From assembly GCA_030710605.1 (NCBI GenBank), contig CP092880.1, forward strand, positions 19,963,791 through 20,027,790: a DNA stretch of 64,000 bases, in the 5' to 3' direction. The notes under the pieces are model-generated. The model was not told the DNA's origin. It saw only the letters and a list, made by a program, of their open reading frames with translations, and did not search any database. Positions 1 through 64,000 of this stretch are shown here, piece by piece. The position numbers and the translations under genes were made by a program. Source of the stretch: Cordylochernes scorpioides. Taxonomy: Eukaryota; Arthropoda; Arachnida; Pseudoscorpiones; Chernetidae. The stretch's first letter is position 1. Each line of letters opens with the position of its first letter.

Positions 1-2117
1 AGGACCAGTCGGCATCAAAGCCACCGCGGCCATGTTAAAATGACACCGGTTGCAGCGGCGTCAGGTTAACATGACACCTCCAATTTCAATAGGCCTGTAT
101 CTTTGGCACAGCAGAATGCTAGATTTTCGTGTCCAAATAACTTACCAGATTAAAACGGATAGGAAAGATATATAAAATTCCTTTTATAGCAAATCTTATT
201 TTTATAAGGTTATCGATCCTTTAAATGACATCATATGAGACGCCATATTATACCATCGTAAAAAGACGATTAAATACCCAAAATGGCGCCCATCGCCACG
301 ACAATGTTCCAATCTTCAACACTCTTCACTGTCAATCATTCAATTATATGACTTTTGGGTACGCTTTTAATATGAACAAACACAACATTACCGGCTCATT
401 CGTTAGGAATAAAAAATAATTTAACCTCTCATTTCTCCATATGTAACGCAATGTTACATGGAAAAAAGATCTGTTAAATTAATATTTTAAATGATTTTTC
501 CCAAGCGTAACAAGCCGGCGTTTGGGTAGGCTCACCTAAAAATTTTGCAGACCAAACTGCATAAAACGCTCTGCAATCTTTTTAGCGCCTAAGACATGCA
601 CTAAACACTTCATGTATCCAAAGTCCCCATCTTCCACTACACTACAGCATTTTTAGGGATCAAGATCGCTCCCCGTCTGGTCTCACATAATATAATCGGG
701 AAGATCTGGCATAGACCAACTTCTCAGACCGGACCAAAGCGACATAGGGCCACATTGCCTCCCCATAGGTCAAACTAAAGACACCAATAATCTTGGACCT
801 ACACCTAGACCTTGTGTGAATATGTTCCTTTCTTTTTTTTTCAGGAACGAATATTTTTGTTTTCTTTTAACTTTTCTTCAAAAGAGACATTTTTTGTTCC
901 ATTTGTTTATCTAATCATTAATAACCTTTAATTATATTATATTTTTTTGTATAAAATCTTGAATAATTATTTTTTTTAATTTTTTTTTTTACTTTTCAAT
1001 TATAATCAAATTTTTATTCCAACATTATTTTAACAACTTTATTTTAACAATGGCAAAACAGTTAATTCTTTCAATAATCATTTTAATTCATTATTATATC
1101 TTTTATATATTACTAATTCTCATTATTATATCTTTTATATTTTACTAATTCATTATTATATCTTTCATATAGTACATGTTTGATCTTATCCACTTATACT
1201 TTTTTTATCCACAATCACATTTTTATCTTTTTATTCACTATATTTTTGTTTAATTACTTTATTATATGACAATGTTGGTTTATCATCAACTATCGGGCAT
1301 ATACAACAATCGTTTACAACAATCTATTTCTCTAACCACTTCAGTGTACTTTACACTACTATCTTTCTCTCCGCCATTGCTTCACATCAACGTAGAGAAA
1401 CGACAGTACTGCTTGACAATTTTTCTTTTGATTTCGTAATTCAACAAACTCTTTGAAAACACCGTTCCCCAGAAGTACAAGTCTCGACTTTTTGGTCTGA
1501 ACACGTTTCAAAAGTTTATTTCAATCATCCGCAGAACACATCACCAACGCATGCACAGAGCGTTCACTTTTTTCAACTTTCAATTTTTTTCAGCTCTAGC
1601 GGACCACAATCAACCTTTGATTTCAAGTCAAGTCAGACCACCTACTGTCGCTACAACAATTCTACGTATCACATGGCTCTACCACCCCTTTCAATCATAT
1701 TAATTCTTTTCTTCAACTTTTTAACCCAATAACCCTACAATTGTGACAAAGCACTGTAACCTTATACAGGATCACAGGTGAAACATTGCCTAGGAAGACG
1801 CACAAGTCTATATCCTCGCTTTGCACCTGGACCTAAGTATTTGATTGTCTGTGCAACACTTACAATTGCATATTCTTCAACCCCTAACCCTTTCCAACGC
1901 CCGCCAACAATCTTTTAGAACATCATTTTTTATCATCATTATTTTTTAGCAAACAAAGGTTTTATCTACAGTTCTCTTTTATAATGAATATCATAACTTT
2001 TAAATTAAACATAAGTTTTATTTTGATAATTTTCAGATATATTCAAATAAACATCTTGTTATAGCCCTTTTTCCCTCACAGTTTTAATTAATTAAAAGAA
2101 ATTTTAATTACTTACCT
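1..2117. other. AT-rich noncoding DNA, no gene seen
   Basis: No convincing coding region, TE protein or RNA gene is visible. The longest reading frame (225-419) is short and unlike any family I know. Between about 830 and 1260 the sequence is strongly A/T-biased with repeated short motifs around TTCATTATTATATC. A less AT-rich patch lies at about 640-800. Confidence 0.5.
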
Positions 2118-2965
2118 GTGTTAGAGAGGCTTTACCCGCTTAAACCCGGATAAACCCTTTCACTCACGGGGCCCATCTATGATAATTTAAACCAACAACC
2201 CTATATATTATAATCTTTATAACAAGATTGTCATGTTGTATATAGAACTAATTATAAACTATAACTAATTATACGCATAATTGACGTGTGTCCTTGTATC
2301 CCCATATGTAATGTACTGAGGATGAATAAATAAAAATATATAATAGATTAAAAACTGAGTTAAGAGCCAGAGAGAGATTTACAAAGTAACTTCTAAAGAT
2401 AGATGGAAGCCCAGACTGGTGCCAGAGTCGAGTTGCGGACACGTGCAGAAAGGCAATACTTCCTGGTCCACTTCCTAGTCCCCTTCCTGGTCCAATAAAG
2501 TTGTTTAAATAGGACCCCACGTAGCAACAGCCATTCTCAGTTCCAGTCAGTTCCCCATCTGCGTGTCGCCGGTTGTCACCAACTCATCGACGATGTAAAA
2601 CAGTAAGAAATCTTCTCGATCTCCATCTTTGCTCTTGGCTCGCTTTTTATCTATTCAAGGAACTTCCCTTCTACAACGTGTCGCTTCGTTTTTTGTGTGT
2701 GTGGACATTCCCAGCTTTTCCACTCTGCCTCGACCACGACTGCCTGTACTTTGGGAGAACTGTTAAAGGTCCTACAAGGTGCAGCGAGGTACTGGAAAAC
2801 TCTCCACCCCTGACTGTCCCTCGCGGTTACTACAGGTTTGACCCTCGGTTGCCACAACTTATAGCGAGAGTCGACGAGGTTCTACAACAGGCTTACCAAA
2901 CCTCAACGCATTATTACAGCTAGTCGACAGGATCCCTAATCACAGAATAGGATCCCAACCTATTA
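2118..2965 (+). repeat. possible LTR-like or unclassified repeat
   Basis: A GC-richer stretch with a 116-codon frame (2573-2923) that resembles no protein I recognise. Its right end (about 2910-2965, with GTCGACAGGATC followed by TATCACATATAT) is similar to 29600-29675, where the same motif occurs twice. That suggests two copies of one repeat family ending in a similar way. An LTR is one possibility, but no partner LTR, primer site or polyprotein is joined to it. Confidence 0.25.
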
Positions 2966-3019
2966 TCACATATATATATCTAGAAAATTGATTAAAATTT
3001 TTATATGTTCTTTTCTCAT

Positions 3020-3165
3020 CTACGAATTCATGTAGCTGTCCGATGCCACCAACTTTTCTTTCCCTATATTCTAGAAAAATTGGACATTCCAGAAGTAGAT
3101 GTTATGAGTCTTGAATTTCTCCTCCGCAGAAACATCTCTTCACCGCGCCGATATTTGCCAAAATT
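3020..3165 (-). pseudogene. LINE reverse transcriptase C-terminal zinc motif fragment
   Basis: Read on the minus strand this gives a C-x-C-x7-H-x4-C motif (RCFCGGEIQDS, a stop, then HLLLECPIFLEYRE). That is the usual C-terminal cysteine/histidine motif of non-LTR retrotransposon ORF2 proteins. A stop codon sits just before the His. The same fragment is at 61520-61666 in the duplicate. The clade cannot be told from so little. Confidence 0.55.
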
Positions 3166-3593
3166 TTCCCAAAATTTCCATGATCAGTGATAAATTAGAT
3201 ATTAGAGCTTCATATACCAATAGTTTAAATCAATAAATATTTCTCTTGTGTTTAAAATTTTTTTGAAATTACGGCAAATACTATTCGGTCTGTACAAAAC
3301 TAATGGCTGATTTCAGTAATACAAATTTAAAGTTGTAAACGACATTTGAAATTATCCCGCATATGTTTCTTTTAAACGATAAAATCGAAATTTATTTTAA
3401 GGAGAAATAACGACTATTTCCAACCTTAGGGATGAAGTATGAAAGGATGAATTGTGAAGAGTAATTATTTAAAGCTTTGATTATTGCATATTATTTTAGT
3501 TTAACATTTTCAAGTCATATATCATTATGAAGCAAGTTTATTGCACTGTCATAATATTTTATAAATACAGTAGAACCTCCCTGTAAAGGACAA

Positions 3594-5083
3594 TATACAT
3601 GAATCCTGCCAAGAAGAAAAAGAAGGCCTACAAGCCCATCGTGAACGTCGCCGACCTGGAGAGGGAAGATGAGATGGTGATCTCACGCAACTGCAGCATC
3701 CTGAGCTCCATTGGCCATCCTGCCCTGAAATCCCTGCATGAGGACCTGATCCGCTACATCGCCTCGCGGACTGAAATGATCAAGCCCTCGCTACCGAAGT
3801 AGAGAACCTCACTGACACCCTCGAGTCCTTCGCAGAGTTGGACGAAATTGAGGAGGCCAACAAGCCCAAGACTGCTTGCCGTGGCACTCAAACCTGCCCT
3901 GCTCCTTCCTGCAAGGAAACCAGCTCCCAGATTGACCCAATCAAGCCCGCCACGCCTGCTCCTGCTGCTCTCCCTGCCAAGAAGCCTGCCTCCACCTTGC
4001 CTGCTCCTGCTCCAACCAAAAGGAAGCAGTCTGAGGCTCCCAACCCGCCTGCAAAGAGGACAAACCTGAATGGTCCTTCAAAACCTGCGCCTTCCCGCGT
4101 ATCCAAGCCTGCGGCCGCCCAAGTGATCCTCCATGGAGAAAAATCGGCGGCCCACACAGTGGTCATCTCTGATGACCCACAGGCTGACCCAAGGGAGATG
4201 CTAAAAGCTGTCCGCGCTGCCCACACTCTACCCCAAGGCGTTTGGGCCTCCCTGCACACCAAGGGGAAGCTGGTCCTCCACTCCAGTAATCCTGACACCA
4301 TCCCTGAGGTGACAACCTCCCTGGCCAGCAAGTTGAATGGAATGAAGGTCCGCCAGCAGAAGGAGATCCTGCCACGGATCTAGCTCTTCAAAGTGGATGA
4401 GGAGACATCCAACTCCACAATTGAGGAGACCTTCCTGGAAACCGCTGCTGTTAGAAAACTTCCTGGGGACAAGGTGGTGCGCGTGACGCACCGTTCTGCA
4501 CCCAGAAGCGGGACCTGCACCGCCTTCATCGAGGTGGACCTCAAGACCTTTAGAGCCCTGGGCGTTCGCGGGAGAATCGTGGTTGATGGAGTAATCCTCA
4601 AGTTCGAGGAGTCCATCCGCGCCCGCGTCTGCTTCCGCTGTTGTGGCTTCGGCCACAACTCTGCCCAATGCTCCAGAGCTCCTAAGTGCTTCCACTGCGG
4701 TCAAGACGGCCATGAAGGCCGCGCCTGCCCATCCATTGCTGACCAGCGCACCTCCAAATGTGCCAATTGCTGCTCCAAGGGCCTTCCTGACAAGCACGAG
4801 GCGAGAGCCTCAAGCTGCCCCATCCTGAAGTCTAGGGCCCTCAAGTTCTAGGCTTCAAGGACCTTCTGCCTCCAATTCCATCTGCCACTTCTACTGGATT
4901 CCTGGCCAATTCAATGCTCCTGCCTCACTGCACCTTGGCGCTGTTCCCCTGCTTGCCCAACATTTCCACTACCCCTGCGACACATCTCCTGCAGCCAGAT
5001 CCTAGGGTCCCTTGCCACCTGACATCGCGTTTGGGCTCAAAAATCATAACTTTTGGTTAGTAGCCCGTAAAACCATATTTTCT
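3594..5083 (+). mobile_element. ORF1-only non-LTR element (half-LINE, HAL1-like), copy A
   Basis: The element is bounded exactly by a 13-bp target duplication, as produced by LINE-type integration. It holds a single gag-like ORF1 and no endonuclease, reverse transcriptase or RNase H. The 3' end (about 4852-5083) is a short untranslated tail without obvious poly(A). The start codon lies five bases after the left boundary, so there is practically no 5' UTR. It may be a non-autonomous LINE that keeps only ORF1, comparable in design to mammalian HAL1; the relationship is by layout only. Confidence 0.7.
3599..4851 (+). pseudogene. LINE ORF1 (gag-like, CCHC zinc knuckles), broken copy
   Basis: The coding order is a short basic N-terminus (PAKKKKKAYK), a segment likely helical, a long Ala/Pro/Lys-rich linker, an RNA-binding-like region, and zinc knuckles near the C-terminus (CFRCCGFGHNSAQC, CFHCGQDGHEGRAC, then a third Cys-rich motif). 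This is the layout of ORF1 proteins of R1/I/Jockey-group LINEs, which coat the RNA and carry it to the target. Two lesions are seen. One base is missing near 3784 relative to copy B, shifting the frame after codon 61. A TAG stop at 4381 replaces the TGC of copy B. The third knuckle is intact here but broken in copy B. The reading frame is unusually GC-rich for the window. Confidence 0.8.
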
Positions 5084-5294
5084 CTGTAAAGGACAACACC
5101 TAATTGCAGAGCCAAAGTTTCCTTTAGGGAGAGGTGTCCTCTTACTGGAGAGTTGCTAAATTGTAAAAATGATAATTTTGCAAATAAAACTGTACTTTGT
5201 GAAGAGGTGCCCGCTAGCGGCGTGTCTGCTAAAGAGAGGTTTTACTGTATTTATATTTTCAATAATTTTTTCGCGATATCAGACGGTGTTAAAA

Positions 5295-6204
5295 ATGCTT
5301 TCAAAGCAGGAAATTCACATAATTTTGCTTCATGAGTTAAAACTCGGCCGCACCACTGTGGGGAAAAAAAAAAAACTCGAAATATCATCAGCGCGTGGAG
5401 CAAGGGTGATATTTCAGAACGTAATATGGGTAGGTGGTTCGAAAAATGTCGCAACGGTGATTCCCGTCTGTGGTTGACGACGACCATTTAAAGTCAATAA
5501 TAGAGGTGGATACAAACTACACTACACGAGAAGTAGCTGAAGAGCTCAACGTTAACCACTCTATAGTTGTTCGTCATTTGAAAAAATAGGAAGGGTGAAA
5601 AAGCTCGACAAATGGATACCATACAAATTGAGAGAAAATCATAAAAATCGCCGTTTTGAAGTTTCTATGAAACAAGAATGAGCCTTTTCTCGACCGTATT
5701 GTCACCTGAGAAGAAAAATGAATCCTCTATGACAACCAGCGTATATCGCAATGGTTGGACTATGTCGCAGCTCTGAAACATTTCCAAAAACCCAAATTGT
5801 ACCAAAAGAAGATTATGGGTGATTGTTTGGTAGTCTTGAGCAGGTTTGATTCATTACAGTTTCCTGAATCCTGGTGAAACAATTACAGCGGTGAAGTATT
5901 GTCAGAAATTTGACAAAATACACAAAAAACTTGCCTCATATGCCACGGATTGGTCAACAGTAAACGGCCTATCCTTCTTCACGACAACGCCCGACCCCAC
6001 ATCTCAATGATAAGGCGACAAAAGCAGAATGAGCTGGGATATGAAACTCTTGATCACCCACCATACTCAACAGACCTCTCACCTACCGACTACCACTTTT
6101 TTAAGCACCTCACCAACTTCCTGGGAGGGAAATGCTTTGAAAATCAAGGTGATACCGAAACAGCCTTTAAAGACTTCATTGCTTCTAGAACTCCAGAATT
6201 TTAG
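5295..6204 (+). pseudogene. mariner transposase, decayed
   Basis: The product would be a DD34D transposase that cuts and pastes its own element at TA sites. The N-terminus (MLSKQEIHIILL) and a helix-turn-helix region (around 5510-5580, TREVAEELNVNHS) are recognisable. The C-terminal half is open from 5950 to 6204 and has HDNARPH and SPTDYHFF. The spacing between these two aspartates is exactly 34 residues, diagnostic of mariner. Several frameshifts and stops lie between 5440 and 5945, so it is inactive. Relative to copy B at 63790 it has lost about 33 bp near 5460. Confidence 0.85.
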
Positions 6205-6515
6205 CAAAATACAATAAACCAGTTAGTTTTCCATTGGCAAGGATGTATAGATTCGAATGGTTTTATTCTTATTAATAGTTTTAAAAATTACCGCCAAAAA
6301 ACGGCAATATTTTTTGCACGAACCTAATATGTTGATAAACAATATATAATTGACTATGCGCAAATTTATTTTTAAAAAATCTGCAAGTCATTTTTATAAT
6401 TTTAATCAAGAAATCCATGTGTAATGGTGTAGATTAAGAAAATGCTTCGAAATCTCATTTCGTTGTTTTAAAGAAAAATGAATTGAGAGACGTAATCGAA
6501 ACTATATCTTACATA
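6205..6515. other. noncoding flank of the mariner copy
   Basis: AT-rich sequence in which no gene is seen. The part up to about 6330 probably holds the mariner 3' untranslated region and terminal repeat, but I could not pair it with a left inverted repeat. Confidence 0.4.
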
Positions 6516-6691
6516 GTCGGTGGATGAGAGGGTAACACGCTCGATTCCCGACAGTCATGAACTGGGATTGAATCCCGCGTTAAAAATTGTTTAATATGTG
6601 AATAACCTTCACATATTATTCACTGTTTCAATTATCATGAACTAGGTTGCTCTTGCTGAGTGGTACCTATTAATGTGAATTTGAACCAGAA
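6514..6691 (+). mobile_element. tRNA-derived SINE (family 1, LINE-tailed)
   Basis: The head carries a pol III A-box-like TGGATGAGAGGG and a B-box-like GGGATTGAATCCC. It is followed by a linker (TTTAATATGTGAATAACC) and the family tail CTAGGTTGCTCTTGCTGAG. Flanks CTATATCTTACA (left) and CTATATCCTACA (right) form a 12-bp target duplication with one mismatch, so this is an independent retroposition event. Confidence 0.8.
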
Positions 6692-6939
6692 TCTATATCC
6701 TACATTTTATTTACATTATGTACATTTTGGAAGGATCTCCTAACAACAAAGTCTTTCTCCAGGTATTTAGGGAATCTTCATTCAGGGCGACCGTTTAATG
6801 AGGTTGAAGCTCTCCTGGGTAAGAGGTCTGGGATAGCAGGATGACCAGTACCGGTGGATCAGCCTCAGACCACTGGACCAACAGCCCATGAAGGATTATA
6901 GAGCAGAGGTCGGATGTGCAGAAGGAGATAAGGCTAGAC

Positions 6940-7147
6940 CAGGGGTCGGTAAACTGCGGTTCGTGAGCCACATACGGCTCTTTGGATGTGAAGCTGAGGC
7001 TCTTTATATAGTTCCATACGTAAATATTATTTATATGAGTGCTATTTATTGTTTGCAAGAAAAAAAATTCGTGGCTCTTTAAAAACTTTGAAATTTTGTA
7101 ATTTGTAATTTTTGACTCTCTTCCGACTCAAAGTTTGCCAACTCCTG
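6940..7147. mobile_element. hAT-type MITE with perfect 8-bp target duplication
   Basis: It starts CAGGGGTCGGTAAACTGCGG and ends with the complementary AGTTTGCCAACTCCTG. It is flanked on both sides by GGCTAGAC (6932-6939 and 7148-7155), the 8-bp duplication typical of hAT transposons. There is no coding capacity. A second, inverted and interrupted copy lies at 17340-17724. Confidence 0.88.
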
Positions 7148-7302
7148 GGCTAGACGAAATATCAATTCTGCATCATGCCCCGAGAAGTAGCAACGTCCAA
7201 ATATTACCGTTCAACGCTAATCATGAGCAAATTTGTGGAAGTCTTCCATTTTTCCAGGAGTTCGCCAACTAAATATTTATTCTTCACCAATTATTTTATT
7301 TA

Positions 7303-7477
7303 CAGTAGAACCTCCATGAGAGGATACTCACGCTAGAGGACACCTCTCTATAAATGACAGTTTTCATTGCCAAAATTACCATTTTTACTATTTAGCAACT
7401 ATCCTGTAAGAGGACATCTCTCCTTAAAGGACACTTTGGCTCTGTAATTAGGTGTCCTTTACAGGGAGGTTCTACTG
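7303..7477. mobile_element. pogo/Tigger-like MITE
   Basis: Complete copy with ends CAGTAGAACCTCCATGAGAG and GGGAGGTTCTACTG between TA dinucleotides. The two halves are imperfect inverted copies of one another, so the RNA or single strand could fold into one long hairpin. Confidence 0.85.
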
Positions 7478-7684
7478 TATATGTATATTTTATCAATTAT
7501 TTTAGAGATTTATATCTATTTATTCATATATCATTCTTATTCATTCTATGTATTCATTTTTTTATTTAACCTTATATGAATATTGTAATAAAGTAGTTTC
7601 AAAATCTCCACCAAAGGATAGTACATTACTTTGGAAAGTTACACAAGAAGCTCCAGTGGTGGAGTTCATAGGGAGATAAACTGT

Positions 7685-7966
7685 TTAAGAGTTCCCACCC
7701 AGAGAGTGCTTGTCATACAGATACTCCATGAGTCCAGTCCCACAGGATTCACGTTGGTGACATGGTTGCCCAGCTCTTTGATGTCCTACACCTCCATGTA
7801 CTCCGTCTTAATGAAGTCACAGCACTGGCATCGTTGTGAGTGGTGGACAAACTGCAGGTCCAGCATTTCTTCAGAAGTTGTGACGATGTTCAAGACAGCA
7901 AGATGCAGCAGGTTCAGCGGACTGTGTGGCTGATAAGACATAGGAAAGACGGCGATGTTCCACGAC
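7685..7966 (-). pseudogene. ferritin heavy-chain-like C-terminal fragment, broken
   Basis: Read on the minus strand toward lower coordinates this encodes a ferritin C-terminus: EEMLDLQF, CCDFIKTEYMEV, a stop, then DIKELGNHVTN, and in another frame GLMEYLYDKHSLGGNS followed by TAA. These match helices D and E and the conserved tail of ferritin subunits (iron storage, ferroxidase cage). At least one in-frame stop and one frameshift are present. The piece runs into the 100-N gap at 7967, so the N-terminal two-thirds is not visible, and the sequence beyond the gap is retroelement instead. No intron is evident, so a retrocopied pseudogene is likely. Assembly error is an alternative for the frameshift. 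Confidence 0.72.
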
Positions 7967-8066
7967 NNNNNNNNNNNNNNNNNNNNNNNNNNNNNNNNNN
8001 NNNNNNNNNNNNNNNNNNNNNNNNNNNNNNNNNNNNNNNNNNNNNNNNNNNNNNNNNNNNNNNNNN
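7967..8066. other. assembly gap of 100 N
   Basis: A run of exactly 100 N, so the real length is unknown. It separates the ferritin-like fragment from a gypsy remnant. Confidence 0.99.
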
Positions 8067-9317
8067 GCTTAGTTATTTCGGGGAACTGTGCCAATATATT
8101 GTAATATTTTTCGTTCTTGTTTTATGGTGCTGGTGATACTTGTGCTGTCAATGGACATGACATCACCTAGAATTGAGAGGTTAATTATGCCATCAATTAG
8201 CCTTTTATTGCTAATGTCAAGTATCAACTTGAATTATTTAAAAAGTCAGCTCCAATAATTCTTTGTTCACTTTGGCGATGATGAAACACCACTGAAAGGA
8301 TCGCCTTAGGCCCAAATCTATTGATCACCTTAGTACCAAAAGTTTACTATTTTGGAACCATTTTGCAGCAATAGCAAGAGTTCGTGCTTGGCACATCCTA
8401 TCAGTTGCGGAATTACGCTGACGTCAGCACCGCTGTCTATCAGAACTGCAGACCCGTTTCTTTGTCCTTAACAAATAGACGATGTTTGCGACTATCCTGT
8501 ATTTGGTCAGCAACAAAACTAGTCGCTAGTTTTGCCGCTGGTTCCCGTTTCCCGACTCCTTCCAGCTACATGGAGGCTTGCACTTGTTTGGTAAACATTT
8601 GGCGCCAAAACGGAAGTGGTAAAAGCAATATTTACCATCAGGGTTGAAGCGTTTCCGGAATTGCTTCGTGGTCTTGAATAGGTCCTATTTTCAGATCGAG
8701 ATCTCGACCTCTCAGTCGCAATTCAGACACCTGTTTTTACGAGGTCTTCAATTTTAGCGAGCAACTGTTCCATTGGGATGAGGCTTCCTTTACCTGGTAT
8801 AGTTCCTTTGAGGGATTTATTTCATTTATCTTATCAGCCATTATGGCCAACTTGCTTATAACCTCGTCGCTTACTATTAGATGTTTTTGATTGAGATTGG
8901 CAATTTGTCCAGCCCTAAGGTTTTAATCAAATTTTCAGGAACATCTGGGTAGCGAGGGATATTAATTTTTGAAGTAATTGTCTTGGTTTCATGTCTCCTA
9001 GTCAATACCGGAAATAAGTTGTTTTATTCTCTGACCTTCACTTTGTCTGAACGATTCTAGCAGCCGCAACTTAGAGTCAGAGTATTTGGTGTCGCTTCTG
9101 CTATTTATTATATCCCAAATACTTCCATGTATTTCGGTTCTAGCTGGGAGATCAAATAATTGAACTTCGTTTCTTCCTGAACAAGGCCATTTATTTTAAA
9201 CTGAGCTTCAACCTGATGGAACCATAATTCGGGCTTTTCAACCCAGAAAGGTGGGATCTTAATGCTGAATTTGCATAATTCTGTAGCAATTTCGCTAGGC
9301 TTATTTTCTGATTCCAT
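8067..9317 (-). pseudogene. Ty3/gypsy gag-protease remnant
   Basis: On the minus strand the reading starts with a gag-like domain (9317-9108: IKIPPFWVEKPELWFHQ, then QLEPKYMEV) and continues, with stops and frameshifts, to a retropepsin region. The protease active-site motif LIDSGADVSVIP is readable at about 8410-8445, and downstream of it is GADFL near 8230. Gag followed by an aspartic protease is the order expected in Ty3/gypsy elements. The remainder (reverse transcriptase, RNase H, integrase) would lie past the 100-N gap and is not seen. Confidence 0.75.
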
Positions 9318-9540
9318 TTTTTTTTGTTAAAAATAATATTTGATAAAGAAAATCTAATTAAAGTAATAGGCAAAATTTAAAAATATTAGACGAAATTATC
9401 TGAAGGTATATTAAAAGAAAAATTAGCAATAATATAAATGGGTAATATGTAAAATAAAATCTGGATCTTGAACAGGAATCGCTAATTCAAAGTTGTTCTT
9501 TTTTTTAGGCTTGGCTTGCCTTCGTATTTGGCTTTATTTG

Positions 9541-9559
9541 GATCACGTCCGGCTCACCA
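9541..9559 (-). other. candidate primer-binding site of the gypsy remnant
   Basis: On the minus strand TGGTGAGCCGGACGTGATC sits upstream of gag, about 220 bp before its start, where a tRNA primer-binding site would be expected just inside the 5' LTR. The adjoining sequence at 9560-9650 would then be the LTR end. The LTR itself cannot be verified because no second copy is in the window. Confidence 0.4.
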
Positions 9560-9821
9560 ATATATGTGTGGGCATTTCTTGAGGCTCAATTATTACAACT
9601 TTGAAAAAAACATTTATTTTCTTCACACATATTAATTCAATATCTTATATCTAAAATGTCTTTATATAAAGTTTTGTTTACAATTCGAAGGCAACAATAT
9701 TATTAATGATGATAAAAATATTTTTTACAAAAAGATTATAATTTCTAACTATCAATTATAACCAAAAATAAAATATACAAATTGAATTTAAATTCTCTAG
9801 AATAATTATTGAGAATGAGTG
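9560..9821. other. AT-rich noncoding, possibly LTR remains
   Basis: Very AT-rich with no open frame of note. The first 90 bases may be the end of the gypsy LTR; for the rest I see nothing. Confidence 0.3.
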
Positions 9822-10418
9822 GTGTCCTACAAATGTTTTTCTGTTAGAATTTTGTTCCTGCACACTAAAAATGAACTGGCTTCACCCGTGGTCTCAGTTT
9901 TTTGGAATTTTTCCCGATATAATTTTGTATCTGATAATCAAACATGATACAGCAATAATGTTACGATGTACTAGAGCGCCATCTGTTATCAAATTATAAA
10001 ACTATTTTAGTGGCGTAATTGTCATCCATCATATTCTGACTAAAAAAACAACTATTTTTGCCCAGAACCTGTCAATTTTATTTTTTATTGGCTAAAAATC
10101 CGATAAATATATTTTCCAGATTTTTCTCTATGTCCTGTCAAAACACGTTTTACATGTACATTAGGTCAGCTGATATTACTTCCCATCTTCACAGCTAGAG
10201 GCGCTGCTTGCGAGCGAAAAGTCAAATTTGCAGCGCAATTTGTAAATAACTCGAAGAATATTCGGGATAGAGACCTGAAATTTTCACTATAAGTTTTTCC
10301 AGATTCTACTCTATATACTTTCAAAATTTCAGTCAGATTAGTTACGTATTGTGGACGTGTATAGCCGACATAGGAACAAACACACATACATACATACATA
10401 CACTGACTTTTATATATA
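9822..10418 (-). mobile_element. Helitron-family A fragment
   Basis: Minus-strand copy of the non-autonomous Helitron family that recurs at 20568, 27390-27980, 28568, 48071 and 48844. Shared landmarks are AACTGGCTTCACCCGTGGTC, TTTTTCCCGATAT and the tract ending in GTGTATAGCCGACATAGG followed by ACATACATACAT. The 5' terminus abuts the next Helitron (10419), head to head. The 3' terminal hairpin is absent, so this copy is truncated. Confidence 0.65.
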
Positions 10419-10774
10419 TCTATATATATATAAAAATCAAAGTTTGTATGTTTGTTTGTTTTTATGTCCGGTATACAAATTCGCAGTAGTTCACTAATTC
10501 AAACCAAAATTTCCATACATAGGTAGAAAAATACGGGGAAGACGATAGGCTATTTTAAAAAATATATAAATCAATTATTAAAACTATATATTCAAATTAT
10601 TCTACTTAGCTCACGAACAGCGCCCTCTATCAAAGATTAGATTAAATTATGCTGATGCAAACAAATAGATAATGCTAATAACGAACAATTATAAAAAAAT
10701 ATTATCTAAATATATATTACTCGGGTAGATATGCACACGGGTCAATCCCGGGCGAAGCCCGGTCACCCGTCTAG
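10419..10774 (+). mobile_element. small complete non-autonomous Helitron, 356 bp
   Basis: It starts TCTATATATATATAAAAATC and ends with a GC-rich hairpin (CCCGGGCGAAGCCCGG) followed by CACCCGTCTAG. The flanking bases are A before and T after, the canonical A/T Helitron target. It has no coding capacity. All Helitron hallmarks (TC start, subterminal hairpin, CTAG end, no target duplication) are present. Confidence 0.85.
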
Positions 10775-10784
10775 TAGGGATATA

Positions 10785-10951
10785 CAGTAAAACCTCCTTG
10801 TAAAGAATACCTAATTGCAGAGTCAAATTTCTTTCATGGAAAGGTATCCAAAGAGTTGCTAAATAGTAAAAATAGTAATTTTGCAAATGAAAACTGTCCT
10901 TTGTATAGAGGTGTCCACTAGCGGGGTGCTCGCTTAAGGGAGGTTCTATTG
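10785..10951. mobile_element. pogo/Tigger-like MITE
   Basis: Begins CAGTAAAACCTCCTTGTAAA between TA and ends GGGAGGTTCTATTG before TA. It lies 10 bp from the Helitron end. Confidence 0.8.
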
Positions 10952-11178
10952 TAACACTAATTTTGTAAATTTTATCGGTAGAATATACAAATGATATTGA
11001 AAACGTTCTAATAAAATCACTTTATTTAAATGAATATAAAAAGTTACACTCTTGTAATATCAAATTTCATATTATTAAACTATAAAAGGTAATAATATAT
11101 AATGATTCTTCAGTTTAAATTATAATTTTATTAAATTCACTATTCTGATGAGATATAATTTGGTTTCGAAAATGCATT

Positions 11179-13376
11179 CTATTTTAATTTATATAAGTCA
11201 CCTGCTCCAAGTTGTTTCAGTAATTCCTTTACTGGCTTGTGTGGCGATGATCTACCACAATCTTTTCCAATATTATTTTTCTCCAGCCATTCTAAAATAT
11301 CTTCTGTTTCTTCTTCTTCCTCCTCTTCTTCACAAGAAGCTTCAATTTCTTCATCAGTCTGCAAATAGCTTCATCATCTTCAGGCCAGTATCTAAGCTCA
11401 GGTGGAATATGAATAACTTCGTCAAGATCTTCCTCCGCTGTCATATATTCTTCATCATCTTCCTCTGAAATCTTCTCTTCCTCTTCTTCTTCTTCTTCTG
11501 TAGAATATATCTTTTTTTCCTCCTCTGGAAAAGTCTGAACTTCTTCTTTAACATCCTCTTCACCTTTCATTGTGTCAAAATCTTTGTTATTTTCTTTTGC
11601 TGAATTTCCTTTTGATTTTCCTCTTCAATCACAAATTCCTCCTCCATTGAAGAAAATTCTTCTGTTGAAGTAGTTTCTTCCTTATCTTTCACTTTGGGTG
11701 CAGTATTTTCTCCCATATCAGAGTATACCTTCTCGTGTATTTCCTCAGAAGACTCTTTTTCCTTCGTTGAGCAAATAGGTTTGAACTCCTTTTCTGTTGA
11801 AGAAGTCCCCTTTTGGTCGTCCTCTTTTGGCCCATATTCTTCCACATCTGTGTATGTCTTTTGGTTTATAAGAATCTCCTTATCAATATCTTCTTTTGTT
11901 GAAGTTAAATCTTTGTCTCCTTCCTCTTTTGGAGAAATATCTTTTATATCGTTTTGATCTTCTTTTATCACAGATTCTTTTACTATATCCGAGGATATTT
12001 TCTTTTCGATGATAATATGTACAACATAATAAGTTTTGCATAAAACTTTTCCTTCTTCCTTAGCTGAAGAATTATCCAATTTAACCTTTTGAGCTTCATC
12101 ATTCGTCATAGATTCTTCTATACCAGAAGATCTATTATCGTGTATAAAAATATCATCCTTCTCAAATTCTTTTTCTATCAATGTGGAGACGCATTCTAAA
12201 GCCACATTTCTTACCTCGTTTTCGTCCACTACATTTTTTTCGAATTTCTTTATACAAATGTTCTTTTTAGTTTGTTGTTCATCTGTCTGGATAAAGGAAT
12301 TCACTTCATCAACATTTTCTATTTTCACTTCTGTCAAATTTTGTTTCTTTTTCTTGGAAGGAACCGTTTCGTGGCTAACTATATCCTGAATATCCATTGC
12401 CGGTTCCATAGAATCTTTCTTCTCGTGTTCAGGGATACAAGTTTCAAACTCTTCATTCGATGGGCAAAACACTTTGCTTTCTTTCTTTGCTGAAGTCTCC
12501 TTATGATGTTTTTTACCCTCGAATTCCTCCGTATTTGTGCATCTTTTTTCATTTATGTCATTGCCCTTATCAAATTCTTCTTCTTTCGTTGAAATTATAT
12601 CTTGTCCCCTTCCTCTGTTAAAATTGTATCATTTTTATCGTTTCCATCTTCTTCTATCACAGCTTCTTTTCCCATATATGAGGATATTTTCTTTGTATGA
12701 CAATAGTATCTTCAATGCTCTTCTGAAGTTGTGAAAATTTCGTTTTCTCTTCGTTCTTTGCTGAAGAAATTTCCTTTTTTTCCTCTTGATCTTCATCTTT
12801 CATCATTAATTCTTTATTTACAGACAATTGATTATTGGTGTATAATAAAATCACTATTCTCAATTCTTTTTCTTCCAAAATAGGAACGCTTCTAATGCTA
12901 CATTTCTCACTTTGCTGTTACTCTCTACATTTTTTTCTTCAATCTTCATATTAATATTCTCTACAGTTTTGTTGTTCATCTATCTCGGAATTAACTTGTT
13001 CATCAAAATTTTCCATTCTCATTTCTCTTAATTTTGGTTTCTTATTTTTTCGCTTTTTCTTGGAAGCATTTGTTTCTTGGTTATCTTCAAACTGGTTATC
13101 ACTTTCCAGACTCTTATTAGAGTATTTTTCTCGTGTTTAGCGAAATCATTCGACTCTTTATTCAACATAGAGGCATTTTGTCTTCTTCCTTTTTTGAAGA
13201 ACTCTCATTTTTCTCTTCGTCTTTGGTTATCAATTCTTGTCCTTTAGGGAATATCTTCTCGTGAGTCTTTTCTTCAAATTTTTTCTAAATTCACTTCTTT
13301 TGAATAGTTTTTCTTATTATTTCTTCGATTTTTCTTGGAAGGAACTATATTTTGGCTAGCCTGGATCTCCATTTTC
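11179..13376 (-). pseudogene. Glu/Lys-rich internally repeated protein gene, frameshifted
   Basis: I do not recognise the family. From ATG at 13376 the minus strand encodes highly charged sequence built of related units. Equivalent stretches with SKKK followed by DEQQ and VRNVALE begin near 13376, 13090 and 12400. The longest open part (12472-11567, 301 codons) and the next frame (11570-11292) run through Glu-rich tracts such as STEEEEEEEE. The C-terminal frame (11364-11179) ends with a less biased segment (DILEWLEKNNIG, then VKELLKQLGAGDLYKLK) that looks like a folded tail. At least four frame changes separate the pieces. No splice sites clearly bridge them. It may be a decayed gene, a real gene with assembly indels in its repeats, or a multi-exon gene. 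No TE motif is present, so this is a candidate host locus. Confidence 0.5.
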
Positions 13377-13544
13377 TGGAACATATAGAGTTGGTTAATA
13401 TCAAATATTTAACATATATGCTGTTCACACACATCACACAAATATATTCTTTTGATAATTTCAATGGGTCAAAAATCAATTTTACTTATTATTACATTTT
13501 ACCAATAGTGTTATTGTAGGGCTTATATTATATTATTTTTATTA

Positions 13545-13703
13545 CAGTAAAACCTCCCTTTAGCGGACACCTCTCTACAAAGGACATTTTCATTTACAAA
13601 ATAACCATTTTTACTCTTTAGCAACTCTCCGGTAAGAGGACACCTCTCCCTAAAGGAAACTTTGACTCTGCAATTAGGTGTCCTTTACAGGGAGGTTCTA
13701 CTG
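13545..13703. mobile_element. pogo/Tigger-like MITE
   Basis: Complete copy, CAGTAAAACCTCCCTTTAGC at the left and GGGAGGTTCTACTG at the right, in TA. It lies about 170 bp upstream of the presumed start of the Glu/Lys-rich gene. Confidence 0.85.
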
Positions 13704-14085
13704 TATTCTCTATTTCATTTTTCACTAATGATTTTCAAAAAATAATATCATTGAGACCTAAATAACAAAATTTTACTGAAATCCACCTGAATAATATCTG
13801 GATGAGCAAGATTCATTCAGCTAGTTCTTGTACCTGTTGTAGGTGGTTAAAACCACGTGGCAGTATGATTACTGAATTTGACCCTGTGATATCAAAACTA
13901 TTTTTACATTCTTATTTAAAATAATGTGTTACACTTTACCAAAGAAAAATTAACCCTTCAAAGAAATATTTCGAGTATGATCATCTAACTCCAAACCGAG
14001 ATAAATCGAAAAGTGATATTCCATAAAAGAGGAAGATTAAGCCCTTATTCTGGTAGTTGAATTGGTAGCATAACTTTTTTTATTA
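13704..14085. other. noncoding, nothing recognised
   Basis: Moderately AT-rich sequence with no long frame, no repeat family shared with the rest of the window and no RNA gene that I can see. Confidence 0.3.
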
Positions 14086-14382
14086 TACCTTGTACACGTG
14101 GTACAGGCCATGATAATTATGGTGGGTTAGAGGTTAGCGACTGTTTTTATTGTAAGTGAACCACATGTCTACATATGTGAAAATAGTTCGACTTTTGCAC
14201 TTAAAAATTTGCCAGAGCTCCGTTTGATTACTTGCACTTGCTGGTGGGGTTTGAAATTTTACAATATCGGGGGTCATGGGAGATTTTATTTAATTAGAAA
14301 AAAAGTGCCTAATGCGGATTCGATCCCTGGGTCGTAGCGGTCTAAAACCAAAAGGTTTAGACCATCCTTCCACCGACCCCCC
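14086..14382 (-). mobile_element. tRNA-derived SINE (family 2)
   Basis: The minus strand starts GGTCGGTGGAAGGATGGTCTA with a tRNA-like A box. It has a B-box region (about 14310-14335), a cytosine- and purine-rich middle with CCAACCCCACCAGC-like sequence in better copies, and ends CATGGCCTGTACCACGTGTAC. Copies at 16353, 18535, 32099 and 57590 share the same order. Confidence 0.75.
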
Positions 14383-14799
14383 TATAACTCTAAATTGTAT
14401 CCATCAAATATTAGGCTGCCTCTAAGTTTATCACAAATCCGATCATTACAACATTTTACAAATAAAGATTTAACTGCTTTGAATGCAGTTCAGAGAACAC
14501 TTGTTAGATCGAAGGGCAAATCAAATGAACCATCAAGGAACGATTTGACTCCGGTAATGGTATCACAATAACGGAGAAAATCAGGAAAGGACAAATTCAG
14601 GATGACACAGCAATTTATTTAAGGCACAAACACAGATCAACATTTATAAGATAGTAGAGGTCATCTAAATAGATGATGGCAACTATCTTTTAGGACATGT
14701 GAGCATGTGAGGTGATTTTCTAGAAGATATCACTGTGAACAGTTTCCAGCTATATTCTAACTTTGCGAAAGCTTAGGAAAGTTATTCGGAAAAAAGACC

Positions 14800-15052
14800 A
14801 GAGATTATCTTGAAACCGTCAAATTTCACCATGACAATGCACGGCCGCACACCTCATTCAGACTTCAGAGAGAGACTATTGGACAAATGGGATGATCACT
14901 GGTTACTCAAACCCCCATACAACCCAGATTTGGCATCTTGGGACTTCTATTCATTCTCCCCAATAATAAAAAAAAACCTGATCGGACAAAGATTTGAAGA
15001 TCTACAGGAAGTTAATTGGGACAAATTTAAATTTTATTTTTTCTATTTGTGA
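14800..15052 (+). pseudogene. mariner transposase C-terminal fragment
   Basis: KFHHDNARPHTSF is followed, after one frameshift, by PPYNPDLASWDFYSF. These two motifs carry the second and third catalytic aspartates of mariner transposases. Upstream sequence to about 14720 may be further decayed transposase. It is a different lineage from the 5295 copy, judged by the residues around the motifs. Confidence 0.75.
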
Positions 15053-15095
15053 ACAAATTGTAACTGTAGATTATTTATCGTAAAGATAGAGTCTG

Positions 15096-15366
15096 CCTGA
15101 CCGGTATTCATAGCTCTTAAAATTAAACATACTTCAGTCAGTGAAAATTTTTATTATCTCGAGGTTTCAACAAAAATATTTTGCCACACACATCGTCAGA
15201 AGCGAACAAAAATTAGAACATTTGGCAAAGTTACAGCCTTAGAATAATTTTTAATGCTTTGCCAAATGTTTAATTTTGTTCGCTCCTGACGAGGACTAAT
15301 GATTTTTGTCGAAACGTCGAGATAATAGAAAGATTTACTGCCTGAAGTATCTTTAATTTTAAGAGC
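15096..15366. repeat. palindromic repeat with hammerhead-like cores (Penelope-type candidate)
   Basis: Two arms of about 60 bp (from GCTCTTAAAATTAAACATAC and its complement) enclose a centre derived from the same sequence. On the plus strand CTGACGA (15286-15292) is followed by a GAC/GTC-paired loop and GAAAC (15311-15315) then GTC. On the minus strand the same order occurs: CTGACGA at 15199-15193 and GAAAC at 15168-15164. CTGANGA plus GAAA is the conserved core of hammerhead ribozymes, which are known in Penelope-like elements. Activity is inferred, not shown. Confidence 0.55.
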
Positions 15367-15603
15367 TTTATATTATTTAGGTTCTGAATTAAATTTAATA
15401 TCATAATAAATATATTTTCCAAGTTTTTCTAAGGTTACCAGGCTTCCATTCTAACAATGGCAGTTATTTTATTGCTTAATTTAACTACTGGAAGAGCACC
15501 GATATTTTGTGGAATGACTCGAATAGAATTAAATTGAATATTGGTCTTAGTTTTGAACTAGAATATAGGAAGCAACGACAAACATAATATTTAATCAAAG
15601 TAT

Positions 15604-15960
15604 GAATTGATCAATGGCCTACTGGATATGGAAGCAAATAATTTATCAAATGCACAATGGATATGAACCAATTTATAACTGATCCAACACGCACTAGAAA
15701 TGATATCGTTCTATGTATTGATCTAACGGGAACTGCTCGAATCAGCTAATCGAGCGCGCACAGAATATCAAATAAATTGTGAACTGGTCAAAAGTGCACT
15801 GAATTTAATATCTAAAAAACACAATTTAAAAATTAATATAAAAATTCCGCTAAATGTGAAGTGAGTATGAATTGATCAAACGCGCACTGGATCTGGGATC
15901 TATCTGTGAATTGATCAAACGCGCACTAGATCTGGGATCTATCTATGGATTGATCAAACA
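15604..15960 (+). repeat. 39-bp in-frame minisatellite with decayed flanking units
   Basis: Two almost identical 39-bp units (15867-15944, GAATTGATCAAACGCGCACT and onwards) encode ELIKRALDLGSIC twice. A third partial unit and several diverged units (TGATC, CGCGCACT) extend back to about 15604. Unit length is a multiple of three and the frame stays open to 16063. No protein family is recognised. Confidence 0.5.
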
Positions 15961-16063
15961 ATTTGGGACGGAAATTAAGCTGTTGTTAATATATTTGAAA
16001 GAATATCAAGAACCTATTATTGATGAATTAATTACAATGAAGGTAATTCCATTCAAGATCTAA

Positions 16064-16352
16064 ATAGAGAGAGAGATGTCAAAACAATATTTCCTCAATT
16101 CAATTGATTATGTTCTCAATGCCTTATAGGTAAGTTTATATTTTTCTTTAATAAAATAGATCATATATCAGATCAATGTTAGTTAATAATTAATAATATA
16201 AAATTACATAATGAATTCATATACATTTAAATATTAGCATAGAATTTTCATATGCTTGATGTTGAAATATACCTGTTCAAAAAATTACTTTATTAGGTAG
16301 GGCTCAAATTATGGGGTAGGAAAATTCTACCATATCTAACTATAATTTTTCT
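16064..16352. other. AT-rich noncoding
   Basis: No frame, repeat or RNA gene recognised between the minisatellite and the SINE. Confidence 0.3.
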
Positions 16353-16655
16353 CGGGGTTCGGTGGAAGGCTGGTTAAACCGTTTGGTTTTCGACCACTAC
16401 GACCCGGGTTCGATTCCCGCATTGGACACTTTTTTCTGTTAAAAAAAAAAAAAAAAAACTCCAATGTCCCCCGATTCTTGTGAAATCCAACCCCACCAGC
16501 TAGTGCAAGTAACCAAACGGGGCTCTGGAGAACATTTGTAAGTTCAAAGTCAAACTGCTTTTCACATGTGTAGATATGTGGTGCCCTTACAGTAAAAGCA
16601 GTCGCTAACTACCCACCATGATTATCATGGCCTGTACCACGTGTACTAGAGATAA
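16353..16655 (+). mobile_element. tRNA-derived SINE (family 2), best full copy
   Basis: The head CGGTGGAAGGCTGGTTAAAC contains an A-box-like motif, and CCGGGTTCGATTCCCGC is a near-perfect B box. A poly(A)-like run separates the head from the body. The body ends in TATCATGGCCTGTACCACGTG. Both internal promoter boxes look intact, so pol III transcription is plausible. Confidence 0.8.
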
Positions 16656-16804
16656 ACAAAGAATATATAAATAATGTTTCTCTCTATCACAAATAATATG
16701 AATTAGTTATTGTTTTAATTTGTTTATAGGATTTTGATGGCCGATATTTCAAACTACATCTTCATTTGTTTATAAATACACCCTTATAGTTACCGTAAAG
16801 AAAA

Positions 16805-17096
16805 AAGCTGCCTGGCCGGCATTCATAATTCTTGAAAATACAGATACTTCGGCCAGTAAATCTTTTATTGTCTCGACGTTTGCGAATTAAATATTTGTTT
16901 TTTTACTCGTCCTTTAGATGTTGTACAAAATTTCAAATACCGCTTGAGACCGCCCTTGCAGCCTTAAAATAATTTTTAACACCTTGCCAAATGTTTTAAT
17001 TTTTGTTTGTTCCTGACGAGGACAGAAGATTTTTATCGAAACGTCGAGACAATAAAAAAGATTTACTGGCTGAAGTATCTTTATTTTCAAGAACAC
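16805..17096. repeat. second palindromic repeat with hammerhead-like core
   Basis: Related to 15096-15366. The flank CGGCATTCATAATTCTTG corresponds to CGGTATTCATAGCTCTTA in the other copy. On the plus strand CTGACGA (17013-17019) precedes GAAAC (17038-17042) and GTC. The stem II pairing is weaker here (GGAC against ATCG). Confidence 0.5.
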
Positions 17097-17339
17097 CTTT
17101 AGTTGTTGAAATTAACAATTTTTCTCTCAATTTTTCAATATTTAATGGAAAAGAGTGAAGTCGCCCTCTTTGAACAATTCTTATTTATATTGTCTATCTT
17201 ATTGAATATTTCGCAGAATGAATCTTGTTAATGCCCACCAAACATATGATGTATCAATATTATTATCATCATTTCAGACCAATAATGAATGAATTTCCCA
17301 GAACGTGGTAAATTTTGCCTTGGTTATAGGTCACATCTT

Positions 17340-17724
17340 TTGAGTCTGAAGAGTCAAAAATTACAATTTACAAAATTTCAAAGTTTTTAAAGAGCCACAA
17401 TTTTTTTTATTGCCAACAATAAATAGTACTCGTATAAATAAGGTTTCCATATATACGAGTATTACACGTAGTTCACATCCAAACAGCCGCATGTGGAAAG
17501 AGTCGGTGGACGAATGGTTAAAACCCTCGATTTCCGACACTATGAACCGGGATCGAATCCCGCATTGGACCCTTTTTTATAATAAGTGAATAACCTTCAC
17601 ATTTTATTCGTTGTTGTAATATAATAATTAGGTTGCTCTATTTGAGTGGCACCTAGTGAAGTTAATTTGGAACAAGCAAGCCGAATGTGGCTTGCGAGAC
17701 GCAGGTTGCCAACCCCTGGTCTAG
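17340..17724 (-). mobile_element. hAT-type MITE interrupted by a SINE
   Basis: Inverted copy of the 6940 MITE. The left part matches its 3' region (TTACAAAATTTCAAAGTTTT) and the right end is GGTTGCCAACCCCTG. A family-1 SINE has inserted inside it. The left terminus is degenerate, so its target duplication cannot be confirmed. Confidence 0.75.
17497..17678 (+). mobile_element. tRNA-derived SINE (family 1) nested in a hAT MITE
   Basis: The A box (TGGACGAATGG) and B box (GGGATCGAATCCC) are followed by the tail TTAGGTTGCTCTATTTGAG. AGCCGCATGTGG (17485-17496) and AGCCGAATGTGG (17679-17690) form the target duplication. Confidence 0.82.
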
Positions 17725-18192
17725 TTGAAAAATGCGACAAAAAACTCTTTCACATTTAACTTTGTATATTGTTAATATTTCAGAACAAAGGTAAAATATT
17801 GAGAAAATGTATATAATAGCATTTATATGAATAAACACATAAATACGTTGACCTTTATATATATAGAGATATAAATAATATATTTATATTAAAGCATTAT
17901 ACATAAGTCACTTAAAAAGTTTTTGCAATCACTTATTTTTTATTAAAGCTGCAACTTTAAAATTTTCAGAGTTTCTCAAAGTATTCATCCTTAGCACCTA
18001 TTACCACTTGTATATTCGTTGGCCAAACATTCACTCAGGGTAAATACGGGTTAAACAGGATCAAAATATATAATTTTGTAACAATATTATTTAACTTGCA
18101 TCATTCTATTATATGCATATACACTCAGAAAAATTCACTTAGGTAAAACTTGGATGTTGTCCTGTTTATTCGGATGGTTACATATATTTTCA
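17725..18192. other. AT-rich noncoding, faint transposase-like remains
   Basis: The stretch around 17930-18040 read on the minus strand gives a few residues reminiscent of a Tc1/mariner C-terminus, but there are too many stops for a call. Nothing else is seen. Confidence 0.25.
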
Positions 18193-18362
18193 GTTCAAAA
18201 TTCAATTTATTAGGTACCGCTCGGCAAGAGAAACCTAGTTTATGATAATTGCAACAATAATATGTGAAGGTTATTCACATATTAAACAAAATGTTAACGC
18301 GGGATTCAATCCCGGTTCATGACTGTCGGGAATCGAGGGTGTTACCTACTCGTCCACAGACT
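18193..18362 (-). mobile_element. tRNA-derived SINE (family 1)
   Basis: Minus-strand copy. The tail complement AGGTACCGCTCGGCAAGAG is at the left and the B-box complement GGGATTCAATCCC in the middle, with GACTGTCGGGAATCGAGGG after it. The A-box end is at about 18360. Confidence 0.75.
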
Positions 18363-18534
18363 TTTATGTATATATATTTTACTGTAATCAAACGGGCCAT
18401 GGTTCTATTATTTTAAAATATGACAATTGAGAAAATTCAAATAATCGAATTATCATGACGAGTGAATAAGTTGAAAAATGCTTAAATTTATATTAACCGC
18501 TTTTATCTGATGTAAATACGATTTTTTTTGCTTA

Positions 18535-18781
18535 TCCCTATTACACGTGGTACAAGCAATGATAATCATGTTGGGTAGAGTAGGCGACTGCTTTTACTGT
18601 AAGTGCACCACATGTCTACACATGTGAAAAGCAGTTCGACTTTGCAATTACAAATGTGCCAGAGCCCGGTTTGTTTACTTGCATTCGCTGGTGGGATTGG
18701 ACTTTTGCAAGAATCGAGGGCCCAACCCGGGTCATAGCGGTCGAAAACGAACGGTTTAGGCCATCTTTCCACCGACCCCCA
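18535..18781 (-). mobile_element. tRNA-derived SINE (family 2), internally shortened
   Basis: Minus-strand copy with ACACGTGGTACAAGCAATGA at its 3' end and ACCGACCCCC at its head. The poly(A)-like linker seen in the 16353 copy is deleted. Confidence 0.7.
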
Positions 18782-18874
18782 AATTAAATTGTAAATATGA
18801 ATTTCCTCATTCCTCATCGGCCGGCCGCCTCTGTCACGGATGCGTGCGCACATGGAGGTCACGTGCTCCCCGGC

Positions 18875-18930
18875 TCCCTCGAGCCGGATTTGAACCAGCG
18901 ACCTAAGGATCACCGTTGTAACATCTACAG
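18875..18930 (-). tRNA. tRNA-Tyr (GTA) 3' half with intron, pseudogene
   Basis: The minus strand reads CTGTAGA (anticodon GTA), a 13-base intron-like TGTTACAACGGTG, then ATCCTTAGGTCGC (anticodon stem and variable loop), GCTGGTTCAAATCCGGC (perfect T arm) and TCGAGGGAG (acceptor side). Eukaryotic tRNA-Tyr genes characteristically carry an intron right after the anticodon. The 5' half (D arm and acceptor 5' strand) is missing. In its place, at 18931, begins the 3' region of a Helitron, so the gene is truncated exactly inside the anticodon arm. Confidence 0.7.
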
Positions 18931-18969
18931 TCGGGTAAAACACGGGCGTTGCCCGGGTCATTCGGCTAG
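18931..18969 (+). mobile_element. Helitron 3' terminus
   Basis: CGGGCGTTGCCCG hairpin followed by GGTCATTCGGCTAG and a T in the flank, identical in plan to the ends at 48841 and 49744. The body of this Helitron is not recognised to the left, where tRNA-Tyr sequence begins at once. Confidence 0.75.
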
Positions 18970-19095
18970 TATAAATATATATATATGAAGACATCTTTTC
19001 CACAAAATACCTTTATTTTTTAATCTCTATAAAAGCGTTTTATAAATTAATATTTAGAATGTATATATACAAAATGATGATTATATAATGATATA

Positions 19096-19250
19096 CCATA
19101 GAACCTTCCTTCAGCGAACACCCGCAAAGGAAAGTATTCATTTGCAAAATCACCATTTTTTTTTAATAATTTAGCAACTCTCCGGTGAAAGGACACCTCT
19201 CCCTAAAGGCTCTGCAATTAGGTGTTGTCCTTTACAAGGTGGTTATACTG
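19096..19250. mobile_element. pogo/Tigger-like MITE, diverged
   Basis: Starts CCATAGAACCTTCC after TA and ends GGTGGTTATACTG before TA. Internal modules (CTCCGGTGAAAGGACACC, GCAATTAGGTGTTGTCC) match the family. Confidence 0.7.
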
Positions 19251-19583
19251 TATTAATGATCTTATGACTACTAATTAGAGTAATTGATATAATTATAATA
19301 ATAAACATTTGTTGAAGCAAATTTCGTCTTACAAACATTCACTAGTGGAGAAGCAGGGCGATTCTGGGTCATCAGAGAGTAAGTATATAGAGAAAATAAT
19401 GAGATTTAAATCATATTTTATCATCAAGAATCTTTTATTTCGAACCCCCTCCCTTAAATATATATAAATATACATTTTTAACGATAGAGGGCAGTATAAA
19501 AATAATGTCATTTATTTCAAATACTTAAAAAATATAAATATAAGAATTTCAAACTATTTCAAATATAAACAAAGTTTGAAATA

Positions 19584-19761
19584 CAGTAGAACCTCCTTGA
19601 GAGGACACTTGCGCAAGATGAAACCTCTCTACAAAGGAAGGTTTTCATTTGCAAAATTACCATTTTTAGAATTCAACAACTCTACGTTAAGAGGACATCT
19701 CTCCCTGAAAGACACTTTGGCTCTGCAACTAGGTGTTGTCCTTTACAGGGAAGTTCCACTT
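19584..19761. mobile_element. pogo/Tigger-like MITE
   Basis: CAGTAGAACCTCCTTGAGAG at the left. The right end GGGAAGTTCCACTT is diverged. The interior modules are complete. Confidence 0.75.
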
Positions 19762-19859
19762 TATCATCAAATTAATGTTAAGTATTCAATAATGATTAGT
19801 TTTGAAGAAATATTTTAAATGCCGTTTTAATAAAATATAAAAATGTGAATAACGTCGAT

Positions 19860-20229
19860 TTTTTAGGCTTGGATAGGTTGAATGACCTTACTTCAAGGGA
19901 TCATTTCTAAAGTTTCGTACGCAGTTCGATAACCGAACTTTGACGGGACGCCACCCGCGATGAGGAGTTGGGGGGCCTTTCCCTGAGCGTGAAGTTGGAT
20001 CCTTCTGTGGTCCTTTGATGATCGCTCAATACTGGGAACTGCCCGCTCTGAGTGGGTCTTTTTTATTAAATAAAGAATAGTGAAATTTGGGTCACCGATT
20101 TTCTGTTTATTTTTATAAGTAATGTACCCGAATTCGCCCGGCTTGCCTAACGAATATTTGATAAAAAAATATTTTTTAAACGAACTGAATCGATTTTATT
20201 ATATGACTGAGAGAATTTGTTAATTACTC
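19860..20229. other. unclassified, GC-richer patch
   Basis: A GC-richer stretch at 19880-20070 with an AATAAA at about 20080 could be the end of a transcribed repeat or an LTR. No second copy is in the window, so it cannot be classified. Confidence 0.25.
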
Positions 20230-20384
20230 CAAGGATATTCGAGAATGAAGCCTGAAGCCTATAAGCTTTTTCGGATTAAAATGGTTGAAGTTTCAGCCAG
20301 ATTAGTTATGAATTGTGGACGTGTATAGCCGACAAACATACATACATACACTGACTTTTATACATATATATATAGGGATGTACT
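20230..20384 (-). mobile_element. Helitron 5' end
   Basis: On the minus strand it starts TCCCTATATATATATG and continues AAAAGTCAGTGTATGTATG and GTCGGCTATACACGTCC, the family A 5' region. The interior is lost after about 150 bp. Confidence 0.6.
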
Positions 20385-20559
20385 GGCTTCGCCCGGGTTT
20401 AACCTAAGTGAGTTTGCCTAACCAATATTTAATAAAAATATTTTTGAGAAAATATTCACTCTCTGCTGAATCGTTTTTAAAAATATTTACATATAAATAT
20501 TGACTAATATATAGAGAGATCGATACTATACTATGATATTAGCCAACAGGCCGTGAAAC

Positions 20560-20912
20560 TTTTATATATAGAGATGACCTGGCTTCGTCTGTATTCTACT
20601 AGAGTGAATGTTTTGCTGTTAGAATTTAGGTTCTGCGTACTAAAAATGATGATCTGGTTTCCCCAATGTCCTGCTTTAAGGAATTTTCCCCGAAAGATAT
20701 TTGATTTAGGACAATCAACCATGATACAGCAATATTGTCAAAATTTTCTTACTAAAAATAACTATTTTTTACCCAGTACTTGATTAAATTTTATTTTAAT
20801 GGCTAAAAATGCAACAATAAATTCCTTCGGATTTAACTCCTATGTCCTGTTTAACTTTAACTAGATTAGGTGCTAATTGAGGACGTGTATAGCCGACATA
20901 CATACACCTTGA
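20560..20912 (-). mobile_element. Helitron-family A fragment, diverged
   Basis: Retains ATTTTCCCCGAAAGATAT, ATGATACAGCAATATTGTC and GGACGTGTATAGCCGACATA in the same order as the other copies. It is more diverged than the copies at 27.4 and 48-49 kb, so probably an older insertion or subfamily. Confidence 0.6.
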
Positions 20913-20915
20913 GGC

Positions 20916-20952
<37 letters not shown>

Positions 20953-21130
20953 TGTACACTGCTTAGCCCGATTTTTCTACAAGTAAAAGTTTAATTAATG
21001 GACATTTATAAAATACTAGCCGAATGACCTGGGCAACACCCGGGTTTTACCCTATTAAATGTTTTTATTCAAATAGTATTCGTAACAATTATAAATTGGC
21101 GCCGTAAATGTCACTCTTGTGAAACGTCCC

Positions 21131-21309
21131 ATAACAAGTCGTAGGACGAGTGGGTAACCCCCTCGATTCCCGACAGTCATGAACCGGGATTGAATCCCGC
21201 GTTAAAATTTGTTTAATATGTGATAACCTTCACATATTACACAATGTTCAATTATCATGAACTAGGTTGCTCTTGCTGAGCGGTACCTATTTATGTGAAT
21301 TTGAACCAG
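21131..21309 (+). mobile_element. tRNA-derived SINE (family 1), nest member 1
   Basis: A box GGACGAGTGGG, B box GGGATTGAATCCC, tail CTAGGTTGCTCTTGCTGAGC. Left flank GAAACGTCCC (21121-21130), right flank GAAACGTCCCGC (21310-21321). Confidence 0.85.
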
Positions 21310-21321
21310 GAAACGTCCCGC

Positions 21322-21505
21322 AAAAAAAAAAACAAATAAGTCGTAGGACGAGTGGGTAACCCCCTCGATTCCCGACAGTCATGAACCGGGATTGAATCCC
21401 GCGTTAAAAATTTGTTTAATATGTGATAACCCTCACATATACACAATGTTCAATTATCATGAACTAGGTTGCTCTTGCTTTAGCGGTACCTATTTATGTG
21501 AATTT
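21322..21505 (+). mobile_element. tRNA-derived SINE (family 1), nest member 2
   Basis: Nearly identical to member 1 but begins with an A-rich run (21322-21337) before GTCGTAGGACGAG. Flanks GAAACGTCCCGC at 21310-21321 and 21506-21517. Confidence 0.85.
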
Positions 21506-21517
21506 GAAACGTCCCGC

Positions 21518-22764
21518 ATCAAAACAATTAACAGGAGGCATCTTCTTTGACATCTCCAAGGCATTTGAACAAGTTTGGCACGAGGCCCTTTTGTATAAAA
21601 TGGTAAAAAAGAACCTACCTGGAGACATCATCCGAATGACAAAAAGCTTCCTTTGTGACAGAAACTTTAGAGTAAAAGTCAAAGATGTTCTGTCAACCCC
21701 AAGGAAAATTCGAGCAGGAGTCCCTCAAGGGTCAGTCATCGGCCCCACCTTCTTCATATTTTTATTGATGACTACCCTTGCCCCAAAGGAATGTCCCTAC
21801 ATCTATCGCAGACGACGCCGCAACTCTAGTCTCAGCCTTCAACTTCGATACCATCTATCTCAAACTTCAAGAAGCACTGGTATTCGTTAATATTTGGTGC
21901 GGACGAATGGCGGGTTGAATTGAACCCACAAAAAACCGAAGCTATACTCTTCTCAGACAAAAGACTAAAAGTGAAGAAGCCCTTAGAAGATCTAGGCTTC
22001 CCTGATGAATCCATAAAATGGAAGGACAGCGTCCGCTACCTGGGCGTCATCCTTGATCAACACCTGACCTTCAAGAACACGTGCAAAACCGAATAAACCT
22101 CGCAAAAGCAGCCCAGCACCGACTAGCACTATTTTTAGGGAACAAGAGCAAACTATCCCTACACTGCAAACGTACCATATACACGTCTATTATAAGACCA
22201 ATCCTAACTTACGGCCACCCAGTCTTCATAACCGCAAACAAAACTACACTGAAAAAATTCGAAAGTTTCGAAAACCAGGTATTAAAGAAAATAATAGGGG
22301 CCCCATGGTTTGTCAGAAGTAGTATCATCAGAAAGGACCCTCGATTTAGAAAATATAAATGATTTCATAATAAAACAAGCTTTCAACTTTTACGATAAAT
22401 CTGAAAATCTCGAAAATATTACATTCAGAGAAGCCTGTAACTACAAACAAGAACTGAAGAGAAGGAAACCAAAGCCAAGGCAACTCCTATATCGATTGAG
22501 AACAAATGTAGAAAAATGGAAAAATCTAAGAAAAACACGTTAAAGAAAAATAATAAATAAATAATAAATAAAAAAATAACAAAACATATTTGAAAAGAGA
22601 ACACAGCCGATTTAAAGACCGCGCGCCAGGCTCTAACCTTGTAGAGATGTGAATACCCTGTCAATGTGAAGAACGTGTACATATAATTCATTGTTAATAT
22701 CATAAGCTAGGTTGCTCTTTTTGAGCGGCACCTAATAAAGTTATTTTTGAACTGAAACTGAACT
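21518..22764 (+). mobile_element. Jockey-type LINE, 5'-truncated copy (nest member 3)
   Basis: It starts within the reverse transcriptase palm (GGIFFDISKAFEQVWHEA), includes AGVPQGSVIGP, and runs in broken frames to the C-terminus at 22543 and a 3' UTR ending CACCTAATAAAGTTATTTTT. The YADD-type catalytic motif falls in a frameshifted stretch. It is bounded by GAAACGTCCCGC on both sides. 5' truncation is normal for LINE integration. It is almost identical to the 3' part of the next copy, so the two insertions are close relatives. Confidence 0.85.
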
Positions 22765-22817
22765 GAAACGTCCCGCAAACGGCAGGAACAGAAAAGAGCC
22801 AACGAAACCAAGAAATC

Positions 22818-24021
22818 ATGGATGAAACCCAAGTTGCATCAGAAGCCACCAACACCAACTTCACAACCCCAGATACTCGGTAGGCACACGAAAATATTAT
22901 ATCTGGAAATTGCCAGAATGCCCGAAAATGAAGAACGAAGAAGACTCCAAAGCTATGAAAAATTTCTGTAGCTCTGTTGAAAGCACCTTCGCTGAGCTAA
23001 TAAATTTCCTCGACTTCTATGAAAAAGAACTAAAAGAAACTCGTTCAGAATTTGTTGAAAACACAAGCAAAGCTCCTTTGAAGCGCCCGAGAGTAACATC
23101 CCCAGAAGCCATAAAAGAATCACATGCCACGCAAAATATTGCCTGGTGTCCCAAACAGATTTCAAGAGTTCCCACATACTCTAAACCAACATAAAAAAAT
23201 AAACAGCCAGAAAAACCACAAGCTAAAGAGAAAATCGATATGGAAATCGAAGTCACTCCAAATAGAACTCAAATCCTAAACAGAACCCTAAAAAATCGAA
23301 CCCGCCTAACAAAGACACGGAAAACCCAGATAAAGGACCTAACAACCCTACCCCTAACCCAAAAATAAGAATACCACCGATCAAAATCAGTGGGGTAACT
23401 GAATGGTCTGGACTAAGAGAAGGACTCATTAACTGCACGCAGAAAAAAACCTGAATTCTCCACATCTGGGCGCCACATAAACGTCCAGACTCATTCGGTG
23501 ACGGACTACCGCACAGCAACCAGGTGGCTAGAAAAACGTCACTACACATTCCATTTTAAAATACTTGACGAAGAAAAGAACCTCAGAATTGTAGTCAGGG
23601 GCCTCGACTGCTGCATTACGATTCCTGAAATCCAAGAGGACTTAGAAAACAAGGGATTTTATATGACAAAAATTGTCAGACTACGCAGGGCGGGAACAAA
23701 GGAAGAGCTCCCACTAATCCAGGTTACTCTTCCCAAAACGCCTAAGAACAAAGATATCTACAACATAACGGATATCTGCGACATGAAGTGCCGAGTCGAG
23801 GCCTATAGGGCCCCCAAAGGTCCAGGCCAATGTCACAGATGTCAAAACTTTGGACATTCAAAGTTTGAATGCAGAGAAACCTCCAAATGTGTCAAGTGCG
23901 GAGAGAACCATTTCACCTCCGAATGCTCTAAACAAAAAGAAGTCCTACCAAAATGCGCTAACTGCCAGGGTCAGCACACGGCCAACTGGCGTGGCTGTCC
24001 ACTCTACAAAAAAAATAAATA
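22818..24021 (+). pseudogene. Jockey LINE ORF1 (gag-like, PRE_C2HC plus zinc knuckles)
   Basis: ATG at 22818 opens the protein. Frame changes near 22880 and 23190-23490 break it. The C-terminal part (23498-24021) is intact. It has the domain preceding the zinc fingers that typifies Jockey gags (VVRGLDCCITIPEIQEDL, VTLPKTPKNKDIY), then CHRCQNFGHSKFEC, CVKCGENHFTSEC and CANCQGQHTANWRGC. ORF1 proteins bind LINE RNA and form the ribonucleoprotein. Confidence 0.85.
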
Positions 24022-24264
24022 AAGATATACCCAGTCAAAAGAACCCACGCCCTAATGCACAAAAAGAACCTTCCAAGGTACCCATCAATGCAAAAATCCC
24101 TCAAACCACAGGAAATAAGGAAAAAACCTGCGCAAACCAACCTAAAAGTATTCCCCTGAAAACTCCAAGCAAAGCCCCATCGAGAGTGCCATCGAAAAGG
24201 CTCTCAGCGATCCAAAGATCATTGCCACCATAGTGAGGAACGTTCTCGCCACCATAGGTTCTCA

Positions 24265-26960
24265 ATGAACGCAAAAGACAAAAAGAATAAACTCCGAATC
24301 ATTCATTGGAACGCATGTAGCCTTCGGAATAAAAGGCAACAATTCACTGAATTTCTGAACGACCACGACATAGACATAGATTTAATTTCCGAAACCTGGC
24401 TCAAACCCTGTCACAGGATGAACATCCCCAACTACAACACCGTTCGGAATGACAGACTGTCTGGACAGGGCGGAGGCACAGCAATTTTCATCCATAAGAA
24501 ATATTACTGTGTTCCCATCCAAAGCACTTGCCTGAATTTGGAAACCACAGGAATAACAATCAAAGACAAAAATGGAACAACAATGAACATATACTCCTGC
24601 TACAAGCCCCCAAACACGCCTCTTGACCCAAAGGACATCTACAATATATTCAAAACCAACACTCCAACAATCCTAGCCGGAGACCGCAACTGCAAGAATC
24701 CAACCTGGGGTTCATTCTCCGCCAATCCAAATGGCAAGATCCTACAAAAGGTTGTCGAATTCCTCAACCTGGATTTAAGCTACCCAGATGAACCGACACA
24801 TGACTCACCACCCGACATCTTGGACATCGCAATCCACAAAAATCTGAGTCAGACCGTTCACTCAAAAGTCCTCCACGAGATGACGTCTGATCACCTTCCC
24901 AGTCCTTCTAATATTACAAGACTATAATATAACCCGCTCCGACACAACAATCAAAATCATCGACTGGGCCCTCTTTAAGTACCAAATGGAAAACACCCAA
25001 CCCCCAGCGCACACCGCAGAAACTCCGCAAGAAATAATCGACTCCATAGCTTCCATTGAGGACCAAATCATTCAAAATCTACAAAAGTCCACAAAATATA
25101 AAGAACAAGACCTCGATAGAAAGTATCCAGCCCACATCAAAGAAAAATTACGAAAAACTAACAGACTAAGAAAAAAACTGAAAGAAACTTGCGACCCCAA
25201 CGACAAAAAAGCGTACATTTCCGCACGAAGAGAATCACAAAAACTTACTAGAGAAAACGACAACACCAGCTGGGACACCTACATAGAAAACCTTGACGTA
25301 TCTGATCAGACAGTATGGAAGGCCATTAGACGCCTCACAGCCCCAAAGAAAGAAGAAATTATCGTGAAAACCAATAACAATCTGACACTAACAGCCGAGG
25401 AGGCAGCTGAAGCACTTGCTGACTCCTATGAAAAGCAGCTCAGCCCAAATCCTCCTACCTCCTTATATTCGAACATATATCTGAACAAAAGAATCACCGC
25501 ACACCTCCAAACAAACAACAAAACAGCTCTGGAACCCACTAACATTGGAGAAATCAAAGCAATAATTGACACCTTCCCTAAGAAAAAAGCCCCAGGCATC
25601 GACGGAATCACGAACGAAGCGCTAAAACTACTGCCCAACCATATTCTCGAATCACTAACCAGCACTTTTAATGCCTCATTGAAACTCGCATACTTCCCGA
25701 ACAATTGGAAAACATTGATTATTTGTCCCATACCAAAACAAGGTAAATCAAAGTACGACCCAGCAAGTTATAGACCCATTTCCTCCTACCTGTCACCTCC
25801 AAACTATTCGAAAGGAATCATTTTAAGAAGAATAAAAAAAGCACTCAGCGACGAACATCCCCTCAGGCCCGAACAATTCGGGTTCCAGCAAAAACACTCA
25901 CCCTTCATCAACTTGTGGTCGTCACGGAGAAGATAAGAAAGGCCATGGAATCAAAACAATTAACAGGAGGCATCTTCTTTGACATCTCCAAGGCATTTGA
26001 CAAAGTTTGGCACGAGGCCCTTTTGTATAAAATGGCAAAAAAGAACCTACCTGGAGACATCATCCGAATGACAAAAAGCTTCCTTTGTGACAGAAACTTT
26101 AGAGTAAAAGTCATAGATCTTCTGTCAACCCCAAGGAAAATTCGAGCAGGAGTCCCTCAAGGGTCAGTCATCGGCCCACCTTCTTCAATATTTTTATTGA
26201 TGACTACCCTTGCCCCAAAGGAATGTCCCTACATCTATACGCAGACGACGCCGCAACTCTAGTCTCAGCCTCAACTTGATACCATCTATCTCAAAACTTC
26301 AAGAAGCACCGGTATTCGTTAATATTTGGTGCGACGAATGGCGGATTAATTGAACCCACAAAAACCGAAGCTATACTCTTCTCAGACAAAAGACTAAAAG
26401 TGAAGAAGCCCTTAGAAGATCTAGGCTTCCCTGATGAATCCATAAAATGGAAGGACAGCGTCCGCTACCTGGGCGTCTCCTTGATCAACACCTGACCTTC
26501 CAAGAACACGTGCAAAACCGAATAAACCTCGCAAAAGCAGCCCAGCACCGACTAGCACTATTTTTAGGGAACAAGAGCAAACTATCCCTACACTGCAAAC
26601 GTACCATATACACGTCTATTATAAGACCAATCCTAACTTACGGCCACCCAGTCTTCATAACCGCAACAAACTACACTGAAAAAATTCGAAGTTTCGAACA
26701 CCAGGTATTAAAGAAAATAATAGGTGGCCCCTTGGTTTGTCAGAAGTAGTATCATCAGAAAGGACCTCAATTTAGAAAATATAAATGATTTCATAATGAA
26801 ACAAGCTTTCAACTTTTACGATAAATCTGAAATCTCGAAAATATTACATTCAGAGAAGCCTGTAACTACAAACAAGAACTGAAGAGAAGGAAACCAAAGC
26901 CAAGGCAACTCCTATATCGATTGAGAACAAATGTAGAAAATGGAAAAATCTTAAGAAAAA
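24265..26960 (+). pseudogene. Jockey LINE ORF2 (AP endonuclease, reverse transcriptase)
   Basis: The endonuclease domain is open at 24265-24927, with WNACSLRNKR, SETWL, GGGTAIFI, a GDRN motif where GDFN is usual, and SDHLP. After a frame change the reverse transcriptase begins (24986-25936: KKKAPGIDGITNEAL, LIICPIPKQGK, ASYRPIS). It continues shifted (25915-26262: GGIFFDISKAFDKVWHEA, AGVPQGSVIGP) and then as C-terminal pieces to about 26960. YADD can be read only in a neighbouring frame at about 26237. Together these domains nick the target and copy the RNA in place. The protein is non-functional here. Confidence 0.87.
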
Positions 26961-27195
26961 ACACGTTAAAGAAAAAAAAATAAATAAATAAAAAATAAAA
27001 GAACATATTAGAAAAGAGAACACACCGATTTAAAGCCTGCGCGACAGGCTCTAACCTTGTAAAGATATGAATACCCTGTCAATGTGAAGAACGTGTACAT
27101 ATAATTCATTGTTAATATCATAAGCTAGGTTGCTCTTTTTGAGCGGCACCTAATAAAGTTATTTTTGAACTGGAACTGAACTGGAAACGTCCCGC

Positions 27196-27377
27196 ATAAT
27201 AAAAGTCGGTGGACGAGTGGGTAAAACCCTCGATTCCCGACAGTCATTAACCGGTATTGAATCCCGCGTTAAAATTTTGTTTAAAATGTGAATAAACTTC
27301 ACATATTAACAACTGTTTCAATTATCATGAACTAGGTTGCTCTTGCTGAGCGGTACCTATTAATGTGATTTGAACCA
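27196..27377 (+). mobile_element. tRNA-derived SINE (family 1), nest member 5
   Basis: GTCGGTGGACGAGTGGG head, a B box with one change (GGTATTGAATCCC), tail CTAGGTTGCTCTTGCTGAGC. Flanks GAAACGTCCCGC at 27184-27195 and 27378-27389. To its right the Helitron sequence resumes. Confidence 0.85.
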
Positions 27378-27980
27378 GAAACGTCCCGCTCCAAACTGTC
27401 TGATAAGCGATATTATTATAGAGAGATGATCTGGCTTTGTGTCTTCTGCTCGAATGAATGTTTTTCTGTTAGAATTTTGTCCCTACATACTAAAAATAAA
27501 CTGGCTTCACCCGTGGTCTCTGCTTTTTGGAATTTTTCCCGATATGATTTTGTATCTGATAATCAAATATGATACAGAAATATTGTCATCATAATTTTTA
27601 AACTAAAAAACAACTATTTATGCCCAGAATCTGTCAATTTCAATTTTTCTTGGCTAAAAATACGATAAATATCTCTTCCAGATTTTTCTCTACGTCCTGT
27701 GTTAAAACACGTTTTACATGTACATTAGGTCAACTGATATTATCTCCCATCTTTACCGCTAGAGGCGCTACTTGCGAGCGAAAGGGCAAATTTGCAACGC
27801 AATTTGCAAATAACTCGAAGAATATTCGGGATAGAGACCTGAAATTTTCACTATAAGTTTTTCCAGATTCTACTATATATACTGTTAAAATTCCAGTCAG
27901 ATTAGTTACGTATTGTGGACGTGTATAGCCGACATAGGAACAAACACACATACATACACTGACTTTTATAAATATAGGGA

Positions 27981-28274
27981 TTATTTTCGGGGCAAACATT
28001 CACTCCTTACTGAATCTATTCTTGTCCAAGTTTGATGTCACTGTTCTTCACCAAAAGTACTGGATAAACAATCGGCAAATTTTGCACATAAGTAGTTGAA
28101 TATTATAGATTAGCATATAAGCAATTCAAAGACTATAATTAGACATAAAAAACATTTTGCATATTTTGTAGTTATAAAATTATTATTATTATTGTTGGAG
28201 AATAATAACAAACATAGATCTATCTTGGACAAGAATAGATTCAGTAAGGAATTGATGTTTGCCCCGAAAATATT
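27981..28274. repeat. foldback element, ~48-bp inverted arms
   Basis: Left arm TTATTTTCGGGGCAAACATT and onwards (27981-28028) is complementary to 28226-28274. The centre is AT-rich and noncoding. The left arm directly follows the Helitron's 5' terminus. A DNA-transposon relative without coding capacity is likely, family unknown. Confidence 0.6.
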
Positions 28275-28567
28275 ATTTTAATAAATGTTCGTTAGGTAAA
28301 CTTTTACTTTAATAAAAATCACACAGTGACCTTTATAGGAAACACACGAGGAAACCAAGTGTGAAAAAATTCCCTCTGTCTCTTAAAAAAAAAAAAAATA
28401 AAAAAATAAAAAAAATAGACGACCGGCGACTTCAAAGACACTTCCTTAAGTTTTATTCATGAGTATAGATAGAGAGCATATTTTTACCACCACCATTTTA
28501 CCACATTTTTCCATATATACTTTTACTTTAATAAAAATCATGCTAAGCCATGGACATCTCATCTCTA
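28275..28567. other. noncoding with an A-rich run
   Basis: Holds a long A-rich stretch (about 28384-28416). No gene or clear repeat boundary. Confidence 0.3.
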
Positions 28568-28960
28568 TATATGTCAGTATATGTATGATTTTCATTTATA
28601 CATGTCCTCAGTTTGTACCTGATCTGGCTGAAATTTCAACAGGTCATAAGAGGTAAATCTGGAAATGGTTATTGTCTCATTTTTAGCAAAGAAAAATGAA
28701 ATTTGAACAGGTACTGGGCAAAATTAGTTATTTTTAGTCAAAAAATGCTGATGATAATATTGTTGTATCATGGTAGATTGTCAGAAACAAATTATTTCGG
28801 GGAAAATTCCTTAAAGCAGACCACGGGGAAGCCAGATCACCATTTTTAGTAGGCAGGACCAATATTCTACCAGCAAAACATTCACTCGAGCAGAATACAG
28901 ACGGAGCCTGATGATCTCTATATAAAATATAGCTTATCATCTGTTGGCTAAGATCATAGT
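28568..28960 (+). mobile_element. Helitron-family A fragment
   Basis: Plus-strand, diverged copy: GTCAGTATATGTATGA, then CTGATCTGGCTGAAATTTCA, then GGGGAAAATTCCTTAAAGCAGACCACGG and CGAGCAGAATACAGACGG. It lacks a terminal hairpin and CTAG. Confidence 0.6.
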
Positions 28961-29762
28961 ATAGTACCTCTCTATATTAATCTAATACTGAATATTAGTC
29001 AATATTTATTTATATTATATATATTTATAAAAATAAAGTATATAGTATAGTATATAGTATATAGTACATTAGATTTTGTTGTATATAGCCTTTTATAACC
29101 TTGATATTTTCAAAGATTTCCTTAAATGTCAAACTCTGCGGTGTTGTAAAACTGCTTGTAAATAATATTTACTTGTGTACTATACAATATTTTATTTACA
29201 TAAAACTATGTCACCATTACCTTAACTAATTTCAACTGTAAAATTATTTTCTCTATTCCTGGCTTCTCCAGATTTAAGTACACTCAAACCATGTTCAGTC
29301 TTCTTCAACGGGGGCCATATGTCATAATATATGCTCTTCCAGGAATAATAAAACAAACCTAGAGCCATCCCAGAGAGAAATGGGATGTAAAGTCCGGTCA
29401 ATTGAGACAGCAGTGACATTCCAAAGGGGCGGCAAATGGGGGCCGCCCGTCAACACCTGGGGACTATTTTTGGATAGTCGGGGAGTGGTACACACGACAA
29501 ACGGTCGTTCAGCGGACAGCCCTCTCGCTCCCTCTCTCTCTCGGATGGCTTCCAGATTCCTCTTCCAACTCGTCGTGTGATTATTTCTCTCCTCACCACA
29601 TTATTACCACTATATTGTCACATTGAAAGTCGACAGGATCTTATCACAGAAGAGTCGACAGGATCATATCACATATATGCAACATGCCTATTTCTACTGT
29701 ATCAATATCTCGTCGAAATATTCATGCTCATTACTAACATATGTCAGAGTTTTAAAAAGGTT
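28961..29762. other. noncoding; possible repeat ending like 2.9 kb
   Basis: 28961-29070 is AT-rich with TATAGTATAG repeats. 29370-29690 is GC-richer and carries GTCGACAGGATC twice followed by ATCACATATAT, similar to the end of the 2118-2965 stretch. No reliable coding region. Confidence 0.3.
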
Positions 29763-30545
29763 GTGTAATTGGATTAAAGATCTGTGTCGAATGATGCACC
29801 TATTATACGACGTTGGCAAGAGTGGGTCAACAGCTGAAGAATGCAACGGAAGAATTGTCAGAACGGCTGTCGAAGCACTGGATTCGACGTTATCTACCAT
29901 CCAACGTGTAACCGGCACGCAAGTGTCCAAAATAACAATCAAAAGACGAATGAGAGAGCGGAATCTAAGAGCTCGCCTTTAGTTACCATGACTTACCCGT
30001 ATACCGACAAGTCTGGCTACAGTGGTGTCGGAAGCGATAAACTCGAAACTGCGCTGATTGGGGGTGTATAGTCTTCAGTGTCAAATCCTGTTTCTTACTG
30101 TGTCCTGAAGAACGTCCTGGGCAGCGTATGGATCCTGGCCTTATTTTCAAACACCACACAGGTCCATAACAGAGCGTCATGGTCTGGAGTGACATTTCAT
30201 TTGATAGAAGGAACCTATTGGTAGTTATTCCTGGCACCCTGACAGCACAAAGGTACGTAGATGACATTCTAAAGGCTGTTTTTTGCTATTCCTCTCACGT
30301 GCTATTAAGGATTGTCTTCAACCTTGCCGAACTCTTCCGTGACAGCGAGGTGGCCTGATCTCTCACCCAAAGAGCATATCTGGGAGGTGATGGGAAGACG
30401 ATTATAACCATCCCGGAATATTGACTATTTATACCGACAGTTGGATACAATTCGTCAAGAAAACACACCTTCCGTAATCTCTATCAGTCCATGACACGCC
30501 GGGTGACAGCCTACATCCAGCCCAATGGAAATACGCGTCTATAAT
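29763..30545 (+). pseudogene. Tc1-like transposase, decayed
   Basis: The N-terminal helix-turn-helix part is open (RIVRTAVEALDSTLSTIQ, VTGTQVSKITIKRRMRERNL). Later pieces in other frames include PGTLTAQRYVDD and WPDLSPKEHIWEVMGRRL, whose PKE holds the final catalytic glutamate of Tc1 DD34E enzymes. The usual DNARPH segment is lost, so it cannot be active. The sequence after the end (GACAGCCTACATCCAG at 30509) reappears inverted at 30632-30647, possibly a remnant of a terminal repeat. Confidence 0.8.
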
Positions 30546-31330
30546 AGTTTCGAATTAATTGTTTTAATCCAGAATTTGATCGTCACAAGTTGAGAAAGTC
30601 AATATATCGTTGGATTTCCATTGTCCTGGATGTAGGCTGTCATACGCGTCTATAATAGTTTCGAATATTCATAACAGATGGCGCGCTGATGCCTCAAAAC
30701 AATTAATTGTTCTGAAATTTTAATAGTTTTTTTACACTTTTACATATTCTTCATATACACCAATTCTGTGACTGACAATTATTTATTGTTATTTTTATGT
30801 GAACAATAGTTACCCAGAAATTATTTGAAAAAGTAAAAATTAATATCGGGTAAAAAAAGAAACATTTTACCTGATTTCAATTTTTGATTTTTCAAATATT
30901 TTTTGCTATGTCGATAATTTTTGTTATAGAGTGTAGAATTACATATTGATTACAGATATGCCAATGATATCTATTAGGAGTTTGCACATATAAATTGTCT
31001 CTTGTACACTGCACGTGATGTGTTAGGATTTTGGGATGAACTATTGCATTATATAAAAAAAAAGATTCTCTCTATAGAGTTATATATATTCTATTCTCTT
31101 GAAATTTATCTTATAAATAATCAGATAACTATATATTTATATACATATACGTTGACTTTTATAAATAGATTAGTAAAAATATCTGAGTGATTATCGCCTT
31201 ATGAAGATAAACTGTATTTTATAACCTCTTCACTCGAAATATTTTATCCATTTTATCAATAGGTGGAGAGAAAGGGCATAGACCGCGAGAAAGAATTCCC
31301 AAAATAAAACATCTTATATATATTTATTGA
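30546..31330. other. AT-rich noncoding
   Basis: Contains the short inverted repeat just after the Tc1 remnant and the phrase GCGTCTATAATAGTTTCGAA, which occurs at 30534, 30649 and with one change at 42022. Nothing else was recognised. Confidence 0.35.
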
Positions 31331-31389
31331 ATGAATAACGCTTATTCTGTATCAAATTTTTATTGCAATTTTCAATATTTCGATTCATT

Positions 31390-31609
31390 GGAAATGAATA
31401 AAGGAATGACAGTACATCCAGATGGCACAAGAACCTATAGGACATGCGACAACTGTCCTGGTGTGGAACTCACACCTACTCAAATATTCTCATGCCCAGC
31501 AATGGCCGCAGCCTTGCAGAAAATTGACATAGACCCAGAGCAGCAGCTTTACACACCCAAGATAGCATACATTGATGCTGCTGTGATAGAGATGCATGGA
31601 AACATCTGA
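31390..31609 (+). pseudogene. LINE ORF2 C-terminal tail fragment
   Basis: The frame has RTYRTCDNCPGVELTPTQIF, then SCPAMAAALQKI and AVIEMHGNI before the stop. A C-x2-C motif followed by a Thr-Pro-x-x-Ile-Phe-x-Cys-Pro-Ala segment is the typical end of arthropod LINE ORF2 (RNase H-carrying) proteins. The N-terminal reverse transcriptase is absent. An open frame with no stop suggests modest age. Confidence 0.6.
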
Positions 31610-31738
31610 GGCTCTTCATTGGACACGACGACAACAACAACCACAATATTTCGATGAAGCAGTTCGTCTATCTTCATCGGGGAATTCAACATTTTATCAA
31701 CATACTGTGTGTTTACATGTGTGTGTGTTTATGTGCGC

Positions 31739-31760
31739 GAGTGTGTGTGTGTGTGTGTGT
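31739..31760. repeat. (TG)n microsatellite
   Basis: Uninterrupted GTGTGT run. Confidence 0.9.
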
Positions 31761-32098
31761 AACACGCAAATACCAATCCTAACCAAAAATAAAACATCCA
31801 TAAACCATCGTCAAAGTCATGAAACTTCTAACCTCTTCCTATAAAAATATTTAATTGATTCTACCAAGTTTGTACATACGAATCTCTTGGATTATGATAG
31901 GTAAATTAGGGAAGACAAACTGAAGATCGCCGATAAGACCATGAGGCTATGAGCGCTGTGATCATCATTTTCCAAGACTGGCTCCAGGATCCCACCGCCG
32001 TGTCAAAGCCAAGACTTCCCTCCAAGATGACAATGTCTATTGAAGATACCTACAAAGCCATTCCTCTCATCGCAATGAAAAAAGGACGTCGTCGTAGC

Positions 32099-32393
32099 TT
32101 ATCCCTAGTACACGTGGTACAGGCCATGATAATCATGGTGAGTAGAAGAAGGCGACTGATTTTATTGTAAGTGCACCACATGTCTACACATGTGAAAAGC
32201 AGTTCGACTTTGCACTTACAAATGTGCCAGAGCTCCGTTTGGTTACTTGCACTCGCTGGTGGGGTTGGACTTTTGCAAGAATCGGGGGCCATTGATTTTT
32301 TTTTAAATCATAAAAAAGTGTCCAATGGGGGAATCGAACCCGGGTTGTAGCAGTCGAAAACCAACGGTTTAGACCATACTCCACTGACCCCAA
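32099..32393 (-). mobile_element. tRNA-derived SINE (family 2)
   Basis: Minus-strand copy: CTAGTACACGTGGTACAGGCC at its 3' end, CGCTGGTGGGGTTGGAC in the body, GGGAATCGAACCCGGG as the B-box complement, and the head at about 32390. Confidence 0.8.
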
Positions 32394-33070
32394 AAAAAGT
32401 GGACGTTAAAATACAAAGGGCAAAGTTCCAAGACTAATGGAATCCTTGACAGATATACGTCAGTATAAACACGATTTTTCAAGCTGTAAGTCACAGCTCC
32501 TATAAGGAAGAAGCTATATAGCGAAATATAAACGAAAATTTTCAAATAACCATTTTATTTTATGTTTTAGAATTGTGATAAAAAGTTTCAATATATGCTG
32601 AATCACGCACGCCAAGGTAAACGGAATTACAAACATTTGCTCTATTTACCTTGAGCAGCTGATATATGTGGATCCAATATACGAAATATTAAAGAGCTGA
32701 TTTATTCTTAGCCTTTTAGAAAAAAGATTAAGAAGTTTAATAAAGAGATATTCTACACCATATATAATAGCCCCTTCTCTCCCAAAAAATAATAAGAAAC
32801 ATAGATACTACTGGTTTCTTCTGGATTTAGTCTATTAATGGATATTAATTTAGGTCAGGTTAAGTCATTATTGATTTTTGGTTGGTGAAATCGCTAGTTT
32901 TTTTATTTTATTATTATCGCGATTTTTTTTATGCTGTATAATCGCCATTCTAGCAACTAATGTTTTTTTTCTTATTCTCAAATATAGGTATGCTTGAATA
33001 GTATTGCTGTCAATGTCAATTCTGTCATTGCATTGACATCCAATTGCATTGTCAATGCTGAAACCTAAGA
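32394..33070. other. AT-rich noncoding
   Basis: No gene. Runs into the 100-N gap. Confidence 0.35.
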
Positions 33071-33170
33071 NNNNNNNNNNNNNNNNNNNNNNNNNNNNNN
33101 NNNNNNNNNNNNNNNNNNNNNNNNNNNNNNNNNNNNNNNNNNNNNNNNNNNNNNNNNNNNNNNNNNNNNN
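33071..33170. other. assembly gap of 100 N
   Basis: A run of exactly 100 N, so the length is unknown. Confidence 0.99.
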
Positions 33171-33278
33171 CAACTTATCCTATTTCGGACCGGGAAAAAA
33201 ATGTTCACTTTATCGAGAGATTCGTTACACAAACCTTTACTCGGGTAAAACCCGGGCGAAGCCGGGTACGTCCGCTAG
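33171..33278 (+). mobile_element. Helitron 3' terminus
   Basis: ACCCGGGCGAAGCCGGGT hairpin, then ACGTCCGCTAG and a T in the flank. The body is lost in the gap. Confidence 0.7.
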
Positions 33279-33540
33279 TTTTAAATAAAAAGAAACAGTT
33301 ATGCCATAAATGGTTTATAATTTTGAATACTATCTATAAAGCAAGAAATATTGCCATACTCAAGTTTATACATTCGTGATCTTACTTACCTAGTTTATCT
33401 ATTGACAACTCTACTCAGGCTCTAATGTTAAGACAACATTTCACTCTAAACTATATTTTTAAATTAAATTGCAATCTATCATTGGAATTTGTAACAATTT
33501 TTCTGGCAATGTGTTTCTTTTTATATATCAACCAAGAATA

Positions 33541-33770
33541 GTCGGTGGACCAATGGTTAAAATCCTCGATTCCTGACAGCCATGAACTGGGATTGAATTC
33601 CACATTGGACACTTTGTTTTAATAAGTGAATAAAGTGTCCAAATGTCGATCCTGATTCATGGATGTCGGGAATCGAAAGTTTTAGCCACTCGTATTATAC
33701 AACTTCTCGTATATTGTCAATATCATAAGCTAGGTTGCTCTTTTTGAGTGGCACCTAGTAAAGTTATTTT
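33541..33770 (+). mobile_element. tRNA-derived SINE (family 1), variant with inverted head
   Basis: GTCGGTGGACCAATGGTTAA head and GGGATTGAATTCC B box, followed by an inverted partial head (GATGTCGGGAATCGAAAG) and the tail ATCATAAGCTAGGTTGCTCT, which is closer to the LINE 3' end than to most SINE copies. The inserted inverted segment makes this copy longer than the others. Confidence 0.7.
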
Positions 33771-34110
33771 TTTTATTATTATTTTTTTACAACAAAAAGG
33801 CTTTTATTAGGGCCCATTGCCCTGTATGGATTCGCCATACAACAACAAAACAATACAGCAATTCCTCTCCCTTTCCCCTTGTGCACGCGAGTCTTTGTTG
33901 TGAAAAGGGTTTATTTAGGCATCTGTTCAAAAATTTCCTCACTACCTCTTTTGTGTGAGTAATGTTATTTTGGAACAGGAATATTATCTATGAGGATTTT
34001 ATTGCAATGATAAAAGTTATTGAATGATTCTTTTAGCTCATTAGTGATGAACCCTCTCAGTGGTTTCGCCAAAACCGCTTTTTTGGAACGCATTGCCAAA
34101 AAATTGCTAC
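33771..34110 (-). mobile_element. retroelement 3' end with AATAAA and A-rich tail, plus structured core
   Basis: On the minus strand it runs from a 60-base core (34100-34035: GCGGTTTTGGCGAAACCACT, then GAGGGTTCATCACTAATGAG) to CCCTAATAAAAGCCTTTTTG and a T/A-rich tail at 33775. A similar 3' end is at 40973-41030 and similar cores at 41315 and 41905. Probably LINE or SINE 3' sequences, family unknown. Confidence 0.45.
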
Positions 34111-34291
34111 AAATTTTAACTCTATAAACACACACACACACTATACTTAATAACTACATGTTCATTTAGTCAAAAACTCCCATCTTATCCAAACTGATAG
34201 GGTCCTAGCTATTGATAGATGCGTTTGCATGTTGATTCCAATATTCAAATTATATATACTGGGAATTTGAGTGTCATCTATATGTATTAAA

Positions 34292-34444
34292 TGAAACTTA
34301 TTTTAGCGCCAATTTTTGTTTGTTTTTTTCTTTTTTTTTTTTACGAATAAACCAAGTTCCTTATAGTCAGTCTCATACTGCAATGGAACAAACGTTGTTT
34401 TTATTCGTAAAAATGAAAAAACAACAAAATTCGCGCTAGTTTCA
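34292..34444. repeat. foldback (hairpin) element
   Basis: TGAAACTTATTTTAGCGCCA at the left and its diverged complement ending GCGCTAGTTTCA at the right give a stem of about 50 bp. Confidence 0.6.
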
Positions 34445-34530
34445 ATTATCCTATTCAAATTAGGATTGCATCAATTTCCCCCTCTAAGCATCTTTTAACG
34501 TTGAAATTCCTGAGAATGAAGGATTTAGAT

Positions 34531-34866
34531 TGAAGAAGGAACAAAAGTTAACGGCAACGTGTTTCTAATGCTGTAAATTCGGCAAGTTTTCGGAATTTGA
34601 CGTCCTTCGACAGGCAACACACTTTCCAAGAAACTGAAAGATAATATATTTACATAATTAGAACTTTTCTTAATGAAATAAATGATTATTATACAAAATT
34701 CTTTTCTCTTTATCTATGTAAGCATATTTGTTCTGAGAAAAGGATGACTACCTTTGGATGCAGGGAAAGACGAAAAACTATCTGAAGGACGTGAAAGTCC
34801 GAAAGCTTGCCGAATTTTACAGCATTAATAAAAGAAAACTCGTAGCCGTTAACTTCCTTCTTCAAT
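34531..34866. repeat. foldback element with ~85-bp inverted arms
   Basis: Left arm TTGAAGAAGGAACAAAAGTT to GACGTCCTTCGACAG (34531-34614) is complementary to 34782-34866 with few mismatches. AT-rich centre, no coding. It lies 400 bp upstream of the UBR gene. Confidence 0.7.
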
Positions 34867-35264
34867 ATGATGTCTGGCGATTCCTTCTTTTGTAAAGATT
34901 TAGATAACTCTTTCCTCTTTCTTTACCCTGATGCTATTAGCTCTCTATGTGGTTTAGGATGGGGGGATTTAACCCTCTCTCTCTATCTATCCTGGCTGGA
35001 AACGAGTGAGTGACCTTGGGTGTGGGGGCAGGTTAGGGCGTGCAGTTGGAGAAAGCTGACCGCGCGGAGAGTGCTGCTACCAAGATTGGAGCACCCACAG
35101 CTACTTTAGCCGTGTATACTTAGCAAGGCACAACTCTAAATCTACTTGGATTTTGATTTTTTTTTTTTTACTTTGAAAACAAAGCTTTGATTCTCCCTCT
35201 CTCCTTTTTTTTTTTTCTTTTCCTTCTTCAAGAAAGTCTCAAGTTTTATTCTCCTTTGAAAACA
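34867..35264 (+). promoter_or_regulatory. presumed promoter and 5' UTR of the UBR gene
   Basis: A GC-richer island (about 34970-35110) followed by a pyrimidine-rich leader directly before the start codon. No TATA box at a convincing distance. Position is the only strong argument; transcription start is not determinable from the sequence. Confidence 0.35.
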
Positions 35265-38200
35265 ATGAATTCTGATTCGTTTATTTTTCGAGACATCGTC
35301 ACAGAGTGGATTGAGAAGTTTGACGAACAGAGGCTCCGCTTGGTTGACTTTCAAGAATTTTGGGGCCGCAATGTACCCCGTATCTACAGTCCCACGTTCG
35401 AAGCAGACTGTCTGAACCTGGTTTACGATGAAGCCTTGGGACAGAAGCTACTGTATAACTCCCTGGAGCAGTTCATCTCCAAGTCCGAGGACCCCGCACC
35501 TGTCCTTGAACACCTCAAGGTTCTCGATAACCCACCGACGCTATGCGGCCGCGTCTTAAAAGTGGGAGAGGCGACGTATTACTGTCGGGACTGCGGGATG
35601 GACGCGAACTGTGTTCTCTGCAGCGACTGTTTCAAGAACAGCGCCCACAAGAACCACAAGTACAAGATGAACACCAGTGGCGGGGGCAGGATCTGTGATT
35701 GCGGGGATGAGGGAGCCTGGAAGCAGCTCCCCTTTTGCCAGACTCACCAGGAAGCAAAATTGAAAAGTTTAGAAGATGATGACCCTCTAAACCGTATCCC
35801 CAAAGACTTGGTCGACCGTGTGAAGTTCGTGTTGGAAGCCGTGCTCAACTACTGTAATGAATTGCTCACGATGACCAATTCTCTGACGCTGCCAAAGTAC
35901 CTGCAGGCACCCTCCCCAAGGCCGAATGTGTTTGCCACGGTGATCTATAACGACGAGGTTAACACCTACGAACAAGTCATTTACACGCTCAGCCGAGCCA
36001 TGAATTGCAACCAGAAGTCGGCGCTCGAATATTCCACCATGGTCGACCGAGAAGGTCGCAGCATCGTCTGGTGCTCCACCGAATCTAATTGCAAACAGCT
36101 CGCCGAGGCCATCGAGAAAATTTCTTCCCGCCACGGCAGCCGGCCACTCCGTGTACTCATATACCACGCCGATGTCATAGCCCACCAAAACTTCGCCCTC
36201 CGGCTGCTTTCCTGGGTGCAAAACTTCCTGGGCTACTCAGAGGGCTTCAGGATTATCTTCAAGGATGTGATCATGAAACCAGCCGACTTCCCTCTTCTTG
36301 AAAGCGTCATGCTGGGAGATATGCTCCTTTGGAAGTCGGCGCGCAACCAATGGCATCAGCTCTTCATTGCAAGTATGCATATAGAGAAGAATTGTAAGAA
36401 AACTTTCGCTAAGGTCTTTACGCGCAACTACCCAAGTTTGATGAAGGATTTCATCGCGGACGACCACGAGCACTCAGTCTCTATAATGTCCCTGTCAGTG
36501 CAGGTCTTCACCGTGCCGCTGGCCCTCGTCTTGATCGAGGAGGAAGACGCCCTCTCCATCATAATGCGTACCTTCCTCACCGAGTGCACGCGCTACCTCA
36601 ACACTGCGGGCAAACTCTCCTTCGAAAGAAACCACTACAACTCGTCCTTCAGGCGCGCTCACTATATACTCCGTGATCTCAAATATCTACTGACAGTCAG
36701 GCCCAACGAGTGGAACGACACCATGAGGGACAAATTCTTCAATGGCGTCCAGTCTCTCCTCCAACTTCTGACTATGATGCAGGGCATGGACACCGTGGTT
36801 CGCCAAGTAGGACAACACGTCGAATTCGAAGCCGAGTGGGAAACGGGCGTCGATCTTCAGCTTGAGCTGTTGGCGGCGATTACGCTTGTTTTGGAGTGGT
36901 GCAGCAGCGACTACAAGGTTTTTGAAAGGGTGCTTGCCCTAGCTCTGAGTGAGTTGGAGAAGCTCCAGGAAAAGTTCAAATATGTGACTGCCAAACTCTT
37001 GGGACACTCCGCCTCCTGTATTGACTACGACGTCTCCTCTTTGCCAGTAACTATACACGTGCCCCTCTCCCGGTTCGTGGCAAGTCTCATCCACCTCCGG
37101 AGATTTAACTTTCAAAATACGCCTTCCTCTTCCTTTGAAATTATCCAAAAAGAAGCATCCATCGTGCGTCTCATGGAACTACCTCTAAGGACACTTGTTC
37201 TTGCATCACAATTCCGTGCGGGCATGTGGCATCGCAACGGCTACTCACTTTTGAGCCAAGTGTTCTTTTACCAGAATGTCACACTGCGGGAGCAGATGTT
37301 CGACGTGGACATCCTCATGGTACAGCTCGCAGCGTCGCTCCTGGAGAGCAACACCTTCCTCATCCACCTACTGAGCAAGTACAAGCTGGTGCCGTGGGTG
37401 ATGGAAGACCCGGAGGAGGGCCCCGGCACCAACCTGGTGGCCACGCTGGCCGAAGAGTTCCTCACGCTAATCCTCTACGTCCTCTCGGAACGGTACGTGC
37501 CGGGCGTCGGGAGAGTCATCGACGAAAGGGCAAAGCTTAAAAAGGAAATCATCCAACTCCTCTGCATCGAACCAATGCCCCACAGCCAGCTCTTCACACT
37601 CCTCCCGAAGGATATCCACTACGAAACGGGCATGGATCACGTTATTAATGAAGTAGCCGATTTCAAGCAGGTCAAATTCAAAGGGAGGTACGAGCTGAAG
37701 CCCGAGTTGTACCAGGAGTTCAATCCGTACTTCTACCACTATTCCCGGGAGGAACAGTCCAAGGCGGTGGAGGCCCAGATCAGAAGGAGACGTCAGAATG
37801 GGGAGGAGGAGTGCTGCCCGCCCCCGCTGCTGGTGGAGTTTTCACCCAACTTCGCCCCCCTCGTGCAGATCCTCCAGTGCGACGTGATGCTGCACATCCT
37901 GAACCACACCATCCAAAGAGCACTCAATCCCAACAACAGCTGCTATTATTCCGAAAGCCAATTCGAAAAAGTGATCTACCTAATCGGGATGGCTTTGCAC
38001 GAAGAAACGAGGTATTTTGAAAAAGATAACGCCTCCCCATTTTTCAAGTTTACAGAAAAGACAGGGAAACTCTTTGAAGATCTTGAGAAGTGTTTAACGT
38101 TCCTCAAACTTGAGAATCAGAAAGACCTCCTCAAGTGGGTTCTCAGAAAATACAAAGCTCTCGAAGTTATAAAAGCGAAAAAGGATGACGAGAAAGAAAA

Positions 38201-40535
38201 AGCTGCAGAGGCTATTTCTTCGCTGCAAGAACAAGTTTCAGAACGCGAAAAGTTTCGCAGGAAAAATGCCGCGCTTGCCGCTGCTCGCAGGGAGAGAATC
38301 ATGTCCCGGATGGCAGCCATGCAGAAGAACTTCATGTCAGAGAACGAAGAACTTTTGAAGGCGGTTGTGTCGGAGCAGGTGACCCCGTCCAGCGAAGTGT
38401 CTTCTATGGTGGCCAAGGATGACGACCCAGTGGCCGTGGGCAGCAACCAGCGCGGCAGGGTGTGTGCGAGCAATAGGCAAACGTGTATTCTGTGTCGGGA
38501 AGAACAGGACGTTACGACGTCCGAACATTCCCTGGTCATCGCGGCCTTTGTTCAGCGGTCTACGGTCCTGTCCAAGAACCGCAACCACTCCCTCGAAGCC
38601 ATCCGCAGCTCCGACCCGCTCTTCCTCCACTCCGACCTCTGCTCCGGCCCGCACGTCAGCACCTGCGGCCACGTGATGCACAGTATGTGCTGGCAACACT
38701 TCTTCGATTCTGTCCAGATGAAGGAACAGAGGCGACCCATCCAGGACGGCCGCAACAACAGCTACGACGTGGATAAGAACGAATTTCTTTGTCCCCTGTG
38801 CGAAAGGCTAAGCAACGGCGTGATTCCTCTCACTCCCTCCATAAATAGCATTGCCGATAACTCCATCCCACCTCCCTTCCCCTTCGATGATTACGTTGCG
38901 GTCTTGAAGAAAGTAGTCGATTGTATAGAAAAGGACGATATTATGAAGTACGCAACAGATGAAGATGAGGAAGGGGCTTCGAGCAAACTTCTAAGTTGTA
39001 AAATGCCTAAACTCGAGGACCTTGCGACGGACGCAATCCAATTGAAATGTCTCCAAGACGTCTTCATCCCACCCGGACCCAGTGTAGAGGCCCTACCCTA
39101 CCACGAGACTCTGGTGAAGATTATTGCTCTATTTTCCCATGTTACGTTTTCGGTGGGTCTGAGCATCGAACGGCCCACCCACTTTGACCCAAAGATACCC
39201 TTGATGGCGTGGCAAGCTTGCATCTTTACCATCCTGTCGATGGAGTGGAGCCTCAGGGATCAGCGCAAGCCAGTGTTCGGAGACCTCTCTTCTCGCCAGG
39301 AACATTGCCTCGAGGCGATCATCAAACTCTCAGCTTCCAGCTTGCGTCTCTATGAAAAACTTCTTATCAGAAGCCATGCTTCCCGGCTACTCTGCTACCT
39401 CCTCTCACCTGAAATTTACGAAGCACATAGCTTGAGCTGCCTCGACGTTGACGCCTTTTCAATAGCAGTTTCACTTTCCCTCTTGCTTCCAAGTTTGTTC
39501 GAAAGAGAAGATGATCGAATCAGCAATATTCCCTTGGGCCACTCTCTCGATAGTTGTTCCCTACAGCTGGCTTTTTCTCTCCACTTAGTCCAATTGCTGT
39601 TGACTCTGGAGTGCGAATCCGACATAGAGATGCTTGATGAAGCTTCCACCTTATCTTTAACGGAGAAGGAACAAGAGGAAGAAGCGAGCCTGGAAGCTTT
39701 GTATCACAAAATAACGAACGAATTGAAGACCCAACCCCAGCAATTCTCAAAAGGCTACCTCCGTCAAAGGGTGCGGTCCGGATCGCTGCCATTCCTACGG
39801 TGTTGCGCCATCTACTACCATTTCTTGACCGATGTCGCCCCGCCAGCAAAGATGAAGCAGCTCAGTTCCTCAGATGACGCGGAATTCGACGCCCTCTGCC
39901 ACTACCTCGGTCTTCCGCTCTACCTGCACGAGATCTTCGACTCCCCCAGCCTCCACCAGCTAGCGATGACCTGGATCAAGCACCCATCGCTTGCCAAACG
40001 TCTGCAGGCAGACCAGCCGTCCTCCGAAGTGATCGTACGCCAGCCGCTGGCCGTCAACCAGCTCATCAACCTCCCAGCTGACTACAGCGAACTGATCAAC
40101 CAAGCTTCAAACTTCAGTTGCCCAAAGAACGAAGAGGGCGACTGCCTCTATCCCGCTATGTGTCTGGTATGTGGAGATGTCCTCTGTTCCCAGAGCTACT
40201 GCTGCAAACACGTCCTGCCATCCGGGGGCGGACTTGTTGGAGCGTGCACCCACCATTCGTACGGGTGCGGTGCCGGGGTGGGGTTGTTCCTGCAGGTACG
40301 CGACTGCAAGGTGCTCTTGCTTGCCGGGAAGACCAAGGGATGCTACCTGTCACCGCCCTACGTGGACGAGTACGGAGAGACGGACCAAGGACTCATGCGA
40401 TGCAATCCTCTTCACCTGAGCCTGGAGCACTACCGGACGCTGCATCGTCTCTGGCTGAACCACGAGCTGGCGGAGACCATCGTCCACAAGATGGAACAGT
40501 CAAACGTGTCCTCCACCAACTGGCAGCACGTGTAG
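35265..40535 (+). CDS. UBR1/UBR2-type E3 ubiquitin ligase (N-recognin), intronless
   Basis: The product recognises destabilising N-terminal residues and ubiquitinates the protein for proteasomal breakdown (Arg/N-degron pathway, cytosol and nucleus). Domains in order: UBR box at residues 94-161 (Cys94, 107, 110, 116, 119, 122, His128, His131, Cys144, 146, 158, His161; CDCGDEGAWK) for basic N-termini; ClpS-like N-box at about 219-300 (VIYNDEVNTYEQVIYTLSRA) for bulky hydrophobic N-termini; long helical scaffold; Lys/Arg-rich coiled segment at about 965-1040; RING from Cys1074 to Cys1179; C-terminal cap from Cys1619, ending NWQHV. At 1756 residues it matches human UBR1 and UBR2 in length. I chose ATG 35265 (A at -3) because upstream codons to 35187 lack an ATG and encode a low-complexity leader. 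The frame has no intron or lesion, and its codons are GC-rich in an AT-rich setting. UBR1 versus UBR2 cannot be decided. Confidence 0.96.
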   Translation: MNSDSFIFRDIVTEWIEKFDEQRLRLVDFQEFWGRNVPRIYSPTFEADCLNLVYDEALGQKLLYNSLEQFISKSEDPAPVLEHLKVLDNPPTLCGRVLKVGEATYYCRDCGMDANCVLCSDCFKNSAHKNHKYKMNTSGGGRICDCGDEGAWKQLPFCQTHQEAKLKSLEDDDPLNRIPKDLVDRVKFVLEAVLNYCNELLTMTNSLTLPKYLQAPSPRPNVFATVIYNDEVNTYEQVIYTLSRAMNCNQKSALEYSTMVDREGRSIVWCSTESNCKQLAEAIEKISSRHGSRPLRVLIYHADVIAHQNFALRLLSWVQNFLGYSEGFRIIFKDVIMKPADFPLLESVMLGDMLLWKSARNQWHQLFIASMHIEKNCKKTFAKVFTRNYPSLMKDFIADDHEHSVSIMSLSVQVFTVPLALVLIEEEDALSIIMRTFLTECTRYLNTAGKLSFERNHYNSSFRRAHYILRDLKYLLTVRPNEWNDTMRDKFFNGVQSLLQLLTMMQGMDTVVRQVGQHVEFEAEWETGVDLQLELLAAITLVLEWCSSDYKVFERVLALALSELEKLQEKFKYVTAKLLGHSASCIDYDVSSLPVTIHVPLSRFVASLIHLRRFNFQNTPSSSFEIIQKEASIVRLMELPLRTLVLASQFRAGMWHRNGYSLLSQVFFYQNVTLREQMFDVDILMVQLAASLLESNTFLIHLLSKYKLVPWVMEDPEEGPGTNLVATLAEEFLTLILYVLSERYVPGVGRVIDERAKLKKEIIQLLCIEPMPHSQLFTLLPKDIHYETGMDHVINEVADFKQVKFKGRYELKPELYQEFNPYFYHYSREEQSKAVEAQIRRRRQNGEEECCPPPLLVEFSPNFAPLVQILQCDVMLHILNHTIQRALNPNNSCYYSESQFEKVIYLIGMALHEETRYFEKDNASPFFKFTEKTGKLFEDLEKCLTFLKLENQKDLLKWVLRKYKALEVIKAKKDDEKEKAAEAISSLQEQVSEREKFRRKNAALAAARRERIMSRMAAMQKNFMSENEELLKAVVSEQVTPSSEVSSMVAKDDDPVAVGSNQRGRVCASNRQTCILCREEQDVTTSEHSLVIAAFVQRSTVLSKNRNHSLEAIRSSDPLFLHSDLCSGPHVSTCGHVMHSMCWQHFFDSVQMKEQRRPIQDGRNNSYDVDKNEFLCPLCERLSNGVIPLTPSINSIADNSIPPPFPFDDYVAVLKKVVDCIEKDDIMKYATDEDEEGASSKLLSCKMPKLEDLATDAIQLKCLQDVFIPPGPSVEALPYHETLVKIIALFSHVTFSVGLSIERPTHFDPKIPLMAWQACIFTILSMEWSLRDQRKPVFGDLSSRQEHCLEAIIKLSASSLRLYEKLLIRSHASRLLCYLLSPEIYEAHSLSCLDVDAFSIAVSLSLLLPSLFEREDDRISNIPLGHSLDSCSLQLAFSLHLVQLLLTLECESDIEMLDEASTLSLTEKEQEEEASLEALYHKITNELKTQPQQFSKGYLRQRVRSGSLPFLRCCAIYYHFLTDVAPPAKMKQLSSSDDAEFDALCHYLGLPLYLHEIFDSPSLHQLAMTWIKHPSLAKRLQADQPSSEVIVRQPLAVNQLINLPADYSELINQASNFSCPKNEEGDCLYPAMCLVCGDVLCSQSYCCKHVLPSGGGLVGACTHHSYGCGAGVGLFLQVRDCKVLLLAGKTKGCYLSPPYVDEYGETDQGLMRCNPLHLSLEHYRTLHRLWLNHELAETIVHKMEQSNVSSTNWQHV

Positions 40536-40548
40536 ATTCAGAGTAACT

Positions 40549-40554
40549 AATAAA
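40549..40554 (+). terminator. polyadenylation signal AATAAA of the UBR gene
   Basis: AATAAA begins 13 bases after the stop codon, giving a very short 3' UTR if used. No poly(A) tract follows, so there is no trace of a recent retrocopy tail. Confidence 0.6.
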
Positions 40555-40646
40555 GAGTTTAACTATTAACACCTGTGTCTCTCTATCCTACACCCAATAT
40601 CTGAATTTGAGTCAAAAGACGGTCCAATAAATAGGTTTATACAAGA

Positions 40647-40745
40647 GCGTACCTGGGGATCTGCGTAAGGAAAAAAAAAACAATCTTTATTCCTCAATTG
40701 AGGAAAACAAATTGTTTTTTTTTTTTTTCGCAGATCCAGGTACGC
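40647..40745. repeat. palindromic MITE-like hairpin, 99 bp
   Basis: GCGTACCTGGGGATCTGCG at the left is complementary to CGCAGATCCAGGTACGC at the right. The interior is also symmetrical (poly-A against poly-T around CTCAATTGAG), so the whole element folds into one hairpin. It is just downstream of the UBR gene. Confidence 0.8.
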
Positions 40746-40969
40746 CCTTTTTTTTATGTAAACAATCTCTGGATGTTGTCAGTTGAACCTGAACGAATCA
40801 AACAATAGAGAATGGGAAAAATTGTAGGTTGGATTCTGATTCATTCAAGTTTAGAAGACTTCATAAACCTTTTTATAAATGTTTATTGTCCTTTTGGCGA
40901 CCCACCGTCATCCGTTTAAAAAAAAAAAAAGGTGGAAAGTTTATTAGTGAACTATTGTTCTTTTCCACT

Positions 40970-41240
40970 TTTTTTTTTACAACAAAAACAAAAGATTTTA
41001 TTAGGGACACTCATCCCATACAAGATTCTCCCAGATGGGTAAACATAAATAAACATATCAGTTATCCACAGAAAGTGGAGATCAACATCATTCTTCAAAT
41101 TGAGTCCCTCTTGTGTTACACTTCTTTTGACTACTGTTATCCAGAATTTATGAAAAACCAATGCATTAATTATGCTTTTCACTACTTCTTTGCCAATAAA
41201 ACCTATGTCCATAGTTTACTTAAATACCATTTTTGAGATT
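40970..41240 (-). mobile_element. retroelement 3' UTR with AATAAA and A-run
   Basis: The minus strand ends GGATGAGTGTCCCTAATAAA followed by ATCTTTTG, TTTTTGTTGT and an A-run (40970s). This is the same type of end as 33771-33830. No reverse transcriptase is left. Confidence 0.5.
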
Positions 41241-41309
41241 CCATCCTTCAGTATAATATATAAAAGCAGAATGATCCAATACAGTATTAGAGCTCTAAAA
41301 AGCGGTCTG

Positions 41310-41390
41310 GTAGATTGAATTAACGAAACCGCTGGAAGGGTTCACCACTGATGAGTCAAGCCCTCCCAATATGTTTTCATCGTAGTAAGT
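41310..41390 (+). repeat. structured core repeat, copy 2
   Basis: GCGGTCTGGTAGATTGAATT, then ACGAAACCGCTGGAAGGGTT, CACCACTGATGAG and AAGCCCTCCC. The GCGGT/ACCGC and AGGG/CCCT pairs can form two stems. Related copies are at 34035-34105 (minus) and 41900-41975 (plus). Confidence 0.45.
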
Positions 41391-41478
41391 ACAGTAGAAG
41401 TTTGTATTATGTGTGAAAAGAAATATTCTTAAACTTAATGTTTTCATTTACTATATATTGTTTTAACTTTTTTTAAAG

Positions 41479-41607
41479 ATAAAGGCGACAGTGGATAAAC
41501 GTCAAAGGACAATAAACGTTTACAAAAAGGTTGATGAAAACTTGGATCAAACAATTTCACTTGTCGTGCAGATCCTAGAACCAATGTCACCAAATTTGGA
41601 CAAATTG
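41479..41607 (+). other. candidate internal exon, 43 codons
   Basis: A 129-bp open stretch (ATVDKRQRTINVYKK, then SLVVQILEPMSPNLDKL) is preceded by a pyrimidine tract and AG (41477-41478) and followed by GT (41608-41609). Its length is a multiple of three. No partner exon or family recognised. It could be coincidental. Confidence 0.25.
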
Positions 41608-41899
41608 GTAAAAAAATTTTTTTTCATTTAAGACATTGATAGAGGGTGACTTTTGGCTTTCATGAGATCTTTGAGTGGAAAGTTCCCGAATCTCTTTCAG
41701 TTGCACGATAATGAGATGCCTTTTTCTTAATTTAACCACCTTATTCCAGTACGATTTCACATTTGTACTATTTTTTCATATATAAATTATAACAATTATT
41801 ATATACTGACTCTATATCCATAATTCATCTAAAATACCCATTCAAAAAGTCTAGCATCAGTATCACTATAAAAGGAAGTTCGAAAAATGCAATATAACA

Positions 41900-41975
41900 A
41901 CGGTATGGTAGATTAAACTGGCCAAACCGCTGGGAGGGTTCACCACTAATGAGCCAAGCCCTCTCATTAATTTTT
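41900..41975 (+). repeat. structured core repeat, copy 3
   Basis: ACGGTATGGTAGATTAAACT, then GGCCAAACCGCTGGGAGGGT, TCACCACTAATGAG and CAAGCCCTCTC. About 80 percent like copy 2, with the paired positions largely kept. Confidence 0.45.
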
Positions 41976-42059
41976 TTTCCATTGCAGTAAGAAATTGTTT
42001 ATTTTTAAAATGAATCATACGCGCCTATAATAGTTTCGAATTTTGATACTGACTCTAAA

Positions 42060-42089
42060 TGACCCAGCTTCGCCCGGCTACTCCCCTAG
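42060..42089 (+). mobile_element. Helitron 3' terminus, diverged
   Basis: ACCCAGCTTCGCCCGGCT followed by ACTCCCCTAG and T. The hairpin is degenerate. The preceding GCGCCTATAATAGTTTCG also occurs at 30534 and 30649. Confidence 0.4.
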
Positions 42090-42273
42090 TGAATGTTTGC
42101 CAGGGGAAATTTGCTGTAACAAATATGTTTTATTTATTCTAAGAAATTATATCACTATTAAAATGATATTATTATATCTCTCTTTTATATTTAACCTTAT
42201 ATAATCTTATATGGATATTGTAATAAAGAGTTTCAATCTCTCTCTCTCATTATAGATGTTACGATTATATATA

Positions 42274-42579
42274 GAGTAGAACTACCTCCCTGTAAAGGAC
42301 AACACCTAATTGCTGAGACAAAGTGTCCTTTAGGGAGAGTTGTTCTTCTTCTTCTTTCTCATCTCCACTCATTCATATTAGGGTATCAAGTTGTGACCCT
42401 TGATGGTGTCTGTTTGACAACCATCATAATTGGGTGAAGTAGAATGCGTCTGCCTCTGTCATTAAGAGATGATTAAGAGTTGTCCTTTTACCGGAGAGTT
42501 GCTAAATAGTAGAACTTTGTAATTTTGCAAATGAAAACTGTTCTTTGTAGAGGGATGTCCTCTCATGGAGGTTCTACTG
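42274..42579. mobile_element. pogo/Tigger-like MITE interrupted by another short repeat
   Basis: Left end AGTAGAACTACCTCCCTGTA, right end ATGGAGGTTCTACTG. At about 42345-42480 it contains a foreign ~130-bp segment (ATCTCCACTCATTCATATTA to CTGCCTCTGTCATTAAGA) that also occurs at 44570-44690 next to a LINE tail. Confidence 0.7.
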
Positions 42580-42786
42580 TATGTGTCTTTGCCAAACATT
42601 GGTCTGATGAAGTGCTAACACATGAACAACAGTTTGCTGTTATTCCTAACAAAAGAAGTTCTTGGCAAATTGTTTTATCTACTGCACGTACATCTCTAGG
42701 TTTCTCAAGACCTCTTCAGGAGTTGTAGAGATGACATGTGGTGTCGACAGGCCTTTGATGACGACCGAATATGATGATACGTATGA

Positions 42787-43864
42787 TGAGAGGACACTCA
42801 CGCTAGAGGACACCTCTATAAAGGACAGTTTTCATCACCAATACAGTAGAACAAGCTCCGTGAGAGGACACTCACGCTAGAGGACACCTCTCTACAAAGG
42901 ACAGTTTTCATCACCAATACAGTAGAACAAGCTCCGTGAGAGGACACTCACGCTAGAGGACACCTCTCTACAAAGGACAGTTTTCATCACCAATACAGTA
43001 GAACAAGCTCCGTGAGAGGACACTCACGCTAGAGGAAACCTCTCTACAAAGGACAGTTTTAATCACCAATACAGTAGAACAAGCTCCGTGAGAGGACACT
43101 CACGCTAGAGGACACCTCTCTACAAAGGACAGTTTTCATCACCAATACAGTAGAACAAGCTCCGTGAGAGGACACTCACGCTAGAGGAAACCTCTCTACA
43201 AAGGACAGTTTTCATCACCAATACAGTAGAACAAGCTCCGTGAGAGGACACTCACGCTAGAGGAAACCTCTCTACAAAGGACAGTTTTTTCATCACCAAT
43301 ACAGTAGAACAAGCTCCGTGAGAGGACACTCACGCTAGAGGACACCTCTCTACAAAGGACAGTTTTCATCGCCAATACAGTAGAACAACCTCCATGAGAG
43401 GACACTCACGCTAGAGGAAACCTCTCTACAAAGGACAGTTTTTTCATCACCAATACAGTAGAACAAGCTCCGTGAGAGGACACTCACGCTAGAGGACACA
43501 CCTCTACAAAGGACAGTTTTCATCGCCAATACAGTAGAACAAGCTCCGTGAGAGGACACTCACGCTAGAGGACACCTCTCTACAAAGGATAGTTTTCATC
43601 ACCAATACAGTAGAACAAGCTCCGTGAGAGGACACTCACGCTAGAGGACACCTCTCTACAAAGGACAGTTTTCATCGCCAATACAGTAGAACAACCTCCA
43701 TGAGAGGACACTCACGCTAGAGGACACCTCTCTATAAAGAATAGTTTTCATTTGCAAAATTACCATTTTTACTATTTATAAACTATCCCGTAAGAGGACA
43801 CCTCTCCCTAAAGGACACTTTGGCTCTGCAATTAGGTGTTGTCCTTTACAGAGAGGTAGCACTG
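42787..43864 (+). repeat. 76-bp tandem array built from the end of a pogo-like MITE
   Basis: About 12-13 units. Each unit has CAGTAGAACAAGCTCCGTGA, GAGGACACTCACGCTAGAGG, ACACCTCTCTACAAAGGACA and TTTTCATCACCAA. Units differ at few positions (GGACACC or GGAAACC, CATCACC or CATCGCC). The last unit (from about 43683) leads into a complete MITE interior and right end (43840-43864). So the left ~76 bp of one MITE has been multiplied in place, while the rest stayed single. Confidence 0.92.
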
Positions 43865-44163
43865 TATTCACATGAATATATCTTAGTTTTTACCTTTTAT
43901 TGAATTTTAGATATATATAAATGTACATAATTTTAGGTTGCTAGCTTTTCTGCAAGATATGTAGACAGACAGACATGGGAGCAAGTTAAATAAAAGCTTT
44001 TTAAAAGGTACAATGTCTCAAAAAAGATTCAAAATATTTTAAAGCTAGGACAAACTATATAGATTAACATAAAAGTCATTCATTCAAAGCCTAAAATTGG
44101 TGCATATTTTGAATTAGAAAAATGATCAGAAAGACCCAACGACATCAATATAAATTGTAAATG

Positions 44164-44256
44164 AACAAACCCTGTACATCCCCCACAGTATATTGTAAAT
44201 ATGATGATATAGGTTGCTCTTTTTGAGCGGTGGCACCTAATAAAGTTATTTGGAAC
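44164..44256 (+). mobile_element. LINE 3' tail fragment
   Basis: CCTGTACATCCCCCACAGTA is followed by ATAGGTTGCTCTTTTTGAGC and ACCTAATAAAGTTATTTGG, matching the 3' end of the Jockey LINE at 27100-27180. Confidence 0.65.
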
Positions 44257-44278
44257 TTGATCAGAAATGAACAATAAA

Positions 44279-44448
44279 GTCGGTGGACGAGTGGGTAACA
44301 CCCTCTATTCCTGACAGTCATGAATCGGGATCCCACGTTAACATTTTGTTTAATATGTGAATAACCTTCACACATATTATTCATTGTTGCAAATATCATA
44401 AACTAGGTTGTTCTTGTTGAGTGGTACCGAATAAAGTGATTTTGGAAC
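44279..44448 (+). mobile_element. tRNA-derived SINE (family 1)
   Basis: GTCGGTGGACGAGTGGGTAA head, a damaged B box (six bases lost near 44330), tail CTAGGTTGTTCTTGTTGAG. Confidence 0.75.
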
Positions 44449-44479
44449 AGCGAATAGCGTGATCAGAATTAAGATAAGA

Positions 44480-44985
44480 AATCGTTGGCCAGCCGTCGTT
44501 TTCCGACAGCCATGAATAGGAATCTAATCCTTTTGTGAAGAACCTGTACATATATTATTCATTGTCTTCTCCTTCTTTCTTATCTCCACTCAATCATATT
44601 AGGGTATCAAAAGCTTGTAATGCTTGAGACTTGACAACCACCGTGACTGGGTGAAGTAGAATGCGTCTGCCTTTGTCATTAAGACTGGGAACACTACTCA
44701 ATGGCAGGCCGACTTAGCTTCAAAAGAAATGGCCGCCTCTGACATGAGGAACAGACGCCATGTGCAGCCGCTCCTAACATGGAGTACAAATGCCGATAAT
44801 ACTGTATCCCTGGATCAGGAGCCCTTATAGGGTACTATCAGCCGGGGTAGCTGAACCCAGGTTTTTAGTGAGCTTGTTACTGCTCCCCCTCCTCCTTTTT
44901 CATCCGGGCTTGGGACCGGCAAAGGCGGAGTTTTATTCATTGTAAATAACAAGCTAGGTTTCTCTTTTTGAGCGGTACCTGTTGT
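44480..44985 (+). mobile_element. LINE-tailed composite of unknown body
   Basis: Starts with a partial SINE-like head (TTTTCCGACAGCCATGAATA), carries the ~120-bp repeat also seen at 42345, then a GC-rich body (44700-44930), and ends CAAGCTAGGTTTCTCTTTTT. The body encodes no clear protein. It may be the 3' UTR of another LINE or a non-autonomous element that uses the same tail. Confidence 0.45.
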
Positions 44986-46044
44986 GTATTATGATTTAAA
45001 TATTTTAGTGCGGCCAATGATCTTGCCAAAGAAAAAGTTTCTGGACCTATTAAAGTCTATAATATTGCCTTCTTTTATTCAATTTTTTCAATGCCATTTT
45101 CCACAAAAGTTAATTCTTTCCAGATATGCAATCCACCCTTCAGGCTTAGAAAAATAAAAATTTTCAAGCTTGCCAAACCTCGCCATTATATTTCTTTTTG
45201 AAATTATATTTTATATTTAAAATTTACTTATATGTTTAATTAGGAATCGACATCTTTATTGCCAAAAATTGTTGTCTTTATATTTAAATTAATGATATTT
45301 ATTTACTCACAATAACAAAAAGTATTTATTCTCGAAATATCTTTTGATTACAACGTGAATGATGATAAAAAAGAGTATAGAAAATCAATGATAAATAATA
45401 CACAACAATATCTAATAAAGATGGAAATTTTGCCGGGAGGATATTGATCTAAAGAGACAAAGGTCGCCTCTCCCGTCAAAATAGACGTCAAAACTAGACG
45501 CCATATATTGACCGTCAGCGCAAACTAGCGGCCTCGGGTCGGTGAAAAAGCCACAACACCAGCTTTGGCAAACTGAAAAGCGTCCACCTAGAGGCCATGG
45601 TTTCAGGCTAATGGCCCTCGTCAGTCTAGGGCGGACTTTATTCCATGAGATCCACACGGGATCTAATGAAATCTTCACAATCTACCAAAGAGGTGTTTAG
45701 CTGGCAAAGTGGCTGGGCCAAATCTATGGCTAAAATATATTTTTATTTATGTACCAAGACATGTTGACATAGCGGTGGTCCCACAACATATTAAGCGGAC
45801 GACAATGTCACTCAGTATATAGATGTATTATCTTCAAATAAATATCATTTATTGTTCATTACTGGTAGTCTCTTTAACCTGATTTTCACAACTTTTTACC
45901 CACTCATTCTTGGTGCTGCAAATTCAGTGTATAGTATATATCCCTGTTAACTAGTCAGGTGGCTTCTTTCACAGGTGGCCTCTCTAGAGAGGGTCCATCA
46001 TCAAAGCTAAACAGTAAATCATTTTATATGCAGTAATATTAAAG
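44986..46044. other. mostly noncoding, one GC-rich patch
   Basis: 44986-45410 is AT-rich and empty. 45412-45700 is GC-rich with an 88-codon minus frame of no known family. 45740-45880 has an AATAAA and could be the end of a transcribed repeat. I cannot assign any of it. Confidence 0.3.
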
Positions 46045-46371
46045 TACACTCATAGACAAAACTTAAGTGAGTGAAATATCTTTGTTGTTGTTTGTTGTTT
46101 GTTTTTTTTTACGGAGACAGAGGCAATTTTGTTCACACATTTGGTTATCTCGTGTGTCTTCAATAAAGCTCACTAATATCTTTCAGAGTTATTATCTGAA
46201 TCCCGATATACATGCTAAAAGGTACAATATCCTTAAGTTTTGTCCATGAGTTATATTGTATATCTCGTGTGTTTTCAATAAAGGTCACTGTAATATCTTT
46301 CAGAGTTATTGTCTGAATCCTGATATACATGCTAAAAGGTACAACTTTCTTAAGTTTTGTCCATGAGTGTA
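46045..46371. mobile_element. Tc1-like MITE with internal duplication
   Basis: Terminal inverted repeats TACACTCATAGACAAAACTT and its complement ending TTTGTCCATGAGTGTA. The stretch CTTTCAGAGTTATTGTCTGA to AAGTTTTGTCCATGAGT is present twice (about 46175-46250 and 46295-46370). Confidence 0.7.
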
Positions 46372-46715
46372 CATTGATATAACAGAACTCCCAGAGCGTA
46401 TGAAACTATCACCCGGGAATTATCAAACACGCAGAGTGTTCTATTTAAAAATATTAATAGTCAAAATTTTATTTTGTGTAAAAATAATGTACACAGTTTG
46501 TACATTTAGGTTAAGTTAGTTTTTAAATTGCTGAGGAATGTATATATGGGGAATAAATGTTTGTGGGGGGCTCTATGGAAAAACGGGTTCACTTGGAATT
46601 TGGAAAAACTTTATATATATATATATATATATATATAACTTATGGGACATACGGTACTTTATTTAAAAATCAAGATTACAGGGAAACGTGTTAGTGGGGG
46701 AGGGGATAGCAATAA
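46372..46715. other. noncoding with a (TA)n tract
   Basis: A TATATA run at about 46611-46637. Otherwise no gene is seen. Confidence 0.4.
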
Positions 46716-48070
46716 TTAAGGAAAATCAAATTGTAGGTAGTATTTATAGATGTCATGTTTGGCGGCGTTGAGGATGTTCCTGACGGTTTCAGGCTCTCGG
46801 TTCATTATGTATTTCCCGCGGTCAAAGACGAAGTCGTTATGTATATCGCGGCATTTGGAGATGGCGTCGTTTAGAATAGGCTGAATAGAGTCGCAGGTTA
46901 GATATCGGTGTTCAACGTCTGGCGGTCCGTGGCATGTTGGACAGGCAGTCTTTCCGAAGCGTCGAGGGTAGGGGAGGGCACGAATCACGAGTCGCCATGC
47001 GATATCGTCGCGGATGTTGGTTTCGCGGTGCCAGGATGGTGTACACTCGAGCAGCCACCTTTCTGCCTTAGTATTTGCGTTATTAGCATCAAGATAGGTG
47101 TTTGTAATCAGGGTTCTCATATACGCGCTCTTTACCCCTGAGAAGGGTCGTTTTGTTGCCCTTGCTACGATGGGAAGGTAAACGCAGGAATTGTTGTCGC
47201 GGGTTAAAAATTTCGTCTCTTTGAGTTTGTCGTAAAGGGTCGTAAGATTCGCGAAATCCATAATAACGTTTCTCGTGGCGTGTGAAAAGAGGCAGTCAAT
47301 AGGGCGAAAAGAGCCGTCGTCGTTAACGAGGTCTTTAAATCTTTTAAGATTCCGGACACTAAAAACGGCGGGGTTCTGCATTCTAAGATCTTGTAGAAAG
47401 CGGCATTTGAGAAGGACGAGGTGGAGGAAGTCTTTACGTGACAATTTTGTAAAGTCGATTTCGAACGAAGGCGCAATTTTCTTTAAGCTTTGTAAAATTT
47501 CTTTGTTTCGCGGCGATGATATGTGGTATAGGTCGTAATTAAATAAATTCTGGTAATTAGTCGTGTTTTTATTTTCGAATAGAAAGCCGTTTTCGTTCGT
47601 ATATCCGTTCACGTGTTTCTGTATCCTCTTGATGGTAAATAAGTCGCGTTGCGTAGGTAGGTGTAGCAGTCCAAGGCCTCCATTAGGGACGGGCAGGCAA
47701 TTGATTGTGTAATTCGTCCATGCCTTGGATAGGTAGAGGGCGTCGTCCATTTCTGATTGTAGTTCGTTAAGTATTAGATCGTGAGGTAGAACGGAGTTGA
47801 TGATGTAGGTAAATTTAGGAATAAAATATTTGTTTAGGTAACGGACTTTTGATGTTAAAGGCAAGGGTAGTATTTTTTGCTTCGCGATGGAGAGACATTG
47901 TTGAAAGTTCGATCGAAGTTCGTCAGTTTGAAGTTTAAAAGGTTTTCTGCTGTTTTCCAGGGTCAGCCCAAGTAGGTTGATACAGTCATTCCTCATCTTG
48001 ATGTCGCTAGGTGCGTCTGTCCTCCTTTTCCAGCTCCCGCACCACAGTCCCGTACTCTTTCCATAGTTGA
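46716..48070 (-). pseudogene. LINE reverse transcriptase C-terminal half, open frame
   Basis: About 450 uninterrupted codons of a non-LTR retrotransposon ORF2, starting inside the reverse transcriptase (STGLWCGSWKRRTD, INLLGLTL). It continues through the thumb (KVRYLNKYFIPKFTYIIN) and a long C-terminal region to a CPTCHGPPDVEHRYLTC motif. Its clade differs from the Jockey LINE at 22777; I cannot name it with confidence. The reading frame extends a few codons into the Helitron at 48071, which cuts off the 5' part. No stop or frameshift occurs in 1.35 kb, so the copy is young. Confidence 0.8.
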
Positions 48071-48841
48071 CTTTATATATATATAAATCAGTGTATGTAT
48101 GTATGTGGGTATCTATGTCGGCTATACACGTCCACAATACGTAACTAATCTGACTGATATTTTAACAGTATATAGAGTAGAATCTGTAAAAACTTATAGT
48201 GAAACTTCGAGGTCTTTATTCCGAATATTCTTCGAGTTATTTGCAAATTGCGTTGCAAATTTGCCTTTTCGCTCGCAAGCAGCGCCTCTAGCGGTGAAGA
48301 TGGGAGGTAATATGAGCTGACCTAATGTATATGTAAAACGTGTTTTGACAGGACATAGAGAAAAATCTGGAAAAAATATTTATCGGATTTTTAGCCAATA
48401 AAAAATAAAATTGACGGGTTCTGGGCAAAAATAATTGTTTTTTTAGTCAGAAAATTATGATCACAATATTGCTGTATCATGTTTGATTATCAGATACAGA
48501 ATTATATCGGGAAAAATTCCAAAAAGCTGAGACCACGGGTGAAGCCAGTTCATTTTTAGTGTGCAGGAACAAAATTCTAACAGAAAAACATTCATTCGAG
48601 CAGAAGACACAAAGCTAGATCATCTCTTTATAAAAAATATCGCTTCTCTGACACAAAGTTTGGAGCGGGACAAAGCCAGATCATCTCTTTATAAAAATAT
48701 CGCTTCTCTGACACAAAGTTTGGAACGGGACGTTTCACAAGAGTGACATCCACGGCGCCAATTCATAATTGTAACGAATAGTATTTGAATAAAAACATTT
48801 AATCGGGTAAAACCTGGGCGTTACCCGGGTCATTCGGCTAG
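48071..48841 (+). mobile_element. non-autonomous Helitron (family A)
   Basis: 5' region TATATATATAAATCAGTGTA, GTCGGCTATACACGTCC landmark, 3' hairpin (CCTGGGCGTTACCCGGG) and CTAG at 48838-48841. Holds an internal ~69-bp tandem duplication (about 48598-48730). The retroelement target site at 48725-48736 (ACGGGACGTTTC) is uninterrupted. Confidence 0.82.
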
Positions 48842-48843
48842 TA

Positions 48844-49743
48844 TCCCGATATATATAGAAGTCAGTGTATGTATGTGTGTTTGTTCCTATGTCGGCTATA
48901 CACGTCTCTCCACAATACGTAACTAATCTGACTGAAATTTTAACAGTATATAAAGAAGAATCTGGAAAAACTTATAGTGAAAATTCCAGGTCTCTGTCCC
49001 GAATATTCTTTGAGTTATTTGCAAATTGCGTTGCAAATTTGCCCTTTCTCTCGCAAGCAGCGCCTCTAGCGGTGAAGATGGGAGGTAATATCAGCTGACC
49101 TAATGTACATGTAAAACGTGTTTTAACAGGACATAGAGAAAAATCTGGAAGAGATATTTAATGGATTTTTGGCCAAGAAAATTTGAATTTGACGGGTTTT
49201 GGGCAAAAATAGTTGTTTTTCAGTCAGAAAATGATGACGACAATATTGCTGTATCATGTTTGATTATCAGATGTAAAATTATATCGGGAAAAAATCCAAA
49301 AAGCAGAGACCACGGGTGAAGCCAGTTCATTTTTAGTATGCAGGAACAATATTCTAACAGAAAAACATTCATTCGAGCAGAAGACACAAAGCCAGATCAT
49401 CTCTCTATAAAAATATCGCTTCTCAGACACAAAGTTTGGAGCTGGACGTTTCTGGTTCAAATCACATTAATAGGTACCGCTCAGCAAGAGCAACCTAGTT
49501 CATGATAATTGAACAATGAATAATATGTGAAGGTAACACATATTAAACATATTTTAACGCGGGATTCAATCCCGGTTCATGACTGTCGGGAATCGAGGGG
49601 GTTACCCACTCGTCCACCGACTTATATGCTGGACGTTTCACAAGAGTGACATCCACGGCGCCAATTTATAATTGTAACGAATAGTATTTGAATAAAAACA
49701 TTTAATCGGGTAAAACCCGGGCGTTGCCCGGGTCATTCGGCTA

Positions 49744-49744
<1 letters not shown>
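48844..49744 (+). mobile_element. non-autonomous Helitron (family A) carrying a SINE
   Basis: Starts TCCCGATATATATAGAAGTC only two bases after the previous Helitron's CTAG, and ends with the CCCGGGCGTTGCCCGGG hairpin and CTAG (49741-49744). A family-1 SINE is inserted at the same site used in the 21-28 kb Helitron. Confidence 0.87.
49453..49627 (-). mobile_element. tRNA-derived SINE (family 1) in the recurrent Helitron site
   Basis: Antisense to its host Helitron. The target duplication is GCTGGACGTTTC (49441-49452 and 49628-49639), the same site as the complement of GAAACGTCCCGC in the 21-28 kb nest, with one substitution. Confidence 0.88.

Positions 49745-49815
<71 letters not shown>
49745..49815. 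repeat. (TA)n microsatellite
   Basis: About 70 bp of pure TA between a Helitron 3' end and a gypsy LTR. Confidence 0.95.
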
Positions 49816-49818
<3 letters not shown>

Positions 49819-49882
49819 AGAGTAGAATAAATTAAATAGAATTCGATGTTGAGGTTTCTACGATTAAATAAATATAGTTTAT

Positions 49883-50530
49883 TTAAAGCAAGTTTACAAA
49901 GAAGAGAATAACGGGAGTTAGCGCAGTATGTTTACAAAAAACAGCTAAGAACAACCTAATCCGCGCGTACTCCTCCCGGGCCTCCCCCCGCGCATCCTTT
50001 CCAAATGGCGATTCCTTCTCGGACAACCCTGTCTTTCGAACAGGGGTGAACACCCAGACGAGGTCCCCAACACGGTACTCAACAGATCGATGCACCTGGT
50101 CGTAATGGTACTTGTTATTCTCCTGGGCTCTCAAAATGTGTATCCGAGCGAGCTGCCATGCTTCTTCTGCCTTGGTTACTATCTGACCTCCAAAGTCATG
50201 ATCCGATGTTTCGTCTTCGTAAGGCAGCAGGACATCAAGGTGGGTCTCGGCCTCGCGACCATGAACCAAAAAGAAAGGAAAAAATCTGGTACTTCCTTGT
50301 TGGGCCGTGTTGTATGCAAAGATGACATATGGCAGAACGCTGTCCCAATCCCTCTGCTCGGCGTCCACATACATGGATAGCATGTCACCCAGGGTCTTAT
50401 TCAGCCTCTCTGTCAATCCGTTTGTTTGAGGGTGATAAGCCGTGGTGAACAGGTGGCTTATCTTGCAACGGGAAGTGACTTCTTTGACCATCTGAGACAT
50501 GAAGGCCCGACCTCTGTCAGTTATTCGGAC
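49883..50530 (-). pseudogene. gypsy integrase C-terminal part
   Basis: Starts DRGRAFMSQMVKEVTSRC and contains the YHPQTNGLTERLNK motif with the catalytic glutamate, then a long C-terminal domain (VLPYVIFAYNTAQQ, VHRSVEYRVGDLVWVF) that reads into the LTR. Integrases insert retroelement DNA. About 190 bp (50341-50530) are an inverted copy of 51187-51376 with a single difference noted. Confidence 0.85.
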
Positions 50531-51380
50531 CATCAAACTGCAAGATTTCGACGCAACCATCACCTATAAAAGCGGGGTCAAGCACAAAGACGCGGATTGC
50601 CTATCGAGATACCCGCTGCCAGAGTCGCCTGCTCTGACGTCGCTTACATTAGTAAGAGAACAACAGAATCTAGATCCTGATATAACAAAAATTTCAAATG
50701 CCTTAATGCCGGTCTACTCTATAAGCGTAATTTTGATCCATTGGGTAGACGTTTGCTGTTGGTTATACCGAAGTGTATGAGACCAGATATCCTGAAGGAG
50801 TTCCACAATGTTCCGACCGCGGGCCACCTAGGTTTTGCAAGGACCTACGACAGAATAAGAAAGAGATACTTCTGGCCGGGACTTTACAACAGCGTTCGAC
50901 GTTATGTCGCCCATTGCAAGGAGTGCCAGCGAAGAAAGGGAGAAAACAAACTGCCTGCTGGAAAACTAATTCCCATTCAACCCCCGTCATTTCCGTTCCA
51001 GAAAATAGGCATGGACCTGCTTGGGAGGTTTCCCCTTTCGGACAAGGGAAATCGATGGATAATTGTATGTACAGATTATTTGACCAAATATGCAATCGCC
51101 AAAGCCCTGCCATCTGGTACGGCTGCAGAAATCGCGACTTTCATACTGGAAGAATTAATTTTGAAGCATGGCGCTCCACGCGAAATAATAACTGACAGAG
51201 GTCGGGCCTTCATGTCTCAGATGGTCAAAGAAGTCACTTCCCGTTGCAAGATAAGCCACCTGTTCACCACGGCTTATCACCCTCAAACAAACGGATTGAC
51301 AGAGAGGCTGAATAAGACCCTGGGTGACATGCTCTCCATGTATGTGGACGCCGAGCAGAGGGATTGGGACAGCGTTCTAA
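50531..51380 (+). pseudogene. gypsy RNase H end and integrase N-terminal and core parts
   Basis: Plus strand. LQDFDATITYKSGVKHKDAD followed by CLSRYP is the end of RNase H. Then come H2C2 zinc-binding residues (HLGFARTYDRIRKRYFWPGL, CKECQRRKG) and the core (MDLLGRFP, VCTDYLTKYAIA, ITDRGRAF, YHPQTNGLTERLN), which carries D,D-E catalytic residues. The frame breaks at about 51380, where it joins gag sequence. Confidence 0.85.
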
Positions 51381-52078
51381 TTTTGAGGCTGTCACTCGTC
51401 GTCCTTGGAGCGCCACAACGCGACGACACTCTGCGATAAACTGATCCGTCGTCGCTATGTCTCTCGGCAGAATATACCGGTAGACTTCCTCGGTGACCTG
51501 GGGGACGTGACGGATCTACAGTCTCTGATAAGACAGATCGTTAGAGAAGAAGTGCAGCGGGCCCTAGCACCGCCACGGGAAGAACCAAGAACCTCCTCCC
51601 TTGAGGAAATAGTGAAGGAGGAAGTCGAAAAGTCCTCGCTCCCATGTCGGGGATAAATACCTTCCCAATGGAATCGGCGGCGAGGTCAGCACCACGGAAC
51701 TATAGAAAGAACACCTGGTATGCACCTAAGGTCGAAGCAAGTGGCTCAAGAGTCGAAGTACGGGACACTAATGAGTGGAGGATCCCAGACGGCACGCCCG
51801 AATACGGTCCACTTCCACTGTGGACGGCCCGGCCACGTTGTCCGCTATTGCCGCGACAGGAGGAGGTTACTTGATGAGAGAAGAGACGAAATGTACCAAG
51901 ATCGGGCCAGGACAATGACGAACTCCGGACGCAACAATAACTCAAACGACGCTGATCAAAGAGTCAACACCAGACGTTATCGCAGCCCCTCCCCTTCTCC
52001 TAGACGCGGAAGTTCCCCTGGTCGCAGTGCTACAAGACGAGCCAGCCAGTCTCCTCGGCGTTTACAATCGGAAAACTA
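51381..52078 (+). pseudogene. gypsy gag C-terminal part
   Basis: Contains VDFLGDLGDVTDLQSLIRQI and VREEVQRALAP (a segment common in arthropod gypsy gags), then a zinc knuckle whose first cysteine is replaced (VHFHCGRPGHVVRYC), and an Arg/Ser-rich tail (RRYRSPSPSPRRGSSPGRS). The frame is split between 51656 and 51720. Confidence 0.75.
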
Positions 52079-52144
52079 AGAGCCGCGCCCTCAAATGGAG
52101 GTGAGGCCGCTGCACAACCTATAATTCCTCCCCTGTCGACAGTC

Positions 52145-53250
52145 GTGAAAATGACGAACAACTACATTGACATTAAAATTGAAGGCGACACAATACGGGC
52201 TCTGGTGGATTCCGGAGCCTCCTATTCTGTTATATCTGAGCGGTTCAGAGTAGAACTGAAAAAGACGATGTTTGCCGAAACCGACGTTGTATTGAAAGTT
52301 GCTGACGATAAGGTGGTCAAATCCAAAGGACGCTGCACTTTGAAGTTGGAAGTAAATGGACATCCGGAAAACTTTGAATTCGTCGTTTTGGAAAATTGCA
52401 GTCACGATGTGATTCTAGGCTGGGATTTCTTCAAGGCGACCAACGCGATTATCGACTGCGGTCTGGGCGAACTACAACTGGACGACCTACCAGACCTAGA
52501 CGCCGAGGGTAGAGATGACGGAGTGTACGCTATCCAAGACTTCGTTATCCCCGGGAGATCGTCGCAGAGGATAAGCGTCGTCAATAGATCTCTCGTAGGA
52601 ATTGTTAACATGGAGGTTACCTGTCTAAAGAACTATTCATTCGAAAAGACGTGATATTTCCTTCTTTATTGATTGAATTTGAAGAAGGAATTGGAAAAAT
52701 TTGGATAACTAACGGCGGACTTCAACCTCAAATGATTCCGAAAGGAATGAACTTGGGTAGGATGTGCGATATTGAGACGGAACACGTGTGCCTCTTGAGT
52801 GTGGAGCCGGAAAGTTGTTCAAGGGAGAGAAGAGAAGATGACCACAGCGACAACCTGTTATCTCTAATCAACCCCGATCTGCCCAAGAAAAAAAAAAGAA
52901 GATTTAATGGGGCTGCTGTTGTCTTTTAAAAGAGTTTTCCTTCCCACGATGAAAAACGCAAACAAGGTACAGAACAGAGTGAAGCACAGAATTCACACCG
53001 GCGACCATCCCCCTATAAAGCAGCGCCCATATCGGGTATCTAAAAGAGAGCGAGAAATAATGCAAAAGGAAGTAGATACCATGCTTGAAAGAAAAGTAAT
53101 TAAGCCATCTGAGAGTCCCTGGTCAGCCCCTGTGGTGCTGGTCAAGAAGAAAGACGGCACATGGAGATTCTGCGTGGACTTCCGGCGGCTAAATCACATC
53201 ACCAAGAAAGACGTTTATCCATTGCCCCGCATTGATGACGTTCTGGATCA
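52145..53250 (+). pseudogene. gypsy aspartic protease and start of reverse transcriptase
   Basis: Protease with LVDSGASYSVIS active site (52200-52240) and VILGWDFF further on. After a frameshift near 52650 and another near 52910 comes the reverse transcriptase N-terminus ([58 protein letters not shown]). It stops abruptly at about 53250, before the catalytic YXDD region, where minus-strand gag begins. Confidence 0.87.
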
Positions 53251-53746
53251 TCTGTGCATCTACTTCCCTGCAGAGTCGCAAAACATCTTGGATATAAAAT
53301 TCAGTGGTTTCGCCCCTCGTTTGAGCTCGCACCTTTAGCTTTTGCTCGGCTTGACGCCGCAGGTTATCTTTCTTCCCAAATACGGATCCTAGTTGGTCTT
53401 TAAATATCTCCCACGATGGGATATTTTCCTCATTATTTTCGTACCACCGTTGAGCGGTACCGTGTAGATAAAAGTACACGTTAGCCAGACTGAGCGAATT
53501 GTCCCAATGGTTATGTCTTGCCACTCTCTCATAACCTTTCAGCCAGGCTTGGGGGTCTTCGCTGATCTCACCAGAGAACATGGAAGGGTTCCGCACCACA
53601 TTCTGACAAAAGAGTGGACTAACCTGAGTGGTCGCCTCGCTTCTGTTGTTCATCGTCGCTGTGTTGTCGGGGGTAAGTCCTTGTAATCTTCTGCTTCTTC
53701 TAATAGAGCGTTCTTCTTCTTTAGGTACCCAGCTGATCTCCGCCAC
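53251..53746 (-). pseudogene. gypsy gag N-terminal part
   Basis: Minus strand, directly after the right LTR with TGGCGGAGATCAGCTGG as possible primer-binding site. It contains FSGEISEDPQAWLKGYERVA, YFYLHGTAQRWYEN and [15 protein letters not shown], typical of the retrotransposon gag capsid domain. The first ATG is in MNNRSEATTQ. The frame is cut at about 53250. Confidence 0.8.
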
Positions 53747-54070
53747 TTTGTAGAGTAGAATAAATTAAATAGAATTCGATGTTGAGATTAAATATAGTTT
53801 ATTTAAAGTAAGGTTACAAAGAAGAGAATAACGGGAGTTAGCGCAGTATGTTTACAAAAAAACAGCTAAGAACAACCTAATCCGCGCGTACTCCTCCCGG
53901 GCCTCCCCCCGCGCATCCTTTCCAAATGGCGATGCATTCATATTTCACAATATATATATATATATACAATAATATACACAAGACGGTGCCAATATGCCAA
54001 GATGCTCTTTGTTAAATCTATGGAGAATTAACTCTTACCCCCCTCCACACACACACACAATAATATATTA

Positions 54071-54340
54071 AACTTGGATTAATGAAGAATTTTGTCAAGA
54101 CAATGAATCCAAATGATGCTGGATTTGCCTATTTGAAGTAAAAATTCCCTAGCATAAGTGATTAAAAAATTAAAGAAGTCATTTTCCTTGGACCTCAGAT
54201 TCGAAAATTGTTTCAGGATGAGAATTTTGAAGATAGCTTAAATGAAGTTGAAGCAGCAGCATGGAATTATTTTAGAAACCTTTGGAATAACTTTTTGAGA
54301 AATGTTAAGGCTGAAAACTACAGTGACTTAGTTAATTTTT
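54071..54340 (+). pseudogene. fragment of a dispersed conserved protein family of unknown function (N-side)
   Basis: One frame with two stops: LMKNFVKTMNPNDAGFAYLK, GPQIRKLFQDENFEDSLNEV, EAAAWNYFRNLWNNFLRNV, AENYSDLV. I recall similar repeated sequences from several arthropod and cnidarian genomes, without an assigned function. The piece at 60353-60673 looks like the downstream part of the same family. Confidence 0.5.
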
Positions 54341-55010
54341 TTTTATTTAACAGTTGCAAAGACACGCCATATCCACAATTAGGATAAATGCGTGTAAATA
54401 TCTATATAGATAATACCGTAACAGAGTTTTCCATTGTAAAGTCCTGAGCTATCTCCTCCGAAGATTCTGAACTACACATAACAATCTATATACCAAAATT
54501 TTCGTTATTTTTTTCTTCGTGTCATAGGCCTGTTTTTATTTTCCTAATGTTAGCAGTTATTTTTATTTTTTAATTTATTCTATTTTACAATCGTAGATTT
54601 TTTTGCATTTATCATCATCAATTCTTTTGTTTACAATTGCGTAACTTTTATAGAGAGAAATAAAGAAATACATAATTGATTAGATACAAAAGTGTGAACC
54701 AGAAAGTCGATTTTTAAAAATGTTATTATTTAATATAAACTTATTTTAATTTAATTTTGAAATGAAAAGGTAGTGTAAAAGTGTATATGAGGTTAGATTC
54801 AAATAGGTTTAATTATGTTAGTTTAATCGCTAAATAAGGTTAGTTTTAGATAAGTTGAATTAGGTTAGTTTCAGATAATTAAAAAAAAATAATGTTCGTT
54901 TTTAGAAAAATAATTCGCAATAGTAAGTATATATATTAATATAAAAGATCGAAATGTAAAAATCACTATGTCCAAAATCTTCGCTTTAACTCGTGTAAAA
55001 CGGCTCGAAG
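54341..55010. other. AT-rich noncoding
   Basis: Several TTAG/AGGTTAG-rich phrases at 54790-54870. No gene or shared repeat family is seen. Confidence 0.35.
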
Positions 55011-57589
55011 GTACGGCAGTGTCAACGTACAGCGCCGCCTACCAAAGTTACCCTTTTCTGGGAACTCACCAGGTTATAAAATTTTTCGAATTGTAGATTG
55101 AATTATTACTTTTATTCTATCTTTTATAAGTGTTTGTTATAGTTTTTCATTTGAATTTAGCACAATTTTTGTATCTGGTTATCTTTTTTGGCATCTTTTT
55201 TTTTCTCATTAATAAGACCTAATCCAAATAATTTAATAGTGTGTGACTTTTTTTTTAATTAAATTATTTGGATTAGGTCTTATTTTCTTTTATTAATTTG
55301 TTATAGTTTTTCATTTGAATTTAGCTCCATTTTTGTGTCTGTCTTATTTTTTCTTCTCATAAATAGGCTGATGCTGTATTTGTGTACTCAATTGTTGCTT
55401 TTATTTTTATTAAATTATTTGGATTAGGTCTTATTTTCTTTTATTAATTTGTTATAGTTTTTCATTTGAATTTAGCTCCATTTTTGTGTCTGTCTTTTTT
55501 TTTCATCTCATAAATAGGCTGATGCTGTATTTGTGTACTCAATTGTTGCTTTTTGTGTCTGGTTTCTTTTTTGCAGTATTTTTTTTTAATCCTTTTTTTT
55601 TTCATCAATTGTTTCCTCACATGCTTGGAATTTTCTTTTTATGCCTGTCCTGGCTTTCAGTTTTATAGATTTCCTCTGCTTGGTTCTTATTTTACCTTTT
55701 TTTTTTGAGCGTCTTCTGTCATGCCTCGGAAAGGCCGTGGAAGACTCACTCCCCTGACCGCTAGGCTATTTCTCTTGTTTACTTTTTTACCAATGCCTAT
55801 AATTTTTCACCTGAAAGATTTTTTTTTATTTGTTATTCAATAAACTATTATCACTTATTTTTGGTCTTCTTTTTATTTACTTATTTTACTGGGGGTTGGT
55901 GGAAGGATGGTCTAAGCCGTTGGTTCGGCTCGAAGGTACGGCGGTGTCAACGTACAGCGCCGCCTACCAAAGTTAACCTTTTCTGGGAACTCACCAGGTT
56001 ATATTATTTTTCGAATTGTAGATTGAATTATTACTTTTATTCTATCTTTTATAAGTGTTTGTTATAGTTTTTCATTTGAATTTAGCACAATTTTTGTATC
56101 TGGTTATCTTTTTTGGCATCTTTTTTTTCTCATTAATAAGACCTAATCCAAATAATTTAATAGTGTGTGACTTTTTTTTAAATTAAATTATTTGGATTAG
56201 GTCTTATTTTCTTTTATTAATTTGTTATAGTTTTTCATTTGAATTTAGCTCCATTTTTGTGTCTGTCTTTTTTTTTCATCTCATAAATAGGCTGATGCTG
56301 TATTTGTGTACTCAATTGTTGCTTTTTGTGTCTGGTTTCTTTTTTGCAGTATTTTTTTTTAATCCTTTTTTTTTTCATCAATTGTTTCCTCACATGCTTG
56401 GAATTTTCTTTTTATGCCTGTCCTGGCTTTCAGTTTTATAGATTTCCTCTGCTTGGTTCTTATTTTACCTTTTTTTTTTTGAGCGTCTTCTGTCATGCCT
56501 CGGAAAGGCCGTGGAAGACTCACTCCCCTGACCGCTAGGCTATTTCTCTTGTTTACTTTTTTACCAATGCCTATAATTTTTCACCTGAAAGATTTTTTTT
56601 TATTTGTTATTCAATAAACTATTATCACTTATTTTTGGTCTTCTTTTTATTTACTTATTTTACTGGGGGTTGGTGGAAGGATGGTCTAAGCCGTTGGTTC
56701 GGCTCGAAGGTACGGCGGTGTCAACGTACAGCGCCGCCTACCAAAGTTAACCTTTTCTGGGAACTCACCAGGTTATATTATTTTTCGAATTGTAGATTGA
56801 ATTATTACTTTTATTCTATCTTTTATAAGTGTTTGTTATAGTTTTTCATTTGAATTTAGCACAATTTTTGTATCTGGTTATCTTTTTTGGCATCTTTTTT
56901 TTCTCATTAATAAGACCTAATCCAAATAATTTAATAGTGTGTGACTTTTTTTTAAATTAAATTATTTGGATTAGGTCTTATTTTCTTTTATTAATTTGTT
57001 ATAGTTTTTCATTTGAATTTAGCTCCATTTTTGTGTCTGTCTTTTTTTTTCTTCTCATAAATAGGCTGATGCTGTATTTGTGTACTCAATTGTTGCTTTT
57101 TTTTTATTAAATTATTTGGATTAGGCCTTATTTTCTTTTATTAATTTGTTATAGTTTTTCATTTGAATTTAGCTCCATTTTTGTGTCTGTCTTTTTTTTT
57201 CATCTCATAAATAGGCTGATGCTGTATTTGTGTACTCAATTGTTGCTTTTTGTGTCTGGTTTCTTTTTTGCAGTATTTTTTTTGAATCCTTTTTTTTTTC
57301 ATCAATTGTTTCCTCACATGCTTGGAATTTTCTTTTTATGCCTGTCCTGGCTTTCAGTTTTATAGATTTCCTCTGCTTGGTTCTTATTTTACCTTTTTTT
57401 TTTGAGCGTCTTCTGTCATGCCTCGGAAAGGCCGTGGAAGACTCACTCCCCTGACCGCTAGGCTATTTCTCTTGTTTACTTTTTTACCAATGCCTATAAT
57501 TTTTCACCTGAAAGATTTTTTTTTATTTGTTATTCAATAAACTATTATCACTTATTTTTGGTCTTCTTTTATTTACTTATTTTACTGGG
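55011..57589 (+). repeat. macrosatellite, ~774-bp units
   Basis: At least three units. Positions 55861 and 56635 start identical sequence (spacing 774) and 55486, 56259 and 57183 repeat as well. The last unit is longer by an internal ~150-bp duplication also present in the first. Each unit has a SINE-2 head (GTTGGTGGAAGGATGGTCTA), the block GCTCGAAGGTACGGCGGTGT and a hairpin (AAGACCTAATCCAAATAATT and its complement about 30 bp later). The rest is T-rich. The small repeated frames are by-products of the repetition, not genes. Confidence 0.9.
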
Positions 57590-57804
57590 GGTTGGTGGAA
57601 GGATGGTCTAAGCCGTTGGTTTTCGACCGCTACGACCCGGGTTCGATTCCCGCATTGGGCACTTTTTTCTGAAAAAATAAAAAAAAAAGCTCCAATGGCT
57701 TCTGATTCTTGCAAAAGTCCAACCCCACCAGCAAGCGCAAGTAATCAAACGGGGCTCTGGCACACTTGTACATGCAAAGTCGAACTGCTTTTCATACGTG
57801 TACC
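57590..57804 (+). mobile_element. tRNA-derived SINE (family 2), 3'-truncated
   Basis: GGGTTGGTGGAAGGATGGTC head, CCCGGGTTCGATTCCCGC B box, A-rich linker and body until ACTGCTTTTCATACGTGT. It is then cut by the Helitron palindrome. Its head is the same as that repeated in the neighbouring macrosatellite. Confidence 0.78.
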
Positions 57805-58267
57805 ATTTTCAAAGACCCTGCTTAGGATTAAAACTTCTCAGAAGCATAACAATAGTACCAACCTAGAGGTTAACTGGTGTGGATGCATTCCTCTGGGAGT
57901 AAGACTATTGAGAAATTCAGTAGGGAGTTATTTTGCTTCTCCGCATTCTAACACTCCAACTGTTAACACTGTGGAAACACTGACTCATGTTTGGTAAGCA
58001 ATTTCAGGGAAGAAACTATAGACATTGGATTAAATAAATTATTAATTAAATTGCATTAAATAAAAATTATTAGATTTAAATAAATATTATTCGAGTGAAA
58101 AAAAAAAGAAAAAATTAACAAATTAGAAAATAAAATTTCGAAAAATACAACTATATTGCAGATAAGATAAGAGGACCTTATTAAAAAATAAATAAACAAA
58201 CTGTAATTCGACACTATCGATAATTCGACACTTTCGATAATTCGACACTTTCGATAATTCGACCATT

Positions 58268-58760
58268 TTAAAAATCAAATTTACAAGGTTGATTGTTGTT
58301 TAAATACAACTTTGATTTTGCATGCATAAACACAGGCTCTTGTAGCAAGAACCCAACTTTAGTGAAAACTGATGCCTCTTCAGAATGAATGGAAGACTGA
58401 AATCTGAAGGAGCAGAAGATATGGGTCATCTTTACATGTATGCTATCCAATGTTCGCGCACTTGAAAAAGCTACATATAAAGTTGTCCGTGCGTAAACAC
58501 AGGCTCTTGTAGCCAAGGTTTGGCCTTGAGCCTTATTTATAGTCATAGCAAAAGCCAACCTTAGTGAAAACTAACGCCTCTCTAGAATGAAGCGAAGGTT
58601 GGTATCCGAAGGGGCCAAAGATATTTCAGACACTATACAGTGTGTTCAACTTTGGGCACTGTCAGTATATGTGCTTCAAGGACATGAGAGCACATGCGCT
58701 GAAACACCATACGTGTTCCATCGCAAAGATCCTAAAGGCATTGGTGAAAGTATAAATAAA
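58268..58760 (-). pseudogene. Helitron helicase (PIF1-like) C-terminal fragment
   Basis: Minus strand: GTRMVFQRMCSHVLEAHILT, then (other frame) FAMTINKAQGQTL and LYVAFSSART. These are the last conserved helicase motifs of the Rep/Hel protein that drives rolling-circle transposition of Helitrons. Frameshifts, a stop and loss of the N-terminal replication initiator make it inactive. Confidence 0.75.
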
Positions 58761-58917
58761 TATTTTGGAAATGAAAAAAAATACATATATATATAAGAAA
58801 ATAAATTGGAATAAAAATTTACAAACTATATTTCAGAGTGGATACATATTTGAAAGGAAAAAAAAAAAAGAAAATTGCAAACAACAAAACTATATTACAG
58901 ATATGACATGAAAACTA

Positions 58918-59290
58918 ACGCCTCTCTAGAATGAAGCGAAGGTTGGTATCCGAAGGGGCCAAAGATATTTCAGACACTATACAGTGTGTTCAACTTTGGG
59001 CACTGTCAGTATATGTGCTTCAAGGACATGAGAGCACATGCGCTGAAACACCATACGCGTTCCATCGCAAAGATCCTAAAGGCATTGGTGAAAGTATAAA
59101 TGACCCATATATTCTGTTCCTTCAGATTTCAGTCTTCCATTCATTCTGAAGAGGCATCAGTTTTCACTAAAGTTTGCTTTTGCTATGACTATAAATAATA
59201 TTTGGGTTCTTGCTACAAGAGCCTGTGTTTATGCATGCAAAAGCAAAGTTGTATTTAAACAACAATCAACCTTGTAAATTTGATTTTTAA
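58918..59290 (+). repeat. second Helitron helicase end, fused in inverted orientation
   Basis: 58918-59100 repeats, in the same direction, the DNA of 58574-58753, so its helicase-like reading is on the minus strand. From about 59110 the same region's 3' portion continues on the plus strand (FSLPFILKRHQFSLKF readable with changes). The change of direction at about 59100 is a rearrangement joint. Confidence 0.55.
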
Positions 59291-59790
59291 AATGGTCGAA
59301 TTATCGAAAGTGTCGAATTATCGAAAGTGTCGAATTATCGAAAGTGTCGAATTATCGAGTGTCGAATTACAGTTTGTTTATGTATTTTTAATAAGGTCCT
59401 CTTATCTTATCTGCAATATAGTTGTATTTTTCGAAATTTTATTTTCTAATTTGTTAATTTCTTTCTTTTTTTTTCACTCTAATAATATTTATTTAAATCT
59501 AATAATTTTTATTTAATGCAATTTAATTAATAATTTATTTAATCCAATGTCTATAGTTTCTTCCCTGAAATTGCTTACCAAACATGAGTCAGTGTTTCCA
59601 CAGTGTTAACAGTTGGAGTGTTAGAATGCGGAGAAGCAAAATAACTCCCTACTGAATTTTTCAATAGTCTCACTCCCAGAGGAATGCATCCACACCAGTT
59701 AACCTCTAGGTTGGTACTATTGTTATGCTTCTGAGAAGTTTTAATCCTAAGCAGGGTCTTTGAAAATGGTATACGTATGGTGATACAGTG

Positions 59791-59931
59791 CATGTGCTCT
59801 CATGTCCTTAAAGTAGTGTAGTTCTGTTGTTTGCAATTTCATTTTCTGATTTGTTAAAATTTTTCTTCTATAGTTTCTCACCTGCGGGTCCTTCGGGTAA
59901 ACCCGGGGCGTTGCCCGGGTCACTCGGCTAG
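59791..59931 (+). mobile_element. Helitron 3' terminus
   Basis: ACCCGGGGCGTTGCCCGGGT hairpin followed by CACTCGGCTAG (CTAG 59928-59931) and T. It terminates the right arm of the palindrome, so the helicase piece belongs to a Helitron ending here. Confidence 0.78.
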
Positions 59932-60239
59932 TGAAATTATATACAAATCAAATCATCGTAAAATTAACATAGTTAGACATTGGGAAGCGCGCAAATTACA
60001 CATTCGATGTCAAATTTTGCATATAGTATTTGAAATAGTAGCTTGAAATATGTACACGGTATAATAATGAAATATGTACACAAAATTGCCATTTATAACA
60101 GTTAGAACAACGTGTAGACCAAGTAAATTAATCGCCAACAGTCAATACTTTTGCCTTAAAATATACATCCTGCAGAATCTATTAAACTTGATGTATTAGT
60201 CTTTATTGTAAATAGCTTGTTTGGTATTTGTCAGGTAAA
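59932..60239. other. AT-rich noncoding
   Basis: No gene or repeat recognised. Confidence 0.3.
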
Positions 60240-60330
60240 GTTGATTTTCTTCCCTTAGATCAGAAGTTGACCGACAGTTTATTAGAAGGTGTTCAGGGTT
60301 TTGTTCTACATTTCCACAAGTGCACGCAGG
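60240..60330 (-). pseudogene. LINE ORF2 C-terminal zinc motif fragment
   Basis: Minus strand: ACTCGNVEQNPEHLLINC, a C-x-C-x8-H-x4-C arrangement as in LINE C-termini, followed by RSTSDLREEN. Related in type to the fragment at 3020-3165. Confidence 0.55.
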
Positions 60331-60352
60331 TGAACCAATTTTACCAATTCTA

Positions 60353-60673
60353 AACAAATATGTGTTAAAGTCACCATGTCCAGTAAAAAATGGACATTAT
60401 GTTAATGAACTCTTACTTAACTACAAAGCACTGGGATGTAACATATCTCTCAAGATCCATTTCCTGCATTCACATCTAGATTTCTTTCCTGACAATCTTG
60501 GTGCAGTTAGCGATGAGCATGGTGAGAGGTTTTATCAAGATATATCAAGCAGGGAGAAGCGGTACCAAGGTAAATGGAGTCCCTGTATGCTTGCTGACTA
60601 CTGCTGGACACTCAAGAGGGATGTACCACAAGCAAAATATAGAAGAAAATCCACTATCACTACTTTTAAATAA
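60353..60673 (+). pseudogene. fragment of a dispersed conserved protein family of unknown function (C-side)
   Basis: Open frame with YKALGCNISLKIHFLHSHLD, FFPDNLGAVSDEHGERFYQD and MLADYCWTLKRDVPQAKYRR. I recall this His-rich signature from repeated genes in arthropods and cnidarians. The family is probably carried by a transposable element, but I know no function. No stops interrupt it. The start is not preserved, because the upstream bases belong to a LINE fragment on the other strand. Confidence 0.55.
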
Positions 60674-60935
60674 AAGAAATATATTTCGCGTTCTCATATA
60701 GGTCTATATATTTAAAATATTTTCAAATTTCAAATAGGTGTCTCTCAGAAGCATTGCGCTATAGAAAAAACGAATGGTATACTTGGAATCAGCACAAAAA
60801 GTTACATTAAGATTAATTGCTGTTTCTTTTGGGACAAAGAAAAATATTTTTGGATAACCAGTGTAATGTTATAAGGTTAATGCAAAAATGCTTACGTAAA
60901 ATTGTTCGCATTTATTATTCTGTTTATCATAATAT
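60674..60935. other. AT-rich noncoding
   Basis: No feature is seen. Confidence 0.3.
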
Positions 60936-61050
60936 ATTAGAACCTCCCTTTTTAGCGGACACCGCGCTAACGTACACCTCTCTACACCTCTCCCTAAAGG
61001 ACAATTTGGCTCTGCAATTAGGCGTTATCCTTTATAGGGAGGTTTTACTG
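60936..61050. mobile_element. pogo/Tigger-like MITE, internally deleted
   Basis: TAGAACCTCCCTTTTTAGCG left end, GGGAGGTTTTACTG right end. The centre with AATTACCATTTTTA is missing. Confidence 0.75.
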
Positions 61051-61472
61051 TACTAAAAAAAATATTGTCACGCAAAAACCATGGGTGATGAGAAATTTCT
61101 GATTATATTTTTGAGTTCAGCATGAAAAGTTACACTAGAAACACTATCAGGTTTTTTTTAGGTAAAATTTAGTTGACCAGTGTGATTTAATAGATATACA
61201 AAATCAGTTATACACTTGCATGATTTTACAATTAATAGCTTCATATTTATTAACTTTATCAACATCCTATAACACGATACCCCAAAGTCAGGGATATTTG
61301 CGTCAATACATTTCTTTACATCATAACAAATTGGCTATATACAAGCTTATACAATATAATTATCTTACATATTTATCCAAAGAAAATTGGTCAAAGAGAA
61401 AAAAGACAAACACACAAAAGCAAATCCCTCAAAATTTCCTTCCCTCTCTTTCCCATTTCAAAAGATAGTTGT
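61051..61472. other. AT-rich noncoding
   Basis: An 82-codon frame at 61220-61468 has no recognisable features. Nothing else is seen. Confidence 0.3.
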
Positions 61473-62066
61473 ATATATATCTAGAAAATTGATTAAAATT
61501 TTTATATGTTCTTTTCTCATCTACGAATTCATGTAGCTGTCCGATGCCACCAACTTTTCTTTCTCTATATTCTAGAAAAATTGGACATTCCAGAAGTAGA
61601 TGTTATGAGTCTTGAATTTCTCCTCCGCAGAAACATCTCTTCACCGCGCCGATAGTTGCCAAAATTTTCCCAAAATTTCCATGATCAGTGATAAATTAGA
61701 TATTAGAGCTTCATATACCAATAGTTTAAATCAATAAATATTTCTCTTGTGTTTAAAATTTTTGAAATTACGGCAAATACTATTCGGTCTGTACAAAACT
61801 AATGGCTGATTTCAGTAATACAAATTTAAAGTTGTAAACGACATTTGAAATTATCCCGCATATGTTTGTTTTAAACGATAAAATCGAAATTTATTTTAAG
61901 GAGAAATAACGACTATTTCCAACCTTAGGGATGAAGTATGAAAGGATGAATTGTGAAGAGTAATTATTTAAAGCTTTGATTATTGCATATTATTTTAGTT
62001 TAACATTTTCAAGTCATATATCATTATGAAGCAAGTTTATTGCACTGTCATAATATTTTATAAATA

Positions 62067-63742
62067 CAGTAGAACCTCCCTGTAAAGGACAATATACATG
62101 AATCCTGCCAAGAAGAAAAAGAAGGCCTACAAGCCCATCGTGAACGTCGCCGACCTGGAGAGGGAAGATGAGATGGTGATCTCACGCAACTGCAGCATCC
62201 TGAGCTCCATTGGCCATCCTGCCCTGAAATCCCTGCATGAGGACCTGATCCGCTACATCGCCTCGCGGACTGAAATGATCAAGGCCCTCGCTACCGAAGT
62301 AGAGAACCTCACTGACACCCTCGAGTCCTTCGCAGAGTTGGACGAAATTGAGGAGGCCAACAAGCCCAAGACTGCTTGCCGCGGCACTCAAACCTGCCCT
62401 GCTCCTTCCTGCAAGGAAACCAGCTCCCAGATTGACCCAATCAAGCCCGCCACGCCTGCTCCTGCTGCTCTCCCTGCCAAGAAGCCTGCCTCCACCTTGC
62501 CTGCTCCTGCTCCAACCAAAAGGAAGCAGTCTGAGGCTCCCAACCCGCCTGCAAAGAGGACAAACCTGAATGGTCCTTCAAAACCTGCGCCTTCCCGCGT
62601 ATCCAAGCCTGCGGCCGCCCAAGTGATCCTCCATGGAGAAAAATCGGCGGCCCACACAGTGGTCATCTCTGATGACCCACAGGCTGACCCAAGGGAGATG
62701 CTAAAAGCTGTCCGCGCTGCCCACACTCTACCCCAAGGCGTTTGGGCCTCCCTGCACACCAAGGGGAAGCTGGTCCTCCACTCCAGTAATCCTGACACCA
62801 TCCCTGAGGTGACAACCTCCCTGGCCAGCAAGTTGAATGGAATGAAGGTCCGCCAGCAGAAGGAGATCCTGCCACGGATCTGCCTCTTCAAAGTGGATGA
62901 GGAGACATCCAACTCCACAATTGAGGAGACCTTCCTGGAAACCGCTGCTGTTAGAAAACTTCCTGGGGACAAGGTGGTGCGCGTGGCGCACCGTTCTGCA
63001 CCCAGAAGCGGGACCTGCACCGCCTTCATCGAGGTGGACCTCAAGACCCTTAGAGCCCTGGGCGTTCGCGGGAGAATCGTGGTTGATGGAGTAATCCTCA
63101 ACTTCGAGGAGTCCATCCGCGCCCGCGTCTGCTTCCGCTGTTGTGGCTTCGGCCACAACTCTGCCCAATGCTCCAGAGCTCCTAAGTGCTTCCACTGCGG
63201 TCAAGACGGCCATGAAGGCCTGCCCATCCATTGCTGACCAGCGCACCTCCAAATGTGCCAATTGCTGCTCCAAGGGCCTTCCTGACAAGCACGAGGCGAG
63301 AGCCTCAAGCTGCCCCATCCTGAAGTCTAGGGCCCTCAAGTTCTAGGCTTCAAGGACCTTCTGCCTCCAATTCCATCTGCCACTTCTACTGGATTCCTGG
63401 CCAATTCAATGCTCCTGCCTCACTGCACCTTGGCGCTGTTCCCCTGCTTGCCCAACGTTTCCACTACCCCTGCGACACATCTCCTGCAGTGAGATCCTAG
63501 GGTCCCTTGCCACCTGACATCGCGTTTGGGCTCAAAAATCATAACTTTTGGTTAGTAGCCCGTAAAACCATATTTTCTCTGTAAAGGACAACACCTAATT
63601 GCAGAGCCAAAGTTTCCTTTAGGGAGAGGTGTCCTCTTACTGTGAGTTGCTAAATTGTAAAAATGGTAATTTTGCAAATAAAACTGTACTTTCTGGAAAG
63701 GTGTCCGCTAGCGGGATGTCCGCTTAAAGAGAGGTTTTACTG
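62067..63742. mobile_element. pogo/Tigger-like MITE split by the half-LINE (copy B)
   Basis: CAGTAGAACCTCCCTGTAAA left end, GAGAGGTTTTACTG right end, TA flanks. The inserted element lies at 62093-63578 between CTGTAAAGGACAA repeats (62080-62092 and 63579-63591). Confidence 0.85.
62098..63346 (+). pseudogene. LINE ORF1 (gag-like), copy B, one frameshift near the end
   Basis: Open for 379 codons. Basic N-terminus, Ala/Pro/Lys-rich linker at about residues 95-185, RNA-binding-like region, first knuckle from Cys345 (CFRCCGFGHNSAQC), second starting at residue 364 (CFHCGQDGHEG). Then five bases are missing at about 63220 relative to copy A, and the frame ends at 63237. The third Cys-rich motif continues in another frame to 63346. 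Apart from this deletion the gene is intact, so this copy is the better preserved of the two. Confidence 0.82.
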
Positions 63743-63789
63743 TATTTATATTTTCAATAAATTTTGCGCGATATCAGACGGTGTTAAAA

Positions 63790-64000
63790 ATGCTTTCAAA
63801 ACAGGAAATTCACATAATTTTGCTTTATGTTTTAAAACTCGGCCGCACCACTGTGGAAAAAAAAACTCGAAATATCATCAGCGCGTGGGGCAAGGGTGAT
63901 ATTTCAGAACGTAATATGCGTAGGTGGTTCGAAAAATGTCGCAACGGCGATACCAGCTTTGGAGATGAAGAGAGCCGTAGACGTCCATCTGTGGTTGACG
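63790..64000 (+). pseudogene. mariner transposase N-terminus, cut by window end
   Basis: Counterpart of 5295. MLSKQEIHIILL start, then (frame shifted once near 63855) ISERNMRRWFEKCRNGDTSF and GDEESRRRPSVVD, the typical first helix-turn-helix region of mariner transposases. It retains the ~33 bp lost in copy A. The catalytic part lies beyond 64000. Confidence 0.8.

Follow-up and report, generated by a model that had tools for sequence, protein, structure and literature searches.

A mixed ladder of LINE and SINE copies at a Helitron-dispersed target site in the pseudoscorpion Cordylochernes scorpioides

Five retroelements of two kinds, LINE and SINE, lie head to tail and in one orientation inside a single non-autonomous Helitron of Cordylochernes scorpioides, with a copy of the same short target site between each element and the next. 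The ladder is located in a window of 64,000 nucleotides, the whole stretch of DNA that was analysed here, on contig C18 of a 2.62-Gb assembly of 24 contigs. We consider it highly probable that the ladder arose by five sequential target-primed insertions of a LINE/SINE pair at one preferred nick site of the Helitron, a site that duplicates itself at each insertion. Across the genome this site is a SINE insertion hot spot within a mobile element, with repeated independent insertions at the same position in different copies.

Structure of the ladder and of its host Helitrons

The row comprises SINE a, SINE b, a 5'-truncated LINE, a near full-length LINE and SINE c (Table 1). A first-pass annotation, made from the letters alone, had described five elements in the same orientation with GAAACGTCCCGC between them and its first ten bases at the left end, and on re-check this description was exact; the leftmost copy, of ten bases only, reads GAAACGTCCCat. 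At two mismatches or fewer the site has nine matches in the window vs a shuffle mean of 2.07, and none of 100 shuffles reached nine. The two LINEs differ by 43 substitutions and 16 gap runs over 1253 alignment columns.

Both flanks of the ladder belong to one non-autonomous Helitron in antisense, 90.5% identical to hel1 and 92.8% to hel2, the two other copies in the window. This Helitron is about 710 bp long and too short for Rep/helicase; a 3' hairpin and CTAGT are present at the same end of the three copies; the TC start was read in the interrupted copy and in hel2 and is not clear in hel1. The site in hel1 is empty, as first annotated, but it is not the exact sequence, since it reads GAAACGTCCCGT on the minus strand, one mismatch from GAAACGTCCCGC. 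Similarly, hel2 does carry the SINE attributed to it, but the site there is the variant GAAACGTCCAGC on both sides; the A of this variant is absent from the other sampled sites except L158, which is a second copy of hel2. As the variant flanks both sides of the SINE, this insertion postdates the mutation and was an event separate from the ladder. We asked whether a 60-bp duplication in hel1 might mark an insertion that failed, but the same breakpoint recurs in another locus (L060), so that a Helitron subfamily feature is the more likely reading. The Helitron site was not found in scans of viral and prokaryote contigs, from which records of this same genome may be excluded.

Table 1. Coordinates of the repeats discussed, in positions of the window
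Feature	Position	Strand	Remarks
Solo SINE	6498..6700	+	duplication begins GAAAC
Helitron 3'-terminal part, non-autonomous	21014..21120	-	hairpin and CTAGT end; broken 107 bp from its end; by alignment to hel1 and hel2
Target-site copy 1	21121..21130	+	GAAACGTCCC, 10 bp
SINE a	21131..21309	+	GTCGTAGG subfamily
Target-site copy 2	21310..21321	+	exact GAAACGTCCCGC
SINE b	21322..21505	+	GTCGTAGG subfamily; A-rich 5' addition; 3' end fused to GAAACG
Target-site copy 3	21506..21517	+	exact GAAACGTCCCGC
5'-truncated LINE	21518..22764	+	part of RT to tail; 96.0% to LINE at 22777
Target-site copy 4	22765..22776	+	exact GAAACGTCCCGC
Near full-length LINE, with frameshifts	22777..27183	+	zinc-knuckle ORF1, endonuclease, RT; by frames and Pfam PRE_C2HC, Exo_endo_phos_2, RVT_1
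Target-site copy 5	27184..27195	+	exact GAAACGTCCCGC
SINE c	27196..27377	+	
Target-site copy 6	27378..27389	+	exact GAAACGTCCCGC
Rest of the interrupted Helitron	27390..27985	-	
Second stack	44122..44468	+	TGATCAGAAA (44123), LINE 3' fragment, TGATCAGAAA (44258), SINE 44277-44450, TGATCAGAA (44460)
hel1	48074..48843	+	empty site 48725-48736 (GAAACGTCCCGT on minus strand)
hel2	48844..49744	+	filled by a single SINE (49453-49627, minus strand), with GAAACGTCCAGC on either side, at 49441 and 49628

Junctions of the stacked elements

Insertions at the same site and in the same orientation, with differing junctions, are seen at several loci, and copies of the site lie between the stacked elements. 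These intervening copies led us to reject one event with template jumps. The site copy is 10 bp for SINE a and at least 12 for the other elements, and the bases added before AAGTCG number about 4 in the hel2 SINE, about 5 in SINE a, about 7 in SINE c and about 16, A-rich, in SINE b. The lengths of the 3' tails also vary between elements.

These differences bear on the possibility that the ladder grew by tandem duplication, through unequal exchange between 12-bp copies or between elements, after one or two insertions, a reading that the first-pass annotation had set against its own. Tandem duplication is known to have occurred at a ladder on C15 (L149, see below), of which it explains part, and SINEs a and b of the window are 96.6% alike and have derived bases in common. 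It is, however, a poor fit to the ladder in the window, where the 10-bp copy and short addition of SINE a stand against the 12-bp copy and long A-rich addition of SINE b, where the 3' ends of these two SINEs differ by seven alignment columns, and where two LINEs of unequal length are mixed with SINEs of two subfamilies; nor could it make the variant site of hel2. We regard it as unlikely. SINEs a and b are the weakest case for independence, given their common derived bases and their identity, and one of them could be a duplicate whose two junctions changed afterwards.

Repeats mis-joined at the Helitron during assembly could also give a row of this kind. The region is repetitive, the assembly is the sole source, and a near-identical second copy of the ladder could stem from the other haplotype, set in series with this one. 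Assemblers, however, are not known to join on twelve-base overlaps, and shorter ladders are present on C1, C15, C17 and C20. In addition, the two ends of the ladder recur at C18:19,896,491-19,902,568, on the other strand at a distance of 80-95 kb, a recurrence that speaks against misassembly. These ends (L156/L157) are 100% and 99.4% identical to the window over the stretch of about 330 bp read at each, and their spacing is about 6,060 bp vs 6,069 bp in the window. A segmental duplication and the other haplotype are both candidates for this second copy. An artefact of assembly is, in our judgement, extremely improbable.

The LINE, the SINE and a proposed mechanism

The LINE has a PRE_C2HC domain in ORF1, while an APE-type endonuclease and a reverse transcriptase are encoded by its second coding part, in frames that are broken (Pfam PF07530, PF14529, PF03372 and PF00078). 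Among 20 aligned sequences, residues E43, D140, N142 and D209 of the endonuclease motif are invariant, and N16, D187, S208 and H210 nearly so. TRAS1 was the sole retrotransposon of the two solved-structure matches to the endonuclease, with an E value of 0.25, which is not significant. No RNase H domain was found in the five LINE pieces scanned, which have a broken frame and cover the last part incompletely. Several named matches of the reverse transcriptase are labelled X-element transposon polymerase, and we take the X-element to belong to the Jockey clade. A poly(A) 3' tail is usual for that clade. The tail of this LINE consists instead of GAACT/GAAACT repeats that run into the target GAAAC, and we therefore call the element only Jockey-like.

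The reverse transcriptase has close relatives in Cordylochernes scorpioides. Gene model P0168, on another contig of the same species, contains a reverse transcriptase piece, an ORF1-endonuclease-reverse transcriptase piece and an ORF1 piece of the LINE family in a row, an order that gives a hint of further head-to-tail LINE copies.

The 3' ends of SINE and LINE are 75-83% identical over the last 70-94 bp and have a 3' hairpin sequence in common. A shared machinery is the plain reading of these common ends, and we infer that the two elements use one. The hairpin fold is putative: in 13 sequences, none of its nine pairs showed a compensatory change. As for a tRNA-like head of the SINE, ARAGORN called no gene in the window and Rfam had no match in 21100-21540; words resembling boxes A and B were read in it by eye. 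The SINE 3' end had no match in the scan of viral contigs, with the same reservation on records of this genome.

In the mechanism that we propose, the Jockey-like LINE and the SINE with the same 3' end would use one machinery, whose endonuclease would nick the bottom strand between TGT and GAAACG, at a conserved site that lies some 110 bp before the 3' terminus in this very abundant Helitron family. Reverse transcription of LINE or SINE RNA would be primed at this nick, the top strand would be cut 10-12 nt downstream, each insertion would duplicate 10-12 bp, and the site would survive. As the recognised stretch lies inside the duplicated segment, every insertion would leave two usable sites and allow later head-to-tail stacking. 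The GAAC-rich RNA tail would presumably anneal to the GAAAC end of the nicked target; the choice of strand and the sequence of cuts, like the succession of the five insertions, are putative as well. A preferred Helitron sequence and a nick site regenerated by each insertion had been offered in the first-pass annotation as alternatives, and the evidence fits both together. Of the outcomes that this annotation had named as refuting it, most were not borne out.

Occurrence of the site across the genome

The genome survey that had been suggested at the outset showed that insertion at this site recurs. Using an 18-base left anchor plus the first nine bases of the site as the pattern, we found 21,510 exact matches to the Helitron-anchored site genome-wide, vs none for the reversed control; these include locally repeated Helitron-like units and are not all separate Helitrons. 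Exact SINE-tail/site junctions number 93, with 13 different spacers, on 22 of the 24 contigs (three of them in the window), and the reversed-pattern control again gave 0.

The first 100 anchors listed, on C1 between 0.35 and 14.5 Mb, comprised 91 empty sites (90 by rule, and L040 with one base changed), five filled sites, one solo-LTR-like insert and three sites with a different right flank. The filled sites held a SINE in four cases, in one of these together with a LINE, and a LINE in the fifth. A span of 38 kb takes in four of the five, including two that resemble copies of each other, so that 5% is not a genome-wide rate. The first search gave a further SINE-filled site, L075.

Out of 36 junction regions fetched, three represent the second copy of the window ladder and of hel2, and the other 33 were analysed. 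All but one of these run into the Helitron on the right (32/33); the left Helitron anchor is present by a lenient rule in 27 and out of view in six, and some left sides are rearranged. Stacks were found at three of the 33 regions, L149, L154 and L159. Two SINEs are stacked at L154 (C17), and a LINE and a SINE at L159 (C20), and in each case the junctions of the two elements differ. A clean SINE+LINE ladder with three exact site copies lies on C1 (L077/L082). At L149 (C15), two successive units of 197 and 200 bp have the 5' addition and unusual bases in common, with only 4 differing positions when compared without gaps, and this part of the ladder has clearly grown by tandem duplication. The five steps of the window ladder make it the tallest observed in the survey.

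Filled sites would also multiply if a SINE-holding Helitron were itself copied, all of them being then copies of one insertion. Copy-like loci with the same junctions do exist (L139/L140, L163/L164 and L169/L170), and seven matches on C20 lie within 13.17-13.77 Mb, one of the seven having been read. Passive carriage of this sort as the general explanation is nevertheless very improbable, given the 13 tail-to-site spacers among the 93 junctions, the variation between loci in 5' additions, in SINE subfamilies and in right-hand Helitron subfamilies, and the variant base found on both sides of the hel2 SINE.

Strength of the preference

Under random landing, the 21,510 sites would take 0.04 of 10,000 or 4.1 of 1,000,000 SINE insertions. 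The 93 junctions observed, copies made by later duplication included, correspond to a factor of about 23 if the genome holds 1,000,000 SINEs and of about 2,300 if it holds ten thousand; with the SINE total an assumed one, these figures only bound the enrichment. Most sites are empty, so either the elements were active for a short time only or the preference, taken in absolute terms, is weak.

Extra insertions at filled sites were found at three of about 31 loci. The chance of such a number of stacks is 0.002, 0.02, 0.12, 0.59 and 0.95 at fill rates of 0.43, 1, 2, 5 and 10%, respectively, where the rate of 0.43% is a rough one (93/21,510, both exact-match counts) and the stack count is biased, the C15 ladder having been fetched partly for its stacked-looking spacing and the C20 locus being one of seven. 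The three Helitrons of the window hold 0, 1 and 5 insertions, for which a doubling-site and a constant-rate model have a likelihood ratio of 2.5 and are not separated. We put forward only as a tentative and rather doubtful idea that the Helitron family sowed more than 21,000 preferred nick sites of which an occupied one is a better target than an empty one, with ladders growing by positive feedback.

Comparison with known systems

A literature search, at the level of titles and abstract openings, returned no description of a retroelement ladder in a Helitron. SINE insertion hot spots in the retrovirus-like element mys were reportedly described by Cantrell in 2001; mys too is a dispersed element with positions that SINEs enter repeatedly, whereas both the elements and the animals differ from those studied here. 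TRAS1 and R1 are site-specific non-LTR elements. Utopia is also described as such (PMC4640811). The likeness to these three lies in a repeated sequence as target; here, in contrast, the preference is not absolute and 91 of the 100 C1 anchors are empty. A study of CanSINE in cats reports repeated insertion at existing SINE loci, tandem arrays and overlapping duplications (PMC4084570). Repeated insertion at occupied loci, tandem arrays and independent insertions are thus common to that system and ours, but in that study the CanSINE loci are intergenic and an L1-type motif is invoked, whereas here a single 12-bp Helitron site receives LINE and SINE mixed. El-Sawy and Deininger 2005, cited in PMC12840619, concerns by its title tandem insertions of Alu elements, likewise SINEs in tandem; here five elements of two kinds are stacked. 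In sum, mammals provide precedents both for hot spots of SINE insertion and for insertion in tandem, and what the present case adds is a mixed ladder of five steps at a site dispersed by a Helitron.

Each ladder would record the repeated use of one nick, and the many copies of one site within a genome, some filled and others empty, form a natural assay of what the endonuclease, the RNA tail and earlier insertions contribute to target choice. One transposon family can in this way spread landing sites for another, and insertion, besides unequal exchange, becomes a route to starting tandem arrays.

Other targets in the window

The preference had been called not absolute, and SINEs at 17501, 18368 and 44277 are indeed at other targets, so strict site-specificity is not observed. 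Unrelated targets had been claimed for SINEs at 6514 and 17497; this holds for the latter (at 17501), but the duplication around the former (at 6515) reads GAAACTATATCTTACAT / GAATCTATATCCTACAT and begins GAAAC. GAAAC alone as a sufficient target was rejected: there are 155 GAAAC sites in the window, and the probability that five of seven insertions share one locus is about 4.5e-6 under an urn model. This figure is illustrative only, the window having been chosen for its odd look, and it counts only seven GAAAC insertions, with those at 17501, 18368, 44150 and 44277 left out.

At a second stack, which the first-pass annotation of the ladder did not include, a LINE 3' fragment and a SINE are flanked by the target TGATCAGAA(A), and its duplications have random-pair p values of about 0.007 and about 0.03; stacking is thus not confined to the Helitron site. 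The window also contains a UBR gene, 97% identical to a Cordylochernes scorpioides protein.

Duplication around the retroelement array and composition of the P0186 gene model

Both ends of the array of SINEs and LINEs stacked in a single Helitron site, as well as the neighboring Helitron whose corresponding site is filled by one SINE, are each present twice inside 120 kb of contig C18 (19.896-20.013 Mb), and the relative orientation of these occurrences differs. This arrangement may stem either from haplotypes duplicated in the assembly or from a segmental duplication that underwent rearrangement. The gene model of protein P0186 joins the LINE endonuclease, a Pif1-type helicase and LINE ORF1; the helicase is likely of Helitron origin, and the model as a whole probably represents adjacent elements fused by annotation.

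Variation at the Helitron site and in the SINE head

The Helitrons at window 48074-49744 form a head-to-tail pair that abuts directly. Within it, a 60-bp tandem duplication (48609-48731) has one breakpoint inside the insertion site, and this breakpoint recurs in L060, a copy on contig C1. In another genomic region, L026, the same Helitron site is occupied by a 1.5-kb TG...CA insert (2545-4080) with CCGC at either side, which resembles a solo LTR and has no relation to the LINE or SINE. Regarding the SINE, a subfamily whose head, comprising the first ~42 bases, is doubled was observed in regions L151, L162, L175 and L177, and in L013 (~591-1346, minus strand) these bases recur in series as 14 separate matches.

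Other features of the window

Because the frame of the UBR1/UBR2-like E3 ligase is unbroken over its 1,792 codons and a second Cordylochernes UBR1 (P0063) is 54% identical to it across 71%, this gene is possibly an old intronless copy.

Gene and satellite located in the window
Feature	Window position	Description
UBR1/UBR2-like E3 ligase	35157-40535	single frame without interruption
Satellite, 76-bp unit	42787-43751	12.7 copies, 95% alike
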